DNA of 64,000 nt from Pirellulaceae bacterium (GTDB lineage Bacteria; Planctomycetota; Planctomycetia; Pirellulales; Pirellulaceae): positions 172,388 through 236,387 of the forward strand of contig JAQWSU010000032.1 in assembly GCA_029243025.1 (NCBI GenBank), written 5' to 3'. Below, one piece after another: positions 1-64,000 of the stretch. Under the pieces are notes generated by a model, which was not told the DNA's origin, did no database searches, and saw nothing but the letters and a program-made list of their open reading frames with translations. The translations under genes were made by a program, and so were the position numbers. Position 1 is the stretch's first letter; each line of letters opens with the position of its first letter.

Positions 1-3000
1 AACCAAAGTCGCTGCTGGCCAAACGAAAGGGGGATCCGTGCCAGCTCGCTGCGGTCAATCGGCTGAATTCTCGACGCTGCCTGAGCCGGAATCGAATCGA
101 CCTGACTCGCCAATTGGGCAATCGTGGGATGGTCGAACACCTCACTCAAACGAAATTCTCTTTCATAGGTGGCCATCATTCGAGCATTGAGACGGATCGC
201 CAACAAAGAATGGCCTCCAAGCGAGAAAAAATTGTCGTGGATACCGACCTCTTCAACCCCAAGAACTTCACACCAGATCGCCGCTAATTGTTTCTCGGTG
301 GGAGTCGTCGGCGGATCGAGAATATCTTTGAGACTGGAATTCACGTCAGCAGGCAGCGGTAACTTTCCCGCATCGACTTTTCCGCTACCAGTCAGCGGAA
401 TCGCATCCACCCGAACGTAGGCCCCGGGCAACATATATTCGGGCAGCCTCATTCCTAAGTGTTCAACCAGCACATTAGAATCCAGAGGACCCTGGCCGGA
501 TGCAACATAATACGCAACTAAACGTTGCTCACCATCGCCACACAACAAAACAGTGCTTTGTAGAATATCGGCATGCTCGTTGAGTGCCGTTTCAATTTGC
601 CGGGGCGCGATACGATACCCACGCACTTTTATCTCGGCATCAATGCGCCGCATAAACAGCATCACGCCATCTGACCGTTCAGCAACCAAATCCCCCGTCG
701 TGTAAAACCGCCTTTCATTGAGGGGTTTCGATTCCAAAAGCAGATCGAGCGCATCATTGGGGTCGATAAATCGCTGTCGAGTCAACTCAAGATCATGCAA
801 ATAGCCCCTCGCAAGCCCAGCCCCTCCAATCAATAATTCACCTGCAACACCACGAGGCACCGGCTGCTGCCAAACATCGACGATCACCGCCATCGCGTCA
901 CCGAGAGGCAAACCGATTGGAATACCAAGCGAGTCCGATACTTCGTCCAACGGCCCTAACTCGAAGACAGTCGCGACAACAGTGGTTTCCGTTGGTCCGT
1001 AACTATTGATCAACGTCGGAAGCTGGCAGGACGATTGGCGATATGAAAGTAGATGCTTCCAATGTTTCCCACTGTCTCCAGGAGCCTGCTCGCCCCCAAT
1101 GACGACCAACCGCAGACAGTTCGGCAGTGGTAATTTCAGCGAATTCATCTCTGTGATGACGCCGTACCAATAGGACGTGGGCAAATCCAAGACGCTAATC
1201 GCCTGCTCCGCAATCGTGTCAATAAACTTTTCTGCCGACGCCAACATCAGATCGTTACGCATCACCAGAGTGCCACCACTACAGAGACACGGAAAGATTT
1301 CTTCGAGGGATGCATCAAAGCAAATCGAGGCAAACTGCAGTACCCGATCTGCCGGACCGAACCCGTAACAACCAATCGCGGCAAGGGTAAATTGGACGAT
1401 GGAATGATGTTCGATCATTACGCCATTTGGCACGCCCGATGTGCCCGACGTATGAATCACGTAGGCCAAGCGATCGGCTGATGCGACGTCCTCTAAATCC
1501 AAGCGAGATTCAAACCGGATCAAATCGCCCTGTAAATCGAGGCAAATTCGGTTTGCCGAAGCAACGTTCCCGACATCTTTGTCGTGGCCGCGTTGGATAA
1601 CGGCTTGTAAATCTGCCTTTTGGATAATCTGTTCAAGATAAGAATCAGGATAGTGCGGATCCAGCGGAACATAAGCCGCACCAACCTTCAAAACGGCGAG
1701 TATCGAGACGATCTGATCGAACCCACGGTGAAGAAAAATACCGACCAAAGATTCGGTGCCCACACCGTGCAACTGAAGAAATCTAGCAAGTTGATTCGCA
1801 CGGCCGTTTAACTCGGCGTAGCTGAGCTTTTCACCATCGTACTCCAGCGCTACCGATTCCGGCGATCGCCTCACCTGCCCCTCAAATAATTGGTGTAACA
1901 ACAAGTTGGACCGTTGCCCCACGGCCCTGGCCGAGTCAGGTGGGATCGGGGCAACTAACGAACCTGAAGTCACCGGTATGTCGCGAAGTCGCCGTTCCGG
2001 CTCGCCCAAAGCCGACCGCGCAAAAATCGATAAAGCAGCCACAATTTGGGCTGCCACCGACGAAGAAACGTGCGATTCGTCGTAGAGGAGCCGAATTTCG
2101 TTTCCACTTGGTGGCACCACGAAAGTAATTTGCTCCGTTTCCCATTCCGTAATTTTGTCGACCTGATCCCATACTACGCGGATCGGCAACCGATCTTCGA
2201 CCGGCGTTCCCATCAAGTTAACCAGTTCAGGAAATCGGGAGAGGATATCGCGAGCAAAAGTACAATTGCGATCGAGCAGCCGCAATTCTTTCTTGATCCG
2301 AGTGACAAATTCACCGAATGAATGCTCACCCCGCGCCTCAACTCTGAACGGCACGGTGGTAGAAAACAAACCTTCCACTCCGTTCAACTGATCGTTCAAC
2401 TCAGAACGGACAAAGCCCAGGTCAAAGCATTCATCTTGAGAAAATCTCGCGAGATAAGCTGCCACTACGGCGGTCCAAACTGCGGCCGTCGAACAACCCG
2501 TCTCTCGGCGGAACCCTTCGAGATCTGATCCGCAATTAACCAACAAACACTTCACGGCTGGCTTGTCCGGACGAACCCTGGGAACCTCATTGATGAGTTC
2601 CAGAGCAAATGGATTGAGCGTGCTTAAACGAGCACCCCAAAAAGCTTCGCGATGAGCACACTGTTTCTCAACAGCTCGTATTTGATCGCAGCTCACGAAA
2701 TCCTGCTGAATCGGTGTCGCCCCGTGTTTCCGTTCAACTTCGTCGAACCAGGATTCGATTTCCAGAGACTGCCCATCAATCGTACCTATCTTGCGAAAGC
2801 CAACATCATTGGTCGCCGTTGAGACGACAATACAAGCCTCCGAACAATCGACAATCGTCCCCGGCGGATGAATTGATTTTGCCGGCAGCTTTTCCACATT
2901 TTCGATCAGGTACCAATGGCCATTGACAGCAATCTTGGGCTTACCGATAGGATTTTCCACATGCCCAAAATCCAGTGCTCGAACAAATCGGCAAACCTCA

Positions 3001-6000
3001 TCGGCAGTATGATGCCAAGGTATCAGGCACCCCGGCTGCATTTTATCTGTTGCCCGGTAATAAGTTCGCTTATCAAATTCTTGTGGTTGGGGATGAACAT
3101 CACCTTTGGTTAGTCCCTCCACCAATCGGGGAAAGCTTTGCAGGGTTGCCTCGAAACACTTCGCATTGATCGTCAAGGCCGTTTCCAGATCGTCGATAGC
3201 AAAGGATTCTTGCAGCAGTGTATCGCCGCCATCAATTTCCTCTGTCATCAGATGCCACGTGATCCCATGCTTCGCTTCACCATGGCAAATAGCCCAACTT
3301 GGCGCATAGAGCCCTGCATACTTGGGCAAAATTGCATCATGCAAATTAACTGCACCGAGGCGAGGCTGCCGCAGAACGTCCGGCGGTATAATCTGTGTGT
3401 TGTACAAACTGAAAAGGTAATCGAAGGATTTATTCGACAACACGGTCGCCCAGTCCGAATCATCGGGAATGAACTCCAATTGATGAGCGTTAGCCCAGGC
3501 CTCACACGCGGCTCCAGAGGAGACAATCCCATCGATCCGGTGCCCCTGTTTCAAGAGATAATCGGCACAGGGCTGGACAAAAGAATCTCTGCCAATCAAG
3601 ACGCAATTGATGGCATCCGTCGACAGAGCAATTTCACCAACAGGTTGTTCCGGATCAGTCGCGACGCTTTCCAAGATCGTTACGAACTGCTCACTAATCC
3701 GATCGATAGTCGCAACTTCAAATAGATCCGTGCTGTAGGCAAGAGTTCCATGAATCCCATCTGACCGGGACGTTAAACTCATCGTCAAATCGAATTGAAC
3801 CATTTGTCTGGGGAAATGCATCAGCTGGGATTCCAGCCCAGCTAACATCAACCCTTGATCGCCAAATTCCGTGAACTGAAACATCACTTGAAACAACGGA
3901 TTTCGATCAAGCTGTCGTTCTGGCGCAAGCTTCTCAACAAGCCGCTCGAAAGCTAAATCCTGATGATCATAAGCGTCTAAAGATGTTTCCCGTACACGGT
4001 CCAACACTTGTCGAAAAGAGAGCTCCCTGGACAACATTGTCCGTAGCACAATTGTGTTGACGAATAATCCGATCAGGTTTTCCGTTTCAAGCGCATGACG
4101 TCCGGCAATCGGCGTCCCTACTGTAATGTCCTGCTGTCCACTTAAACGCGAAAGCAATGTCTGAAAGGCGCCGAGCAGTGTCATCTGCATTGTCACACTC
4201 TCCCTGCGCGAAAGCAGCATCAGTCGTTCAACAAGCTCGTCTCCCAACACAAATTCTCGCCGATTGCCACGATAACTGAAACGTGCAGGTCGTGGATGAT
4301 CCGTAGGGAGTTCCAACTCAGAAAGTCCATCCAGCTTTTGCCGCCAGTAGGCAATCAGTTCTTCGTTGAAACTCTGTTCATTGAGTTCATCAAGTTCATC
4401 GAGTTCATCGAGTCGGCGTTTGGTATATGCCGCATACTGCACGGGCAGTTCTGCCAACGGTGAATCTTGCCCTCGCAAAAAAACGGCATACAGTTGCGAC
4501 AACTCTTTCGTCAAAACCTTCATCGACCAACCATCGCTGGCAATGTGATGGATCGACAACAACAAGATGTGCTCCTCTTCATCCAAACGAAGCAGCGACG
4601 CTCGTAACATTAAGTCACGTTTTAGATCGAATGGAAGATTCGATTGGTCCTTCATCTGTTCGCTGATACTGATGATCTGTTCTTCCGTTGTCAGGTCACT
4701 TAGATCGACAACAGATAAATCAAAAGGAACATGAGAGTTGACCATCTGAACGACATCGCCATTCTGCTTGGAAAAAGTCGTGCGAATTGCTTCATGCCGG
4801 CGCACAATTTCATCGAATGCTTCACACAAAGCAGGAGTATCCAACCGACCCAACAACCGCCATGCTTGGACCATGTTGTAGGCAAATCCCGCGCCCATTT
4901 GGTCAAGAAACCACATTCTTCTCTGCGCGAACGACAAAGGGACTTGATCAGCGTCCGAAGTTCGCAGAATCCCATCGGATTCATCAGAACGACTTTCATC
5001 CACCGTTTTGGAAACTAGCTTCATATTGCCCGAGAAAAGCAAGCTGGTAATCTGGCGTCCTACAGCCTCCGAAAATCCCCCTAGGGTCGGCGCGTCAAAC
5101 AAAAGATTACTTGGCAGGGTAATGCCAAGTTGATCGTTAAGACGATTGATGACCTCCGTCGCGACAAGCGAATGCCCTCCCAGCTGAAAAAAGTTGTCGT
5201 GAGAATTCACCGGCCGCTCACTGATCACATCCGCCCAGACGTTTGAAATTAACGACCGCAGTTCACCATCGATTGTTTCACTGGCTTGCGGTTGCAGCGA
5301 ACTCCCTTCTAAATCTTCCGCCAACAAGTCCGCCAATCCAGATCGCTTTACTTTTCCGGTGCTCCCGACAGGAATTTCATTAACAAATACAATTTGTTGC
5401 GGAACCTTAAATTGAGCGATCCGAGCATTTGCAAACTCGCGAACATCGCTCACCATGGCCACATTTCTCGAATTCTGATCGGGCCGAGAATCAGAGTCAG
5501 CCTCCGTGTTCAACACGATCACAGCAGCAATGTCTTCCCCCAACACACGATGATTAATCGGAAAACAAATGGCTTGATCGACGTAACGATGCGAAGTCAA
5601 CACACTCTCTACCTCGCGGGGCGAAATTTTTTCACCTCCACGATTAATGATTTCCTTTTTCCGCCCAGCAACAAAGAGATAGCCTTCATCATCAAAATAC
5701 CCGATGTCGCCAGTTCGAAGCCAACTGTTTTCGGACACCGATTCTGCTGCACGATTTTGGCCAACATATCCAGGCGTTACATTCGCACCTCGGATCGCGA
5801 TTTCTCCCACATTTTCTCTAGCGAGAATTCCACCGACATCGTCGAAGATGACAACCTCGGGTCCAGCAGGAAACCCGACCGACCCCAGCTTACGCTTTCC
5901 GGACGTCAACGGATTACTTGAGATCTGCGGACCCGCCTCGGTCATCCCATACGCCTCAATGAAGGGAACGCCAAAAATATCGGTCATTTCCTCAATTAAG

Positions 6001-6842
6001 TCGTTTGTCATTGGCGCTGACGCCGAACGAATAAATCGGAGTGACGACCCCCTGATTGTGTGTTCCTTTTTACGAGCCTCATCTCGAATCAGTCGGTGAA
6101 TTGTCGGCGACGCGGTGTACCACGTTGGCTTGACTTGCTCCAACATCCTAAAAAAGTTTGCAGCTGAGAATTCTTTTTCACAGACAACGCTACCGCCAGA
6201 GGCCAATGACGCGAAGACGGTACTGAGGCCATGTATATGAAAGAGTGGCATGACGTTCAAACATCGATCATCAGGCCCCAACTCAAGAACTTTTCCAATG
6301 TCTTGCGCACTCGCAAAAAGATTGGCGTAAGTCAGATTCACTAGCTTCGGCGTCGCTGACGTCCCTGAGGTGTGCAACAGCAACGCCGTATCACCGGGTT
6401 CACGGGGTGCAAGCTCGCTCGGGCCAGATCTACTCTCCGTTCGCAAACTGAACTTTCCGCCCGTCGTATCATCCGGACTCAGTTCGACGATCCGCAAACC
6501 CAAATTCTTAGCAGCATCTCGAGCCGGCGTTTCATGCCCCTCGCACACAATCAAAACGGTGGCCTGTAAGTCGGACAAATAAAAATCAAACTCGGGCCGA
6601 CGACAGCTCGGATTGAGCGGCGCACACGCCGCGACGCTTGAAAAACAAATTGTGGCAACGGCTAACTCAGGACCGTCGGGTATGGCAAATGCGATTCGAT
6701 CGCGACCGTCAATTCCGCATCGCGCACACCAGTCTTGAGCCGCAGACAATTGCAGATTCAAATCATCCCACGTCAAAGCTGCCCGGTCGCTAGTGAGAAT
6801 AACCGGGCGATCCACATCGCCTCGAATATTCCGGTCAAACAT
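1..6842 (-). CDS. Non-ribosomal peptide synthetase with internal formyltransferase domain (3' end beyond window)
   Basis: At least 2280 residues in one frame, running off the left edge. Domains in order: an adenylation domain of the CoA-ligase type (about 1-510; 'LLLHTSGTSATPK', 'EAYGMTEAGP', 'STGKVKR'; it has 'MPLFHIHG' where amino-acid A domains have 'FDAS'); carrier T1 with Ser558 ('DNFFQLGGHSL'); condensation domain (about 620-1060, 'HHIASDG' at 765-771); a formyltransferase domain (about 1075-1390, 'VNLHDAILPKYAG'; N1166, H1168 and D1204 match the Asn/His/Asp of methionyl-tRNA formyltransferase); a short condensation-like stretch (about 1395-1600) without HHxxxDG; a second A domain (about 1640-2160; 'VIHTSGTSG', 'NSYGPTETT'); carrier T2 with Ser2212; and the start of another C domain. 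The A2 pocket reads roughly D-A-E-D-V-G-S-V-V, which I do not assign to an amino acid. The ATG at 6842 is chosen because homology begins just after it; GTG 6863 is an alternative. Confidence 0.93.
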   Translation of the reverse strand, partial: MFDRNIRGDVDRPVILTSDRAALTWDDLNLQLSAAQDWCARCGIDGRDRIAFAIPDGPELAVATICFSSVAACAPLNPSCRRPEFDFYLSDLQATVLIVCEGHETPARDAAKNLGLRIVELSPDDTTGGKFSLRTESRSGPSELAPREPGDTALLLHTSGTSATPKLVNLTYANLFASAQDIGKVLELGPDDRCLNVMPLFHIHGLSTVFASLASGGSVVCEKEFSAANFFRMLEQVKPTWYTASPTIHRLIRDEARKKEHTIRGSSLRFIRSASAPMTNDLIEEMTDIFGVPFIEAYGMTEAGPQISSNPLTSGKRKLGSVGFPAGPEVVIFDDVGGILARENVGEIAIRGANVTPGYVGQNRAAESVSENSWLRTGDIGYFDDEGYLFVAGRKKEIINRGGEKISPREVESVLTSHRYVDQAICFPINHRVLGEDIAAVIVLNTEADSDSRPDQNSRNVAMVSDVREFANARIAQFKVPQQIVFVNEIPVGSTGKVKRSGLADLLAEDLEGSSLQPQASETIDGELRSLISNVWADVISERPVNSHDNFFQLGGHSLVATEVINRLNDQLGITLPSNLLFDAPTLGGFSEAVGRQITSLLFSGNMKLVSKTVDESRSDESDGILRTSDADQVPLSFAQRRMWFLDQMGAGFAYNMVQAWRLLGRLDTPALCEAFDEIVRRHEAIRTTFSKQNGDVVQMVNSHVPFDLSVVDLSDLTTEEQIISISEQMKDQSNLPFDLKRDLMLRASLLRLDEEEHILLLSIHHIASDGWSMKVLTKELSQLYAVFLRGQDSPLAELPVQYAAYTKRRLDELDELDELNEQSFNEELIAYWRQKLDGLSELELPTDHPRPARFSYRGNRREFVLGDELVERLMLLSRRESVTMQMTLLGAFQTLLSRLSGQQDITVGTPIAGRHALETENLIGLFVNTIVLRTMLSRELSFRQVLDRVRETSLDAYDHQDLAFERLVEKLAPERQLDRNPLFQVMFQFTEFGDQGLMLAGLESQLMHFPRQMVQFDLTMSLTSRSDGIHGTLAYSTDLFEVATIDRISEQFVTILESVATDPEQPVGEIALSTDAINCVLIGRDSFVQPCADYLLKQGHRIDGIVSSGAACEAWANAHQLEFIPDDSDWATVLSNKSFDYLFSLYNTQIIPPDVLRQPRLGAVNLHDAILPKYAGLYAPSWAICHGEAKHGITWHLMTEEIDGGDTLLQESFAIDDLETALTINAKCFEATLQSFPRLVEGLTKGDVHPQPQEFDKRTYYRATDKMQPGCLIPWHHTADEVCRFVRALDFGHVENPIGKPKIAVNGHWYLIENVEKLPAKSIHPPGTIVDCSEACIVVSTATNDVGFRKIGTIDGQSLEIESWFDEVERKHGATPIQQDFVSCDQIRAVEKQCAHREAFWGARLSTLNPFALELINEVPRVRPDKPAVKCLLVNCGSDLEGFRRETGCSTAAVWTAVVAAYLARFSQDECFDLGFVRSELNDQLNGVEGLFSTTVPFRVEARGEHSFGEFVTRIKKELRLLDRNCTFARDILSRFPELVNLMGTPVEDRLPIRVVWDQVDKITEWETEQITFVVPPSGNEIRLLYDESHVSSSVAAQIVAALSIFARSALGEPERRLRDIPVTSGSLVAPIPPDSARAVGQRSNLLLHQLFEGQVRRSPESVALEYDGEKLSYAELNGRANQLARFLQLHGVGTESLVGIFLHRGFDQIVSILAVLKVGAAYVPLDPHYPDSYLEQIIQKADLQAVIQRGHDKDVGNVASANRICLDLQGDLIRFESRLDLEDVASADRLAYVIHTSGTSGVPNGVMIEHHSIVQFTLAAIGCYGFGPADRVLQFASICFDASLEEIFPCLCSGGTLVMRNDLMLASAEKFIDTIAEQAISVLDLPTSYWYGVITEMNSLKLPLPNCLRLVVIGGEQAPGDSGKHWKHLLSYRQSSCQLPTLINSYGPTETTVVATVFELGPLDEVSDSLGIPIGLPLGDAMAVIVDVWQQPVPRGVAGELLIGGAGLARGYLHDLELTRQRFIDPNDALDLLLESKPLNERRFYTTGDLVAERSDGVMLFMRRIDAEIKVRGYRIAPRQIETALNEHADILQSTVLLCGDGEQRLVAYYVASGQGPLDSNVLVEHLGMRLPEYMLPGAYVRVDAIPLTGSGKVDAGKLPLPADVNSSLKDILDPPTTPTEKQLAAIWCEVLGVEEVGIHDNFFSLGGHSLLAIRLNARMMATYEREFRLSEVFDHPTIAQLASQVDSIPAQAASRIQPIDRSELARIPLSFGQQRLW
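4379..4411 (-). repeat. In-frame 9-nt tandem repeat coding Asp-Glu-Leu units inside the NRPS C domain
   Basis: The + strand reads near-identical copies of 'gagttcatc' (variants 'aagttcatc', 'gagttcatt'). On the coding strand this gives 'RRLDELDELDELNEQ' in the linker before 'AYWRQKLDGL' of the condensation domain. The repeat keeps the frame, so unit gain or loss would lengthen or shorten an acidic helix without breaking the enzyme. Confidence 0.75.
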
Positions 6843-7304
6843 TTTATACCAATCAGTGATCACGTCGCACCCAAACCGCCTCAAAGGGTTAAAAAACAAC
6901 TCAAGTTACACCATTAACAAAACTTATTTCATCCAGTACACCTTCCTACTTCCACAGATCCACAATTTCGAAAACAGGGCGACAGGCTCGCGTCACGAGA
7001 GTCACGAGAGTCACAAACCACAAAAAAGCTATTTCCAGGTCGCAAAACCGATCCTGCTTCGTCCTTAGAACAGGTTAATACAGGCAGGTAATATTGTCGA
7101 AGAAAGCGTTCAAATCGGCCTTCGCCCCGCTGGTTATCCGGCTCGAACCATGAACGGGGGGGGGAGGAGGAGGGGGGGGGCACTCAACGGATATAATGCG
7201 GCGGCTCCACCGAGCTTTTCCTGGAGACGATACAGCATCCGCGCACTGCCTCACCAGGAAGCAGCATTTCACATGGGACTCACTTTCACAGGCAACCAAA
7301 ATCA
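6843..7304. other. Intergenic region between divergent NRPS and sulfatase
   Basis: No supported gene. It separates the minus-strand NRPS from the plus-strand sulfatase, so promoters for both are expected here, but I could not pick a convincing -35/-10 pair. It holds 2.5 copies of 'gtcacgaga' (6992-7013) and the G-rich tract listed separately. Short ORFs across the G tract are proline-rich artefacts of homopolymer reading. Confidence 0.6.
7156..7180 (+). repeat. G-rich tract (G9-A-GG-A-GG-A-G9), possible G-quadruplex
   Basis: Twenty-two of 25 bases are G, in two runs of nine Gs separated by AGGAGGA. It lies about 125 bases upstream of the sulfatase start. The pattern can fold as a G-quadruplex on the plus strand, and runs of nine identical bases are prone to slippage. 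It could also be a low-accuracy part of the assembly. Confidence 0.7.
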
Positions 7305-8744
7305 TTGAAGACAAAACACCCTACCCATTTTGTTTTCCGCTACCGAATCGGGATCCGATCATGTTTCGCTCCGATCGTTATCCTGGCCTTGCTCGCATCG
7401 GAAGTGACTTCAAACGAGCATCCTCAGCCCAATGTGATCATATTCTTCACAGATGATCATGGATCGCTTGACGCCAACTGCTACGGTGCGAGTGACCTGC
7501 TAACACCAAATATCGATCGGCTAGCGGAAACAGGGATTCGCTTCACTCAGGCATATTCGCATACAGTCTGTTGCCCAGCCCGTGCAATGCTATTGACTGG
7601 CCGGTATCCGCAACGCAGCGGTATCACAACTTGGACCCAAGGTGACATGAACGGCGCAGCTGGTCGGAACATGCCACTTGATGAATACACACTTGCCGAG
7701 GCATTGCAGGACTCAGGCTACACCACAGGTCTATTTGGCAAATGGCATCTGGGAGCCCACAAGGACTACGGACCGAAGAAACAGGGATTCGACCATTTTT
7801 TTGGACTGCGGGGTGGCTTCATTGACAACTACAACCACCATTTCCTACACGGGAACGGTTTTCCAGATCTCTATGACGGCACAACTCGGGTTAACGCAAA
7901 GGGAGACTATTTTCCGGAGTTGATGACCGAGCGATCCTTGAAGTTCATCGATCACAACAAGCATCGTCCATTCTTCCTCTACGCTGCTTTTAACATCCCC
8001 CATTACCCGGAACAATCGCTGACTCGATTCCGAGAACCTTACAAAGATCTAACGGACCCAGCCCGACGTTCCTATAACGCGGTGCTGACGACCACGGATC
8101 ACTACATCGGGAAGATCATCCAAAAGATTGAAGAACATGGACTCCGAGAGTCAACGATCATGATCCTGATGGGTGATAATGGCCACTCGGAGGAAACCAC
8201 GAACCGAATACGCACCAACAACCACACTAGCGGATTAGCGAAAGAATATTTCTATGGAGCAAGCGGAGGCGGTTACACGGGAAAATGGCGTGGCTGCAAA
8301 GGTACATTTCTGGAAGGCGGCATTCGAGTGCCCGCCATTATCAGCTACCCCGCAGGTCTACCGCAGCACGAAACACGTGACCAGATCATCACCGCAATGG
8401 ACTGGTATCCCACAATCCTGGACTTGTGCAACATTACTCGCAAACCCAACGCACCGATCGTCGATGGGCACAGCGTGCTACCTTTTGTGCGATCGGCTTC
8501 TCTGCCATCGGCCTACCGCGGCGTGCTCCACTTCGGCTGGGCCAATCAATGGGCAATTCGCGACGGAGATTGGAAACTAATCGGAAAAACAAAATCAGCG
8601 AAAGATGAAGCTCAAGCTCTCTTCAATTTGGCTGACGTTGAACCAGAAGCCACGAACCATCTGCAACACCAGCCTCGGATCGTAAAACGCTTGCTTAGCC
8701 TACATCAACAATGGGCCAGGAACGTCAAGCGACAATCGCTTTAA
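7305..8744 (+). CDS. Formylglycine-dependent sulfatase
   Basis: Arylsulfatase-type hydrolase of the alkaline phosphatase fold, cleaving sulfate esters; in planctomycetes such enzymes usually act on sulfated algal polysaccharides. The family start is clear ('PNVIIFFTDDHG' with metal-binding Asp pair), and the maturation motif C-x-P-x-R is present as 'CCPAR' with Cys89 as the residue to be oxidised to formylglycine. 'LFGKWHLG', 'MGDNGHSEE' and 'KGTFLEGGIRVPAI' are further conserved blocks. A hydrophobic stretch ('APIVILALLAS') near residues 24-34 suggests export, after an unusually long basic leader. There is no ATG: the given start is TTG, and the frame stays open upstream to 7197, so the true start is uncertain. 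The 3' end overlaps the convergent gene on the other strand by 45 bases. Confidence 0.93.
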   Translation: MKTKHPTHFVFRYRIGIRSCFAPIVILALLASEVTSNEHPQPNVIIFFTDDHGSLDANCYGASDLLTPNIDRLAETGIRFTQAYSHTVCCPARAMLLTGRYPQRSGITTWTQGDMNGAAGRNMPLDEYTLAEALQDSGYTTGLFGKWHLGAHKDYGPKKQGFDHFFGLRGGFIDNYNHHFLHGNGFPDLYDGTTRVNAKGDYFPELMTERSLKFIDHNKHRPFFLYAAFNIPHYPEQSLTRFREPYKDLTDPARRSYNAVLTTTDHYIGKIIQKIEEHGLRESTIMILMGDNGHSEETTNRIRTNNHTSGLAKEYFYGASGGGYTGKWRGCKGTFLEGGIRVPAIISYPAGLPQHETRDQIITAMDWYPTILDLCNITRKPNAPIVDGHSVLPFVRSASLPSAYRGVLHFGWANQWAIRDGDWKLIGKTKSAKDEAQALFNLADVEPEATNHLQHQPRIVKRLLSLHQQWARNVKRQSL

Positions 8745-10694
8745 GAGCGGATCTTCCAAAGCAAGTAAGGCATCGGAGAGCTCGTCTTCGCTCAAGCTGG
8801 GCTGATAGTCGTCAAACACCCGATCAATCGGTTGGCCCAGCACAAACACCTTCTCTTGCCTTGATCCGAATAAGGATCGGTGCACTGCCTCGTCACCAGA
8901 TTCCAAGGTCGCATCCTCTCGCTTCGTGTCACCCACAACTGCCGCCGCAACTTCCCCGAATCTAGCCTTCACACCAACCTCATTGGCCGTGAAGGTGCCG
9001 GCTTGAAACACGAAGATGAGATCGTTCGAGTTAAAATCTCGATCGCCGTTCCAATCACCATCGTTATAAGTAGAATTCAAGGGCACGCCATCCTCATATT
9101 CACCGGCGGCAAAGACGGAGATTAGATCGCCTGAGTTGAAAAACGCATCTGCATTAACATCACCCCAGGTCAGGCCAGCCAAGTCGCTCCAGGCTTGACG
9201 GTCGGTAGCAGATACGTGGCTATCCGCATTAAGGTCGTACTTCCACACCGGCTCCTGCTGTGAATGAACGGCTGCACTTAATCGATCCAGGTCAGCTTCA
9301 TCAAGAACCCCATTAAAGTCAAAGTCTCCAATTTCGGGTTCCACATGATCCGCCGCCAGAAGGTAATCGACCATATTCTCGGTCAGCAATTTGAAGTCGT
9401 CACCATCCGGACCGGTAAAACCATAGTTGCCCCAGTCGGTGGCACCAACGTTGAGGACGCGCCCCGAGTTAGGCGTGTGTTGGAATTCAATCCAACCGCC
9501 TAGGGTCCGACCCGGTGATGGTTTCCAGGACATCTGGGCGAACTCGAACCCGTACAGATCGAAAAAATAATAGTCACTCGAGTACTCGGGGTCGACAATC
9601 GGGAATCCGGTCGCATCGTCACTATCCAGCCCCAAATTCGGAAAGCCATCGCATTCACTATTATAAGGAATTCGCAGGATTTCCCCTCGCTCAAGCTCAA
9701 GCCCGCGGAAAAAGGGCGCTGTGGTGTCGACGACTTTGTAGCCACGAAATCCAACCGAAGGATCACATTTCCCGCACGTGTTTCCTCGCCCACCCCAGCA
9801 GTAGTTCATACCGATGCTGGAAAGAACGGCGTCCCAGTCCGTGCGACCAGCCACCTGAATGGTATCTTCGGTCGGGTACTCAACCGGGTGGTACAGTACG
9901 TTGCCCCCCAAAATCAAGACCGATCCTCCTTCCCGGACAAATCGATCTAAGTTCTCGTGCGCTTTTACAGACCAATATTCATTGTGACCGGCAACGATCA
10001 ATAGCTTAGAACCCGACAACTCCGAATAATCATCCATCTCTCGATCACTAATCACTCGATGATCGTAGTCCTGAAGCGCCATCCACTTATTGAGGTGTGG
10101 TGTACGAAAATGGGTGTTTCGAGGACGTTCAAAACTAACGGTCGGCGTCTTGTCAGTCGCATATTGCGTGTAGGCGCTTTCACCTCCTGACTCGTTGTAG
10201 AGGTTCGGAGTATTTGTGCTTGTTAGATAGACAATATCGGACTGCTTGCTGGGCCGTTTGACGATAAAGGGGATTTGTTTTCCGCCGCGAAAATCTCGCA
10301 GTTTCTTGGGGAAACCAAAATAGTAAATACCACTTTCCATATCCTGAGGAATGGTATAGCTCGCCTCCGATACATAACCAAAACCGTGTTTCCACGGGTC
10401 GATCTCCGCCGGCTGCTGTGGATTCAACCGTTCGACTACGATCGTCTCTCGAAGTTCTAAGGCCGCGTCGTAAATTTTGAGGTCCACGTTTGTCTGCTCG
10501 GTCGCACCGTTTAAATACAATTCGACCGTCTCCCCCGGAAGATAGGTCCACCTATCGGTGTACCCATCGACAATTTCGGCCGCGGCAAGTAGCTGCCGAG
10601 CTTCCAACTGTTCAACACGGCCGATCTTGCGACTAGGATGACGATATGATTTGCGGCTGCGCCTCAAACTCAGCGAAGAGTTACAAAGATTCAT
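8700..10694 (-). CDS. Secreted N,N-dimethylformamidase-like protein with LEPR motif and dockerin-like tail
   Basis: 664 residues. The N-terminus is basic and carries 'RVEQLEARQLLAA', the LEPR-like motif found at the start of many exported planctomycete proteins. The central part (about 40-440) resembles the large-subunit family of N,N-dimethylformamidase, seen in 'RNTHFRTPHLNKW', 'AGHNEYWS' and 'GGSVLILGGNVLY'. The last 200 residues hold Asp/Asn-rich EF-hand-type repeats ('DFDFNGVLDEADLDRL', 'DLNADSHVSATDR', 'DVNADAFFNSGDL', 'DWNGDRDFNSNDL'), as in type I dockerins. Start: ATG 10694 has 'AGGA' about 9 bases upstream; a TTG seven codons earlier is possible. The substrate is unknown; amide hydrolysis is only a family-level guess. 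The 3' end overlaps the convergent sulfatase by 45 bases. Confidence 0.82.
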   Translation of the reverse strand: MNLCNSSLSLRRSRKSYRHPSRKIGRVEQLEARQLLAAAEIVDGYTDRWTYLPGETVELYLNGATEQTNVDLKIYDAALELRETIVVERLNPQQPAEIDPWKHGFGYVSEASYTIPQDMESGIYYFGFPKKLRDFRGGKQIPFIVKRPSKQSDIVYLTSTNTPNLYNESGGESAYTQYATDKTPTVSFERPRNTHFRTPHLNKWMALQDYDHRVISDREMDDYSELSGSKLLIVAGHNEYWSVKAHENLDRFVREGGSVLILGGNVLYHPVEYPTEDTIQVAGRTDWDAVLSSIGMNYCWGGRGNTCGKCDPSVGFRGYKVVDTTAPFFRGLELERGEILRIPYNSECDGFPNLGLDSDDATGFPIVDPEYSSDYYFFDLYGFEFAQMSWKPSPGRTLGGWIEFQHTPNSGRVLNVGATDWGNYGFTGPDGDDFKLLTENMVDYLLAADHVEPEIGDFDFNGVLDEADLDRLSAAVHSQQEPVWKYDLNADSHVSATDRQAWSDLAGLTWGDVNADAFFNSGDLISVFAAGEYEDGVPLNSTYNDGDWNGDRDFNSNDLIFVFQAGTFTANEVGVKARFGEVAAAVVGDTKREDATLESGDEAVHRSLFGSRQEKVFVLGQPIDRVFDDYQPSLSEDELSDALLALEDPLLKRLSLDVPGPLLM

Positions 10695-11244
10695 TGAAGA
10701 ACGTCCTGAGTGCAACGTTAAGATGGATTTACCTGACTAATTGCGAAAACCGAATTCGCTTTCAGCAATTATTCGGCGACTTATCATAACCACCCCATCC
10801 ATCATCGCACACGCTTTTCTTGCAAAGATTTCAACCGCGAATTACCAGCCGGTTAAAAATATGGCCAGATCGATAGCCTTCTAAAACGTAGCCTGGCACA
10901 AATCAGCTTGGGATAAGACATTTCTTGTGTGCTGTGATTTACATCCGTTCTCAAAAAGGAAAAACGATTAACGCTGACGGTGGGTTTTCAGGCGACAGAT
11001 TTGCCGCGCGTTCCTCAGGTACATGCGCCCACCTGCACACCTATAAGCTGAAGAGTTGCCTGCCGAACGGTCTACCAATCACTGATGGCATCCGGCCAAA
11101 GCAATGAGAGTTCGCTCTGCAGGAGCGTTGATGCAGAATGGAGGGCTTCGGAAAGTCAAGCCGTTTAGTAATTTCCGACGCAGGGGATACAAAGTACTGA
11201 TGGCCGCTTCACGCTCTGATCCAGACCATGCCCTCTGCGGAAAT
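10695..11244. other. Intergenic, nothing recognised
   Basis: About 550 bases between two minus-strand genes. I read both strands and found no conserved protein fragment, RNA gene or clear repeat. Confidence 0.5.
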
Positions 11245-11421
11245 TTAGTCTTCATCGCTCCGCTGGCATTGGTCTGCAGCTTTCGCTGCCCACGATGCAG
11301 CTTGGCCGGAGAGCTTCCAAAGATCTGACGCGAGATCGGCCGAATCCGCTTCTTGCGCTTTTCGAGCAAGATCAATCGATTCAGTGATGAACTTAAAATA
11401 AATGTCGTCAATAGAGGCCAT
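11245..11421 (-). CDS. Small hypothetical protein, 58 residues
   Basis: A short ORF starting 'MASIDDIYFKFITESIDLA' and ending 'AKAADQCQRSDED'. The sequence is alanine- and acid-rich with heptad-like hydrophobic spacing, so it should be one or two amphipathic helices. A ribosome-binding-like 'CGGAG' sits 6 bases before the ATG. It lies 17 bases downstream of the stop of another small minus-strand ORF, so the two could be one transcript. I do not recognise the family. Support is the start signal, composition and spacing only. Confidence 0.5.
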   Translation of the reverse strand: MASIDDIYFKFITESIDLARKAQEADSADLASDLWKLSGQAASWAAKAADQCQRSDED

Positions 11422-11438
11422 TTCGAACTCCGAAGGAT

Positions 11439-11678
11439 TTAAGCGTCCATTTGAGTCTTCAAAAGATCGGCGTTTGCGTCAAGCATTTTGTAGAGTTGTC
11501 CAAAATCCCACGCCAAATGATCGTTTTTTTGGTCTAGGCTCTTTATCTCTTCATTCGATTTTGCCCAACCCAAGAAAGCAATTCGGGTAGAATCCCCCAT
11601 GGAAAACGTCGTTTGACACCACACTGTTTTCCACCATCTCTCGCGAATAGTTTCATTTTGCCCCTTGGTGGATAACAA
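11439..11678 (-). CDS. Small hypothetical protein, up to 79 residues
   Basis: ORF ending 'DFGQLYKMLDANADLLKTQMDA', just upstream of the 58-residue ORF. The given start is TTG; an in-frame ATG at 11600 would give 53 residues beginning 'MGDSTRIAFLGWAKSNEE'. Neither has a clear ribosome-binding site. The frame is open up to a stop near 11724. The C-terminal half looks like a soluble helical protein. No family is recognised and it may be a relic. Confidence 0.33.
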   Translation of the reverse strand: MLSTKGQNETIRERWWKTVWCQTTFSMGDSTRIAFLGWAKSNEEIKSLDQKNDHLAWDFGQLYKMLDANADLLKTQMDA

Positions 11679-11973
11679 CAGGTCAGAAGAAAGAGGGTTT
11701 CCTTGAGCAGCTACAATTTTTTACTGCCTCCGAGCAAAAGCTGGAGGTTATTTGGCAACAAGCCTTCGAAACGGAAGCTCTCTGCTTGGACGGTATTTAC
11801 AGCTTGGCAAAATCGGCAACGCATGGAACGTTCACATGACTTCGAATCTGAGCAAAAAGTCCGAGAAGACCTGGAACGAAGAGCTAGTTTTTCCGCTCGA
11901 AAAAGGAATCGACTGCTTCAAAGAGCAACGCTTGACCGGTAGCTCCTATCAGCAGTTGGTCCGAACCGGAAAG

Positions 11974-13440
11974 ATGCCCTTTCGAATCGGCCTTATTTTT
12001 TTCGGTGCCTTTGCAGCCGTCGGTTGCTGTAACCTCACCGTCGCCTTGGCGACTTCGCCTCCCAACGTACTTTTGATCACGATCGACGACATGAATGACG
12101 GGATTTCCCTATTTGGACACGATCGTCCTTTTAAGACGCCGCACATCGAACAGCTCGCCACTCGCGGAGTATTCTTCCGTCGCGCCTACTGCGTCTCGGC
12201 AGCTTGCAATCCCTCGCGCGCCGCCACGTTAACCGGCCTTCGCCCCGCCACCACTGGGGTTTATGGAAATGCTACGGATTGGCGGAATGCGACAAAGGGT
12301 CGGCTAACGTTACCGGAATATTTTGGTAAATACGGATATCACACAGCCGGCTTTGGAAAAATCTATCACCATCATGGTAAAGGCAGATTCAACGATCCAG
12401 CAGCTTGGACAACGTTCCGAGAAATGGATGATCAATACATGCCGCCCGCAAAGCTCAACGGCGCTGACAACTATGGGTCAAGGAACACGGATTGGGGCGC
12501 GTGGCCCAAGGATCAGGACGAGCAAAAAACCATCGACTTCCGCTCGGTAAAGTATACGATTGACTTTCTGAAACGAAATCGTCACCTTGCCAAGTCTAGC
12601 GAACCCGCACAACCGTTCTTTCTGGCGTGCGGCATTTTCAAACCTCATTCGCCCTTCTACGCACCGCCAAGGTATCACGCCTTTTATCCAGATGATATTC
12701 CGCTGCCTCTGCGGCAAGTAGATGATTGGAACGACCTCCCCCCAGGCGCCCGCACGCTAATGAGACCAACAACGTGGTTTTGGAAAGGCATGGAAAGCTT
12801 GGAAAAGCAAAAGCCGGGATCTTATTCGGATTTCATTCGAGCCTACGGAGCTTGCTGCACCTTTGCCGACGCGTCCATCGGTCGATTGATCAGCGCCCTC
12901 GACAAGAGCGGTCACGCTGGCAACACCATTATCGTGCTCTGGTCGGATCACGGTTTTCACCTTGGCGAGAAAGACCATATCGAAAAGTTCGCGCTTTGGG
13001 AAAAATCAACGCACATCCCCTTCATCGTCGTCGATCCCCGTTCTCCGCATAGCGCCGGTCAGGTGTGTGAAAGCCCGATTGACATGACGATCCTTTATCC
13101 AACTCTCGTCGACTTATGCAAGCTCCCCGCCAATACGAACAATGAAGGAATCAGTGTGGCAACGCAAATCCAGGATCCCAAACTCACCATTAGCCAGCCA
13201 GCTTTGATGACCTACGGATTCAACAACCACGCCATCCGGTCGCGACGTTGGCGATACATTCGATATGCCGATGGGACCGAAGAGCTGTATGATCATCACA
13301 ACGATCCGAACGAGTGGAACAACCTATCGTTAGACTCGTCACGAACCCAAGCGATGCGAAAACATGCCAGATGGATGCCGACCAAAAACGCGCTACCCTA
13401 TGGTGATCTAAAACAGACAACGAGGGGAATCAAGGATTGA
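11974..13440 (+). CDS. Formylglycine-dependent sulfatase, exported
   Basis: 488 residues from the ATG at 11974. The start is set by a signal peptide ('MPFRIGLIFFGAFAAVG' then 'TVALA'), followed directly by the family opening 'PNVLLITIDDMND'. The maturation motif is 'CNPSR' with Cys78. Other blocks are 'GFGKIYHH', 'PFFLACGIFKPH', 'VLWSDHGFHLGEKDH' and 'LWEKSTHIPFIV', typical of the iduronate-2-sulfatase-like branch common in planctomycetes. Desulfation of an extracellular polysaccharide is the likely role, by family. The frame is open for 74 further codons upstream, but that stretch has no family match. The gene ends 55 bases from the convergent dioxygenase. Confidence 0.94.
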   Translation: MPFRIGLIFFGAFAAVGCCNLTVALATSPPNVLLITIDDMNDGISLFGHDRPFKTPHIEQLATRGVFFRRAYCVSAACNPSRAATLTGLRPATTGVYGNATDWRNATKGRLTLPEYFGKYGYHTAGFGKIYHHHGKGRFNDPAAWTTFREMDDQYMPPAKLNGADNYGSRNTDWGAWPKDQDEQKTIDFRSVKYTIDFLKRNRHLAKSSEPAQPFFLACGIFKPHSPFYAPPRYHAFYPDDIPLPLRQVDDWNDLPPGARTLMRPTTWFWKGMESLEKQKPGSYSDFIRAYGACCTFADASIGRLISALDKSGHAGNTIIVLWSDHGFHLGEKDHIEKFALWEKSTHIPFIVVDPRSPHSAGQVCESPIDMTILYPTLVDLCKLPANTNNEGISVATQIQDPKLTISQPALMTYGFNNHAIRSRRWRYIRYADGTEELYDHHNDPNEWNNLSLDSSRTQAMRKHARWMPTKNALPYGDLKQTTRGIKD

Positions 13441-13467
13441 ATTCGGACCCGATCGGACCTCGAATTT
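13441..13467. terminator. Possible hairpin between convergent genes
   Basis: 'aattcg' and 'cgaatt' can pair around a 15-base inner segment with a small CC/GG stem. It sits between the ends of the sulfatase and the dioxygenase, so it could serve both. There is no strong T run on either side, so this is weak. Confidence 0.25.
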
Positions 13468-13495
13468 ACCGACAGCCGGCTAACGCAATTCTTCG

Positions 13496-14500
13496 CTAAT
13501 CAACAGGTACTGGATGACAGTGAGGAAGTTCTTTTTCAGCCGCGAATGGAACCAGAGAGCGTCCGTGATCTCGGAGCAGATATCGGTTACAAGGAACTTT
13601 ATTAAGAAAGTCAGTCGGCGGTGCCATGCCAAACTCGTACAATGGAACACAACGAATAATGTAGACAGACCGGAGGTTATCATCGCACCAAGGTTCAATA
13701 TCGTGGTATCGTTTATTGTTAAACAGCACCACTTCACCGGCCTTAAAATCGACTGGCTGAAGCTCCTCTTTTTTTGGCGTGGGGAGAAGAGCTCTGCCGT
13801 AATAAATCGCAACAAAACGCTGAGCAATCATCTTCCGTCTTCTCGATTTCATAATTGCTTCTCGGGTGACCAAGCCCCGCTCATCAACCGCTCCAACCGA
13901 TTGACAAAATTCTGAAAACTCGACAATCCGACGATTCCAATCTCGATATCGAATTGTTTTGTCAGCGTTTTGTTCGACGCATAATCTTCCACCCGTTTCT
14001 TCCGTTAAATCGACCAGAGGAATGTAGAAGCTAAGATCGTCGCCGCTCTGATAAAAAATATCCCATCCAAATCCATCTTCATGAAAGCCGAAGGTTGTCT
14101 TATCCCGACTATTCTCCAAATAAATATCATGTCCCACCAGCAAAGGCACTTCACCCAAAAAGTTGCTCAAGCCATTCGCCATGCATTCATTGATCACGAG
14201 AGGCAGAAGATCCGTGGAACCAAAAATTGTCTTGTCGTATCGATCACCCTGAATGGTCCTGTGGAGTGCTTTTGCTCCAAAGGTCTTCTTAAAACGCAGA
14301 TACATGGCCCGCCACCATGACGTCGCATAATGCTCCAACGATTGCGTGTAGAAAAACGACCAATTTGACGATTGCGGTGAGACGCCGGAAAAATGCTCTC
14401 GGATCTTGGCCATCAGCGGTTCCGGTAACCGTAGCCCGGTACGCACATATCCCTGCTGATTAAGTTCTCGCAAAGCGGTATTAGTGAGAATTTTTTCCAT
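13496..14500 (-). CDS. Fe(II)/2-oxoglutarate-dependent dioxygenase (phytanoyl-CoA dioxygenase-like)
   Basis: 334 residues from ATG 14500 ('MEKILTNTALRELNQQGYV'). The double-stranded beta-helix iron site is visible: an H-x-D motif in 'FGFHEDGFGWD' near residue 140, the distal His in 'NNKRYHDIEPW' near residue 266, and an Arg shortly after ('NLRSVYIIRC') suited to bind 2-oxoglutarate. 'IPLVDLTEETGGRLCV' is the usual PhyH-type strand after the first motif. Enzymes of this fold hydroxylate or otherwise oxidise carrier-bound or free intermediates in peptide and polyketide pathways. Its place between PKS and NRPS suggests tailoring of that product (inference). An upstream ATG at 14596 would add 32 residues with no family match. 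Confidence 0.85.
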   Translation of the reverse strand: MEKILTNTALRELNQQGYVRTGLRLPEPLMAKIREHFSGVSPQSSNWSFFYTQSLEHYATSWWRAMYLRFKKTFGAKALHRTIQGDRYDKTIFGSTDLLPLVINECMANGLSNFLGEVPLLVGHDIYLENSRDKTTFGFHEDGFGWDIFYQSGDDLSFYIPLVDLTEETGGRLCVEQNADKTIRYRDWNRRIVEFSEFCQSVGAVDERGLVTREAIMKSRRRKMIAQRFVAIYYGRALLPTPKKEELQPVDFKAGEVVLFNNKRYHDIEPWCDDNLRSVYIIRCVPLYEFGMAPPTDFLNKVPCNRYLLRDHGRSLVPFAAEKELPHCHPVPVD

Positions 14501-14667
14501 ACATCGGACTCTCAACGACCTAACAAGGGACAACTTCCGATTATTGATATTCCCCACAATATGTAGCTCAATAATAATGGGGGTGCAGTGCACCAATCCC
14601 GATGAAGCGCATTTCCTACAAAACCAGGAAGGCGCATATCCCTACTACCAATAATTCTGCAACAAAC

Positions 14668-14671
14668 AGGA
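14668..14671 (+). promoter_or_regulatory. Ribosome-binding site deciding a GTG start
   Basis: 'AGGA' lies 7 bases before the GTG at 14679. There is no ATG near the start of the thioesterase-like homology, so this site supports GTG as the initiation codon. Confidence 0.5.
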
Positions 14672-14678
14672 AATCGAA

Positions 14679-15425
14679 GTGAAACTAAGTGTTACACTCG
14701 TTGAAAACTGCAGCGGCCCCCCTCTATTCATCGTTCCTTCCGCTGCTACCACCTCGTTATCGTTGACACTACTCGCGAGGTCCATTTCTCCGCCTCGGCC
14801 GATCCACTCGTTTGTGTTTCCCGATTTGGAAGACAAACGGATCGAACCACAAACCGTTGAGGAGATGGGCACCCAATTCGTTTCCGAAATGAAGTCGATA
14901 CAGCCGGAAGGTCCATATTTCTTGGCGGGACACTGTTTTGGGGCAACTCCCGCCATGGAGGTCGTCACCCAATTGGAAGCCGCAGGTGAAACGGTCGCGT
15001 TGTTGATCTTAATCGAGTCTTTTTCAGTGGGCATAGCTGAAACCGCCGTCGCCGAATCAACCCAACCTTTGAAACTGTATTCGTCGGAATATGGCGAAGA
15101 CCTTGGAAAGGCTGCGACCGAAATCGTTACGCAAATTGGATCGAAATTATCCCTATTACCGATCGATATTCGCGATCACTTTACCCGCGTCACCACCCAT
15201 CACCTTCACCTGGCGTTCAGCTATCGAGCGAAACCGATTACAGCACCAATTTTTCAGATCAGGACGACACAGCACCCCGAAACGGTTTTCAAAGGCTGGG
15301 ACCACTTAACCACTGATGGTTACATCGAACGACTCATCGGCGGCACCACCGATTCGATACTGCAAGCACCAGACGTTACCACGTTAGCAAATGAAATCAG
15401 TGACGCTTTGATACGTTTCAGCTAA
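14679..15425 (+). CDS. Thioesterase-like alpha/beta-hydrolase with altered catalytic residues
   Basis: 248 residues, the size of a stand-alone thioesterase of NRPS/PKS systems. The overall match is clear: 'PPLFIVPSAA', 'QPEGPYFLAGHCFGATPAMEV', 'ETVALLILIES', 'IFQIRTTQHPE'. The nucleophile elbow G-x-S-x-G reads 'GHCFG', making residue 86 Cys instead of Ser. The acid position after strand 6 ('LILIESFS') is Glu113 instead of Asp. The motif normally 'GxHxxML' reads 'GGTTDSIL', with Thr224 where the catalytic His should be. Cys nucleophiles occur in a few NRPS thioesterases; loss of the His is not expected in a working hydrolase. It may bind, edit by another mechanism, or be inactive. Start is GTG. 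The last 8 bases overlap the convergent PKS gene. Confidence 0.85.
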   Translation: MKLSVTLVENCSGPPLFIVPSAATTSLSLTLLARSISPPRPIHSFVFPDLEDKRIEPQTVEEMGTQFVSEMKSIQPEGPYFLAGHCFGATPAMEVVTQLEAAGETVALLILIESFSVGIAETAVAESTQPLKLYSSEYGEDLGKAATEIVTQIGSKLSLLPIDIRDHFTRVTTHHLHLAFSYRAKPITAPIFQIRTTQHPETVFKGWDHLTTDGYIERLIGGTTDSILQAPDVTTLANEISDALIRFS

Positions 15426-18400
15426 CCTTCACTAACTCCTTATCTATCTGATCGCAGATCTTGGCTATCGTTGTGTTTCGAAATAGTGCGGTGAGCGGTA
15501 AATTAATCCCCAACGATTCCTCAACAAAAGTTTGTATGATGATGGCGCTAATCGAGTCACCGCCCAGCTCAATGAAGTCATCATCGATACCGACGGGTTC
15601 TACCCCAAGCGTTTTTTCCCAAACCTGCTTGAGTGTTATTTCATTTTCGCGAGTCGCTTCCCGGTATGGCGTATCAACGGGCCGGACAGCGATCTGATCG
15701 GCATGATGCTTTTCGACCAAACCATTGACATTCAACGCTTCCGCGCTGGCAACCACATTCGCTGGAGTCTCATCGGAACGCACCAAACGTTCAAACACTT
15801 CGAGGCCATCCACCAAACTGATTCCCGCACCAAATCTCGCTCGGAAATGATTCAACTCATCGTCAACCGCATTAGCAGGATGCTCCGTGGTGATGACAAT
15901 TTTGCCGATATGCTTCGCACGAGCCATATGTTCGAATCCTTTACCGATATCCGCCAGACTGAAGGTCGTCACCGGACAGGGACGATAGCGTCCCGTGGCA
16001 AAATCTAGCATCATGCAACCAAACATATCGTGAAATTTTTCCGGTCGAAACTTCATCATCTGGCCCAAATCAACACCGAAATAGGAGAGGTTATTTTGAA
16101 ATGGGAATAAATCGATCTCAGTGTGTTCAAACATGTCTCGCTTTCCCAATTCCAGAAAGCGACCGAACGGCTTGAGAACAGAAAAATTGGCCGCTATAAA
16201 ATCCCCCGCCAGAGAATTGAGCACAACGTCTACCCCCTCTCCTTCGGTGATACCGATGATTTCTTCGACGAAATCATGCGTTCGAGAATCCATAACGTGT
16301 TCGATGCCAAGTCCCCGAAGATAGGCACGCTTTTTATCACTGCCTGCCGTCGCAAAAATCTCCGCACCGATTCGTTTGGCAATCTGAATGGCAGCAAGTC
16401 CCACACCGCCCGTCGCAGCATGGATTAATACGCGTTCTCCCGCCTCCAATTTCGCGAGCTGATTTAGAGCATACTCACAAGTCAGGAAGGTAATCGGAAT
16501 ACTCGCGCCTTCGACGAAAGTGAGACTCTCGGGTAAAAAGCTTACCGCATTGGAATCCACCAAAGCGCTTGTCGCGAAGCAACTGTTCGAGATTGCGACG
16601 ACCCGATCACCTACTTTAAAATCCTGCACTTTGGAGCCAACCTCTTCCACGATACCGCTACACTCCATTCCAAGTCTCAATCTCTCAACTTCCGCGTTGG
16701 GCATCTGGCCCAGGGCACACAGCACGTCTCGAAAGTTCAAGCCGGTCGCTGCGATGCTCAGGCGAACCTCCGTCGGTTTGATGGGAAGATTATACAAATC
16801 TCGTGGCTCAAACGAATTCAGTGCTCCGATTTTCCCAACCACCATACTGTGGTCTTTTTTCTCCTCATCAATTGCGCCAAAACCACCCCACCCATCATCA
16901 GTCGCTCGCAACGAATAGTTGTCCAGCTCGACCAGCACGTTACCAGACGAATCCGCGATAACAAGATTACATCCGTTTGCCGATTCTCCTTCCACACGCG
17001 TGGCGTAGGTAAAGGTTTCAGCAGGGAGGCTTCCGTAAATTCGACAAGCATCGCAAGAAAATGGAATCAATGCGCCAACAAGGTGATCCATTGCATTGTG
17101 AATAGACCTATCCAGAAGGGCCGGATGCAGAACGTACTCGTTTAATTCCTCGAGATACTTGTCAGGGAGTCGGACACGAGTGGCAATCGAATCATCATCG
17201 CTCTGGGCCACCCAATCACAGTGCCATCGAGGTCCAGCCCAATCAAATTTCCGGGAAGGCTCAAGCGACTGTTTCTTCAACGCTTCAAATTTCTCCAAGA
17301 TTTCAGAAGCGACAGAAGGGGATGATTCAATGGTTTTGATTTCTGCTTTAAAGTTAATCGTCCATCCGTTCTTTTCACCGTCATGCTTTGATCGAAGCTC
17401 AACCCGATAGGATTCTCTAAATGGAACAAAAATCAGTTCGTAGTCTGTCTCTGCACCGACCACAAACGGAGATAACAACACCACACCGTTCAGTCCTATG
17501 CCTGGCGCCGCTGGATCAATTTCGGAATACGCAGCACGAACCATTTCATAGATGCTCGTTGCAGAAACAATTCCTTGTGATCGATCTTGATTGACCACGT
17601 GCTCGGTACCAACCCAGTGACTGTCGACCGCCATCTTGCCGCTGAACAAAACACTGCCATTCGGATACGCACCTTTTTTTTCCAAGAGCGAATGCGTTAC
17701 ATCGCGAATCGAATCGAGCGGAGGCTGGCTATCCGGTTTTTGATCAAACAACGACGTCAATGCTAATTCTGTCCTCTGATAACTCCACGCCATCCCCGCA
17801 TCGCGCCATGCTCCCCAGCCAATCGCACAGGCAAGCCCACGACCCGCCTGCGACCTGCGGCGAGCTAAGCGATCCAATACTGCGTTGGCTGCGGAATAAT
17901 CGACTTGGCCTTTATTGGGTTGTGACGACGCTTGCGAAGAGAAATGGACGAACATATCGAGATATTGGTCTCCATAGATCTCCTCCAACAGGTAGGCACT
18001 GCCGACCTTGGCCATAAATACCTTATCGGCACTTTCCACTGTCTTGTGGAGTACAGGTCCGTCATCGAGGATGCCAGCCGCATGAACGATTCCATGAACA
18101 GCGCCGAACCTTGCCCTCGCTTCCGCATCAACTCGACGCAGATCCTCTCGATTGCACACATCCGCTTGAACGATGTGAACCTCGGCACCGCGATCCACTA
18201 GGCGAGAGATCCGTTGGATTGCCCGACCGATTTTGTCGTCTCGAGTCGCGTATTCCGGCCATTCTTCTCGGGGCGGCGGGCTCCAGCGGCTAGTCAAAAC
18301 AAGCCGGGCCTTCGAGGAGTCGAAGAGTTTTTCCGCGATGCAAATTCCGAGCCCTCCGACGCCCCCGGTAATAACGACGGTCCCGCCAGAACGCAGGCGC

Positions 18401-21400
18401 GAGGTTCCCTTGGGAATTTCGATGAGATCGAACAGTTGCTCAACATATCGTGATTCATTACGTATCGCTGTCAACGTACTCGTGTCATCAAACCGACACT
18501 CATCCACAATACGTTCGAGTAAGTCGGATGCATATCCTCCCGCGGGTGGAACGGGCAAATCGATACACCGCATGGCGAGGCCTGGAATCTCCTGAGGCGC
18601 CACCAAACAGGGACCAAGCAAACAACCATTTTCGGGCCTGAGGCTTTCATTGATTTGGTCCACCTGCGAAACACCATCGGCATAAATCTGCACAGTCAAT
18701 TGACTGGAAAGTTGACAGCCATGTGCAGACTGAACCAACTTGGTGAGGGTATGGAATCCGCGGGAACAGGCATCTTGGAAAACGTCGATTTCTAGATCAA
18801 GTTTTTCGCCTTGGCCCAAATTCCAAAAATGCAAAGCACGTAACGGACTGTCCGTATCAAAATCAATCTGCCTGAGCAGATTCTGGAAGTCATCGCTTGA
18901 AGCAGGTCGAATCCGATAGTGAGAGCTCGTGATTCTTTCATACCGATCTCCCTTCTCCACCTTAACGCAACGCTCATCAGAACCAACGACCTGGTCGATT
19001 ACTTGTTCGGCAACTCCCCAGGCATCGGCGAAGACAAGCCATTGATTTTCTTGATCCAATACGGGTTTCTCATTGAACTCTGCTTTGCTCCAACCCGGCT
19101 CGTATAAAGCAAGCGGATACGACGCATCCGTTTCCTCCTTCGTTCCATTTCGGTCAGTCCAATAAAATTTGCGTTGGAACGGATAAACGGGCATTCTCAG
19201 CATTGGAACTGAATTTTCAGCAGCGGCTGTGTTCCAATCGACATCTCCGCCAAGCATCCAGACTTTACCAAGCGTCTCGAGAACCGCGGCGGCACCAACA
19301 GAAACATCTCCCGCCCCTTCGTTCAAGCAGGTAATCGTATCGAATCTCGAATCATGCTGTGCAACGAACCGACTCAGTACTCTGCCAGGCCCCACCTCGA
19401 TGAAAATCGGAAAATCCTCAGCAGGGAAATTCCCGAGACCTTCCGAAAATCTGACGGGATTCTGACGCTGCTCTACCCAGTAATTTGGATCTCTCGCCTG
19501 AACTTCGGTTAGCGGCAAACCGCTAACATTAGAAATACTACATCCGACAGGAGGATGAAATTCGAAATTCCGCAACTCAGTGCGGAACTCCTCTCGCGTG
19601 GAATCAAGCATCCTGGAATGATAGGCATGAGAAGTCGCAAGCAAACGATTTCCAATACCGCTTGCTTCCAACTGCTCTGCAAATTCTGAAATCGCCGAAT
19701 CGGGACCCGCCACCACCGTACTTGTCGGACTGTTAATGGCCGCCAAATCCAAATTTTCTGGCATGATCGGTTCCAACTCTTCCAACGAGAGGAAGACCGC
19801 AAGCATCGAGCCGGGTTGGCACTTTTGCATCAGCTGACCGCGAAGTGCAACAAGCTTCAATCCGGTTTCCAACGAATAGACACCCGCCAAGCATGCTGCC
19901 ACCAGTTCACCCAATGAGTGGCCCAGCATTGCAGCCGCTCGCAGTCCCCAGCTTTCGAGTAACTTGCTCAATGCGTATTCCACAACAAATAAAGCCGGCT
20001 GTGCGATAAAGGTTTGAGAAAGTTCCTTTTTCGCTTCTTCAAAGGATTGTCCTTCCTGAAGAAACATCTTTTCCCGGATATCAAACCCGATCTCTCCAAC
20101 TAAGATTTCCGCACACCGATCAACGATTCCGCGATAAAACGGTTGATTTTCATAGAGTTCTTTTCCCATATCCGGCATCTGCGATCCCTGGCCAGGGAAG
20201 AGAAACACGACCGGTCGATTGGAACGTGTCGGCCGCCGAGATGCTTGTATTTCACGAACCTGACCGACTAACTCAGCCCCCGTTTTCGAGGACGTCACAA
20301 GACAGCTTCGGAAGGGCATCGCAACCCGCCCGTTCTGTAGTGTCCGGGCGATCGACTTGACCGAGGCGTTTGGATTTTTTTCACAAAAGGACGCCGCATC
20401 CGCTATGCGCCGTTCAAGTGCAGCCTGCGACTTTGCGGAAAAAGGTAAAATCTGCAGTGGGCGATCGAAATCACTTTCTAAGGCTGTTTCTTCGACCGGA
20501 GCTACATACTCCTCAAGAATCAGGTGGGCGTTGGCCCCTCCAAAACCGAAGGACGATACCCCAGCACGCCTGGGCAGACCATTTGCCTCCCAAGGGCGAC
20601 TCTCTGCCCCAATCACAAACGGACTGTCGGACAGGTCAATCTTGGGATTCGGTTCTTCAAAGTTCGCAAGCGCCGGAAACCGCCCCTTCGAGACGACCAA
20701 GCATGCTTTGATCAATCCAGCAATACCCGCAGCAGCGCCCAGGTGACCGATATGTCCCTTTACCGCGCCGACTGTACAATGACCAATCGAATCACTCGAC
20801 TCGCGGAAAACTTCTGTCAACGAGCGAAGCTCAATAGGATCCCCTATCTCGGTCGCCGTGCCATGACATTCCACGTATCCAATGCTTTCCGGACTAAATC
20901 CCGAGTCCTTCAATGCCTGTCGAATAGCCTGCTTCTGCCCAGAGACCGTCGGCGCAACAAAACTCTGCTTTTCTTCTGGGCGTCCATCATTACTGAGGCC
21001 AACACCACGAATTACAGCATGGATTGGATTACCATCCCGAACAGCATCTGAGAGTCGTTTTAGCAACACGACCCCAACACCATTCCCAAACACGGTGCCA
21101 TCAGCCGCCGCATCAAAGGGACGCACCCGACCTGACGTGGAACGCATTCCTTGAATGCCCGTTTTATAATAAGGGACAGCGGGAAACTCAACTCTGGCCC
21201 CCCCTGCGAAAGCCGCATCACAGACACCGCTGCGCAAATTTTGCACCGCTTGCTGGACCGCGATCAGCGAAGTTGCACAGGTGGCATTACTGACCATGCT
21301 GGGCCCCTTTAAGTCCAGCTCATACGAAACTCGCAAGGCAAGATAATCGGGAAAATTCCCGAGTTGCATTGCGAATCCGTCACTCATATTCGCATCGTCC

Positions 21401-21831
21401 GTGTTGAGCTGATTCGCTAAATACGAGATATCTTCAAATTCGCCCCCAACAAACACCCCTGTAGTTTGATCTTTATCGCCCGGTTTCATCCCAGCGTTTT
21501 CCATCGCTTCCCAACAACACTCAAGGAAGAATCGATGAGTCGGATTCATCTGCTTTGCCATCGAATCCGAGATCCCAAAGAAATTGGCATCAAAATATGC
21601 GAGGTCATCGACCATCGGTTTGGCATGCACGATGGTGGGATCCGTCAAATGCGATGACGAGAGAGCAGCCTGCTCGAGCTCAAACCGACTCATCCTACGT
21701 AGGCAATCTTCATTACGCTGCAAATTATCCCAGAATTCTTCCAGCGTGTACGCTCCAGGTGCCCGTAGTGCCATACCAACCACTGCGATTGGCTGATTCA
21801 TTACACCGATGTCTTCATTCGCTTTAATCAT
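15418..21831 (-). CDS. Fully reducing type I polyketide synthase, KS-AT-KR-DH-ER-ACP
   Basis: 2137 residues. Ketosynthase (about 10-440): Cys184 in 'NATCATSL' and the two His motifs 'ECHGTATEIGDP' and 'KGHIGHLGAAAG'. Acyltransferase (about 540-850): 'FPGQGSQ', Ser near 636 in 'GHSLGE', and 'SHAYH', closer to the malonyl-type HAFH than to YASH. Ketoreductase (about 885-1340): structural half, then 'GGVGGLG' near 1157 and the Ser/Tyr/Asn set in 'FSSQASSQPNKGQVDYSAAN'. Dehydratase (about 1370-1650): His near 1410 in 'TEHVVN' and 'LHPALLDRSIH'; the usual HxxxGxxxxP is degenerate. Enoylreductase (about 1680-2010): 'GLNFRDVLCALG' and 'HAATGGVGLAAIQIA'. ACP Ser near 2092 in 'LGGDSIS'. KR before DH and ER differs from the common DH-ER-KR order. 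There is no fused release domain. The ATG is preceded by 'GGTGGCGAGAG'. It lies 139 bases downstream of the radical SAM gene on the same strand. Confidence 0.95.
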   Translation of the reverse strand: MIKANEDIGVMNQPIAVVGMALRAPGAYTLEEFWDNLQRNEDCLRRMSRFELEQAALSSSHLTDPTIVHAKPMVDDLAYFDANFFGISDSMAKQMNPTHRFFLECCWEAMENAGMKPGDKDQTTGVFVGGEFEDISYLANQLNTDDANMSDGFAMQLGNFPDYLALRVSYELDLKGPSMVSNATCATSLIAVQQAVQNLRSGVCDAAFAGGARVEFPAVPYYKTGIQGMRSTSGRVRPFDAAADGTVFGNGVGVVLLKRLSDAVRDGNPIHAVIRGVGLSNDGRPEEKQSFVAPTVSGQKQAIRQALKDSGFSPESIGYVECHGTATEIGDPIELRSLTEVFRESSDSIGHCTVGAVKGHIGHLGAAAGIAGLIKACLVVSKGRFPALANFEEPNPKIDLSDSPFVIGAESRPWEANGLPRRAGVSSFGFGGANAHLILEEYVAPVEETALESDFDRPLQILPFSAKSQAALERRIADAASFCEKNPNASVKSIARTLQNGRVAMPFRSCLVTSSKTGAELVGQVREIQASRRPTRSNRPVVFLFPGQGSQMPDMGKELYENQPFYRGIVDRCAEILVGEIGFDIREKMFLQEGQSFEEAKKELSQTFIAQPALFVVEYALSKLLESWGLRAAAMLGHSLGELVAACLAGVYSLETGLKLVALRGQLMQKCQPGSMLAVFLSLEELEPIMPENLDLAAINSPTSTVVAGPDSAISEFAEQLEASGIGNRLLATSHAYHSRMLDSTREEFRTELRNFEFHPPVGCSISNVSGLPLTEVQARDPNYWVEQRQNPVRFSEGLGNFPAEDFPIFIEVGPGRVLSRFVAQHDSRFDTITCLNEGAGDVSVGAAAVLETLGKVWMLGGDVDWNTAAAENSVPMLRMPVYPFQRKFYWTDRNGTKEETDASYPLALYEPGWSKAEFNEKPVLDQENQWLVFADAWGVAEQVIDQVVGSDERCVKVEKGDRYERITSSHYRIRPASSDDFQNLLRQIDFDTDSPLRALHFWNLGQGEKLDLEIDVFQDACSRGFHTLTKLVQSAHGCQLSSQLTVQIYADGVSQVDQINESLRPENGCLLGPCLVAPQEIPGLAMRCIDLPVPPAGGYASDLLERIVDECRFDDTSTLTAIRNESRYVEQLFDLIEIPKGTSRLRSGGTVVITGGVGGLGICIAEKLFDSSKARLVLTSRWSPPPREEWPEYATRDDKIGRAIQRISRLVDRGAEVHIVQADVCNREDLRRVDAEARARFGAVHGIVHAAGILDDGPVLHKTVESADKVFMAKVGSAYLLEEIYGDQYLDMFVHFSSQASSQPNKGQVDYSAANAVLDRLARRRSQAGRGLACAIGWGAWRDAGMAWSYQRTELALTSLFDQKPDSQPPLDSIRDVTHSLLEKKGAYPNGSVLFSGKMAVDSHWVGTEHVVNQDRSQGIVSATSIYEMVRAAYSEIDPAAPGIGLNGVVLLSPFVVGAETDYELIFVPFRESYRVELRSKHDGEKNGWTINFKAEIKTIESSPSVASEILEKFEALKKQSLEPSRKFDWAGPRWHCDWVAQSDDDSIATRVRLPDKYLEELNEYVLHPALLDRSIHNAMDHLVGALIPFSCDACRIYGSLPAETFTYATRVEGESANGCNLVIADSSGNVLVELDNYSLRATDDGWGGFGAIDEEKKDHSMVVGKIGALNSFEPRDLYNLPIKPTEVRLSIAATGLNFRDVLCALGQMPNAEVERLRLGMECSGIVEEVGSKVQDFKVGDRVVAISNSCFATSALVDSNAVSFLPESLTFVEGASIPITFLTCEYALNQLAKLEAGERVLIHAATGGVGLAAIQIAKRIGAEIFATAGSDKKRAYLRGLGIEHVMDSRTHDFVEEIIGITEGEGVDVVLNSLAGDFIAANFSVLKPFGRFLELGKRDMFEHTEIDLFPFQNNLSYFGVDLGQMMKFRPEKFHDMFGCMMLDFATGRYRPCPVTTFSLADIGKGFEHMARAKHIGKIVITTEHPANAVDDELNHFRARFGAGISLVDGLEVFERLVRSDETPANVVASAEALNVNGLVEKHHADQIAVRPVDTPYREATRENEITLKQVWEKTLGVEPVGIDDDFIELGGDSISAIIIQTFVEESLGINLPLTALFRNTTIAKICDQIDKELVKVS

Positions 21832-21970
21832 TAGCTCTCGCCACCAACAGTGAAATAATTGCCTGTCCGGTTAAAATCCAAAACAACATTTGTTTGGATT
21901 TCAAACAAGACAACGACAGTCTGCGATTTACTCACCACATTGCATCAACACAAATCTCAACGGAACAATT

Positions 21971-23614
21971 TCAAGAAATGACTAATTCCATTTCTCTCAC
22001 GTCTCTTCCGTTCTGTTCCGCCATTTTCATAAGCCAACTTGGGCAATGATCCGCCACCTTCCTTACGGCTAGCCCTGATCTTCGCTTGTGACTTCGAGAC
22101 TTAAGAATCCCCTGAACATCGTTAGCAGAAAATCCGACAGACATCATGCCCTGAAACTCAAACTCATTGCCAAACACCAGCCCTTGATCGACCAAATACG
22201 ACGTCCCTTCCGCCACTAGTCTTCTAGCAGTGTCCGAATCCATCGTTGCGTGGCGCCAGTTCAAACCAAAACCGTCAAGCTCGTAATCCTTGAATTGCGG
22301 ACCATTAACGGGAGCTCTCAGGGGAAGAAAAAAGATCCCCAAAGTAACGGTGTCCGGCCGAGATCTTTCGATAAAATCCAAGGTATTTCCATAGCTTTCC
22401 CGAGTCTCTCCCGGGTATCCCACCAGAAAATTCGAATGCACAAACAGACCGTGCTTTTGGGCGATGGCAATACCTTTGTAGGAGTCTGCCACATCATGTC
22501 CTTTGCGCATCAGCTTGAGAATTCGGTCATCACCGGATTCAACGCCGAAAAAGACTCCGAAACAACCAGCTCGCATTAATAAATCCGCAAGTTCGTCAGT
22601 CATATCATCAACTCGCGAATAACAGGACCATTGAAGGCCCAGGTCAAGATCAATCATGAGCTGGCAGATATCGTGTGGATAGCGCTTGTATCTTCCCGGT
22701 CCATCGGTGAAGTTTGCATCTGCGACGCGATACTTGGTGATTCCCATTTCTGCATTGCGTACCAATTCCGTTCGAATACTGTCGAGACTTCGAAGATTCA
22801 TTCCTCGATCGTACGTGCAATAAAAGCAGTTGTACTTACAGCCCCGTGAGAACTCGATACTGTAAACGCCATCGCGATTCCGACCGTAGAGACTCCAATC
22901 CGCAATTGGAATCTCCTCATCCACGCGCGCCTTAAAGGGCTTACCCGGCACTTCGACCATAATCCCTTGTTCTATGCTGGAACCATATTGAAGTTGCCCC
23001 TCGTCGTCGAGAAACGCAATGTTGGGAATCGTGCTGGGATCGCGATCGCCGTCGAGGGACTTGAGAATGGCAAGCATCGCCACTTCGCCCTCACCGAACA
23101 CTGCGAAGTCCGCGCAATCATGCAACTCAGACAGCTCCCGAACGGTCTGCCCACCAAGAATTATTTTTGCATCCGGCGCCATTTCTCGCAGCTTTTTCAC
23201 AAGCTGCTTGATGTAGGAGGAAACCATCAGAAAGGTTGTTGAAATCCCAATGACACGCGGCGATTTTTGCTGAATAATGCTCCTCAGCTGCTCATAGCGC
23301 CAAGGCAATGTCCGAACGTTGTCAAGTACGCAAACACTGTACCCGGCACGATCGATCACCGTTGCTAAATCACAGAGTGCCAATGAGGGACGATGTGGCA
23401 ACCGAATTTGAAAAACCTGCTCACCGTCCATTTCAACGGGGAACAACAGAGAGTTTCTCGCATGCAGTCCATCCAACTTATCTTTTACCGATTGGGAAAA
23501 AAATGTCTCGCCTTCACGAATCATGTCTTTGTTCGTAATGAACGACTGATCCTCATCCTCCGTGTGTTCGTCGGTAATCAATAAAACGTCTAACGATTTC
23601 CCTTTGATAATCAT
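21971..23614 (-). CDS. B12-binding-domain radical SAM protein
   Basis: 547 residues from ATG 23614 ('MIIKGKSLDVLLITDEH'). The first 200 residues resemble the B12-binding fold ('GISTTFLMVSSYI', 'KIILGGQTVREL', 'VFGEGEVAML') but lack a visible DxHxxG cobalamin loop. The radical SAM core follows: Cys259, Cys263 and Cys266 in 'GCKYNCFYCTY' bind the 4Fe-4S cluster, with 'FFGVESGDDRIL' and 'FLVGYPGETRES' later. Members methylate unactivated carbons or rearrange substrates; which reaction occurs here cannot be read. It is probably co-transcribed with the PKS, so a role on the same product is likely. The frame is open to a GTG at 23752; that extension contains 'CVCIQTGTCTFC', four more Cys, and a cluster there cannot be excluded. 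Confidence 0.88.
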   Translation of the reverse strand: MIIKGKSLDVLLITDEHTEDEDQSFITNKDMIREGETFFSQSVKDKLDGLHARNSLLFPVEMDGEQVFQIRLPHRPSLALCDLATVIDRAGYSVCVLDNVRTLPWRYEQLRSIIQQKSPRVIGISTTFLMVSSYIKQLVKKLREMAPDAKIILGGQTVRELSELHDCADFAVFGEGEVAMLAILKSLDGDRDPSTIPNIAFLDDEGQLQYGSSIEQGIMVEVPGKPFKARVDEEIPIADWSLYGRNRDGVYSIEFSRGCKYNCFYCTYDRGMNLRSLDSIRTELVRNAEMGITKYRVADANFTDGPGRYKRYPHDICQLMIDLDLGLQWSCYSRVDDMTDELADLLMRAGCFGVFFGVESGDDRILKLMRKGHDVADSYKGIAIAQKHGLFVHSNFLVGYPGETRESYGNTLDFIERSRPDTVTLGIFFLPLRAPVNGPQFKDYELDGFGLNWRHATMDSDTARRLVAEGTSYLVDQGLVFGNEFEFQGMMSVGFSANDVQGILKSRSHKRRSGLAVRKVADHCPSWLMKMAEQNGRDVREMELVIS

Positions 23615-24214
23615 GTGCCCAACAAATCGTGAAAAGGTAACGAGTTGATAATTGCAAAACGTACAAGTTCCAGTTTGGATACACACGCACGATGCGAGCC
23701 AGAAAACGACCTGGGTATCAAAAAGCTCATACTCTCGCAGAACTTCAGACACCTCACGGGGCCATCACAGACAGCCAGCTGAAAGCTGATTTCACCATCC
23801 CTCGACGTGGATCACCTGCTTCTTTCAATCCGGACCATGACTTAGCTCTCTCAGCTTTTTTTGTCTTCCACCGAGAGGCCAGCCGTAGCCGGTAATCACC
23901 AAAGCATATGTCGCATTACCGCCACTCGCACCCCCAAAACCACCTATCTTTCCTGTTTAGCCCAGCAAGTCAGGCCCACTTCACACTCAGTGGAAGGCAG
24001 GTTGGGATGCAGCATGCCCCCTTACCGCGCGGTCCGGAAAGGACCCCGACGATCGATAAATCTTTTCATATTAACATGTTAGGATAATTCGCATCTCCAC
24101 CGTAAAGAGCGCATCCCACCATTCAAGCGAAGGAATCTCTCAATCAGGAGAGATTACCGCACGCCAGAAGGGGCGTCGGCCTTAGAAGTCTGCACCGGAC
24201 TGGCGTTTGGTCCG
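23615..24214. other. Intergenic upstream of the radical SAM gene
   Basis: No gene supported beyond a possible N-terminal extension of the radical SAM gene (to 23752). It should contain the promoter of the radical SAM-PKS unit. A perfect 8-bp hairpin (24134-24155) is listed separately. Confidence 0.5.
24134..24155. terminator. 8-bp perfect hairpin
   Basis: 'aatctctc' and 'gagagatt' pair around the 6-base loop 'aatcag'. It lies 60 bases past the end of the decayed ankyrin ORF on the minus strand. There is no T run, so termination is only a possibility. Confidence 0.35.
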
Positions 24215-24717
24215 TTACGGCATTAATTTCGCCATCTTCCGCGGTAGATCGGCCAATTCGTCATCTCCTCGCGTTTCTGCAATTTGAATGGCCGAACCTT
24301 GGTCGCCGTTTTTCGCGTTTGGATCCATACCGACTTTGACCAACAGGGCAGCCACCTCAAGTCGACGATCTGAAACGGCAAAGCGAGAAAAATCGTTCCC
24401 CCCGAATTGTCGCGCCGTGCCACGGATGTCTACCAATTCCTGCAGTGCATCGTAGCCACGATTATTCCGAGCTTTAAAATTCGCGCCCGATGCCAAAATC
24501 AGCTGAGCAACCTCTGGCCCGGCCCATTTCCCAACTTCGTAAGCACTGCAAAACCCGCAGATATTCTGCTTCGTCGGGATTACCCCCCAACCTCCAGCAA
24601 CAGCTAGGTTGCAACGGCCCGATCCCGTTTTGGATCATGAGCCAGGAATACCTCCCCCATCGCCCTCGCACCCAACATTTCTCTCACTGTGAAATGAGAG
24701 ATCATCTTATCAGTCAT
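24215..24717 (-). pseudogene. Decayed Ser/Thr protein kinase start joined to ankyrin-repeat remnant
   Basis: From ATG 24717 the frame reads 'MTDKMISHFTVREMLGARA' then 'MGEVFLAHDPKRDRAVAT', the N-lobe start and glycine loop of planctomycete Hanks-type kinases (usual form 'LGxGGMGEVYLAxD'), with the loop glycines damaged ('GARAMG'). A TAG at 24604-24606 stops it before the catalytic Lys. About 30 bases later another frame shows 'GGNPDEAEYLRVLQC', and after a frame change near 24535 a third reads 'AGPEVAQLILASGANFKA' and 'LEVAALLVKVGMDPNA', two ankyrin-type repeats, ending at 24215. No single ORF covers this, so it is a relic. The ankyrin part could still be expressed from TTG 24496 (93 residues). 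Confidence 0.7.
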
Positions 24718-25148
24718 TCCCGTTCCCCTTACCTGAGTCACCTTCGTTCCCCCAACGAACGAACCCATCACCTCTTTGACAATCGTTTTCTATTTTTCGC
24801 AAGCAGTCCCCACCTTGCCTTCGGCACGAGGCAGAGTGCTAGATACGACCCTGGCCATCGATCTACCGGTGAACGCCTTGCCACATTGTAACGAGTCGCC
24901 AATCATTTTGCGTTCTGTGTTCTTCCCTACACCTGTTTCCCGCTCCACACATTACGACGCGCAGCTTTCAAACCAATCACTGAATCGGCGAACGGGGTCT
25001 TTCCGTCGAACAGAAAAGTCTTGACGGGAAAAAGGTCAAAGACAAAAGAATGCGTCAATTCAGCAATTCGTGCCAAACGGCCGCAAATTTTTGGACGGAG
25101 GCCAAACCGAGCCCTCCGTCGTTCTGACGATCTGATCGGATTAGCGGA
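24718..25148. other. Intergenic, nothing recognised
   Basis: About 430 bases upstream of the kinase relic and downstream of the next minus-strand gene. Both strands were read; no family fragment was found. Confidence 0.45.
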
Positions 25149-26249
25149 TCAAGGTTTCTTGATCCGTTGGAAAGTAGTCGGACGGTCAAATCGAGCGGGT
25201 GTTTCTTCCATGTTTGAAAACGACATGTCACTAAATGTACGTGTCATCGAGTCGCCTTCCAAGACACGCGTCACCGTGGCTGAGATGGATTCTCCCTGAT
25301 CGCCAACGCCCTGAAATCGGCTGACCATCGTCGATTTATTTCCGTCGACCGTCAGAGAAACCATTTCACCATGCCACGACCCGCCTGTCTTTCCAATGCC
25401 GTGAAAAGCGACACGCTCTCGCCCCGCATCCCAATACATCACGTGTCCTGCCATTTCTTCCTTGGATCCATCCGCCTTGATAATCTCGTTTCCACCAAAA
25501 ACAGCTCGACCATCAAGGCCCTGGGTGTGCCTAGTGATCAATTTCGAACCGTCACGTATTTCCGCTTCCCAGGTCCCCGTTATGTCAAACTTGGCGAGAA
25601 CGGAGGCAAGTTTATTGACTCGTTTCATCGCCACAGTCCAAGGCTTGCCGTCAACCGACTGCCCCTCGCGTTGCACCGCTTTGACCTTTCCGATTCGTTG
25701 ATTTGCGTCAACCGTCCATCGCTCAACAACATATTCAGTCGTCACGCCGCGGCTCGTCTCGAAAAGGCTCCAACGCTCGGTACCTGTTTTCTTATCGATA
25801 CCCATCAACGTCGAAATTCCGGAGAAGGGCTTACCGGTGTCAAAACCAGAATACATTAATTTCACCTGTCGATGCTCCTCATCCCAAAAGGAGTAGCCGG
25901 CTCCACTCGTAATCACGTCACCGTCCACTGACTTCATATGGTGCGACGACTCGATGCGGTTTCCTCCATTGGCAAGTTCCCATGAATTCGTTTCGCTGTA
26001 ATCAATTCCAGCCGGAATACCTTCCCACATCGCCTGTGTTTCACCTGAGCTCACCCAGACGCCCAAGCTATCGGACGCAACTCGGAATTTCACAAATTCC
26101 TGCCATGACGCAGGCGCCTTTAACTGCAAGGATTCATCATCGCCAAAACTTCTTTCAATGGACAGAAAGGCAACCACCAAGACGACAATGACAACACGAG
26201 CCCCCCATTGAGCTACCAAATTTCTACAAATCGAACGCTGTAAATTCAT
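25149..26249 (-). CDS. Exported hypothetical protein with two similar beta-rich halves
   Basis: 366 residues. Residues about 15-36 form a signal peptide or anchor ('RVVIVVLVVAFLSI') after a basic start. The rest is beta-rich with two halves that look alike in layout: 'GDVITSGAGYSFWDEEHRQ' and 'VKLMYSGFDTGKPFSG' in the first, 'MAGHVMYWDAGRERVAFHG' and 'GKTGGSWHGEMVSLTVDG' in the second. Each would suit a lipocalin-like barrel as in the DUF1579 or nitrobindin-type folds, but I cannot name the family with confidence. It is probably monocistronic: neighbours on both sides are a relic and a plus-strand gene. The function is unknown. Confidence 0.75.
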   Translation of the reverse strand: MNLQRSICRNLVAQWGARVVIVVLVVAFLSIERSFGDDESLQLKAPASWQEFVKFRVASDSLGVWVSSGETQAMWEGIPAGIDYSETNSWELANGGNRIESSHHMKSVDGDVITSGAGYSFWDEEHRQVKLMYSGFDTGKPFSGISTLMGIDKKTGTERWSLFETSRGVTTEYVVERWTVDANQRIGKVKAVQREGQSVDGKPWTVAMKRVNKLASVLAKFDITGTWEAEIRDGSKLITRHTQGLDGRAVFGGNEIIKADGSKEEMAGHVMYWDAGRERVAFHGIGKTGGSWHGEMVSLTVDGNKSTMVSRFQGVGDQGESISATVTRVLEGDSMTRTFSDMSFSNMEETPARFDRPTTFQRIKKP

Positions 26250-26740
26250 TTTTTTCCCAACCGTTAAAATTCGTCAGGTACTACCGGATCGCAAAAATGA
26301 TCAATACAACACAGCTTTTCAACCATCTATTGCGACAGCCATTTCTTGTAGCCATATCCGGGACAAGCGAACAGAAGGATACGGGCTGACCGCTTCCAAT
26401 CGGATTATTGATTAGTGCGCAAAAGGCGGACCGATTACCCAGCTCAATTCACTCAATTCGTGCGATTTACTCCTACGATGCTCCCGCGGCCCCGGGCCCC
26501 ACGGTCAGACATGGCCTGAGCCGCTGCGGTGATGCAACCGACCTTTTTGCCGGAAACCGCTTGATCCCAACTTCCCTAAAAATTTTCTCCTTTGCGCGAC
26601 CGGTTCCCTGAGAGATGTCGTTTTAGTGTTGGCCGCTTCAACCAACGGTCTCGACCTGACCGTCGAACGTCCAACTCGTCCTCGTTGCGGAACCCATGCG
26701 AAATCGCTTCGCGTAGCCCTGAATCCTGGGAGAAATGAAC
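26250..26740. other. Divergent intergenic region
   Basis: 490 bases between divergent genes, so promoters are expected. The only clear signal is the ribosome-binding-like 'GGGAG' at 26728-26732. Confidence 0.5.
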
Positions 26741-28057
26741 ATGTTGCCACGCACAAACCAACGCCGTTTTGGAATGATCGAAGGATTGGAAGATCGGCAA
26801 TTGATGGCTGCTGACCTCGTTGGTGGTCTCGTCGATGCGATGCCGCAGCCTCAGGAGCCCGATCCTACGATGCTGGTCCAGGCAGGCGAGGAAAAGCTCG
26901 ATTTCAACAGTGGTATGAACTTAAAGAAGGACGATTTGGTCGTCATTCCATCAAATCTGGCTGGAACATGGACGAACGCCAACGACAACACCCGAAGTCT
27001 CACCAAGATTCAGATTTTTGATGGACCAGGTGGTCCCCAGATTCAAGCCTGGGGCTCCTGCCTTCCTTCTGACTGTGATTGGGGTAAAACCGATCTCGAT
27101 CTATTGACAACCTCAGTGACTGACGTAACCCCCGACTATGCAATCGGATCCTGGAACCCCGACTTCAAGGAATCAACCGTCACCATCGATCTGAATGGGC
27201 CGTTGGGAAAGGTGGTCGATCTCTACAATGTGTTCACCGATGACAGCAATCGTGAAAATTTCCACGAGCGATATTGGTTGTCGAATAATGGATCGATGCA
27301 CGAAATCTTAGATTTCGGAAACAACGAACTCCAGAACGTCATCGCAGGAAGCTGGGTAAACTCGAACCCTCACACAGGTGGTATCACCCGAGCGGACATA
27401 ACGGACACGGCGCCGTCAGAAGCCCAAGAAGACCTGTTACTCAACTTTTATGGATCCTGTTTCCCGACCGATTGCAACTGGGGGGCGACGGAGATGCATG
27501 AACTGGGTTCTTCCATTGCCGATCAAACTCCTGAATACGCGATTGCGAATTACGACCACGATTTCAAATCAACTTTCGTAACTTCGCGTTTCGAGAGCGG
27601 CGATCTCATCGTCGGCACCTACGACGTCTTCCATGACGATAGTGGTCGATCGAATTACTTCAGCGAACACCGGATGTGGAAACTGGGTGACGCAAATCAT
27701 GATGGTCGCTTTAATTCTTCAGACATCGTGCAGATTATGCAAGCCGGTGAGTACGAGGATGGCATCAATAACAATTCCACATGGGAAGAGGGAGACTTCG
27801 ACCGCGATGGTGACTTCACGACATCCGACCTGGTACTCGCCTTCGGTTCCGGTGGATTTGAGCAAACGAGAATTCGCCCGCCCCAACCTCCCGTACTCAT
27901 TCCGTTGCCCGAGTTTGATCCGACCATTCGTTTTAACTCGTCTGTCGACCTTGTCGACGACATTTTCAACGAAGAAGATTTCGAAGGCCCATTCCCCCCA
28001 GGGTTTGAGGTGGTCCCAAATGCTGTCGACGATATCTTTGAAAGAGTGTTCGCTTAA
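26741..28057 (+). CDS. LEPR-motif exported protein with duplicated GSCxPxDCxWG domain and dockerin-like tail
   Basis: 438 residues. The N-terminus is basic and followed by 'GMIEGLEDRQLMAA', the planctomycete LEPR-like motif. Two homologous modules follow (about 70-195 and 200-315), each opening 'AGTW'/'AGSW', containing 'GSCLPSDCDWG' or 'GSCFPTDCNWG', then 'PDYAIGSWNPDFK' or 'PEYAIANYDHDFK', and closing on 'DDSNREN' or 'DDSGRSN'. The two Cys per module could form a disulfide. An EF-hand-type tail follows ('DANHDGRFNSSD', 'DFDRDGDFTTSD'), close to that of the dimethylformamidase-like protein. Start: 'GGGAG' ends 8 bases before ATG 26741 but only 2 bases before ATG 26735, so the second is preferred. 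It is probably secreted or surface-bound; its role is unknown. Confidence 0.85.
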   Translation: MLPRTNQRRFGMIEGLEDRQLMAADLVGGLVDAMPQPQEPDPTMLVQAGEEKLDFNSGMNLKKDDLVVIPSNLAGTWTNANDNTRSLTKIQIFDGPGGPQIQAWGSCLPSDCDWGKTDLDLLTTSVTDVTPDYAIGSWNPDFKESTVTIDLNGPLGKVVDLYNVFTDDSNRENFHERYWLSNNGSMHEILDFGNNELQNVIAGSWVNSNPHTGGITRADITDTAPSEAQEDLLLNFYGSCFPTDCNWGATEMHELGSSIADQTPEYAIANYDHDFKSTFVTSRFESGDLIVGTYDVFHDDSGRSNYFSEHRMWKLGDANHDGRFNSSDIVQIMQAGEYEDGINNNSTWEEGDFDRDGDFTTSDLVLAFGSGGFEQTRIRPPQPPVLIPLPEFDPTIRFNSSVDLVDDIFNEEDFEGPFPPGFEVVPNAVDDIFERVFA

Positions 28058-28064
28058 GCATCCC

Positions 28065-28097
28065 TGAAAGCTTGAGTTGGCAAGGGCCAAGCTTTCA
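28065..28097 (+). terminator. 10-bp hairpin just after the LEPR/dockerin gene
   Basis: 'tgaaagcttg' and 'caagctttca' form a perfect 10-bp stem around a 13-base loop, starting 8 bases past the stop codon. No long T tract follows. Position and stability suit a transcript end. Confidence 0.5.
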
Positions 28098-28349
28098 AGC
28101 CTGTCGATAGAAGTCGAAAATCGCGTTAGACTTCTAACGACCCAAAGGGTGGAGACCATGCGACGCCACGACGCTCAGCAACGTGGCTCGTACGGCTCCA
28201 CCTTTTTTTTCGGTGAGCATGTCAGGATGGCGTTTTCGATCCAAAGCGTCCGACACCTACTCACAAGCTTGGCCGTAAGTCTCAGCAGGGTACCTTCAAA
28301 GAGCCGACAACGTTATCGATGCTTTAAAAATACGGAACGTTCAGCTGAG

Positions 28350-29399
28350 TCAAGACTTACCCGAATTTCGAGTGAAAACACGAACAAACAATAAAAAGCA
28401 CCTTGCAAGGAGTACCGACAACGTTGGCTGGCTCGCCAATATCTGCCCCACCAAGGTTCGGTCGCGTCGTTCACAGGCCCGCCACAATTGGGCATAAAAT
28501 GCAAGTGTGCAAACCGGCGATTGTGAGTCTTCCGAAAAAGCTCGATACCCAGACCAATCGTCAAATGATCGACAACGGGCAACAAACGACATCGCAGTCT
28601 CTTCATATCGAAAAAAGTGCCATGTCCGACTTGGCATAAAAAGCAACTGACCGGGCTCAAGTGTTACCGACCACCCCTCAAGATCTTCAAGAATAGGATT
28701 TTCGGCGATCGTTTCCTCATCCAACGCTTCATAGAGATTAAGCTTGCAAACCGCCTGTATCGCGTCGCTTGTTGATTCATCATAGGCAAACATTTTGACC
28801 GTCTTATTCCCCCATACACACCAATGAAGCGTATGGCTGTGATCTGGATCGTAATGCCCGCTGGAAACGGCGTTCGCTCCGGCAATGAATAACTGGGGTG
28901 TGTAAGGTGGTACAAAAGGCCACGCTCTTGAATCGGATCGATCAAGCCCCAAGAATTTCCCCGGCGGAAACAACGCATCGAGATCTTTCAAGTCAAGGTC
29001 TTCGAGTAGCGAAGGGTTCTTTCCGAAGAAATCGTAGTAGGGATGGGCAACTTCAAAATGCTTCACCGCTTCACCGCGATCAAGTCTGTCGATTAAGTCA
29101 GAAACGGTGGTGACAGGAAGCCCTTTCAACCAATCCAGAGAATGCCCGTCATTCGAAACATGATGATAAAGGATGGGAAGTTGGCCAAGCTGGTCCTGAA
29201 AAAACGACTTGGTCCATTTATGGTAGGCAGGCCAGGTCTCGATCACCCCTTGCAAAATACAAGGAATAGATGGATTGACATATTGCTCACGGAATGCCTC
29301 ATAGCCTAAGTGGCGAACATCAACCACATCCACCCCGCGGTCACGGAAACGATTTGGATCCAAGGAAACCGAGCGTTCAGCCCGCATAGCTTTATTCAT
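28350..29399 (-). CDS. JmjC/cupin-8 family Fe(II)/2-oxoglutarate oxygenase
   Basis: 349 residues. The fold is recognised by 'NPSIPCILQGVIETWPA' near the start and the iron site H182-x-D184 in 'SSGHYDPDHSHT', with distal His261 in 'MPSRTWHFF'. 'WGNKTVKMFAYDE' lies between, as in cupin-8 proteins such as the FIH/JMJD5-like group. Members hydroxylate protein side chains or small molecules; no target is visible here. The last 50 residues are basic and hydrophobic ('LSVLLARCFLLFVRVF'), perhaps a membrane-associated helix, which is unusual for the family. ATG 29399 has 'GGAG' about 10 bases upstream; a TTG one codon earlier is less likely. Confidence 0.85.
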   Translation of the reverse strand: MNKAMRAERSVSLDPNRFRDRGVDVVDVRHLGYEAFREQYVNPSIPCILQGVIETWPAYHKWTKSFFQDQLGQLPILYHHVSNDGHSLDWLKGLPVTTVSDLIDRLDRGEAVKHFEVAHPYYDFFGKNPSLLEDLDLKDLDALFPPGKFLGLDRSDSRAWPFVPPYTPQLFIAGANAVSSGHYDPDHSHTLHWCVWGNKTVKMFAYDESTSDAIQAVCKLNLYEALDEETIAENPILEDLEGWSVTLEPGQLLFMPSRTWHFFRYEETAMSFVARCRSFDDWSGYRAFSEDSQSPVCTLAFYAQLWRACERRDRTLVGQILASQPTLSVLLARCFLLFVRVFTRNSGKS

Positions 29400-29749
29400 C
29401 AATTTGAACTCCGCACTTCAAACGGTCCACGCATACCATACCCACGGTCAGTCATTGCATCTTATATTCACTCCAGACTAGCCACGGACTATTTCAAATT
29501 CCAGTCATTTATACTGCTGTCGACTCGTCCGGCGATTGCCCTCCCGGACATACGCGGAATCCATCGCAACGATTCAAAAGCTGTACACAAATTTTGCCGC
29601 CGATGATGCAGATTTTCACTCTGCTGAACAAACGTTCGACTTCGCTTTTCACGAGCAGAACAAAACGACGCGACGCCCATTTTTTCGCCTGGAACGCCAA
29701 TTCAGAAAAATGCTCGGTGACATTCCTTCCGGATCTTCGCAACAAAAGC

Positions 29750-29789
29750 CTCCACGCTGGCCCCTGCATCTCCACGCTGGACCCTGTAT
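29750..29789. repeat. Two near-identical 20-base direct repeats
   Basis: 'ctccacgctggcccctgcat' is followed at once by a copy with two changes (accctgtat at the end). It is a recent duplication in noncoding DNA. Confidence 0.7.
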
Positions 29790-29833
29790 CACAGTCAAGC
29801 TAAACTCAGTAGCCAAATGACAACCTGATTGAC

Positions 29834-29885
29834 AACAACGCTTAGCAACAACGCTTAGCAACAACGCTTAGCAACAACGCTTGCT
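29834..29885. repeat. 13-base tandem repeat, four copies
   Basis: The unit 'aacaacgcttagc' occurs three times exactly, followed by a degenerate fourth. It ends about 40 bases upstream of the membrane-protein start codon, so it lies in that gene's 5' region. The last copy runs into 'gcttgctaagc', a short inverted repeat. Confidence 0.8.
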
Positions 29886-29924
29886 AAGCTCTTCACGAAA
29901 CACCAAAGCGTTACTCGATCAAAC

Positions 29925-31409
29925 ATGAACACCTCTAAATCGCAATCTGAGGGATCATCCGGGAAACTAAATGCTTATCTTTCCGCCATAATCTTCACCT
30001 GCTTCGGTAGCCTATTGGGCGGCCTGATGGGCTGGTTTTTCTTTAGCATGTTTCTTGAACAGATAGGAAAAGCTTTCGACCTCGGATTTCTCGAAAATCA
30101 TTCTCGGTGGTATGGTGCACTAATCTTCGGCTATCTGAGCGGAGCGTCCACCTTCAAGACTTTCTCGACGGCTGTATTAGCCAAAGAACGAAGACAGGCC
30201 GCGCAAAAACTAGGCTTTCAAGTAACCGAATCACTTGAAAACGAATTGGCCGAATCCTTGGAACGGATATTCGACAACCGGGGCACGGTCGACATTCACA
30301 ACGCGGTGCGGCGTGAATCGGATCTGGCCAAAATAGTGATTGCAGATCTGGATTTTTCCGATCCTCAAAACCATCATTCTGGGAATACGAACGACGAGAC
30401 AATTGTATACATCGAGGCAGCCGGTTTTTCGCTTCCCCGTTTCACGATGACACCAGAAGGCAAACTAACAAACTTGCTATTTTCAGTCGTCGGAAACCTC
30501 GATATCAACTTCGACGAACATCCTGATTTCTCACGACAATACCTACTTTCCGGTGCTGCCCCTGATCACGTGAGAGGTTTCTTCAACAGCGAGCTTCTGG
30601 AATATTTTTCGGAACACGCTGGCTGGCAAATCAATGCCTCGAAGAATCAACTCGTCATCTACCGTCCCGGGGAGGTATACGACGGTGAGGACATGGAAAC
30701 GATGATCGCGAGTGCAATCGCCATATTTGTTTTACTGAGAACCCGAGCAACCGAACTCAGTCAATCCGCGGACCGAGATGAAATCCCGACGCCAAATGCG
30801 AGACAGATTGCTACCGAGATACCGGGCATCGCTGGCGCTGTTGTTCGCGCATCATTAATAGCACACAGCGATATCCAACGACTCATTAGCCAACCTCCAC
30901 CGCGACACAATCTACCGAAACCACTCGTCTCCATCGGCTGCGGCTTTCTTTTCCTCCTGTTATTCGCTCTCTCGATGGGATTTGCGGGATGCGTTTTTCT
31001 GCTGACCGCCTTAAATTCCGGCGATACCATTAAAAATAATCCTGCACTATTCGTGGTGATCAGCATCTCGATGCTGGTCGCCTCAACACTTATAATCACT
31101 TTTGTGTTCCTGACGCGTCGTCGTCGTCGCTCGCTGCTAATTCATGGAAAACTTGCCGTGGGCCAACTCCGCTCTGTTCGGTCTACCAACTTCTATGTCG
31201 ACAACAAGCGGCGTTACTTGAGTAAAATCGAGTATACAATCAAGGGAACTGTCCACGTGAAAGAGTTTTCGACCTACGGCATTTCCGTCGATCACGCGCG
31301 AGAGGCAGAGAAGAATAACCGCGATGTCCACTTATTATGCAAACCCAGCAATCCCCGGCAGGCAATATGGTTGGAGGGGCTGATTACGGCGCCCCCCGAT
31401 TTCCATTAA
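29925..31409 (+). CDS. Multi-pass membrane protein, function unknown
   Basis: 494 residues. Hydrophobic segments are near 18-42 ('AIIFTCFGSLLGGLMGWFFF'), weakly at 62-80, and clearly at 336-362 and 372-396. Between the two hydrophobic pairs lies a soluble domain (about 95-320) with 'LPRFTMTPEGKLTNLLF', 'FDEHPDFSRQYLLSGA' and 'FSEHAGWQINAS'. This pattern is seen in hypothetical membrane proteins that have a lipid- or ligand-binding-looking middle domain. After the last helix a basic run ('RRRRRS') precedes a beta-rich tail ('RRYLSKIEYTIKG', 'KEFSTYG') resembling DUF3592. No catalytic motif is visible. The first and last parts should be cytoplasmic by the positive-inside rule. Confidence 0.75.
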   Translation: MNTSKSQSEGSSGKLNAYLSAIIFTCFGSLLGGLMGWFFFSMFLEQIGKAFDLGFLENHSRWYGALIFGYLSGASTFKTFSTAVLAKERRQAAQKLGFQVTESLENELAESLERIFDNRGTVDIHNAVRRESDLAKIVIADLDFSDPQNHHSGNTNDETIVYIEAAGFSLPRFTMTPEGKLTNLLFSVVGNLDINFDEHPDFSRQYLLSGAAPDHVRGFFNSELLEYFSEHAGWQINASKNQLVIYRPGEVYDGEDMETMIASAIAIFVLLRTRATELSQSADRDEIPTPNARQIATEIPGIAGAVVRASLIAHSDIQRLISQPPPRHNLPKPLVSIGCGFLFLLLFALSMGFAGCVFLLTALNSGDTIKNNPALFVVISISMLVASTLIITFVFLTRRRRRSLLIHGKLAVGQLRSVRSTNFYVDNKRRYLSKIEYTIKGTVHVKEFSTYGISVDHAREAEKNNRDVHLLCKPSNPRQAIWLEGLITAPPDFH

Positions 31410-31636
31410 TCGCTCCGCATCAACGTCAGCAGCTCCCGTTGCCCAGGACATCCAGGAATGCGTCCCCCGCCAGAAACGGCGACTCCGAGCCACCGTAAAA
31501 GATTGTCCCACTCGGTATCCGCGCCCTCCACGACCTGGACGCCTTGATAATCGGGAACAACTTTCTCTACCCCGTCACCATCCACATCCTCTAAAATGGA
31601 CGGGATTCTGAATTGGCAACAATCAATCAACGCCAT
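31406..31636 (-). other. Possible protein fragment with FG-GAP-like sequence
   Basis: A 76-codon ORF reading 'SILEDVDGDGVEKVVPDYQG', which resembles a calcium-binding DxDxDG loop as in FG-GAP/VCBS repeats, followed by 'WDNLLRWLGVAVSGGGRIPG'. It is too short for a whole protein and overlaps the end of the membrane-protein gene by 4 bases. I read it as a probable relic, but chance cannot be excluded. Confidence 0.28.
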
Positions 31637-31699
31637 TAAATTCGCTTACGTTTCAGCGGACGAACCCTATTTTCCCACAGCGACTGAATTGCAACACCG

Positions 31700-34600
31700 A
31701 TGAAACTCGACCATTCCTTACTGATTGCCGTCTTCCTTTTCGTCACGCTGCAATCCCTTTCGACTCCCGGCAATGCCGCAGAGTCGCGTGGTGGGGCAAA
31801 TGTACACAAAGGAAGTGAACGAAACCTCATCCCCTGGCGGGACGTCGGAGGCCCGCTCACGTCCGACCAATGGTCCGGTCTCACCCAAACGCGTCTGGGA
31901 GCCCGTTTAAGCCTACCGGGCAGCACGGAATACCAGTACGACAAAGCAGTAGACTGGTCCGATTTTGATGGTTTACGTCTCGAGTTAACCATTCCTCGGG
32001 AACGTCCGCTCAAACTAACGATCGAAGTCAGTACACCGCCTTTAAAAGCATCTGGCGGATATCGCAGCAGCAAGGCAACGACGCGTGCAGCGTTTACGGT
32101 CCATGGATCTGATCAGCAGGTGATCAACCTTCCGTTCAGCGCTTTTGATCATCACCACTCTTATTCAGACACATTCGAAAAGGTTCACAAGGTCATCTTG
32201 CGTGGTCATTTCGCCGACGGTGAATCGGGCAACCTAACATTCCGCCGCATCCGACTGACCCACGCCAATAAACTGAAATTGTATACATCTATCCGTTCGA
32301 AATCTGGCGAGCGCAATGGTCAGGTTAAATTTTTGCTCAATGTAATGAACTGTTCAGACTCAAAACAGTCGGTTTCATTGACTCATTCGCGGTACAGCAA
32401 ACATGTCATGACGGGAAGGGTTGAGCCACCCTATCTTGAGCTTAACGCGGGGGAAACCAAGTCGTGCAACTTCATTGTCAACGTCACCGATCGCGTGCCG
32501 CCGGGCGGTCGCGAGCGACAACAGATCGTTGCCTTAGCCAACGGATCCCTCGGCGGTAACATCGAATTCATTACCGCGTGCCATTTACCTCATCCGTATC
32601 TGGTTCACACACCCGCACGTTGGCAACAGATTCGCCGTAAGATTCAAAAGTATCCTTGGGCCAGAGAAGGGCTCAAACAGTATACAGAACACCAACCAAA
32701 AGATCATTCTCCTCAACAAAACTGGGCGTTGGGCGTCGCCTGGCAACTCACGCGAGACCCAAGCTACGCGCGACGTGCCAAACATGCGATTACCGCCAAC
32801 GCTGATGGGAAACAACTCATTCAATCCGTCGAACTTTACGACATGATTCAGGATTCGGGTGTATTTTCCGCAGAAGAAGAAACTGCGATCCTGGAGGCCT
32901 TTCGAAACCGAATGGAGACGATCGATCTGAGCGGCGTTGCCAATCTCGAACTCCAGCAGGCTCGTTGTGGTTTTACATTAGCCTTGGCATTACAAGATTT
33001 TGCCTGGCTTGATTATTTCTACCGCGGGACAGATGGGGTCTACGACAATGTGGCCAATGGCATCTTGCCCGATGGTTGGTGGTATGAAGGATCGGTAAAC
33101 TACAACATTTGGGTCTCCCAATACATTTGCAAAATGGCATTGGCAGTTGAACCGTTTGGGATCAACCTTATCGACCAATTCTTTGCGCCAGGTTATTCGA
33201 AAGAGTTCCGTCAGCTTCCCGAAGACGTTGAAACTCGAAAACGCGAACACGGTGGCAAGCCATTCCAGAAGTTTGGCAAACACATCCAGCCACGTATCAC
33301 GCTGGACCGCCTTTGGGACTCCTTTCTGCCACATCTTGCCTACGACGGCACGATGGTCGCGGCGAACGACGGCGTCGAAGTGGTATTCTCTCAAAGCGAT
33401 GCGTATGAGCTCGCTTACATGATGTACGGAAAGCCTGAGTATGCTTCGGTGATCAAACGCGGCCCGCGACGAAGCCTGTTGTACGGAGTGGGTGAACTGC
33501 CTCAAACAACACCACCCATCGGCACCGAATCGGCTTACTCTGACGGTATAGGACTCACCACACTCCGATCAAAAACACCCGATCGACATCCGCGCGACCA
33601 AATTGCTGCGACGCTAAAATACGGAACGCATGGAGCCTACCATGGCCATTTTGACCGTACCGCATTCAACTCACTGATGCGTCATGACCGTAGCTTCTAT
33701 AACGGGCATTCGCTGTGGTACGGTTACACAAGCTTCATGTATGGCTTTTACGTACAGTCCACCGCAAATCACAACATGGTCGTCGTCGATTCGCGAAATC
33801 AGGAGGCAGTTGAGTCCGAACGACTAATGTTTCACTCGGGCTCTGCGATGCAGGCTGCTGCGGTGCAAACCAATGCACGGTGGTGCAACCCACCCTATAT
33901 GGGACTTTCGCTCAGAAATCCCAATCCGCAAAAAAATAAGTCTCCGATCTTCACGGGCCCTCAACGGGCTCGTGAAGAGGATATTTACATACCGCTCCCC
34001 ACACCTGTTCCGCCTCCCGCGAGCATTGGTGACTTTTCGGAACCGGTCCTGCAGCGACGACTCATGGTCGTTACCGACGACTACGTTCTGCTTGCCGACT
34101 ACTTGCAGGGACAAGTCGATCACACCTTTGACAATCTAGTTCACATTCGAGGCTTTGAGGGCATCCGCGGTGACATTCAACTGCCTCCACGTCACTCGGA
34201 TCAAATGAGCACAAACCCGTTGCTGGCGCCTCAGCTGATCACTGATTGCAACTGGTACAGGAAGACGGGCACCTCGCGAGCCAATTTTCGTACCGTGTTT
34301 GACGGGCATTCGAGTCAATTCTGGGGATACCTTCATGGCAAGGAAGGCAATCTACACATGGACGTCTTTTCCGCTTGGCCCATCGACAATGAAGTCATGA
34401 TCGGGACTGCGCCCGTCGGTAAAGGACGGGCTGGGTTGACACACTATCAAATCACTTTGGACGACAAACTAATCGCAGAGAAGAAGTTTTCGCCATGGAT
34501 TCTTGGTCGTGAAGAAATGAGTCTACCTATTCAAGGTGGATCCGTGATTCGTCTCGCCACCACCAACACCGACGCGCGTGGCAAAGGGCACTTCCCGACA

Positions 34601-35182
34601 CCAAGAGTTAATAGCCTCTTCTGGGCGAACGGCAGCATTGAAACAGCAGACGGTAAACGCATCCCCTTGTCAAAGCTAGAAACGATGGGACAACTCACGT
34701 ATGACGGAATTTTACTGACGACTGACGCCGGCAATCCACTCGCACCAGGCACGGACTTTTTTGGTGGAGAAGTCAAAATCCAAGGAAGACCGTATCGGGA
34801 AACCATTTCAGCCCAACCCCAGGGAAACGGCATCATTCGAATCGACCTGCAACAACTCAACGCCAAGGCGCTCCATGTCACGATTGGTGCAGATTACCCC
34901 TACGGAACGGAAAAACTTCAGGAACACCGTTACGTGCACGGTTCGCGAATCCACGGTCCGTCAGCACGATTCCTAACCGTCATCGAAGCCTATGAGGACC
35001 GCGCCCGAATAAAACAGGTGAATGCGTCCTCTGCGAACCAACTCAACGTACAACTGGTCGACGGAACGGAACAGCAAATTCGAATCGACGGACTCGAAGG
35101 TGACGGCAGTAGCATCGCCGTCAAACTCACCGAATCCAGAAACGGTAAAACCATTCGCACCGAGTCAACCCAATCTCGCTGA
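31700..35182 (+). CDS. Large secreted polysaccharide lyase, heparinase II/III-like
   Basis: 1160 residues. A signal peptide is present ('LLIAVFLFVTLQSLS', cleavage near 'NAAES'). Residues 40-300 are beta-rich carbohydrate-binding-like modules. Residues about 310-600 look like the alpha/alpha-toroid of alginate and heparin lyases: 'HTPARWQQIRRKIQKYPWA', 'LQQARCGFTLALALQDFAW', 'DGWWYEGSVNYNIWVSQYI'. The heparinase II/III beta-sandwich follows, with 'KYGTHGAYHGHFDRTAFN' as its best block and Tyr/His residues typical of these lyases. Substrate cannot be read; planctomycete relatives are mostly assumed to act on algal uronic-acid polymers. It stands alone on the plus strand, upstream of the DUF1552/DUF1592 pair. 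Confidence 0.88.
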   Translation: MKLDHSLLIAVFLFVTLQSLSTPGNAAESRGGANVHKGSERNLIPWRDVGGPLTSDQWSGLTQTRLGARLSLPGSTEYQYDKAVDWSDFDGLRLELTIPRERPLKLTIEVSTPPLKASGGYRSSKATTRAAFTVHGSDQQVINLPFSAFDHHHSYSDTFEKVHKVILRGHFADGESGNLTFRRIRLTHANKLKLYTSIRSKSGERNGQVKFLLNVMNCSDSKQSVSLTHSRYSKHVMTGRVEPPYLELNAGETKSCNFIVNVTDRVPPGGRERQQIVALANGSLGGNIEFITACHLPHPYLVHTPARWQQIRRKIQKYPWAREGLKQYTEHQPKDHSPQQNWALGVAWQLTRDPSYARRAKHAITANADGKQLIQSVELYDMIQDSGVFSAEEETAILEAFRNRMETIDLSGVANLELQQARCGFTLALALQDFAWLDYFYRGTDGVYDNVANGILPDGWWYEGSVNYNIWVSQYICKMALAVEPFGINLIDQFFAPGYSKEFRQLPEDVETRKREHGGKPFQKFGKHIQPRITLDRLWDSFLPHLAYDGTMVAANDGVEVVFSQSDAYELAYMMYGKPEYASVIKRGPRRSLLYGVGELPQTTPPIGTESAYSDGIGLTTLRSKTPDRHPRDQIAATLKYGTHGAYHGHFDRTAFNSLMRHDRSFYNGHSLWYGYTSFMYGFYVQSTANHNMVVVDSRNQEAVESERLMFHSGSAMQAAAVQTNARWCNPPYMGLSLRNPNPQKNKSPIFTGPQRAREEDIYIPLPTPVPPPASIGDFSEPVLQRRLMVVTDDYVLLADYLQGQVDHTFDNLVHIRGFEGIRGDIQLPPRHSDQMSTNPLLAPQLITDCNWYRKTGTSRANFRTVFDGHSSQFWGYLHGKEGNLHMDVFSAWPIDNEVMIGTAPVGKGRAGLTHYQITLDDKLIAEKKFSPWILGREEMSLPIQGGSVIRLATTNTDARGKGHFPTPRVNSLFWANGSIETADGKRIPLSKLETMGQLTYDGILLTTDAGNPLAPGTDFFGGEVKIQGRPYRETISAQPQGNGIIRIDLQQLNAKALHVTIGADYPYGTEKLQEHRYVHGSRIHGPSARFLTVIEAYEDRARIKQVNASSANQLNVQLVDGTEQQIRIDGLEGDGSSIAVKLTESRNGKTIRTESTQSR

Positions 35183-35571
35183 ACAACCAACGAGAGCAAA
35201 TCTCTCAGATTCAATCCACCGACGACGCCTCATCATGGATGATTTCCTCCGATGTGGGCACGCTTTTGTGAAACACGGTAAATCGTTGGCAATCGAGCTT
35301 CGACTTCGCGCGGAAGCCCTGACGGCAAATCCTTATGCGCGTGGATTCCTTCGATGATCGGTTGCTCCACGACGCATCACGTCGTTGGTAATTAGGTCAC
35401 TGCGACTCCCCGCATCCAACCGACATTGAGTCGTTCAGCGGCAGGGATGCAGTCAATCACAAAGCTTTCTCGGTCTCGGGTAGAAAACCAAACGCCACTT
35501 AACCCTTTCGTTTATTTTGGGTTAGAATAAGCGGTCTCCAATACTGCTGTCCCCCTTCCAGAGAACAACAA
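35183..35571. other. Intergenic, nothing recognised
   Basis: About 390 bases between two plus-strand genes. No gene fragment or clear repeat was seen. 'AGAGAA' just before 35572 may serve as the next gene's ribosome-binding site. Confidence 0.5.
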
Positions 35572-36930
35572 ATGAACCTCTCGCGCAGACAATTTTTGTA
35601 TGCGAATGGCGCTGCGATGTCATTGCCCTGGCTGCCATCACTGGCAAGTAGCACTGAGCCGACCTCCCACAAGCCCGCTCAAAAAATGGTAATCATGTAC
35701 ATCCCCAACGGCATCGTTCGCCGTTCTTTTTTTCCGGGAGAGGATCAGACTGAAATCCCGGGATTCATTGGTGGATTTAATGCCGACAAGACGAAAAATG
35801 AACGGCGGATACCGAACAAGCCTGGCATCTATCCCTTCGACATCACGCCCACGATGACGCCACTGACTCCTCACCTGGATGATGTGACGATGCTCACAGG
35901 ACTGGACCGTACTTATAAGAATGGGCAAGATGTTCACGCCCAAGGTGCGTCTTGTTACCTGACAAGCCTTTCCCCCGAGCAAGCCAGCAAACAGGGTATC
36001 CGACACCCGAACGGTCGAAGCCTTGATCAGGTAATTGGCGATGCGGTGGGGAACTCGACAATATTTAACACCTTGGAAATCAGCTGCAACGGATTCACGG
36101 CGGGAAAGGAGGCCATTGAATTCGACAACATCTCTTGGTATGGCCCCGGCAAGATAGCACCCTCCATTCGCGAGCCGAAAATACTATACGAGCGACTATT
36201 CCTTCGAGACAGCTATCGGGAACATGTCACTCAAGTCACCGATCTGGTACTCGCAGATGCCAAGACGCTCTCGCGTCGCCTCAACCCTGACGATCGCCAC
36301 GCGTTGGGCGAGTTCATGGAGATGGTACGATCTATCGAGACCAGAATTGCAAAGCAGCAAGAACTCATTGCCGAGGCAGACATCACCCTGCCAGCCAACG
36401 AGATTCTTCCCCGCGGCGACTACATCAAGTTGCAATGCGATTTAATGCTTTTGGCTTTTCAAATGGGGATCACCAACATCTGTACGTTCATGATTGGTCC
36501 CGAACGGTGGGACGCCACATTGTTGTACGAGGGCGTGTTCGACAATCCAGTCCAACACCACAACATGACACACAATCAAAAAGGGGATGGCTGGAAAAAT
36601 GTAAGTAAAATCGACCTCTTCCACATGGAACAATTTGCTTACCTGATCAAGCGCATGAAGGAACTGAAGGAGATTGATGGCAGTACGATGCTTGACAACT
36701 CGCTCGTCACTTATGGCGCAGGCTTAGGCGATGGAGCCACCCACCAATACTACGACTTGCCGATGATTCTAGCAGGCAAAGCACAAGGCAAGATTAAACA
36801 AGGACGTTTCGTCCGATGTCCCAGCGGCACGCTCAACTCCAATCTCTGGCTCACGATGGCACAATTAATGGGTCTTTCCATTGACAGCTTTGGCGATAGT
36901 ACAGGCGTCGTTTCAGACCTTTGGACCTAG
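35572..36930 (+). CDS. DUF1552 family protein with twin-arginine-type leader
   Basis: 452 residues. It begins 'MNLSRRQFLYANGAAMSLPW', a twin-arginine signal form, so it is probably exported folded. The DUF1552 match is good along its length: 'MVIMYIPNGIVRRSFFP', 'DVTMLTGLDRTYKNGQDVHA', 'GRSLDQVIGDAVG' and 'LVTYGAGLGDGATHQYYDLP'. The family has no established biochemical function; it is found paired with a haem-containing DUF1592 protein, as here, and is related to the alkaline-phosphatase-like DUF1501 group. The partner gene begins 8 bases after its stop, so the two should be co-transcribed. Confidence 0.92.
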   Translation: MNLSRRQFLYANGAAMSLPWLPSLASSTEPTSHKPAQKMVIMYIPNGIVRRSFFPGEDQTEIPGFIGGFNADKTKNERRIPNKPGIYPFDITPTMTPLTPHLDDVTMLTGLDRTYKNGQDVHAQGASCYLTSLSPEQASKQGIRHPNGRSLDQVIGDAVGNSTIFNTLEISCNGFTAGKEAIEFDNISWYGPGKIAPSIREPKILYERLFLRDSYREHVTQVTDLVLADAKTLSRRLNPDDRHALGEFMEMVRSIETRIAKQQELIAEADITLPANEILPRGDYIKLQCDLMLLAFQMGITNICTFMIGPERWDATLLYEGVFDNPVQHHNMTHNQKGDGWKNVSKIDLFHMEQFAYLIKRMKELKEIDGSTMLDNSLVTYGAGLGDGATHQYYDLPMILAGKAQGKIKQGRFVRCPSGTLNSNLWLTMAQLMGLSIDSFGDSTGVVSDLWT

Positions 36931-36938
36931 GTGATTCC

Positions 36939-39899
36939 ATGGCACGTTTCATGACCGAAACTCCGCCAGCTCACTGGCTAAGATATCTGATAGTTGCCGC
37001 ACTTCTGCAGGTTTCGCCCTGGAGCCGCGCGGACGAATTCAAAGATTTCGTCCAACCGCTCTTGGCACAGAAATGTGTACGCTGCCACGGCGGGGAAGAG
37101 TTGAAGGGCGAAATCAACCTAAAACAATTCAACAGGGGATCGCAACTTCTGTCGCAACCAGAACTGATTTCGAACGTATTAGACATACTTGAAGCCGACC
37201 AAATGCCTCCCGAAGGCGAACCAGGCCTTTCCGAATCAGAACGATCCAAATTGGTGGTCACATTTAAGTCCATACTGCGTGACTCGGTGGCTGGCATTCG
37301 CCCCTCCGCCCTACCCCTGCGTCGCCTGAACCGTCTTCAATACAACAATGCGGTTAAGGATATTTTCCAGCTCCGTTGCGACGTATTTTCGCTGCCGGAG
37401 AAATTGATGACCCGGCAAACTCAATATCTGCAAACCGATCTCAACGAAATGCCAGCACAAGTTGAGGTAACATCCCATTCAATGCAACCTTTACCGGGCC
37501 TGCAGGGTGTCAATCCGTTTCCGAAGGATCTACGCGCTTCTCACGGTTTTGATAATCAGGCAAGTCAATTAACGCTCTCCCCCCTTTTACTCGACACCTT
37601 TTTACAACTTAGTGTATCCATTCTCGAAAGCCCCGATTTCAACGAGAAAAATGTGGGCATCTGGAAAACTTTTTTCCGAGCTCCTGCAAAAGAGCTTGAT
37701 CTCACTCTCGAAATTCGAAATCGCCTCACACCCTTCCTTGGGCTTGCGTTTCGCAGCGCGGTCCCCGACGAAACAATCGACCGCTACGTGGCATACACGC
37801 TCGCCAGTTTGGATCGCGGTCTACCATTCAGCGACAGCATGAAGAAAACCGCTTCAGCCGCACTTAGCTCTCCCTTATTTCTGTATCGTTCCTCAGGTGA
37901 ATCCGATCAAACCGATTCATTTGAACTCGCCTCGAACCTCTCTTTCTTTCTATGGAATAGCGGTCCGGACCAACAGTTGCTCGACTTAGCTGCAACGAGG
38001 GAACTCAAAGAACGTCAAACCCTTCACAAGACAATCGATCGGATGTTTTCCGACGCCAGAATTGAACGTTTTCTCGACGCCTTTCCGGCGCAATGGATGC
38101 AGCTTGAAAACGTTCTTGCCGTCACACCGGATCCGAAACAGAACAGATACTTCCGCCTCGACGGCAACTTCCCCGCCAGTTTGCAAATGGTACTAGAACC
38201 CTTGCTCGTTTTCGACATGGTCTTTGTCGAGAATCGCCCCATTCGTGAGTTGATTAACCCTCCGGTGGTGTATCAAAGTGACTTCCTCAAGACTTGGTAC
38301 AACTCGGAATTGAAACCACCTGGGGTCGACCGCCAGCGAATCCTTGCAGAAAACAAAGAAAAAGAAACAAGCCGCCAACAACTCCGAGCCACCATCCAGT
38401 CTCACCAACTGGCGCTGGCCGCTTTCCGGAAGTCAATCCGAGACCGCTTATTGGAAAAGATCAAAAAAGACCCGGAGGCGCAGCCGCCGCTCGACCTAAA
38501 GCCTTATGCAGCCTGGGAGTTCAACGGAGATCTCACTGAGTCCATACGCTCGCTAGACCTCGAGGCCCACGGCGAAATCAACTTTGTCGATGACAAAGTT
38601 GTGCTGAATCAGGCTTACCTATTGAGCAAGAATTTACCGATCGACCTCAAGGCCAAATCATTAGAAGTTTGGTGCGAGGTTCACGATCTCAATCAGCGAG
38701 GCGGGGGCGTCATGGGCATTCAAGGGCCCGGAGATTTCTTCGACACCATCGTGCTCGGGGAACGGAGGGACAAACATTGGATTTCTGGCAGCAACGGTTT
38801 CAGCCGCACAGAGGACTTCCCCGAGTCAACTCCGGAAACCAAAATCAAGAAAATGCTACATTTGGTGATGATCTATGCACCGGATGGAACCACCAGCCTG
38901 TATCGAGATGGACAACCCTATGGCAAGCCCTATCGTCACGGCGAAGCAACTTTCCCAAAAGATCGCAGCTCGGTCATCTTTGGATTGCGACATGTGCCTG
39001 CGGCTGATGATCGATATCTGAGCGTCACGATCGACAAGGCTCGCCTCTACGATCGTGCATTGACTGCCGAAGAAGTGGCTGCGTCCGCTAGTGGGAACAA
39101 TTATTACGTGACGGAACAACAATTACAGACGGCCTTGTCGGACCAGGAGAAACGAACTCTCGAACATCTGACCGAGTCGATTTCCGCCGCCCAAACCTCC
39201 TTCGAACGGATCGCTCCATCGGTTGATCCAGCGAAGGCCCAAGAAAACGCACAGCGCGTCTTCGACGATGAGCTGCGTCGCAAGTTGCATTCCCCTCTCT
39301 TTGAACGGGCAGCCGCAAAAGACCCGCGTTACGGGGGCATCATCACAAATGCAGCCATGTTAAGCATGACGTCAGGACCAACGCGAACGCATCCCATCGC
39401 ACGTGGCGCATGGATTATTGAGGTAATCCTCAATGACCCGCCCCCACCGCCACCCAACGATATCCCACCTTTAAATGAGGACGCAGCTGACAAGAATCTC
39501 ACGATCCGTGAAAAATTTTCCAAACATCGCGAAAACGTCAACTGTGCCGGCTGCCACTCCCGCCTCGACCCACTCGGCTTTGCTCTGGAAAACTTTGACA
39601 TCACTGGGCGCTGGCGTGATCGCTACCAGAATGGTCGCGATGTCGATGCGACGGGAACATTGATGAGGAAATACGACTTTTCAAATGTGGTCCAATTCAA
39701 ACAGGCACTCGTGAATCAGAGACAACGATTCGCAAAGGCGTTCACCGCGCATCTATTGCGTTATGCTCTGGCCCGAGAATTGACACCAGCTGACTCGATC
39801 GCCATCGAGGAAATTGTCGCCAACACCGACCAGCATGATCACTCACTGCGCGCGATTATCCGTGAAATCATCTTGCACCGCGCATTCGTTGGAAACTAA
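36939..39899 (+). CDS. DUF1587/1592/1588/1585 cytochrome-like protein with inserted LamG domain
   Basis: 986 residues. A signal peptide ('LIVAALLQVSPWS') is followed by a cytochrome-c-like domain with haem motif 'CVRCHG'. DUF1587 follows ('LRRLNRLQYNNAVKDIF'), then DUF1595/1592 ('NLSFFLWNSGPDQQLL'). Residues about 515-720 are a LamG-type concanavalin-like domain ('YAAWEFNGDLTES', 'ARLYDRALTAEEV'), which interrupts the usual order. DUF1588 ('LSMTSGPTRTHPIARGAWI', 'NCAGCHSRLDPLGFALENFD') and DUF1585 ('LLRYALARELTPAD') complete it. 'CAGCH' is a second CxxCH. These proteins are typical of planctomycetes and are thought to act in extracytoplasmic polysaccharide metabolism. ATG 36939 is preferred; an in-frame TTG at 36921 would overlap the upstream gene. 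Confidence 0.92.
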   Translation: MARFMTETPPAHWLRYLIVAALLQVSPWSRADEFKDFVQPLLAQKCVRCHGGEELKGEINLKQFNRGSQLLSQPELISNVLDILEADQMPPEGEPGLSESERSKLVVTFKSILRDSVAGIRPSALPLRRLNRLQYNNAVKDIFQLRCDVFSLPEKLMTRQTQYLQTDLNEMPAQVEVTSHSMQPLPGLQGVNPFPKDLRASHGFDNQASQLTLSPLLLDTFLQLSVSILESPDFNEKNVGIWKTFFRAPAKELDLTLEIRNRLTPFLGLAFRSAVPDETIDRYVAYTLASLDRGLPFSDSMKKTASAALSSPLFLYRSSGESDQTDSFELASNLSFFLWNSGPDQQLLDLAATRELKERQTLHKTIDRMFSDARIERFLDAFPAQWMQLENVLAVTPDPKQNRYFRLDGNFPASLQMVLEPLLVFDMVFVENRPIRELINPPVVYQSDFLKTWYNSELKPPGVDRQRILAENKEKETSRQQLRATIQSHQLALAAFRKSIRDRLLEKIKKDPEAQPPLDLKPYAAWEFNGDLTESIRSLDLEAHGEINFVDDKVVLNQAYLLSKNLPIDLKAKSLEVWCEVHDLNQRGGGVMGIQGPGDFFDTIVLGERRDKHWISGSNGFSRTEDFPESTPETKIKKMLHLVMIYAPDGTTSLYRDGQPYGKPYRHGEATFPKDRSSVIFGLRHVPAADDRYLSVTIDKARLYDRALTAEEVAASASGNNYYVTEQQLQTALSDQEKRTLEHLTESISAAQTSFERIAPSVDPAKAQENAQRVFDDELRRKLHSPLFERAAAKDPRYGGIITNAAMLSMTSGPTRTHPIARGAWIIEVILNDPPPPPPNDIPPLNEDAADKNLTIREKFSKHRENVNCAGCHSRLDPLGFALENFDITGRWRDRYQNGRDVDATGTLMRKYDFSNVVQFKQALVNQRQRFAKAFTAHLLRYALARELTPADSIAIEEIVANTDQHDHSLRAIIREIILHRAFVGN

Positions 39900-39915
39900 T
39901 CCAACCGCACAATTT

Positions 39916-41079
39916 TCAGTTAGTGCTGGGCTCCGGCGGAAGATGCTTCCTAATGAATGGCCACATTAGATCGGGATAAAACTTGTGCCCTTCGTTCCCC
40001 CAAACAAAACGAAACCGGTTGGCAGCACCAGCCTCGTGGTAGATTTCCTGCACGCGTTCCATGGCGGATTCTACGTCGTTCGAAGAATGAAGCGAATCTT
40101 TCCGACCATGGACCGCCAGCAAAGGGCGTGGAGCCGCAAGAGCCCCAATATCGGGCATGTCGCCGATTTCAACTTGGATTCGAGGAACAAGACAACAATC
40201 ACAATGAAACACAAATCCGGTCGAACTCGTAAACGAAGTGAAGGAACAGTTCGGTACGGCCACTGCAACCCGTTCGTCGAGCGCCGCCACATAGACGGTC
40301 AAAACCCCGCCCCCTGAATTGCCAAGCATCACCACTCGATCATCATCAACATTCGGCAACTCGGCCAACGCCCAGTCCAAGATTCGTTGCGTATCCCATA
40401 CCCGCTCGCCCACGGCCGTGCGCCCGGCAAGCAAACAATGAATAAGTTGTGCCCGACATGGGCGTTTTCCATGCCGCCCTTTGAGGTCGGATATCGAATT
40501 CGTGGCGGCAAGGCCACGGGTGGCCGGAACCAGTGCCACGTATCCACGCTGAACGGCCTGCACCCCCGGATCACCCTCTTTCGCCAGCGTCGCTTGACGA
40601 TGCTGTGAATCATCGTAAACGCCGGCGTAGCTGTTCCAACCATTCGTATTATGTCCGTGAGCACAAATCACAAGTGGACGTTTCTCAGCAGGCCGGTTAT
40701 TTGGTGTCAACAGCCAAAACGGGACAACGATCCCGGGTTCTGTTTCAATTCTTCCAAGCTGCCTCACGAAACCGTCTTCTGGAATGGGAGGTTCCAATTT
40801 GACAGCAGGCCGATGTCGCGCTGCGTCCGCAGCTATGCGGTCGAGGCCTAACAACTCGACCAGCTTGGCACGTGCCGCAGTCTGCCAGGCAGTAAAACCA
40901 CCGTCAAACGCCTGACTCCAAGCCAACGCGCCATCGCGGCTGTGGAGTCGCTTCAGATACTCCGCCTCCTGACCCGTGTATTGCACAAAGGGTTCGCTTT
41001 TCGCTTGTTGCGCCCCAGCCAACTGACTCAACATGATTACGGTGAGTACTGACAATTGATAGCGGAAAAGCAAACCCAT
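39916..41079 (-). CDS. Exported alpha/beta hydrolase (acetyl-xylan-esterase/dienelactone-hydrolase-like)
   Basis: 387 residues from ATG 41079 ('MGLLFRYQLSVLTVIMLSQL'), which begins a signal peptide ending near 'AGAQQ'. The nucleophile elbow is 'GNSGGG' with a catalytic Ser, preceded by 'RPLVICAHGHNTNGW' as the oxyanion strand. The acid is probably the Asp in 'AVHGRKDSLH' and the His that in 'WGNEGHKFYPD'. The family cleaves acetyl or other esters from polysaccharides; the substrate is not determinable. It is convergent with the DUF1592 gene, with 16 bases between stops. Confidence 0.85.
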   Translation of the reverse strand: MGLLFRYQLSVLTVIMLSQLAGAQQAKSEPFVQYTGQEAEYLKRLHSRDGALAWSQAFDGGFTAWQTAARAKLVELLGLDRIAADAARHRPAVKLEPPIPEDGFVRQLGRIETEPGIVVPFWLLTPNNRPAEKRPLVICAHGHNTNGWNSYAGVYDDSQHRQATLAKEGDPGVQAVQRGYVALVPATRGLAATNSISDLKGRHGKRPCRAQLIHCLLAGRTAVGERVWDTQRILDWALAELPNVDDDRVVMLGNSGGGVLTVYVAALDERVAVAVPNCSFTSFTSSTGFVFHCDCCLVPRIQVEIGDMPDIGALAAPRPLLAVHGRKDSLHSSNDVESAMERVQEIYHEAGAANRFRFVWGNEGHKFYPDLMWPFIRKHLPPEPSTN

Positions 41080-41339
41080 TGATACATCGCCTTGCACACG
41101 ACAGCTCGACCCAAGTCTCTTGACTCGGCATAGATCAATTCCCATTCACACAAACATACCAAATGGATCAACAACAAGTGAAGCCAACGCTGGACGATTC
41201 GCGTGACAGCCTATGAAAGAATTCTAAATCTATTCCCATGTTTAACACACGGCTCGCATCCAACGGTTGGTGTCACACTCCACCGTTGAATCAACTAGGC
41301 TCTTTCACGCGTCAGATCACAAACAGGGGAACCGATTTC

Positions 41340-41678
41340 ATGCTTCCATTCATCGTCATTATCCTGCTAATTACCGTCCAACTTACCCTGAGTACAACCG
41401 CCTTAACCGGCGCTTTGTTCTTCACGGGCGAGCCACTCGACCGGAGCACGATCCTGAAAGCCTTAGCAGTCAGCGCCGCCGCCATCGCACCCTTGTTTCT
41501 TCCGGGGTTCGAATTATACGCTTTCTTCTTGTCAGTCGGCGTGTTGATTGGTGGAGTGATGATTGCTTTCGACAAACAAGGCATTGAGGCCTTCTTAATC
41601 GCACTGATATGCTGGGCGTTTCTGATTGGGAGCAGCTTTCTTTTGCGCAGCGTAACCGAACCAATGATCACCGCGTAG
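41340..41678 (+). CDS. Small integral membrane protein
   Basis: 112 residues, hydrophobic throughout, with three or four likely helices: 'FIVIILLITVQLTLSTTAL', 'ALAVSAAAIAPLFLPGFELY', 'AFFLSVGVLIGGVMIAF' and 'FLIALICWAFLIGSSFLL'. The start is set by 'AGGGGA' at 41325-41330, nine bases before ATG 41340; an upstream in-frame ATG (41238) would add a hydrophilic leader with no support. Family and function are unknown. Confidence 0.7.
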   Translation: MLPFIVIILLITVQLTLSTTALTGALFFTGEPLDRSTILKALAVSAAAIAPLFLPGFELYAFFLSVGVLIGGVMIAFDKQGIEAFLIALICWAFLIGSSFLLRSVTEPMITA

Positions 41679-41809
41679 CGGCTAAGAGCTGCCTTGATTT
41701 CGCCAATCTTAGCTTGGCAAGGCGTGTGGCATACCGATTCATCACACAGGGTTTGCCTCAGCCTCTTCCATGCCCTTGAGTTCGAAATCCATATCCCCAA
41801 GCGACTCGC

Positions 41810-43093
41810 CTAACCAATAATCCGACTGATATCGATCAGATGCAGTTGCCGTCCCGCCCCGTTATGTGGCGAATCGATGGCAACCCTCCGCCCATCGTTA
41901 CTGCTGCGCGGATGGGTGTCGCATCGCCATTCACCGGTATATTCGGGCGGCGATCGAAAATGGCCAAGCTCAACCTTTCTTCCGGTCGGGACGTGAAAAA
42001 GATACGGTTTCTGCGCGCGTGTCTTTTTGTCCGGGTAAGTATCATTCAAGATCCATTCATTGTCGGTGTTGGGAACGTAAGTGTTGTGACCATTACGGGT
42101 CATCACACCTTCACCAACGATTTCGTTTTCATCGGATTGATCACGGAACAGATAAAAGGCAGCTGGCTTGTCTTTCGGCTTCGTCCAGGCACAGACGTGC
42201 TTCGAATCCCGCCAAATAAAATGGGACGTATAACCGGAAGGATCAAGGACAAACCGATCCGATCCATCCATCCCAACAGTAAACATCCGCGTGGTAAATC
42301 CGCCAACGGGATCCGCATCCACACCATTTCCCGTACTTCGTCGCCACCGATGCAAGACGATAAATCGGGAGCTATCGGGACTGATCAGCAGATGGTTGAA
42401 GTAATTCCATTGATCGGCCAGAGATTCGCCCCAATGATCGATTTGGGCGGCGTCCGCCAAGGAGAAGATTAGCTCAGATTCTCCGGTCTCCAGATTCATC
42501 TTCCAGACACCGGAAGCTTCTGGCGCGCGTTCCGCATCACAAGGGTCCGACAAACCAACGTAACCATATCCCGGTCGCATCCGCTGAATTCGTGAAAAGT
42601 CCGCCGTGATCGCCCACTTACCGTCTGCACTGAGCGCGTAAATGGGACGCGGTAAAGTACGAATTTGTTTGTTCTTCACATTCATCATGTGACAAACGTG
42701 CTTGTCACCAAGTCGATCGTTCCAAACAACTTCTGCATCCGACTTGGGTCGCCATTGCAACATGCATCCCTGCTGCCACCCCCAGGATCGACTGATTCCA
42801 AGATCAATCCACTTATCGTTGTTGGCCGTATCGATCATGCCGACGCGAATGGCATCCGTGTCACGCGGAGTTCGCCCCTCGAAATCGACCTGATTCGACA
42901 AGACATAGCGATTTGTGGAGTCAAATTCCAACTTGTCGTAATAACCAAACCAGTGATGCCGCGGACCGCTTGTGATCGTGCGTACCGGAGGAAATGCAGA
43001 TCTCTGCTCTGCTTTAACATTTTTCCAGCGAGGCAAAACCGCCGCTGTCGCCGCGACTTTGATTACATGACGTCGTGATAGTCTTTTGTTCAC
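41810..43093 (-). CDS. Exported beta-propeller protein (oligogalacturonate-lyase/TolB-like)
   Basis: 427 residues. The start is GTG 43093, with 'AGGAG' nine bases upstream. The leader 'MNKRLSRRHVIKVAATAAVL' carries RR followed by a hydrophobic stretch, suggesting Tat export. The body has repeated WD/TolB-like blades: 'PRHHWFGYYDKLEFDSTNRY', 'GCMLQWRPKSDAEVVWND', 'NHLLISPDSSRFIVLHRW', 'DTHPRSSNDGRRVAIDSPH'. These match hypothetical planctomycete proteins related to the oligogalacturonate lyase (PL22) propeller, but I cannot confirm the catalytic His/Gln set. It may be a lyase or a binding protein for sugars. Confidence 0.78.
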   Translation of the reverse strand: MNKRLSRRHVIKVAATAAVLPRWKNVKAEQRSAFPPVRTITSGPRHHWFGYYDKLEFDSTNRYVLSNQVDFEGRTPRDTDAIRVGMIDTANNDKWIDLGISRSWGWQQGCMLQWRPKSDAEVVWNDRLGDKHVCHMMNVKNKQIRTLPRPIYALSADGKWAITADFSRIQRMRPGYGYVGLSDPCDAERAPEASGVWKMNLETGESELIFSLADAAQIDHWGESLADQWNYFNHLLISPDSSRFIVLHRWRRSTGNGVDADPVGGFTTRMFTVGMDGSDRFVLDPSGYTSHFIWRDSKHVCAWTKPKDKPAAFYLFRDQSDENEIVGEGVMTRNGHNTYVPNTDNEWILNDTYPDKKTRAQKPYLFHVPTGRKVELGHFRSPPEYTGEWRCDTHPRSSNDGRRVAIDSPHNGAGRQLHLIDISRIIG

Positions 43094-43292
43094 AACAGGT
43101 TACTCCTCGCCACTTGCAGATCCGTCCTAAGAAATTTTTCCGACGTTAGTTTTGGCGTGATGCATGACTTGGTAGCAAACAATACGACCAATTGTTAGCA
43201 GCGCAGGCTGGCCTCCTTGCCGACGCATCACTGTTTGATGATAACCAAAAACAATCTCGATGATGAAATTGATCTGCCATCGATGAGTCTTG

Positions 43293-44759
43293 TCAAGCAA
43301 GAATCTCTTTCACGACGTGCCCGTGAACATCCGTAAGTCGACGATCAATTCCATTATGCCGAACTGTGAGACGTCGATGATCAATTCCCATCAGATGAAG
43401 CACCGTCGCATGCAAGTCGTAACAGTAAGTACCATTCTCCGCAGATCGATAAGCAAAGTCGTCACTCTTGCCAAAGCTAGCGCCCGCCTTGACACCGGCC
43501 CCAGCTAACCACGTGACGAAGGTGCCGCCATTATGGTCCCTACCCGTTGCCCCTTGAGTAAACGGCATGCGACCAAATTCGGTTGTCCAAATCACCAACG
43601 TATCATCCATTAAGCCTCGCTGTTGCAAATCTTGCAATAAAGCCCCAATCGGTTGGTCAACTGTTTTCGCGATAAAAGGCAATTCTGTCGAGATATTCGT
43701 ATGATTATCCCAGTTATTTGAGGCTCCTCCGGCGCCGCTCCAAAGTTGCACAAAACGTGTATTGCGTTCCAGCAATCGCCGAGCTACCAAGCAACTGCGG
43801 CCGAAATGCTCAGTCTCTTTTTGATCAAGGCCATAAGCCTTTCGAGTGACTTCTGTTTCTTTGGACAAATCCAGCGCTTCAGGAGCGCTTAATTGCATCT
43901 TTGCGGCCATTTCAAACGACGCAATCCGAGCCTCCATGTTGGAATCACGACCACGACCCTCGAGATGCTTCGCATTCAATCGATTCAGCAGCTGCAAACC
44001 ATCGCTTTCACTCGCTGCAGTAATATGCTTGGCGACCTGAGGAGGGTGAAGGTTTGCAATCGGATTTTTAGAGTTCGGTTGAATCAGAGTCGCATCATGC
44101 TCAGCGGGTAGAAAAGCAGACGAGAAGTTCCCCCGATTGTTGTAGGGCAACCCTCGTCGATCGGGCAGAACAACGAATGCGGGCAGTTCTTCGGTCAATC
44201 GTCCGAGTCCATAAGAGACCCATGCCCCCATCGCAGGAAACCCACCGGATAGAAAACCCGTATTCTGCATATAACTAGCTGGACCATGGACATTTGTCTT
44301 TGATCGCATACTCATCAGGAATGCCATCTGGTCCACGTGCTTTGCCATCTGCGGGAACACGTCGGTCACCCAACGACCTGATTCACCATATTGTCGAAAT
44401 TTAAACGGCGACTTCATAATGGCGCCGGGCTTGCTAGTCGCGGCGGTCTTCAACCCAAAATCGACCTGTTTTCCGTGTTGCTTTTCCAGCTCTTCCTTTC
44501 GATCAAATGTGTCCATTTGACTGACGCCGCCATTCATAAACAGTTGGATCACGCGACGTACTTTTGCGGGATGATGAAGGCCTCCATTCAAATCGATCTG
44601 ATGGGACGGCTGCCGTTCTGGCAACAGGTCATCGGCCCTCAGCAAGGATTGCCCATCGGCCAACAACGAAGCGAGCGCGATCGTTCCAAAACCTCCGCCC
44701 GTTTGAGCAAGAAAGTTTCTACGATTCGGCAATTTCGCGGGTTCCAGGCACATAAACAT
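43293..44759 (-). CDS. DUF1501 family protein
   Basis: 488 residues. 'PNRRNFLAQTGGGFGTIAL' near the start is a twin-arginine-like signal, so it is probably exported. DUF1501 is recognised by 'VIQLFMNGGVSQMDTFD', 'MGAWVSYGLGRLTEELPAF', 'WTTEFGRMPFTQGATGRDHN', 'WLAGAGVKAGASFGKSDDF' and the tail 'LHATVLHLMGIDHRRLTVRH' with 'DVHGHVVKEILA'. The fold is of the alkaline phosphatase/sulfatase type, without an assigned reaction. Its ATG overlaps the stop of the upstream haem/DUF1553 gene by one base (TAATG), which implies translational coupling and joint action. Confidence 0.93.
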   Translation of the reverse strand: MFMCLEPAKLPNRRNFLAQTGGGFGTIALASLLADGQSLLRADDLLPERQPSHQIDLNGGLHHPAKVRRVIQLFMNGGVSQMDTFDRKEELEKQHGKQVDFGLKTAATSKPGAIMKSPFKFRQYGESGRWVTDVFPQMAKHVDQMAFLMSMRSKTNVHGPASYMQNTGFLSGGFPAMGAWVSYGLGRLTEELPAFVVLPDRRGLPYNNRGNFSSAFLPAEHDATLIQPNSKNPIANLHPPQVAKHITAASESDGLQLLNRLNAKHLEGRGRDSNMEARIASFEMAAKMQLSAPEALDLSKETEVTRKAYGLDQKETEHFGRSCLVARRLLERNTRFVQLWSGAGGASNNWDNHTNISTELPFIAKTVDQPIGALLQDLQQRGLMDDTLVIWTTEFGRMPFTQGATGRDHNGGTFVTWLAGAGVKAGASFGKSDDFAYRSAENGTYCYDLHATVLHLMGIDHRRLTVRHNGIDRRLTDVHGHVVKEILA

Positions 44760-47746
44760 TAGTCCACAAACATGAACTCATTTGTATTAACCAATAAGCG
44801 GCACGCATTCGCCAGTCCATGTTTTTTCACATAGGCTGCCACTTCGTTTTGCTCATAGGGTGTGGGCATGCGGCCCAAGATTTCCCGAAAAGCTTCGTCC
44901 GTTTGGTCTTCGATCGACTTCCTGTGAATGGTAATCCGCTGGGCGAGGAGCTCGGTCTGGCGAATCACCAGTTTATCGTTCATGGTTGCCAACGCTTGAA
45001 CTGCTGTAACCGATTCTCCCCTTTTGGGACTCAACTGAGATGCGTCTGGACAATCAAGCGCACTCATGAAGGGATCTGGAATCGTTCGAAAGATAAATCG
45101 ATAAACGCTCCGACGATAATTGGATCGGTGATCAACATCGAAACCGGCGTAGTCCACCACTGGAGTCACGTGAACTCCATTTGACTGGTTAAATTGTCGA
45201 TCCGACGGGCCGCCCATACGATTATCCAACGTCTGAGATATTTCCAGCAATGAATCGCGAAACGCTTCCGCATCAAGCCGCCTTCGATTCATGCGCCACA
45301 CCAACCGATTACCCGCGTCGATCTTGGCTGCATCCGATCGAAATCGAGATGACTGTTGGTAAGTTGCACTCGTCACGATGATTCGATGTAACGACTTGAG
45401 CGAACCCTCACGCTCCTGACACGTGCCGGCTAGCCATTCGAGCAACTCAGGATGAGTGGGAGCGGATCCGGCGTGGCCAAAGTCATTTGGCGTATCGACT
45501 AAGGGCTTTCCAAAATGATAATGCCACACTCGATTCACAATGGATCGCCAGACCAAACCATTGTTCTTCGCCGACACCCACTGGGCCAACGCTATTCGTC
45601 GTTCGGATTCCGGCCTGCCTTCGAACTCCGATCCGACCAACGGGGCCCCCTGGACGCAAGCCAACGTCGTTGGCTTTGCTAACCGTAGGGGCTTAGAAAT
45701 TTCACCTCTCTCAAGCACATGAACTGGCCGAGGTTCTGGACTGGCTCGAAAAGATCCGTCAGCCTCGAACTGACTAGTTCCCGAATAAACGAGTGCAGGT
45801 TTAGGCAGTTTTGCTAACTCCGATTCAATTTGCCGCTGCTCGAAGAACGCGTTCAGATTCATCCAATCGGAATCAGAGCGATTCTGTTTTTCCTTGCGCA
45901 GAATTGCTGAAATCGCTGACGGCACGGTCGGTCGAATTGCAAAAGGACCTTCCTGGCCGCTGACCATCACTTCAAATCGGCCAATCAAATGTCCTTCACC
46001 GTGGATTTGGTCGAGTTCCATCCTCAACAAGATCGGTGAATTCCCTTTACCCCGAGTATCCTGAATCTCTTGCTCGGGCGATTCAATTTCAAACACCGCA
46101 TAATGCGATCTCCCCACTTGTGGATAGATTCCCCATGCGGTCGACGGATTTCCATCAAACGCTTTCTGAACATCCCACTCAATTTGGTCGAAGTCAGCAT
46201 AGGCTTTCGTGATCTTTAACTGCCGTCTGTTTTGCTGATCGGATGGATCAACGACGAACAGTCGAAATTCGCTCAGATGGAGATTACCATTTCCATTTCG
46301 ACCGGGCCCTTTCATAGGTAATCGCGGATCGCTCAACACCGCCAAACGAACCGCACGTATCGTCGGCAACCGAGTTTGAAGCAAGAGTGTATAAGAATCT
46401 TTTTCGGGTCGACTACCTTCTGCGTAGATCGAGTTATCCTCTTGACGGATCAATTTTGTATCTGCATTCGACGTAACCTGAACCCACTCCACCGGCGACC
46501 AAGCCTCGTCAATCCCCCGAGAATTCAGCTCAAAGTTGTCCACAAGGCCCCGCAAACGGTCTCCGAGTAAACGTCGGTCATTCTGTTTCACCCACGTTTC
46601 TAATTGAGCGAGACGTTTTTCAAGCGAAGATCGTTGTTGAGCAACTGCCTGATCGGGTTCGTACCTGCGGTTTGCTTTATCGATGCCCGCAAAAACGGCT
46701 TGTAGACCGTAATAGGTATCGATCGTGACTGGATCGAATTTGTGATGATGACAGCGAGCACAGTGAACACTCGTGCTAGTAAACGTCGACATCAACGTCA
46801 TCACAATGTCATCTCGATCCAAATACCGCCCGATTTCCCGATCGATAGAGTTCTCTTGAATATCTCGCAAGGAACTTTCATCCCAAGGACCAGCCGCCAA
46901 AAAGCCGGTTGCGACAATCGCCCAGGGATCCTGCGGAAACAACGCATCGCCAGCGATCTGCTCCTGTACAAACTGCGGGTAGGGCACATCCTGATTGAAT
47001 CTCGTGATCAGATAATCACGATAGGGCCAAGCATGTTCCCGGGGGCGATCTTGATCGTGGCCGTGCGATTCGGCAAAGTGGACCAGGTCCATCCAATGAC
47101 GAGCCCATCGTTCACCATAACGGGGACTAGCCAACAACCGATCAACCACACGGTGGTAGGCATCAATGCGTTCGTCGTTCAAAAACGCTTGAAGTTCCGC
47201 GAAACTTGGAGGCATCCCAATCAGATCGAAATACAATCGCCTTAGCAACGTGCGCCGGTCGGCTACCCCTGAAGGCTTGAGTCCGTGGCTTCGCAATTCA
47301 CGACGCACAAAATGATCAATCGAATTTCGCCCACCATCACTCACCACCGTTCCAGATATTTTCGGTGCGTGGAGTTTTCGATAGGCCCAATGTCCCGGCC
47401 AATCAGCCCCCTCATCAATCCACTGCCGAAGCAATTTGATTTCCGAATCAGCTAGCGCTTCGTCAGGCGGCATTCGAAATTCTGGATCCGCCGACAATAC
47501 GCGATCAATGATCGAACTATCTTCGGAATGATGAGGAACAATCGCAGCAAGCTCGATTGCTTGCGAAGGTCCTGTCAGATCCAGACCACCTTTCGGCTGA
47601 TCAGCACCATGACACCCAATACATTTCCGTAATACATCCCGAATGTCGCGATCAAAGGTCACCGGGCGTGGCTGCGCCTTGACACCGTTGCCTATCGACG
47701 CCGCTGCAATCCCAACTAGAGTAAGCGTCCTGATCACGTACCACAT
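44759..47746 (-). CDS. DUF1549/DUF1553 planctomycete cytochrome-type protein
   Basis: 995 residues. A signal peptide ('LTLVGIAAASIGNGVKA') is followed by a planctomycete cytochrome C domain with 'CIGCHGADQPKGGLDL' and 'MPPDEALADSEI'. DUF1549 ('LLRRLYFDLIGMPPS', 'RWARHWMDLVHFAESHGHD', 'CARCHHHKFDPV') comes next. A middle beta-rich region (about 430-630) resembles a discoidin-like sugar-binding insert ('FDGNPSTAWGIYPQVGRSHY'). DUF1553 closes the protein ('NRVWHYHFGKPLVDTPNDFG', 'LVWRMNRRRLDAEAFRDSLL', 'VTAVQALATMNDKLV'). This is the usual partner of DUF1501 in planctomycetes. The ATG at 47746 follows 'GGCGAGA'. The gene is first in a two-gene operon. Confidence 0.93.
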   Translation of the reverse strand: MWYVIRTLTLVGIAAASIGNGVKAQPRPVTFDRDIRDVLRKCIGCHGADQPKGGLDLTGPSQAIELAAIVPHHSEDSSIIDRVLSADPEFRMPPDEALADSEIKLLRQWIDEGADWPGHWAYRKLHAPKISGTVVSDGGRNSIDHFVRRELRSHGLKPSGVADRRTLLRRLYFDLIGMPPSFAELQAFLNDERIDAYHRVVDRLLASPRYGERWARHWMDLVHFAESHGHDQDRPREHAWPYRDYLITRFNQDVPYPQFVQEQIAGDALFPQDPWAIVATGFLAAGPWDESSLRDIQENSIDREIGRYLDRDDIVMTLMSTFTSTSVHCARCHHHKFDPVTIDTYYGLQAVFAGIDKANRRYEPDQAVAQQRSSLEKRLAQLETWVKQNDRRLLGDRLRGLVDNFELNSRGIDEAWSPVEWVQVTSNADTKLIRQEDNSIYAEGSRPEKDSYTLLLQTRLPTIRAVRLAVLSDPRLPMKGPGRNGNGNLHLSEFRLFVVDPSDQQNRRQLKITKAYADFDQIEWDVQKAFDGNPSTAWGIYPQVGRSHYAVFEIESPEQEIQDTRGKGNSPILLRMELDQIHGEGHLIGRFEVMVSGQEGPFAIRPTVPSAISAILRKEKQNRSDSDWMNLNAFFEQRQIESELAKLPKPALVYSGTSQFEADGSFRASPEPRPVHVLERGEISKPLRLAKPTTLACVQGAPLVGSEFEGRPESERRIALAQWVSAKNNGLVWRSIVNRVWHYHFGKPLVDTPNDFGHAGSAPTHPELLEWLAGTCQEREGSLKSLHRIIVTSATYQQSSRFRSDAAKIDAGNRLVWRMNRRRLDAEAFRDSLLEISQTLDNRMGGPSDRQFNQSNGVHVTPVVDYAGFDVDHRSNYRRSVYRFIFRTIPDPFMSALDCPDASQLSPKRGESVTAVQALATMNDKLVIRQTELLAQRITIHRKSIEDQTDEAFREILGRMPTPYEQNEVAAYVKKHGLANACRLLVNTNEFMFVD

Positions 47747-47963
47747 CGTATCTCGCCAATCCCACCGATCGTCCGTAGGTTTCCCCGTGACTGAATAAAC
47801 TTAAGTATGACGCATAGTCACACCATTATCAAAGATGCCAAAACGGGCGAGAAACAGCGAGTATAAAAATTCCCATATCACACAGAACGGAAAACGCAGG
47901 ATGAACGCCGACTCAAATCTCGATACCCCCTCAGGCATCCCATCTTGAATCCGAAAGGAGCTC

Positions 47964-48167
47964 TTAGTTCACAACTCCGCCTCCATCGGGCAAGGTGCAA
48001 TCACGACCGTCGAGTCGATCGTTCAACGCCCCCTGTTCCAAATCCAATTGATGAAGGACGGTAGCGCATAGACCAGGTATCAAGACAGGATCTTCCACTG
48101 CTCCATCAAATTTCGCCCGTGTTGCCAAATAAAAAACCGCGTTGGTACCGACCTCCGGCAACAACAA
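47964..48167 (-). pseudogene. DUF1501 C-terminal relic
   Basis: An ORF of 67 codons without ATG reads 'KFDGAVEDPVLIPGLCATVL' and 'HQLDLEQGALNDRLDGRDCT' then 'LPDGGGVV'. It follows the DUF1501 tail pattern (usual form 'AVEDPVHVHDLHATILHQLGLDH...GRDFTLTDG') nearly residue by residue, but lacks the conserved 'HDLHA' ('IPGLCA') and everything upstream. It is a leftover of a second, lost DUF1501 gene beside the living operon. Confidence 0.6.
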
Positions 48168-48222
48168 GCGTTACTCCAAAGACTTGCTCAGATTACGACC
48201 GCACAAGGATCGAAGGGTCGCA

Positions 48223-51200
48223 CTAGTCGGTCTCAGTTCGAGCAGCTTCCTCAAGTGCCGCCAACACCTTCGTACCCTTGAAACTCTTCGGTCGTGACCT
48301 TGCATACTCAAGGACGGTCAGACCGTTTTTAAAGACGAAGTTGGGATCAACCTTCGCACCGGCCTCCAACAGCCTAGCGGCGATTTTGGGGCTCATGAAC
48401 AGCATAGCGAGGGTGAACGGAGTCCTGCCTTTATTGTCAGCCTGATTGACGTCAACATCCGTGTTCAGGACCATTTGAACTGCTTCATAACTGCTCCCGA
48501 TGATGACCCAGTGGAGCAAATTCGCACCCATAGACTCTTGCTTCAGATTCGGATCCGTGCCGGCGTCCAATAGAAGTCGAAGAACCGTGTTGCAATCCCT
48601 CCCCGAGTTTCTAGAGGTCGCACCCATCGCCGCCGTTAAACCACCCGGATTCCGACCATTCACATCGGCACCCGCTTCGAGTAATACCCCCATTACCTCA
48701 ACAGCACGATCGGTATTTTTGACGTTGAGCGCAGCGAGTAACAACGGCCGGTGTTTTGGGTTGTCGGGGCTCGGTCTTTTGAATCCAGGTGAATTCACAT
48801 CGGCACCGGCAGCAAGCCAGGAGGTCACAGTGAACGGCGTCGCCCTTCCACTTTCTAAGATCGCTCGAAGTTGCTGTGTGGCGACCTTATTGAATGTCTT
48901 GATTTCGAGAATCCGAAGATTTCGAAATTTAATATTGTTCGGCTGCCCGTGATCCTGGAAACCAATAAAGCCCTCCAACGGACGATCTTTCATGGCACCT
49001 TCGTCAAGCTGAGTATCAATGATTGGCTCCCCATTCAATTCAACTTGAAGATGGTTACCAATACAGGTCACGACCATTCGATTCCATTCATGCGGCGGAC
49101 GAGACATATTTTTGGATGGCCCCACCGTACCAACAATTCCGCCATGATCATGTGCACTCAGTTTGCCGGTTTTCTTGGATGAGTCGAGGATCTGCGCCTC
49201 AATCCCTTGTTTCACTGGGTCTTTCCGATCCGCAACGCGAAAATAAACGCCACTATTGCCGCCCGGCGGATAAGAATATTCCACATCCAACACAAAATCT
49301 TTGTATTGGCGGGTCGACCACAAGTAGTCACCGTAGCGCTGCCAACCTCTCTCACCATCGCGAGGTTGTATCAAAACGGAACCATCTTGTTGAGGCAACC
49401 AGTTACCTGATGTCTGCCAACCTTTCAAATCCTTGCCATTGTAGAGTGCGGTGAACTTACTCAGATCGCGGAGCTTCAAGTTACGCCACCGCACTTCATA
49501 CGGACCTTCCCCTCGGCCGATTCCGTGCACCTGAAGTCCAATGAACCCTTTGGGGTGCGACTGATAACGCTCGTCATGTGTTAGATTTGAAACCGAATGT
49601 CCATTGATCCAGGTTTGTATTTGATTGCCAAAGGCGACAACACGATAGTTATTCCATTCACCGTCTTTGAAATGCTGGTGCGGTTTTCGATCGGCATCAG
49701 GTGTCATCCAACCCCCGGCGGATTCTCCATAAAGATAACCGGCTAATCCATCGAGAGAGATTTCTACTTGAGGTCCATTGACTCGGCCCTCCGGTTTACC
49801 ACCAACGCTCTGCGATCGGATTTGCACACCAGAATTCAACTCGCGATCCACTTTAACATCAAACTGCAGTTCAAAATTACCGTAAACTTGATCGGTACAG
49901 AGAAACGAATTGGGACTGCCCTCCGAAGTCGTGCCAACAATTGCGTCATTCTCGACACGATAGCTGGCCGTCCCATTACGTTGAGTCCATCCGGTCAAAT
50001 CTTTGCCATTGAACAAATCATTCCAACCCTGCGTGATCGGCTTCACAGCCAATTGATAACGCACTGGCTTGACGGCGGCCTTCGCTTTGGCGTGCGCTTG
50101 ATCATTCGCATCCATCATCTTTTGACGTACGGTAGCTAATGCCGCCAACCCTTCCGGATCTTTGATCAACGAATCGGGAAGTCGACGAAAGTCAGTGATG
50201 AATTCCTTGATCATCGTCGTTTCTGCTGCTTGCTTTTCGGCAACTTTGTTCAGAACGTCCTGAAACGGTTCAACAAAAGGATTTTCGAGGAATTCGGCTG
50301 CCAAATTAATGCCTTTTTCCAACTGTGCCTTGCTAAACCTCTTGCTACCTGATCCGAAGGTCACGTCGGCGCCAGGGGCCTGCAGCCCCTTCACTTTCAG
50401 CACGAATCGATTAAGGTCCTGATTGAATGAAGTGTAGGGCAGGATGCTTGCGGTGCCGTTCGGGTCTCGCTTATCACCCGAAAAACAGAAGGGATATCGG
50501 CTACTTTCAATTTCAAAAGCACCGTTCTCGCCATGAAGTACCTGATGTCCATCGGTTGCCGTAGCCGTGTCTGATGTGAGATCGACGACCACAGTTCCAA
50601 TGTCACCATCAAGTCCAAGCGTTTTGAGAAAAGCGTAAGCCATTACCAGCTGACCATTCGCTTCCGGATGTACACCGTCTCGCCCAGCCACGGGATATTC
50701 ATCACCCAGGCTTGCCTTTGCCGCAACCATCGATTGCTTCATCGCGTTAAAGACATCCGCGTGAGGGAATCCATGTTCCTGAGCTATTTGCTTTGCGATC
50801 TGACCAAGACGTCCCAAATTGTCGTTGTAAACCTGATCAAAATCAGCGTCATCTTTCCTCCAAGTAAAGCTGTCGACGACTCCAGGCGAGCCAACGACAA
50901 CGGTCGCTCCCGCCTTCTTCATGCGTTCAACAATCTTTCGCATACCCTCTTCATAGGTTTTCCCAATCTGGTCGGTGTACTTCCGGTACGAACCATCATT
51001 CATTCCGTAACAAGTAGTAACGACATCTGGCTTCCAAGGCACCAAATCGTTTTCCATCCGTCCCGCAAATCCTGGCGCACGTTCCCCGCCCCAGCCAAAT
51101 TGAAACGATTGAATTTCCAGATCGGGATAACATGCCAAGAGATAGGCATCCATAAATTTGCTATAGAGCTTTTGCTCGGTAATCGAGTCACCAACAATCG

Positions 51201-51294
51201 CCAGGCGATCACCTTTTTCGAGCACAAGCGGCTCAGCAATCGCGAAAGAAGTGGTAACAATCAGAAGCAAAAGGCTGGCGCAAATGGTTTTCAC
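48223..51294 (-). CDS. Fusion of SGNH hydrolase, two DUF1080 domains and ankyrin repeats
   Basis: 1023 residues from GTG 51294, chosen because the signal peptide starts there ('KTICASLLLLIVTTSFAIAE'). Residues about 25-225 are an SGNH/GDSL hydrolase: 'AIVGDSITEQ' (Ser), 'FGWGGERAPGF' (Gly), 'CYGMNDGSY' (Asn), 'GRDGVHPEANGQ' (Asp/His). A helical linker follows (about 330-430). Two DUF1080 (3-keto-disaccharide hydrolase-type concanavalin-like) domains come next: 'WNDLFNGKDLTGWTQRNG' and 'FTALYNGKDLKGWQTSG', each with 'NSGV' and 'VRWRNLKLRDL'/'IKFRNLRILEI'. The tail (about 830-1010) has four or five ankyrin repeats ('LLEAGADVNGRNPGGLTAAM', 'LLLDAGTDPNLKQ', 'DVNQADNKGRTPFTLAM'). GDSL and DUF1080 modules are common singly in planctomycetes; the four-part fusion in an exported protein is unusual. 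TTG 51321 is a possible earlier start. Confidence 0.9.
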   Translation of the reverse strand: MKTICASLLLLIVTTSFAIAEPLVLEKGDRLAIVGDSITEQKLYSKFMDAYLLACYPDLEIQSFQFGWGGERAPGFAGRMENDLVPWKPDVVTTCYGMNDGSYRKYTDQIGKTYEEGMRKIVERMKKAGATVVVGSPGVVDSFTWRKDDADFDQVYNDNLGRLGQIAKQIAQEHGFPHADVFNAMKQSMVAAKASLGDEYPVAGRDGVHPEANGQLVMAYAFLKTLGLDGDIGTVVVDLTSDTATATDGHQVLHGENGAFEIESSRYPFCFSGDKRDPNGTASILPYTSFNQDLNRFVLKVKGLQAPGADVTFGSGSKRFSKAQLEKGINLAAEFLENPFVEPFQDVLNKVAEKQAAETTMIKEFITDFRRLPDSLIKDPEGLAALATVRQKMMDANDQAHAKAKAAVKPVRYQLAVKPITQGWNDLFNGKDLTGWTQRNGTASYRVENDAIVGTTSEGSPNSFLCTDQVYGNFELQFDVKVDRELNSGVQIRSQSVGGKPEGRVNGPQVEISLDGLAGYLYGESAGGWMTPDADRKPHQHFKDGEWNNYRVVAFGNQIQTWINGHSVSNLTHDERYQSHPKGFIGLQVHGIGRGEGPYEVRWRNLKLRDLSKFTALYNGKDLKGWQTSGNWLPQQDGSVLIQPRDGERGWQRYGDYLWSTRQYKDFVLDVEYSYPPGGNSGVYFRVADRKDPVKQGIEAQILDSSKKTGKLSAHDHGGIVGTVGPSKNMSRPPHEWNRMVVTCIGNHLQVELNGEPIIDTQLDEGAMKDRPLEGFIGFQDHGQPNNIKFRNLRILEIKTFNKVATQQLRAILESGRATPFTVTSWLAAGADVNSPGFKRPSPDNPKHRPLLLAALNVKNTDRAVEVMGVLLEAGADVNGRNPGGLTAAMGATSRNSGRDCNTVLRLLLDAGTDPNLKQESMGANLLHWVIIGSSYEAVQMVLNTDVDVNQADNKGRTPFTLAMLFMSPKIAARLLEAGAKVDPNFVFKNGLTVLEYARSRPKSFKGTKVLAALEEAARTETD

Positions 51295-51321
51295 GGTCGA
51301 CTCACTTATCGGCAGGAACAA

Positions 51322-51660
51322 TTAAGTCAGAAGTTGGCTTGCAGTGTAGCCAATAAAAAATCGTTTGTCATCGATTTCATGGGGATTCGACAGAGCCGAG
51401 GGTTTCAGCCGCCCCCGGTTCATCCCAGCAAGCCGTACAGAAAACTCTCAACTCCGAGGTACTCCCTCAAAAAGCACCGCCTGCGTGGACCGCCCCGGCA
51501 AGCGCCTGCCTGGACAGGCGCACGCATGTGATAGCAAGATCACTGAGTGAGCAGTTTCAATTCGCTGTCACCATCGTGCTTTACTCTACCAATCGGCCGA
51601 CCCAAAGGGCGCATCAACTCGCCTGACGCGCCCCTTAATCGCCGATCGACAATCTCGAAA
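51322..51660. other. Intergenic with one strong hairpin
   Basis: No gene seen. It lies downstream of katG and upstream of the SGNH fusion on the same strand. The hairpin at 51502-51521 is listed separately. Confidence 0.5.
51502..51521. terminator. 7-bp GC-rich hairpin downstream of katG
   Basis: 'gcgcctg' and 'caggcgc' pair around the 6-base loop 'cctgga'. It lies 140 bases past the katG stop on the minus strand and has no T run. It could be a terminator or a dispersed palindromic element. Confidence 0.4.
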
Positions 51661-53859
51661 TCAGGAAAGATCAAAGCGATCGAGATCCATGACCTTCGCC
51701 CACGCCCGACCGAAATCGCGAACGAATCTTTCCTGTCCATCATCGCTCGCATAGACTTCCGATATCGCTCGCAGCTGCGAATTTGAACCGAAGACAAGAT
51801 CGACAGCCGTACCGGTAAACTTGACATTGTCGGTCTCACAATCACGTCCCTCGAACAAGTGTTCGCACTCAGACGAAACTTGCCACTTGATCTTCATATC
51901 GAGGAGATTCACAAAGAAATCATTGGTCAAGGATTCGGGTCGTGAGGTGAACACCCCCCATTCAGACGCTCCAGCATTCGCATTCAAAACTCGCATGCCG
52001 CCGACAAGAACCGTCATCTCGGGAGCTGTGAGGGTGAGTAAATTTGCCCGCTCGACGAGCAACTGCTCAGTCGGTCTTCCATGCCCCTTTCGAATGTAAT
52101 TTCGAAAGCCGTCTGCCGTCGGCTCCAACACCCCAAACGATTCAACATCCGTCTGATCTTGGCTTGCATCCGTACGTCCCGGGGAGAAGGGAATCTGCAG
52201 CTCGAATCCGGCCTTGCCCGCCGCTTCCTCGACGGCCGCAATCCCGCCTAAAACGATCACGTCTGCGAGAGACACCTGCTTGCCATCCGAGCGAGACTGA
52301 TTGAACTCCTGCTGAACTTGCTCTAATTTCTGCAGCACTTGAGCGAGTTCCTTCGGATCGTTCACATCCCAATTTTTTTGTGGATCCAGCCGAAGACGTG
52401 CTCCATTTCCACCGCCGCGTTTATCGGTGCCTCGAAACGTACTTGCCGATGCCCAGGCAGTCGAAACGAGCTGTGAAATCGAGAGATCGACTTTACCCAA
52501 ACGGACTTTTAAGTCGGCAATCGCCTCAGCATTAATCAAGTCATGCGAGACAGGCGGGACAGGATCTTCGAACAACTGCGGCTCCGCCGGCACCAAAGAT
52601 CCCAAGAAGCGAGATCGAGGTCCCATATCTCGGTGCGTCAATTTGTACCAAGCTCTGGCAAAAACGTCGGCAAATTCGTCAGGATTTTCATGAAACCGTT
52701 TTGAAATGGGCTGGTAGACAGGATCCATCTTCAGCGAGAGATCGGTCGTAAACATGATGGGCACATGTCTCTTGGAAGCATCATGGGCACCCGGGACGGA
52801 ATCCTTGGCACTTGCCTCCTGCGGAATCCACTGGGTTGCACCAGCCGGGCTTTTTGTCTGCTTCCATTCATAACCAAATAGATTGTCGAAATAATTATTG
52901 TCCCACTTGATTGGATCCGTCGTCCAAGCGCCCTCTAATCCGCTTGAGATCGTATCGTCGCCACTCCCGGTGCCATAGCTGTTCTTCCAGCCGAGCCCCT
53001 GCTCTTCAAGGCCAGCAGCCTCCGGTTCGCGGCCGACATATTGATCAGGATCGGCAGCACCATGGGCCTTACCGAAAGTATGGCCACCCGCGATAAGCGC
53101 CACCGTTTCCTCGTCATTCATCGCCATGCGTTGAAACGTGGTGCGGATGTCCTTCGCTGCCGCAACCGGATCGGGTGTCCCATTGGGGCCTTCTGGATTC
53201 ACGTAGATCAAACCCATTTGAACGGCACCAAGTGGACAGTCGAGTTGACGATCACCCGTGTACCGGTCATCCCCCAGCCAAGTCGTTTCCGGACCCCAGT
53301 AGATATCATCTTCAGGCTCCCAAACATCCACTCGCCCCCCCGCAAAGCCGAAGCTCTTCAGCCCCATTGAATCTAAAGCGCAAGTGCCCGCAAAAATCAT
53401 CAAATCGGCCCAAGAGATTCTGCGACCGTATTTCTGTTTCAGAGGCCATAGAAGTCGACGCGCTTTATCAAGGTTGACGTTGTCGGGCCAACTATTTAGT
53501 GGAGCAAATCGCTGCGAGCCTGTGGCAGCGCCTCCACGACCATCCTCAATGCGGTAAGTGCCCGCACTGTGCCACGCCATCCGGATAAAGAATGGACCGT
53601 AATGGCCATAGTCAGCTGGCCACCAATCCTGCGACGTCGTCATCAACGCGTCTAATTCTTGCTTCAATTGCGTCAGATCAACCGTTTTGAATTCCTCGGC
53701 ATAATTGAACTCACCGCCCAGCGGATCTGCCTGCACGGAACCATGCTGCAGCAACTTCAAGTTCAATTGATTCGGCCACCAATGCTGGTTCGCCGTCGCC
53801 CCAACGGCCGTCTGGCGATGAGCGCCGCTCATTACGGGACACTTGTCTTCGGTCGTCAT
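51661..53859 (-). CDS. katG: Catalase-peroxidase
   Basis: 732 residues, full length for KatG. It disproportionates hydrogen peroxide and has peroxidase activity; the protein is normally cytoplasmic. Distal residues Arg93, Trp96 and His97 are in '[14 protein letters not shown]'. The Trp-Tyr-Met adduct partners are present in '[12 protein letters not shown]' and '[10 protein letters not shown]'. The proximal His lies in '[12 protein letters not shown]'. The C-terminal non-haem half is also complete ('[19 protein letters not shown]', '[14 protein letters not shown]'). ATG 53859 is preceded by 'GGAGAG' at good spacing. It appears to be a single-gene unit; no OxyR- or Fur-like gene is beside it. 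Confidence 0.98.
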
Positions 53860-54406
53860 ATTCTCTCCGATCTCGGCTGGGAATTCTCTGCAAGCTGTAT
53901 AGCGTACGTCTCAACGCTTGAAAAGTAGTGACCCGAAAAGCTTCTCCTCCGGTCTTGGTCGCTCGTTACCCAACTGAGGGGTAGATTTAGCCGCCTATCA
54001 CCGGCAGATCGGAGTCGCGATCCGAAAATACGATCGAATTGAAATTCCCTGCCTACTGGCTGACTGCCCCGCCAAAGGGACGAACATCATTTCGCTCATA
54101 CCTGGCAGTTTTGCCCCTGCCCGGCGCTGCCCCGCCAAGATCATGTACTGAACGTTTTTCACGCGAACAACGGCCGAACAGGAGCAGCGCAGAATCATAA
54201 CCTTTGGATCAAGTATCTTCGTCCATCCACCTCGGAGACCGCAGTATCGCAACCGATTTCTGTCCGTTTTGCATCCCCTGCAACCCCAAACATTCCTCTT
54301 CCCCGCAAGCCTGAAAACTTGTTTAATAAAATGCACGCATCTGGCCGATCCGCTGGAGAATTCGAGCGTCAGCCAAGACTCATGAGGAACCTCTGCCGAC
54401 AAGCCG
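53860..54406. other. Divergent intergenic region, nothing recognised
   Basis: About 550 bases between katG and the YiiX-like gene. Promoters for both are expected. A long minus-strand ORF across it reads like antisense of low-complexity sequence and overlaps the start of the plus-strand gene, so I do not call it. Confidence 0.5.
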
Positions 54407-55708
54407 ATGAGTGATCCGCCAACCACAAATCCTGCCACCAATATCATCGATAGGGCTGGAACCCGCACAGTTCTTGCAGTTGCCGATCAGATGCTACAAC
54501 TGCGTAGTGCGGCCACAACCTTGCAGGCCAACTTTGATACTCGATCACGCGGCTATTTCACCCCCAGTGAGGATGAAGAGGTTGGCCATCTGTGGATCTC
54601 CTACCACAGCGCGAGAGCAGCCTTACTTGAAATCGTAAACGCGATTCGGACAGATGTGGGCCAACCCTCTCGTGAAACCATAGCTCAGTTCACTCTCGCC
54701 TATGCTGCCACACTCGTCTTGGTCGATGCAGCCCAATCGCTGCGCCGACTATTCGGAAAAAATGAATTAGTGCGACGAAAGCTAAACGAAGCGTTTGATG
54801 ACTTCCGGATACCGGCTGGAACTTTTGACCAAATCCAGCTTTCCCTCACCGATCCTGGTAATGCATTGCACATCAAGAACGCTAACCAATTCTTCGAGGA
54901 GAATCAAAAACTGCTCTGGGATCTGGCGAACAATCGCTCCGAACTAGCCTCTATCCTCAAATTAATTGATACGAAACGTACGGCAACCGATGTTGGTACA
55001 ACACGTTATCTCAAAGCTCGAGCAACAGAATTGGGTCGAGAGGCTCGTGACCGACTCGTGATCGGCAATGCCTCCCGGGCGGTCTATGCAATCCAAGAAC
55101 TGGGCTCACGTGTCGTATCGAATCTCAGCACCAAACCCAACCATGTCCCAACGATTCCAAAGCCAATTGGCGAGCAAATCTTAAGCGTCCTGAGGCCCGG
55201 TGACGTGATAATTACTCGTAAAGAATATGCAATCACCAATTATTTCCTGCCCGGTTATTGGCCGCATGCCGCCATGTATGTGGGTGATCAACGTGTTGTC
55301 GAGTCCTTGAAGGACGGAGTCATGGAACGCGACATAACCTCTCCGTTCAGCAATGATGCAATCTCTGTGATTCGACCCCAGCTTGACGCCACAACAATTA
55401 ACACCGCCATCGTGCGAGCCCGTTCCCATGTCGGCAAACCCTATGATTTTGACTTTGACTTCACGCGTGCTGATCGATTGGTCTGCACCGAGGTCGTGTA
55501 TCGAAGTTACGAAGGCCTCGGAAGCATGCATTTCGAATTAACACGACGTGCTGGGCGAGAAACGCTCTCGGCAGAAGATCTGCTCAGACTAGCCCTTGCC
55601 AACAAATCTTTTCGGACGATTACGGCCTACAGCAACACGCTGACTCCGCAATTACTTCGCGGTAAACCAGTTGATGAACTACTCAGAAATACGATCACAG
55701 ATCGCTAA
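54407..55708 (+). CDS. YiiX/YebB-like papain-fold (NlpC/P60-related) protein
   Basis: 433 residues. The C-terminal half (about 255-400) matches the permuted NlpC/P60 family represented by YiiX: 'LRPGDVIITRKEYAITNY', 'GYWPHAAMYVGDQRVVES', 'GKPYDFDFDFTRADRLVCTE'. Catalytic His287 and Cys360 are both present. The N-terminal 240 residues are helical and without known motif ('ALLEIVNAIRTDVG', 'YLKARATELGREARD'); they may be a regulatory or membrane-binding domain. No signal peptide is visible. Members are proposed amidases or thiol hydrolases acting on peptides or lipids; the substrate is unknown. Confidence 0.82.
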   Translation: MSDPPTTNPATNIIDRAGTRTVLAVADQMLQLRSAATTLQANFDTRSRGYFTPSEDEEVGHLWISYHSARAALLEIVNAIRTDVGQPSRETIAQFTLAYAATLVLVDAAQSLRRLFGKNELVRRKLNEAFDDFRIPAGTFDQIQLSLTDPGNALHIKNANQFFEENQKLLWDLANNRSELASILKLIDTKRTATDVGTTRYLKARATELGREARDRLVIGNASRAVYAIQELGSRVVSNLSTKPNHVPTIPKPIGEQILSVLRPGDVIITRKEYAITNYFLPGYWPHAAMYVGDQRVVESLKDGVMERDITSPFSNDAISVIRPQLDATTINTAIVRARSHVGKPYDFDFDFTRADRLVCTEVVYRSYEGLGSMHFELTRRAGRETLSAEDLLRLALANKSFRTITAYSNTLTPQLLRGKPVDELLRNTITDR

Positions 55709-55953
55709 AGCGTCGTAGGTTGACTCACTGAGCCTCTCACCCAGCTGACTTCGCTAGAAACCCAAACGCGTCCGCCACCTTTCACGGCGTAAACCAGCCA
55801 CACAACGACGAATTAAAACTACTCGTCACCGATCTTGAAACATCGGTTCACTGCAGCTTTGCGATAAACTACATGTTCGCGGACCCCAGTTGTTGTTGGC
55901 AGGATGATCTTGGCATATCAGGCACACAAAAGTCCACACGAGGTAATAGGCAG

Positions 55954-57408
55954 ATGACCCACCCCAAGATTCGACAAACACGACACCTTTGCTTCTTGAT
56001 CGCAGGGTTGTGGATCATTGGGGGACTTCCGGCCAAATCGCCAGGACAAGTCACCCGATCGCGTCCTAATGTGGTGCTGTTGTTTATCGATGACCTGGGG
56101 TTTGGCGACACGGGTCCTTACGGCAGCACGGACATTCCCACACCCAACCTTGATCGCTTGGCCAACGAGGGTGTTGTATCAACCGCGTCGTATATCACAA
56201 ATCCGCCCTGCTGCCCAAGTCGCTGCAGTTTGATGATGGGAATGTACGGTCAAAGGTTTGGCAAATACGGCATGTCTCGTGGCTTGCCCATCCCGGAAGA
56301 CAAGCCAACCCTCGCTGAGTTTATGCGCAACCAGGGATACACCACCGGCCAGATCGGCAAGTGGGACCTTGGATCACGGTCTCAAGGACCCCTCACGCAA
56401 GGCTTTATGGAAGTCGCCAAGAAACCGCCCCAAAAACAATACAGCCAAATTCGCGAACAGAACAAGAATCGCAAACAGAAGAAAGATGCGTCCAAATACA
56501 TCTGCATCACTGAAGACGGAAAGGAAGCTTGGCTGACCGATGTTAATGGGGATCAGATGGTCAGCTTCATCGAGCGCAACAAAGAAAAACCTTTCTTCCT
56601 TTATTTCTCACCAGAAGCCGTACACTCCTCGAATGCAGAAACGCCAGCTCGACTCACCGAGCGCACGACCGCGATTGGGAAACGCAAAAAGCTAGCCGGT
56701 GCGATCGTCTCCGTCGATGATCAAGTCGGAAAACTTCTTGCAGTGCTCGAGAAACATCAGCTACGAGAGAATACGTTGATCATTTTCTCTAGCGATAACG
56801 GAGCGAATGGGGGAGAAGGCGGAACATCGACCCCATATCGTGGAGGCAAAGGCAAGGGGACGCAGCAGGAGGGCTGGGTACGCGTCCCCACAATTTTATC
56901 CATGCCAACCGTCTTGCCGCAAGGAAAAACCTATCAGGGCATGACCTGCACACTCGACTACTACACCACAATCGCTGGCACGATCAATGTCGTGCCACCC
57001 GAACATCTTGACGGGGTGAATCTACTGCCATTTCTCACAGGCGAGAAAACAGGTGATGCCCACGAGTTCCTCTTCTGGATGAACAATGACCCAACCGACG
57101 CACCCCGCCGAAGATTGATCGCTGTTCGCTGGAAGGACTGGAGGCTGTACCACCACAAACAGCTCGGATGGCAACTCTTCAATTTACAGTCTGACCCGCG
57201 GGAAGAGCACGACGTCGCCGCTGAATTTCCGAGCGTCGTAGCAACGATGAAACAACAGCATTCGGGCTGGGCAGAAACTCTCCCACCGGTCGCACCCCTA
57301 CCGAAACGCATCCGAAATCTTCCTCCCATTATTCCCACCGGTTTTGGGTGGGCTTTTGCAAACGACGTTCAAGCGGATACCGAAAACCGTTTGCCAGCGA
57401 ACAACTAA
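55954..57408 (+). CDS. Formylglycine-dependent sulfatase, exported
   Basis: 484 residues from ATG 55954, which starts a signal peptide ('TRHLCFLIAGLWIIGGLPA'). The family start is 'PNVVLLFIDDLGFGDTG', and the maturation motif is 'CCPSR' with Cys86 as formylglycine precursor. 'TGQIGKWDLGSRSQ' replaces the common 'GKWHLG', so a His usual near the active site is Asp here, as in a few branches. 'IFSSDNGANGGEG' and 'YRGGKGKGTQQEGWVRVP' follow. An upstream in-frame ATG at 55873 would add 27 residues that do not look like a signal. It is not adjacent to a maturase; formylglycine would be installed by an enzyme elsewhere. Confidence 0.94.
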   Translation: MTHPKIRQTRHLCFLIAGLWIIGGLPAKSPGQVTRSRPNVVLLFIDDLGFGDTGPYGSTDIPTPNLDRLANEGVVSTASYITNPPCCPSRCSLMMGMYGQRFGKYGMSRGLPIPEDKPTLAEFMRNQGYTTGQIGKWDLGSRSQGPLTQGFMEVAKKPPQKQYSQIREQNKNRKQKKDASKYICITEDGKEAWLTDVNGDQMVSFIERNKEKPFFLYFSPEAVHSSNAETPARLTERTTAIGKRKKLAGAIVSVDDQVGKLLAVLEKHQLRENTLIIFSSDNGANGGEGGTSTPYRGGKGKGTQQEGWVRVPTILSMPTVLPQGKTYQGMTCTLDYYTTIAGTINVVPPEHLDGVNLLPFLTGEKTGDAHEFLFWMNNDPTDAPRRRLIAVRWKDWRLYHHKQLGWQLFNLQSDPREEHDVAAEFPSVVATMKQQHSGWAETLPPVAPLPKRIRNLPPIIPTGFGWAFANDVQADTENRLPANN

Positions 57409-58052
57409 AGGAAACGAATCTGGGATTTCCTGGCTCAATGCTTCCAAATACCGTAGGGATGAAGCTGATCAGCGATCGAGGCCCCCTGCCATACAATTGC
57501 TAACCCCCTCGTTTTACGCAGGCCACCCACTCTTTCGCTCGTCGCCCCTCCGCGTCAGGGCCCAAGCCAGACAGCTCCCGCTGATCCACCCCCCAAATTA
57601 AATCTGCCGCCACTAATTTACCGTCGAGCCGTGATCATGAATGGTCGGCTGATCATGTCGCGGTGACCAAATCTTAGAGGATCACACTGAATCAACTCGT
57701 CCGACAGGCAATAATCCTCAACAACCACCTTCCATTGAAACGCGGCGATCTCCCCTCTCCTTTTCTAGCTATTCTCCCGCTTTTACAACGGCCCTGCCGA
57801 TCCGCTTGATTTTACTTACGGGAAGAATAGGAGATGAAAGGTGACCTTGGTGCCGTGATGGGTTACGATGTCAGCGTCGTCTTCGAGGTCAGCCGTGGCA
57901 AAATCCAGACATGATGTCAATTCCGTCTTGAATCGACGTCGTGTCGGATGAACGACACCGTTTTCCAAGAGGCAAACTGCTGCCGTTTTGCACAGGGCTG
58001 TCACTGCCCACGTGCAAAAGATCATCTGTCTTGATCAGGACAAGAGGTCGGC
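57409..58052 (+). other. Structured leader upstream of the reverse transcriptase (candidate noncoding RNA)
   Basis: 644 bases without a supported protein gene. Several inverted repeats crowd its second half: 'agccg'/'cggct' enclosing two copies of 'tgatcatg' (57627-57657), 'gtgtcg'/'cgacac' with a 6-base loop (57941-57958), and the two-part hairpin at 57986-58019. Retrons and some other reverse transcriptases carry their template RNA directly upstream; whether this is such an RNA cannot be shown from one sequence. A minus-strand ORF (57816-58025) overlaps it but has no recognisable family. Confidence 0.4.
57986..58019 (+). other. Two-part hairpin 34 bases before the reverse transcriptase start
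   Basis: 'ttttgcac' pairs perfectly with 'gtgcaaaa' (8 bp). Inside it 'gggc' pairs with 'gccc' around the loop 'tgtcact', with a 1-by-2 base internal loop. 'AGAGG' near 58044 then serves as the ribosome-binding site. The hairpin could regulate translation or be part of an RNA template. Confidence 0.6.
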
Positions 58053-59516
58053 ATGAAACTTGATTTCTCACTTCCCTACTCACGGCGCAAGGCGACGTTC
58101 GCATCGATTTACAGCGAAATCGATCTTTATCGCGCAGCTTTAAAGACCTATACGAAGCCGCTCTTTCGTTGGCGTGCCGCGTTATCGCGTTCCCATGATG
58201 GAGGAACTCTTTATGACTTTGCCAGGTCGGGGCATCGGAACCTGAACCGAGTGCATCGTCGGCTCGTGGATCGATCTTTCCAGGCGCGAGAAGGCATCGC
58301 TCGGCAATATCACTTTAACGGTAAAGAGCGGACGATTTACATCTTTCCTTGGGAAGAACGTATTGTCGATCAGATGCTGTTTCAGACCTTGAATCGATAT
58401 TTCCACTCCGCAATCTCAAAACATTCATATGCCTATCGGCATTCCGGCTTTGGGATTGACGCTTGCCAGCATCGCACCGCACGTGAACTCAAGAAGCTAT
58501 CGCAGCCATGTTACTTTACAAAGCGAGACATCACCGGTTTTTTCCAGTCGATCGATCACACCATTCTGCTTGAGGCTCTCAAATCTTGGATTGAGCCTGA
58601 TGACTACTTGTTTCAGCTGCTGGCTCAACGTGTGAAATTTCGTTTCCGAACGGAGCACAATGAATCGATTTGCGCACCAACGGGTGTTCCTTTTGGGACA
58701 TCCATCGCTTGCTTCCTAGCCAATGTCTATTTGCTTCCTCTGGACCGCAGTATGGAGCCATTCGAGCAGCTAACTTACAGTCGTTATGCGGACGATGTGC
58801 TACAGTTTTCTCCAAGTCGCGATACGGCAATAAAAGCACGGGACCGACTGCACGAGGTCCTGAACGATCTGAAACTGAAAAGCAAGCCTAGCCACGAGCT
58901 TGACTTCAGCTTCCGTCCGACCACTGACAAGGGCTGCCCAGCCAATTCCAACGACACGGTCGAAAGCGAATTCCCCGGCCGCGTCGATTTTCGACATTTA
59001 GGTTTGGAATTCCGACGTGATAACAGCATTGGACTTTCCCGCGACAAACTTCGCAAAATCCGCAATCTCTTTCGCTTTGCTTTACGGCGTTCCAAGCACA
59101 AATTCGAACGGATCGGCGACCAACCGGAACGCCGAGCGGAACATGCGATCGCTGTTTGTCGCCGAGTCATCGGAGACGGGCTTCGTTCGGTCGCCATTAT
59201 CGACTACTACCTAAAACATGTGGATGACGAAAAACAACTTCGCTTACTCGATCGGTGGCTTGCCGAGGAGGTGCTTTCGCAAGCATTCCAGAATGGTCAT
59301 CGGAAAGGCAATTTCAGGAAGCTGCCGTTTTCAAAACTTCGCGAAATGGGGCTTCCTTCGCTTCGACACCGGCGGCGTCTATTAAATCACGGACACTTAA
59401 AGGCTTCGTTTTTTGTTTTGCGTACCAGATGGCTGATCGAACAGGAGAGGGGGCGGCTGCCAAGCCGCAAGGCTTTTTCTCCATGTCTCGAAGCAGCGGC
59501 AACAACAGTCTCGTGA
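58053..59516 (+). CDS. Reverse transcriptase, stand-alone, type not assigned
   Basis: 487 residues. The polymerase blocks are in order: 'GKERTIYIFPWEERIVDQML' (RT1-2), 'SYAYRHSGFGIDA', 'CYFTKRDITGFFQSIDHTIL' (RT3, catalytic Asp), 'GVPFGTSIACFLANVYLLPL' (RT4), 'YSRYADDVLQFS' with YADD at 245-248 (RT5), and 'DFRHLGLEFRRD' (RT6-7). After residue 330 comes a basic helical tail without maturase or HNH endonuclease motifs, so it is not a typical group II intron protein. I see no retron 'VTG' element, no diversity-generating template/variable repeats, and no integrase. The ATG follows 'AGAGG' at 5 bases. It may belong to one of the uncharacterised bacterial RT groups, some of which act in phage defence. 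Confidence 0.85.
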   Translation: MKLDFSLPYSRRKATFASIYSEIDLYRAALKTYTKPLFRWRAALSRSHDGGTLYDFARSGHRNLNRVHRRLVDRSFQAREGIARQYHFNGKERTIYIFPWEERIVDQMLFQTLNRYFHSAISKHSYAYRHSGFGIDACQHRTARELKKLSQPCYFTKRDITGFFQSIDHTILLEALKSWIEPDDYLFQLLAQRVKFRFRTEHNESICAPTGVPFGTSIACFLANVYLLPLDRSMEPFEQLTYSRYADDVLQFSPSRDTAIKARDRLHEVLNDLKLKSKPSHELDFSFRPTTDKGCPANSNDTVESEFPGRVDFRHLGLEFRRDNSIGLSRDKLRKIRNLFRFALRRSKHKFERIGDQPERRAEHAIAVCRRVIGDGLRSVAIIDYYLKHVDDEKQLRLLDRWLAEEVLSQAFQNGHRKGNFRKLPFSKLREMGLPSLRHRRRLLNHGHLKASFFVLRTRWLIEQERGRLPSRKAFSPCLEAAATTVS

Positions 59517-59639
59517 GAAAGAGCAGCCGCCTGTAGAAAGACGTTATTGAAGACTTGACAAGTCAGGTCGTTTTCTTAGCCGCCCCTTCTTCCGTTCGAT
59601 TCGCTTTCCTACCGTTTACACCTGTAAGGAGACCACTGC

Positions 59640-60026
59640 ATGGGCTTTCTATCAAAGCTTTTTGGCGCTACCACCAATTGCCCTGACTGCGGTGTGTCGG
59701 GCGCGAAAGATTCGCTGTTTGGCGTGAAGTGCGGAAACCAGTTCTGCCGCAACTACGACGAAGGTTTTGCCAAGCAACCCCTACCATCGATTGCAGCCAA
59801 ATCGTCAAAACCCGCGTTTGATGGACCGGTAGTGGAGTTTACAAATTCTATTGAAGTCCAATACATCAACTTTCGAGGAGACGAACAAACCTTTACTGCC
59901 GACCGCGATTCCATTGAGACTCGAAAAGCGCATCTCAGCATGGCGGTAGCACCAACCGGCAAGAGAATCACGCTGAATCCAGAAAAAATAGTGAATCGCT
60001 CCGAAGTTGAGAACCTGATGAAATAG
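59640..60026 (+). CDS. Small zinc-ribbon protein
   Basis: 128 residues. A treble-clef or ribbon-like Cys set lies near the N-terminus ('NCPDCGVSGAKDS', then 'VKCGNQFCRNYDE'), giving C-x2-C and C-x4-C. The rest is a beta-rich domain of about 75 residues ('VQYINFRGDEQTFTADRDSI', 'APTGKRITLNPEKI'), probably small and soluble. The ribosome-binding site 'TAAGGAG' is strong and well placed (8 bases). It lies 123 bases after the reverse transcriptase on the same strand, but its own strong start signal and the gap leave co-function open. The family is not recognised. Confidence 0.7.
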   Translation: MGFLSKLFGATTNCPDCGVSGAKDSLFGVKCGNQFCRNYDEGFAKQPLPSIAAKSSKPAFDGPVVEFTNSIEVQYINFRGDEQTFTADRDSIETRKAHLSMAVAPTGKRITLNPEKIVNRSEVENLMK

Positions 60027-60393
60027 TCGCAGCACGGCAGCCCACGTCGCATTCCCCCATGCGTTCCCTGTCGTGTCGTGATAGATGCTTGGTCAATCCG
60101 AAGACTCCAAAAAAAAACAGCTGTCGGTAAAAAAAGCAGGCTACCTCCTCTTACAAGCAAACTTCATTTACCCTGATAAAAATTATCGTTTTGGCCGCAG
60201 CAGCTGGAATCACTCAGCTGGTTCCTCCCCACCGCGAATAGCGGCCGAGAAATAGCTGGAAAACCGTATACGCAGCCGCTATAAGTAAACTCGGAGGGAC
60301 GGATGCCTTTCTGTCAGAAAAACTCGAACGCGCGGATTCCTCCTTCATGTACACATCGGAGAAACGAATCCTCGCCCGCGGCCTCGATCGGGT
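60027..60393. other. Intergenic, nothing recognised
   Basis: About 370 bases between the zinc-ribbon gene and the DUF1501 relic. It includes runs of nine and seven A (about 60110-60140). No coding fragment could be read on either strand. Confidence 0.45.
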
Positions 60394-60675
60394 GGTGAAT
60401 TTGGTCGAACCCTGGTCAGTCAAAGTAACGCGGGTCGAGATCATCACAAACAAGTTTTTGGCCGGAGGTGTTATCGAGGGCGGACCAGCTTAGGGGTCAA
60501 CAGACGATCTAGGCGATTACGCGATTGAAAACAAAAGACCCCTTGCCGATCTGCACGCCACCATTTTACACTTGCTGGGTTAAGACGATAAACGGCTCGT
60601 CTTGCATCGGAACCGGCTTGCAGAACGATTAACAAGCGTTCATGATGCCCACGTGATTAAACCGTTACTGGCCTG
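60394..60675 (+). pseudogene. DUF1501 relic with frameshift and stops
   Basis: One frame reads 'GEFGRTLVSQSNAGRDHH', the DUF1501 'TEFGRTPFxQGxNGRDH' block. A neighbouring frame continues 'FLAGGVIEGGPA', stop, 'GSTDDLGDYAIENKRPLADL', 'HATILHLLG', stop, 'DDKRLVLHRNRLAERLTS' and 'VHDAHVIKPLLA', then a final stop at 60673. This is the normal C-terminal quarter of the family ('LAGGGIKGG', 'GxTDEFG', 'DLHATxLHLLGLDH', 'DVHGHVVKxILA'). One frameshift and two stops make it clearly dead. No partner cytochrome gene remains beside it. Confidence 0.8.
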
Positions 60676-60886
60676 ATGTTCCTCAAGCCCCAACCGGCCG
60701 TTAATATCGCTCCACGGGCATGCTTGCGGCTTTCCACGTTCGAGAACGAAAAACGGAGCTGACTTTCCCATCGATTCGTAAGCGGCCAGATCGCTCATCC
60801 TGTGACGAGGGACAAAACTCACAAACTCGATAGGCCAAACACCTACCCCAACATAAGTCTTTCCTAATCAAGAAAAAGAACTCACG

Positions 60887-63082
60887 ATGCGTTTCATCAG
60901 TCAGCCGTTCGTCCAACTCCTGCTTGGTTTCAACATTTCGCTGGTAGCAATCAGTACGCCGCACGCGTCCGCTAAGGAATCCTCGGCGATAATCTGCGAA
61001 GGAAGCTATGACGGACATCTACAGGGCATCGCATCCGACGGCCACTCGCTCTACTGGTCGCATACCACGCAATTGGTAAAAACCGACCTGAACGGAAAGC
61101 TGTCACACCGAATCGATGTCAAAAGTCATCATGGCGACCTCACCTACCATGACGGTCGGATCTACGTCGCCGTTGAGTTCGGTGAATTCAATCAACCCTC
61201 CGGAAACTCTGACCCTTGGGTTTTTGTCTACAGCGCGGATGATCTCTCATTCATTGCAAAGCACCCACTTCCCGAACTTGTGCACGGCTGCGGTGGCATC
61301 GCCTACGGCGACGGTCGTTTTATTGTTGTAGGCGGACTGCCTGCTGATCATCCGCAAAATTATGCGTTCGAGTACGACCTAAGTTTTCGGTTTAAGCAGC
61401 GACACATCTTACCGAGCGGTCAAACGCGACTGGGAATCCAAACGGCCGCCTATTTCGACAACCATTGGTGGTTTGGCTGCTATGGTGCACCGCAAAACGC
61501 CGGCCTTCTAAAAACCGACCATCGTTTCAAACTTACCGGTCGTTCTCATGCGAATTTCAGCTATGGCATTCTCCGCTTGAACGAGGACACAGTACTTCGC
61601 GGTGAATGCACAAACAATGCCACTCGGGGTAAGGCGGAGCGTTATCCGCAAATCCCCAATCTGACGAGCACTTCAGGCCTGCAAGTGCGAATGGGCAGTT
61701 ACAATGTCTTGTTCGGAATTTGGGCGGAACCCGAACGCATCGGTGAAATGTTCAAGCCCTATCAGTTGGACATCATCGCTTTCAACGAAGCGCCCGCGGG
61801 CGATTGGACTTCACGCGTGGGGCGCGTCCTCGGAATGCCGTACGCCTATGTTGGAAAAATCTCATCCGCAAACCACAAGGACAAATACAAATCGATTCTG
61901 AGTCGCACTCCGATCGGAAATCATCGCGAGTTCGCGATCCAAGCCAAAGGCTGGTCACCGGCATCCGTCGTCTCTGCCGATACAATCATTCACGGTATAC
62001 CCTTTACCATTTTGTCCACGCACATCCCCGGGCGTCCTTACGTCAGTGAAAATGCAGAAGGCTCGGCCGCAGCGCTAATCGCGGATTCGATTCTTCCCAC
62101 GTTTGGCAACCGAAATCTCGTTTTGCTCGGAGACCTCAACAGCCTCGAAGGCGATGCGCCTTTGGAACAACTCAAGCATCAGCGGTTACGCTCCGCCTGG
62201 AACGACCTAGAGATCAACACAACGCGATTAAGTAGCCACAAACACATCGAATCCGGCACCGAATCCGGCGTGATCGATCATATTTATTTTCGCTTGAAAA
62301 ATGCCAAGGCGATTGAAGGCGGAATCATTTACAACGCGTTCAATCCACCCAATGAACAAAAGAGTATGCCCAGATACCGGTCTGACTGGCAGCAGTACGG
62401 AAAACCTCTCTCCGACCACCGGCCTATCTGGGTCAATCTTGAACTACCGTGGGAAGCGACAAAACCAACGACGATAGTTGCACTCGGCGACTCGATCACC
62501 AAAGGTGTTCGAAAGGGTGTGACAACCGACCAAACCTTTTGCACACAACTCGAACAACAGCTCCGCAAATCCAACCCACAAGTCAACATTGTCAATTTGG
62601 GTATCGGCGGCGAACGAACCGACCAAGCTCTAGAACGCCTAAGCGATGTCATCCGAATGCGTCCTGACCTGGTTACCATCATGTACGGAACCAATGACAG
62701 CTACATTGACCAAGGCAAACAGAAAAGTCGTTTAACAGTGAACGAATATCGAGCCAATCTTAAGACGCTCATCTTGCGTTTGCGAGACGCGCAAATTACC
62801 CCTGTCCTGATGACACCTCCGCGCTGGGCTAAATCGGCAAAGACAAACGGCGTCGGCAAAAATCCCAATACGACGCTGCAAGAATTTGTTCGAGTTTGTC
62901 GGGAGACTGCCAGACAGCACAACGTCCCATTGATTGACCATTTCGACAGTTGGAACAATGCGACGGTCGACTTAAACAAATGGACAACTGACGCATGCCA
63001 TCCCAACCCGACTGGGCAACGCCAGATGGCCGATACGATGCTGATTCCTATCAGCTCAATCATCCGTCATGGGCACCCTTAA
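60887..63082 (+). CDS. Exported fusion of propeller-like, endonuclease/exonuclease/phosphatase and SGNH domains
   Basis: 731 residues with a signal peptide ('FVQLLLGFNISLVAIS'). Residues about 35-260 are propeller-like blades ('HLQGIASDGHSLYWSHTTQL', 'HGDLTYHDGRIYVAVEFGEF'). Residues about 265-520 form an EEP (DNase I/exonuclease III/sphingomyelinase) domain: 'MGSYNVLFG', 'DIIAFNEA' (metal Glu), 'LLGDLNSLEGD', 'GVIDHIYFR' and 'LSDHRPIWV' (catalytic His). Residues about 525-725 form an SGNH hydrolase: 'IVALGDSITKG' (Ser), 'LGIGGERTDQ' (Gly), 'MYGTNDSYID' (Asn), 'DACHPNPTGQ' (Asp/His). Both catalytic sets look intact. A phosphodiesterase and an esterase in one exported chain suggests stepwise removal of substituents from one substrate; this is inference. 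Confidence 0.88.
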   Translation: MRFISQPFVQLLLGFNISLVAISTPHASAKESSAIICEGSYDGHLQGIASDGHSLYWSHTTQLVKTDLNGKLSHRIDVKSHHGDLTYHDGRIYVAVEFGEFNQPSGNSDPWVFVYSADDLSFIAKHPLPELVHGCGGIAYGDGRFIVVGGLPADHPQNYAFEYDLSFRFKQRHILPSGQTRLGIQTAAYFDNHWWFGCYGAPQNAGLLKTDHRFKLTGRSHANFSYGILRLNEDTVLRGECTNNATRGKAERYPQIPNLTSTSGLQVRMGSYNVLFGIWAEPERIGEMFKPYQLDIIAFNEAPAGDWTSRVGRVLGMPYAYVGKISSANHKDKYKSILSRTPIGNHREFAIQAKGWSPASVVSADTIIHGIPFTILSTHIPGRPYVSENAEGSAAALIADSILPTFGNRNLVLLGDLNSLEGDAPLEQLKHQRLRSAWNDLEINTTRLSSHKHIESGTESGVIDHIYFRLKNAKAIEGGIIYNAFNPPNEQKSMPRYRSDWQQYGKPLSDHRPIWVNLELPWEATKPTTIVALGDSITKGVRKGVTTDQTFCTQLEQQLRKSNPQVNIVNLGIGGERTDQALERLSDVIRMRPDLVTIMYGTNDSYIDQGKQKSRLTVNEYRANLKTLILRLRDAQITPVLMTPPRWAKSAKTNGVGKNPNTTLQEFVRVCRETARQHNVPLIDHFDSWNNATVDLNKWTTDACHPNPTGQRQMADTMLIPISSIIRHGHP

Positions 63083-63132
63083 AGGGATGCAAACAAGACC
63101 AGTAAAAATCCCGCTGTCGCACGGATCGATGG

Positions 63133-63890
63133 CTAGGGGCGAGTCGCATCATCCTTCAAAAGTTGCAGCATGCCATTGCCAAGCGCCTCCCCAACAAGCA
63201 TGTAGGTCTCAGCGTTTTGATTGTAGTGAAAACCTTGATCCTTCGGTGACACTTCGGGGAAACACCAGAAATCACAAATTTCCACCGTCAATACCTTCGA
63301 ACCCAATTGAGGATACTTGGACTGCGGTCGGCTCACGGCAAGCTGGGCATCGGCAACGATCTTATGCGGTCCCGACATTTCCCAGCCTCCAAATCCGATT
63401 GTGGCAATGACAAATGTGCTTCTGCCGCACGAAAGTCCTTCCGTAACGTCTTGATGAATTGCACGAGATTTTGCTCGTAGCGTTTCGCGTAAGGCTCGGC
63501 CCCATCCTTGTGGCCCTGCCACCAAACAAAACCAGCCATCGTGTATCCACGCCCCTGCCACTGTGGAAAATTCTTATCAAAGTTATCAAGAACCTTGTGA
63601 GCCGCATCGAAGCAGTCGTCGTACTGCTTGCCTGCGCACCATTCGATCGAATTGGCCTTCTGCCCCTTCTGCCACCGACTAGGCGAATCTTTGTAGCCAG
63701 CGTAAACATGGGCTCCGTCATCATATCGCACACTGCCGGGTGGAAGATAATCCCAACCTAACGACCTGTTACCCTGGGAGGCCTTGAGAATCAGGACCGG
63801 TTCATCATGATAGTCGCCCACGACATGTCCGAAGCCGATTTCGGGGCCAATCTGATTAGCACTCGCGCCACACCCCACACTTACCGGACG
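63133..63890 (-). pseudogene. Sialate O-acetylesterase-like (SASA) hydrolase with frameshift, 5' part replaced
   Basis: The first frame (from about 63890) reads 'ANQIGPEIGFGHVVGDYHDE', 'PVLILKASQGNRSLGWDYLP', 'YTMAGFVWWQGHKDGAEPYA' and 'KTLRKDF'. The continuation 'STFVIATIGFGGWEMSGPH', 'SKVLTVEICDFWCFPE' and 'GFHYNQNAETYMLVGEALG' lies in another frame, so one base is lost or gained near 63413-63425. The usual N-terminal 'GxSNM' region is absent; instead the upstream DNA encodes a different family. It is a relic, or a gene with sequencing errors. A role in removing acetyl groups from polysaccharides would be the family expectation. Confidence 0.72.
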
Positions 63891-64000
63891 GTCCGGTTCG
63901 GCTGATGCCACCCCTAACCCACGACATATCTGAGTTGTAAAGGCTGTAGGTATCGGTGGCGGCCACAGCATTCAGAAACGTTGCGTACTCGCTGTTGGTG
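63857..64000 (-). pseudogene. Formylglycine-generating-enzyme-like (SUMF1 domain) fragment, cut by the window edge
   Basis: The frame entering from the right edge reads 'NSEYATFLNAVAATDTYSLY' and 'NSDMSWVRGGISRTGPSGK' before a TAA at 63857-63859. This is the standard stretch of FGE-sulfatase (SUMF1) domain proteins that begins 'VTNxEYAxFLNAVAATDTY'. The domain should continue for 150-200 residues, so it is truncated at its join with the SASA fragment. Confidence 0.7.

What the first reader, a model, noticed from the sequence alone, without database searches (positions are those of the whole stretch)
2950..3620. Formyltransferase domain built into the middle of an NRPS
Residues about 1075-1390 of the NRPS match methionyl-tRNA formyltransferase, with N1166, H1168 and D1204 spaced as in the enzyme (N and D 38 apart in both). 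Known formylating NRPSs such as linear gramicidin LgrA carry the domain at the N-terminus for initiation. Here it follows a complete A-T-C module and precedes a truncated C-like region and the next A domain. That suggests formylation of an internal or side-chain amine, or a second start point, rather than ordinary initiation.
Basis: partly seen in the sequence, partly recalled or inferred. Interest (0 to 1): 0.72.

Follow-up and report, generated by a model that had tools for sequence, protein, structure and literature searches.

The report
Mid-assembly-line formyltransferase for lysine side chains
A bacterial peptide-making enzyme carries a formyltransferase domain in its middle rather than at its start, beside a domain predicted to load lysine, so it likely caps lysine's side chain with a formyl group while the peptide is being built.

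Summary
One unbroken 3,620-codon ORF (the window holds its first 2,299 codons) reads acyl-ligase–T–C–FT–half-C–A–T–C–A–T–TE. The FT (window 2745-3614, minus) passes Pfam's cut-offs and keeps the N/H/D triad. A complete C domain (HHIASDG) precedes it, unlike the initiation-module F domains of the review read. The "truncated C-like region" is the C-terminal lobe of a condensation domain. FT–half-C–A–T proves to be a widespread module, usually at the protein's N-terminus.

New here: where a C domain directly precedes this FT and no monooxygenase is inserted, the adjacent A domain has E239, as in lysine codes, in 24 of 24 non-redundant cases, against 26 of 114 N-terminal FT modules and 4 of 76 ordinary C–A modules. 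An FT in an elongation module would need a residue with two amines: one for the chain, one for the formyl group. I therefore favour side-chain (Nε) formylation of lysine over a second start point.

Not shown: activity, lysine loading, any product. Three C–FT proteins with an inserted monooxygenase have glycine-type codes and do not fit, and the tests that allow for relatedness do not reach significance.

The parts
3..6899 (-). NRPS open reading frame (first 2,299 of 3,620 codons; it continues beyond the window start as L007:3425-14287). Likely start ATG at window 6842, residue 20 of the ORF.
5310..6842 (-). Acyl-CoA-ligase-type adenylation domain (oxalate-CoA-ligase-like), predicted to load a carboxylic acid starter
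   Evidence: PDB sequence search
5055..5267 (-). Carrier (T) domain 1, LGGHSL motif
3624..4952 (-). Complete condensation domain C1, active-site motif HHIASDG
2745..3614 (-). Formyltransferase domain FT with the N/H/D triad (N at window 3345-3347, D at 3231-3233)
   Evidence: model confidence about 90-98 over most of this stretch
1965..2702 (-). Half-C: C-terminal lobe of a condensation domain, without the HHxxxDG lobe
   Evidence: Pfam positions 177-322/456; no HHxxxD; half-C plus A superposes on C-lobe plus A of ordinary modules
405..1898 (-). Adenylation domain A2, specificity code DAEDVGSVV(K), lysine-type
   Evidence: reference Lys codes in PMC3207962
114..317 (-). Carrier (T) domain 2, on which the formylated residue would sit
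1..113 (-). Linker and beginning of the next module; most of C2 and all of A3 (code DAFWLGGTF, valine-like), T3 and the thioesterase lie outside the window on the same contig

Best explanation
A formyltransferase domain sits in the middle of this peptide synthetase, right after a complete condensation domain, and it likely formylates the side-chain amine of a lysine that the same module is predicted to load, while the condensation domain would join that lysine's alpha-amine to the upstream acyl chain. Inferred steps, in order: the ligase domain would load a carboxylic acid onto T1; A2 would load lysine onto T2; FT would transfer a formyl group from 10-formyl-tetrahydrofolate to the epsilon-amine of lysyl-T2; C1 would condense the acyl starter with its alpha-amine; C2/A3/T3 would add a valine-like residue; TE would release an acyl-(Nε-formyl)Lys-Val-type product. 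Shown: the domain order, the intact motifs, the lysine-type code, and that such codes accompany C–FT modules without a monooxygenase in other genomes. In the predicted model the half-C lobe lies against A as the second lobe of a normal C domain does, so the FT would stand where the catalytic first lobe is usually found.
For: Single ORF and domain order. The N/H/D triad is kept in 27 of 27 C–FT rows checked, the query included, and in 212 of 224 FT rows in all. C1 has HHIASDG; HHxxxD is kept in 27 of 27, the closing G in 23. A2 code DAEDVGSVV matches 6 of 8 positions of the BacB-M1 lysine code DAESIGSV printed in PMC3207962, which also lists DGEDHGTV for a predicted pyoverdine lysine module. 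The idea was noted before the comparison (from a hand reading that was partly off register). After removing FTs 90% alike, modules with C directly before FT and no monooxygenase have E239 in 24 of 24; N-terminal FT modules in 26 of 114 (Fisher p 2.8e-13, not corrected for relatedness); ordinary C–A modules of the same protein set, not de-duplicated, in 4 of 76. The C–FT label needs 4 changes on the first FT tree, all 4 forced by well-supported branches, and 10 on the larger tree, 3 forced. Independent contrasts without monooxygenase rows never go the other way: with a lysine-like rule 4.0 of 4 agree on average, with E239 alone 2.8 of 4; on the larger tree 2.9 and 2.6 of 3. Half-C plus A superposes on C-lobe plus A of McyB (621 residues, 3.1 A) and, with T, on EntF (801 residues, 3.7 A).
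Against: P0022-P0024 have C directly before FT but glycine-type codes (DILQ.GMIW), so C–FT does not always mean a two-amine residue; they carry a luciferase-like monooxygenase and are one lineage. 26 of 114 N-terminal FT modules also have E239, so the code alone does not predict position. No sign test over independent pairs reaches 0.05: median p 0.125 (lysine-like rule) and 0.25 (E239), with or without monooxygenase rows; p 0.25 for both, and 0.625 for both with monooxygenase rows, where 0.5 pairs on average go the other way. The lysine-like rules were set after seeing codes. Most C–FT A domains fall into a few related groups (24 rows, 5 changes), so the code is partly shared by descent. A2's substrate is read from a code, not measured. 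The relative placing of the domains in the models is uncertain (pTM 0.66 and 0.70).
Confidence: 0.6

Rival explanations
1. Second start point: FT formylates the alpha-amine of the A2 residue, and C1 with the upstream acyl-ligase is bypassed in some or all rounds, giving a formyl-capped peptide that starts at module 2.
For: [quoted passage not shown] C–FT proteins with glycine-type codes exist (P0022-P0024).
Against: C1 keeps HHIASDG and matches solved C domains over about 417 residues. It offers no reason why 24 of 24 C–FT modules without a monooxygenase have E239.
Confidence: 0.17
2. Swapped roles: C1 acylates the epsilon-amine of lysine and FT formylates its alpha-amine.
For: It also needs a two-amine residue, so the code association fits equally well.
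Against: C domains normally take the alpha-amine of the acceptor aminoacyl-T (general knowledge); C1 matches the ordinary C family over nearly its whole profile, though its acceptor preference was not tested.
Confidence: 0.08
3. Relic: the FT–half-C block came along with the A–T it was fused to, and now serves only as a spacer without catalysis.
For: The query's FT sits on a long branch (0.89 and 0.93 changes per column).
Against: The triad is intact in 27 of 27 C–FT rows checked, the FT matches Pfam above both cut-offs, and the model is confident over the FT.
Confidence: 0.12

Closest known systems
LgrA (linear gramicidin synthetase A), F-A-T initiation module
   Same: Formyl_trans_N-type domain in cis with A and T; sequence match to LgrA entries over about 127 residues and piecewise structural match of the FT–half-C–A–T model to 5es8 (737 residues aligned, but rmsd 20 A, so not as one rigid body)
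   Different: LgrA starts with the F domain (PMC8150014, passages). Here it follows acyl-ligase–T–C, and a half-C lies between FT and A.
FT–half-C–A–T modules at protein N-termini (cyanobacteria, Photorhabdus, Xenorhabdus, Streptomyces and others); the anabaenopeptilide and kolossin synthetases named in the review may belong here (not tested)
   Same: Same FT, same half-C, same order up to T
   Different: No C domain before FT; codes are mixed, many reading as glycine, threonine, serine, valine or tyrosine by recall, a minority with E239.
Acyl-ligase–T–C–FT–half-C–A–T(-TE) proteins L010 and L035 (cyanobacteria) and P0044
   Same: Identical order up to A2 (L010 is cut there) or T2; lysine-type code DAEDIGTVV
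   Different: L035 and P0044 go straight to TE; the query adds a C–A–T module. The query's own sister row in the FT tree is P0004, a cyanobacterial C–FT protein without the ligase.
Free-standing side-chain formyltransferases of siderophore pathways such as PvdF
   Same: They modify a monomer inside the peptide (PMC8949500, passages)
   Different: Separate proteins acting in trans. No N-hydroxylase was seen in the ten neighbouring ORFs scanned, and the genome's one Lys_Orn_oxgnase match (partial, 25.8 bits, cut-off 21.3) is on another contig.

Membership tests
10-formyl-THF-dependent formyltransferase domain | Formyl_trans_N match above the curated cut-off | tested here: met
   73.8 bits against 26.1
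10-formyl-THF-dependent formyltransferase domain | Catalytic N-H-D triad with N and D 38 apart | tested here: met
   N1166, H1168, D1204 in ATG numbering
10-formyl-THF-dependent formyltransferase domain | Formyl transfer from 10-formyl-THF | not testable with these tools
   needs an enzyme assay
LgrA-type formylating initiation module | F domain lies in the initiation module (at the start in LgrA) | tested here: not met
   FT starts at residue 1096 of 3620, behind acyl-ligase–T–C
LgrA-type formylating initiation module | F joined directly to A | tested here: not met
   a half-C of about 245 residues lies between them
NRPS elongation module | C (HHxxxDG), A and T present in order | tested here: met
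   C1 HHIASDG, A2, T2 with LGGHSL
Lysine-activating A domain | Lysine-type specificity code | tested here: met
   DAEDVGSVV against DAESIGSV (BacB-M1-Lys) in PMC3207962, 6 of 8 positions; a prediction, not a measured substrate
Lysine-activating A domain | Activates lysine in vitro | not testable with these tools
   needs an ATP-exchange assay
trans-acting siderophore formyltransferase | Free-standing protein | tested here: not met
   the FT is internal to a 3,620-codon ORF

The most novel reading that the evidence does not exclude
There is a class of formylating elongation modules, C–FT–half-C–A(Lys)–T, in which a formyltransferase has taken the place of a condensation domain's catalytic lobe. 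It has arisen more than once, each time around a lysine-type A domain, and it makes peptides with Nε-formyl-lysine in cis during assembly, in cyanobacteria, a planctomycete and other bacteria. This would break the published rule that F domains act only at initiation.
Probability: 0.5. Interest if true: 0.75.

Novelty: new variant of a known kind. Interest (0 to 1): 0.6.

Why it matters
[quoted passage not shown] another paper names further loading-module cases, PMC5764310, passages). A module that formylates a side chain in the middle of the line would be a new tailoring step in cis. It would turn a free amine into a neutral cap, and the pattern gives genome miners a simple rule to test: C directly before FT predicts lysine and a +28 Da side chain. 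It also suggests how a foreign catalytic domain can be seated on half of a condensation domain, which is of use for NRPS engineering.

Tried and rejected
Frameshift or misassembly: rejected; one open frame of 3,620 codons on a 236-kb contig.

Hydroxamate route (N-hydroxylation followed by formylation): no supporting gene nearby; one partial Lys_Orn_oxgnase hit on another contig (25.8 bits, cut-off 21.3), in a family that also rings in 12 of 14 control genomes.

First code reading: the hand reading and the table used a wrong register at positions 278, 299 and 301; it was corrected. The corrected register gives DFWNIGMVHK for P0028, which agrees with the threonine code DFWNIGMV printed in PMC3207962. 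The codes should be ignored.

Plasmid hits that looked like C–FT (845 records matched, 3 read): in L089 a short FT precedes a complete C, so it is not the same order; in L090 and L091 no C directly before an FT was seen in the frames over 250 codons that the script read; the short annotated formyltransferase of L091 was not among them.

Searching the literature by code letters: ten-letter codes gave no paper; shorter forms gave three papers, one of use; a search for lysine-specific A-domain wording gave none. A search for formyl-lysine with nonribosomal led to anabaenopeptin G and ferintoic acid in a table, to rBAN entries in which a CO unit of Norine is counted as formyl (I recall the CO of anabaenopeptins as a ureido bridge), and to an N-formyl-Lys surugamide; the passages shown there do not name a formyltransferase domain. 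Statements about what is not in print rest only on searches.

Fold searches: for the long model of C1–FT–half-C the rows shown are C-domain and C–A entries, so the FT fold was not tested by structure search alone.
Full report
What is there. The NRPS is a single open frame of 3,620 codons on the minus strand, L007:3425-14287, of which the window holds the first 2,299. Pfam and a domain map give acyl-ligase (residues 20-530), T1, C1 (650-1092), FT (1096-1385), half-C (1400-1645), A2 (1668-2165), T2, C2, A3, T3 and TE. The FT passes Pfam's cut-offs for both the N- and C-terminal formyltransferase families, and by sequence its best solved relatives are ArnA, methionyl-tRNA formyltransferases and sugar formyltransferases, with LgrA further down.

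The half-C. The region after FT matches PF00668 only from position 177 on, just below the curated cut-off, and lacks HHxxxDG. In the predicted model of FT–half-C–A–T (mean pLDDT 83, pTM 0.70), half-C plus A superposes on the C-terminal lobe plus A of ordinary C–A modules: McyB 621 residues at 3.1 A, Txo2 641 at 3.0 A, and with T on EntF 801 at 3.7 A. LgrA rows align FT and A–T only piecewise (rmsd near 20 A). So half-C is likely a seat that keeps the normal C–A platform while the FT stands in for the catalytic lobe.

How common it is. In these and in two protein searches (39 hits, of which four showed no FT in my map; and 120 listed of 191), the block FT–half-C–A–T mostly stands at the protein's N-terminus, often with a luciferase-like monooxygenase inside A. 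A complete C domain directly before FT was found in the query and in a minority: 28 rows without monooxygenase, the query included (24 after removing FTs 90% alike), and 3 with it, of 224 FT rows. L010, L035 and P0044 have the same acyl-ligase–T–C–FT start as the query. Among 392 genomes of the window's phylum, 28 have an FT at E 1e-30, the query's included. Fourteen loci beside the query's, from 13 of those genomes, were read; none shows a C in the FT's frame. The weaker hits were not read, and the loci were 3.4-3.8 kb, so only the near upstream was seen. In 199 genomes of its family 4 have one at E 1e-50, the query included; the other three were not read for order. The query's FT groups with cyanobacterial FTs (98/95 support with P0004), so horizontal transfer is likely but untested.

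The code. A2 reads DAEDVGSVV at the nine specificity positions and A3 DAFWLGGTF, valine-like by recall. A published table gives DAESIGSV for the bacitracin lysine module and DGEDHGTV for a predicted pyoverdine lysine module (PMC3207962, passages). I wrote down the idea that an internal FT should go with a side-chain-amine residue and then compared contexts. With C directly before FT and no monooxygenase, E239 is present in 9 of 9 of the first set and 19 of 19 of the second (some of these repeat the first), 24 of 24 after de-duplication, against 26 of 114 N-terminal FT modules without monooxygenase; 76 ordinary C–A modules from the same protein set, three FT-less hits among its proteins, have 4. 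A stricter lysine-like rule (E239, D/E/N/S/H at 278, G301, S/T322) was set after seeing these codes; it gives 24 of 24 and 7 of 114. The rule used for one search was E239, D/N at 278 and G301: 9 of 9 and 3 of 55. Rows with FT under 230 residues, without a code, or with gaps at the first three code positions were dropped before the count; monooxygenase rows and two rows with FT behind a T domain were left out of it.

Relatedness. On the first FT tree (116 rows) the C–FT label without monooxygenase needs 4 changes, and well-supported branches force all 4. On the second (158 rows, monooxygenase rows thinned) it needs 10, of which 3 are forced. In independent contrasts without monooxygenase rows the lysine-like rule goes with C–FT in 4.0 of 4 on average and E239 in 2.8 of 4, and in 2.9 and 2.6 of 3 on the larger tree, never the other way; the sign tests give p 0.125 and 0.25 and 0.25 for both, not significance. 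With monooxygenase rows p stays at 0.125 and 0.25 (5 pairs, the lysine-like rule agreeing in 4.0, E239 in 2.9) and is 0.625 for both (4 pairs, on average 0.5 against). The A-domain tree puts the 24 C–FT A domains in a few related groups (5 changes, 4 forced), so part of the pattern is shared descent of A, possibly by FT–half-C entering lysine modules.

Mechanism. An FT acting on the alpha-amine would block the condensation that the intact C1 is there to make. A residue with a second amine removes the conflict. Lysine fits, and codes of this type recur in the C–FT modules without a monooxygenase that I could read. The step is inferred: no assay, product or measured specificity was found. The three glycine-type C–FT–monooxygenase proteins (P0022-P0024) show that another logic is possible, perhaps after oxidation of the glycine.

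Comparison with print. The review PMC8949500 (passages read) says F domains are always in the initiation module and act in cis only on the N-terminal residue, naming anabaenopeptilide, gramicidin and kolossin; other papers read in passages also place F in loading or initiation modules (PMC5764310; PMC3252866; PMC12858407; PMC8150014). In the searches made (13, 22, 23, 33, 34, 36, 38, 67, 68, 85) I saw no description of a C–FT elongation module, in listings and the passages read; only open-licence papers are held.

Noticed in passing
window 8700-10715, minus: A protein with an N,N-dimethylformamidase beta-subunit-like domain (PF20254, 107.6 bits) and a dockerin match lies 1.8 kb from the formylating NRPS; whether a formamidase-like domain beside a formyltransferase is more than coincidence is unknown.
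   Followed up: no
window 13496-23752: A small cluster near the NRPS: an ORF without Pfam match (13496-14596), a free thioesterase, a 2,137-aa polyketide synthase (KS, AT, DH, KR, ER-type and carrier domains) and a B12-binding radical SAM enzyme. It may supply or modify the acyl part.
   Followed up: partly
L020-L087, many loci: FT–half-C–A–T proteins of about 1,550 aa with a luciferase-like monooxygenase inside a glycine-type A domain (DILQ.GMIW) are frequent among the 80 loci fetched, above all in Roseobacter-type bacteria; one literature search gave no product.
   Followed up: partly
P0022, P0023, P0024: The same glycine-type monooxygenase modules but with a complete C domain directly before FT: the exception to the lysine rule.
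   Followed up: partly
L032 and P0117: FT follows a T domain with no C between (C-A-T-FT-half-C-A-T; C-T-FT...), again with E239-type codes DAEPIGSIG and DAEDIGTVV.
   Followed up: no
L089:4494-14497: On Sinorhizobium meliloti plasmid pSmeAK21a a short FT (about 180 aa) precedes a complete C-A-T: another way of fusing FT to an NRPS.
   Followed up: no
P0070-P0138, several: Single-module FT–half-C–A–T–TE proteins of about 1,450 aa with varied codes, several of them cyanobacterial where a name is given, predicted to release single formylated amino acids.
   Followed up: no
FT alignment: 12 of 224 FT rows deviate from the N-H-D triad (NHN, NHG, NHE, DHE, NND) and may be inactive; none of the 27 C–FT rows printed there is among them.
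   Followed up: no
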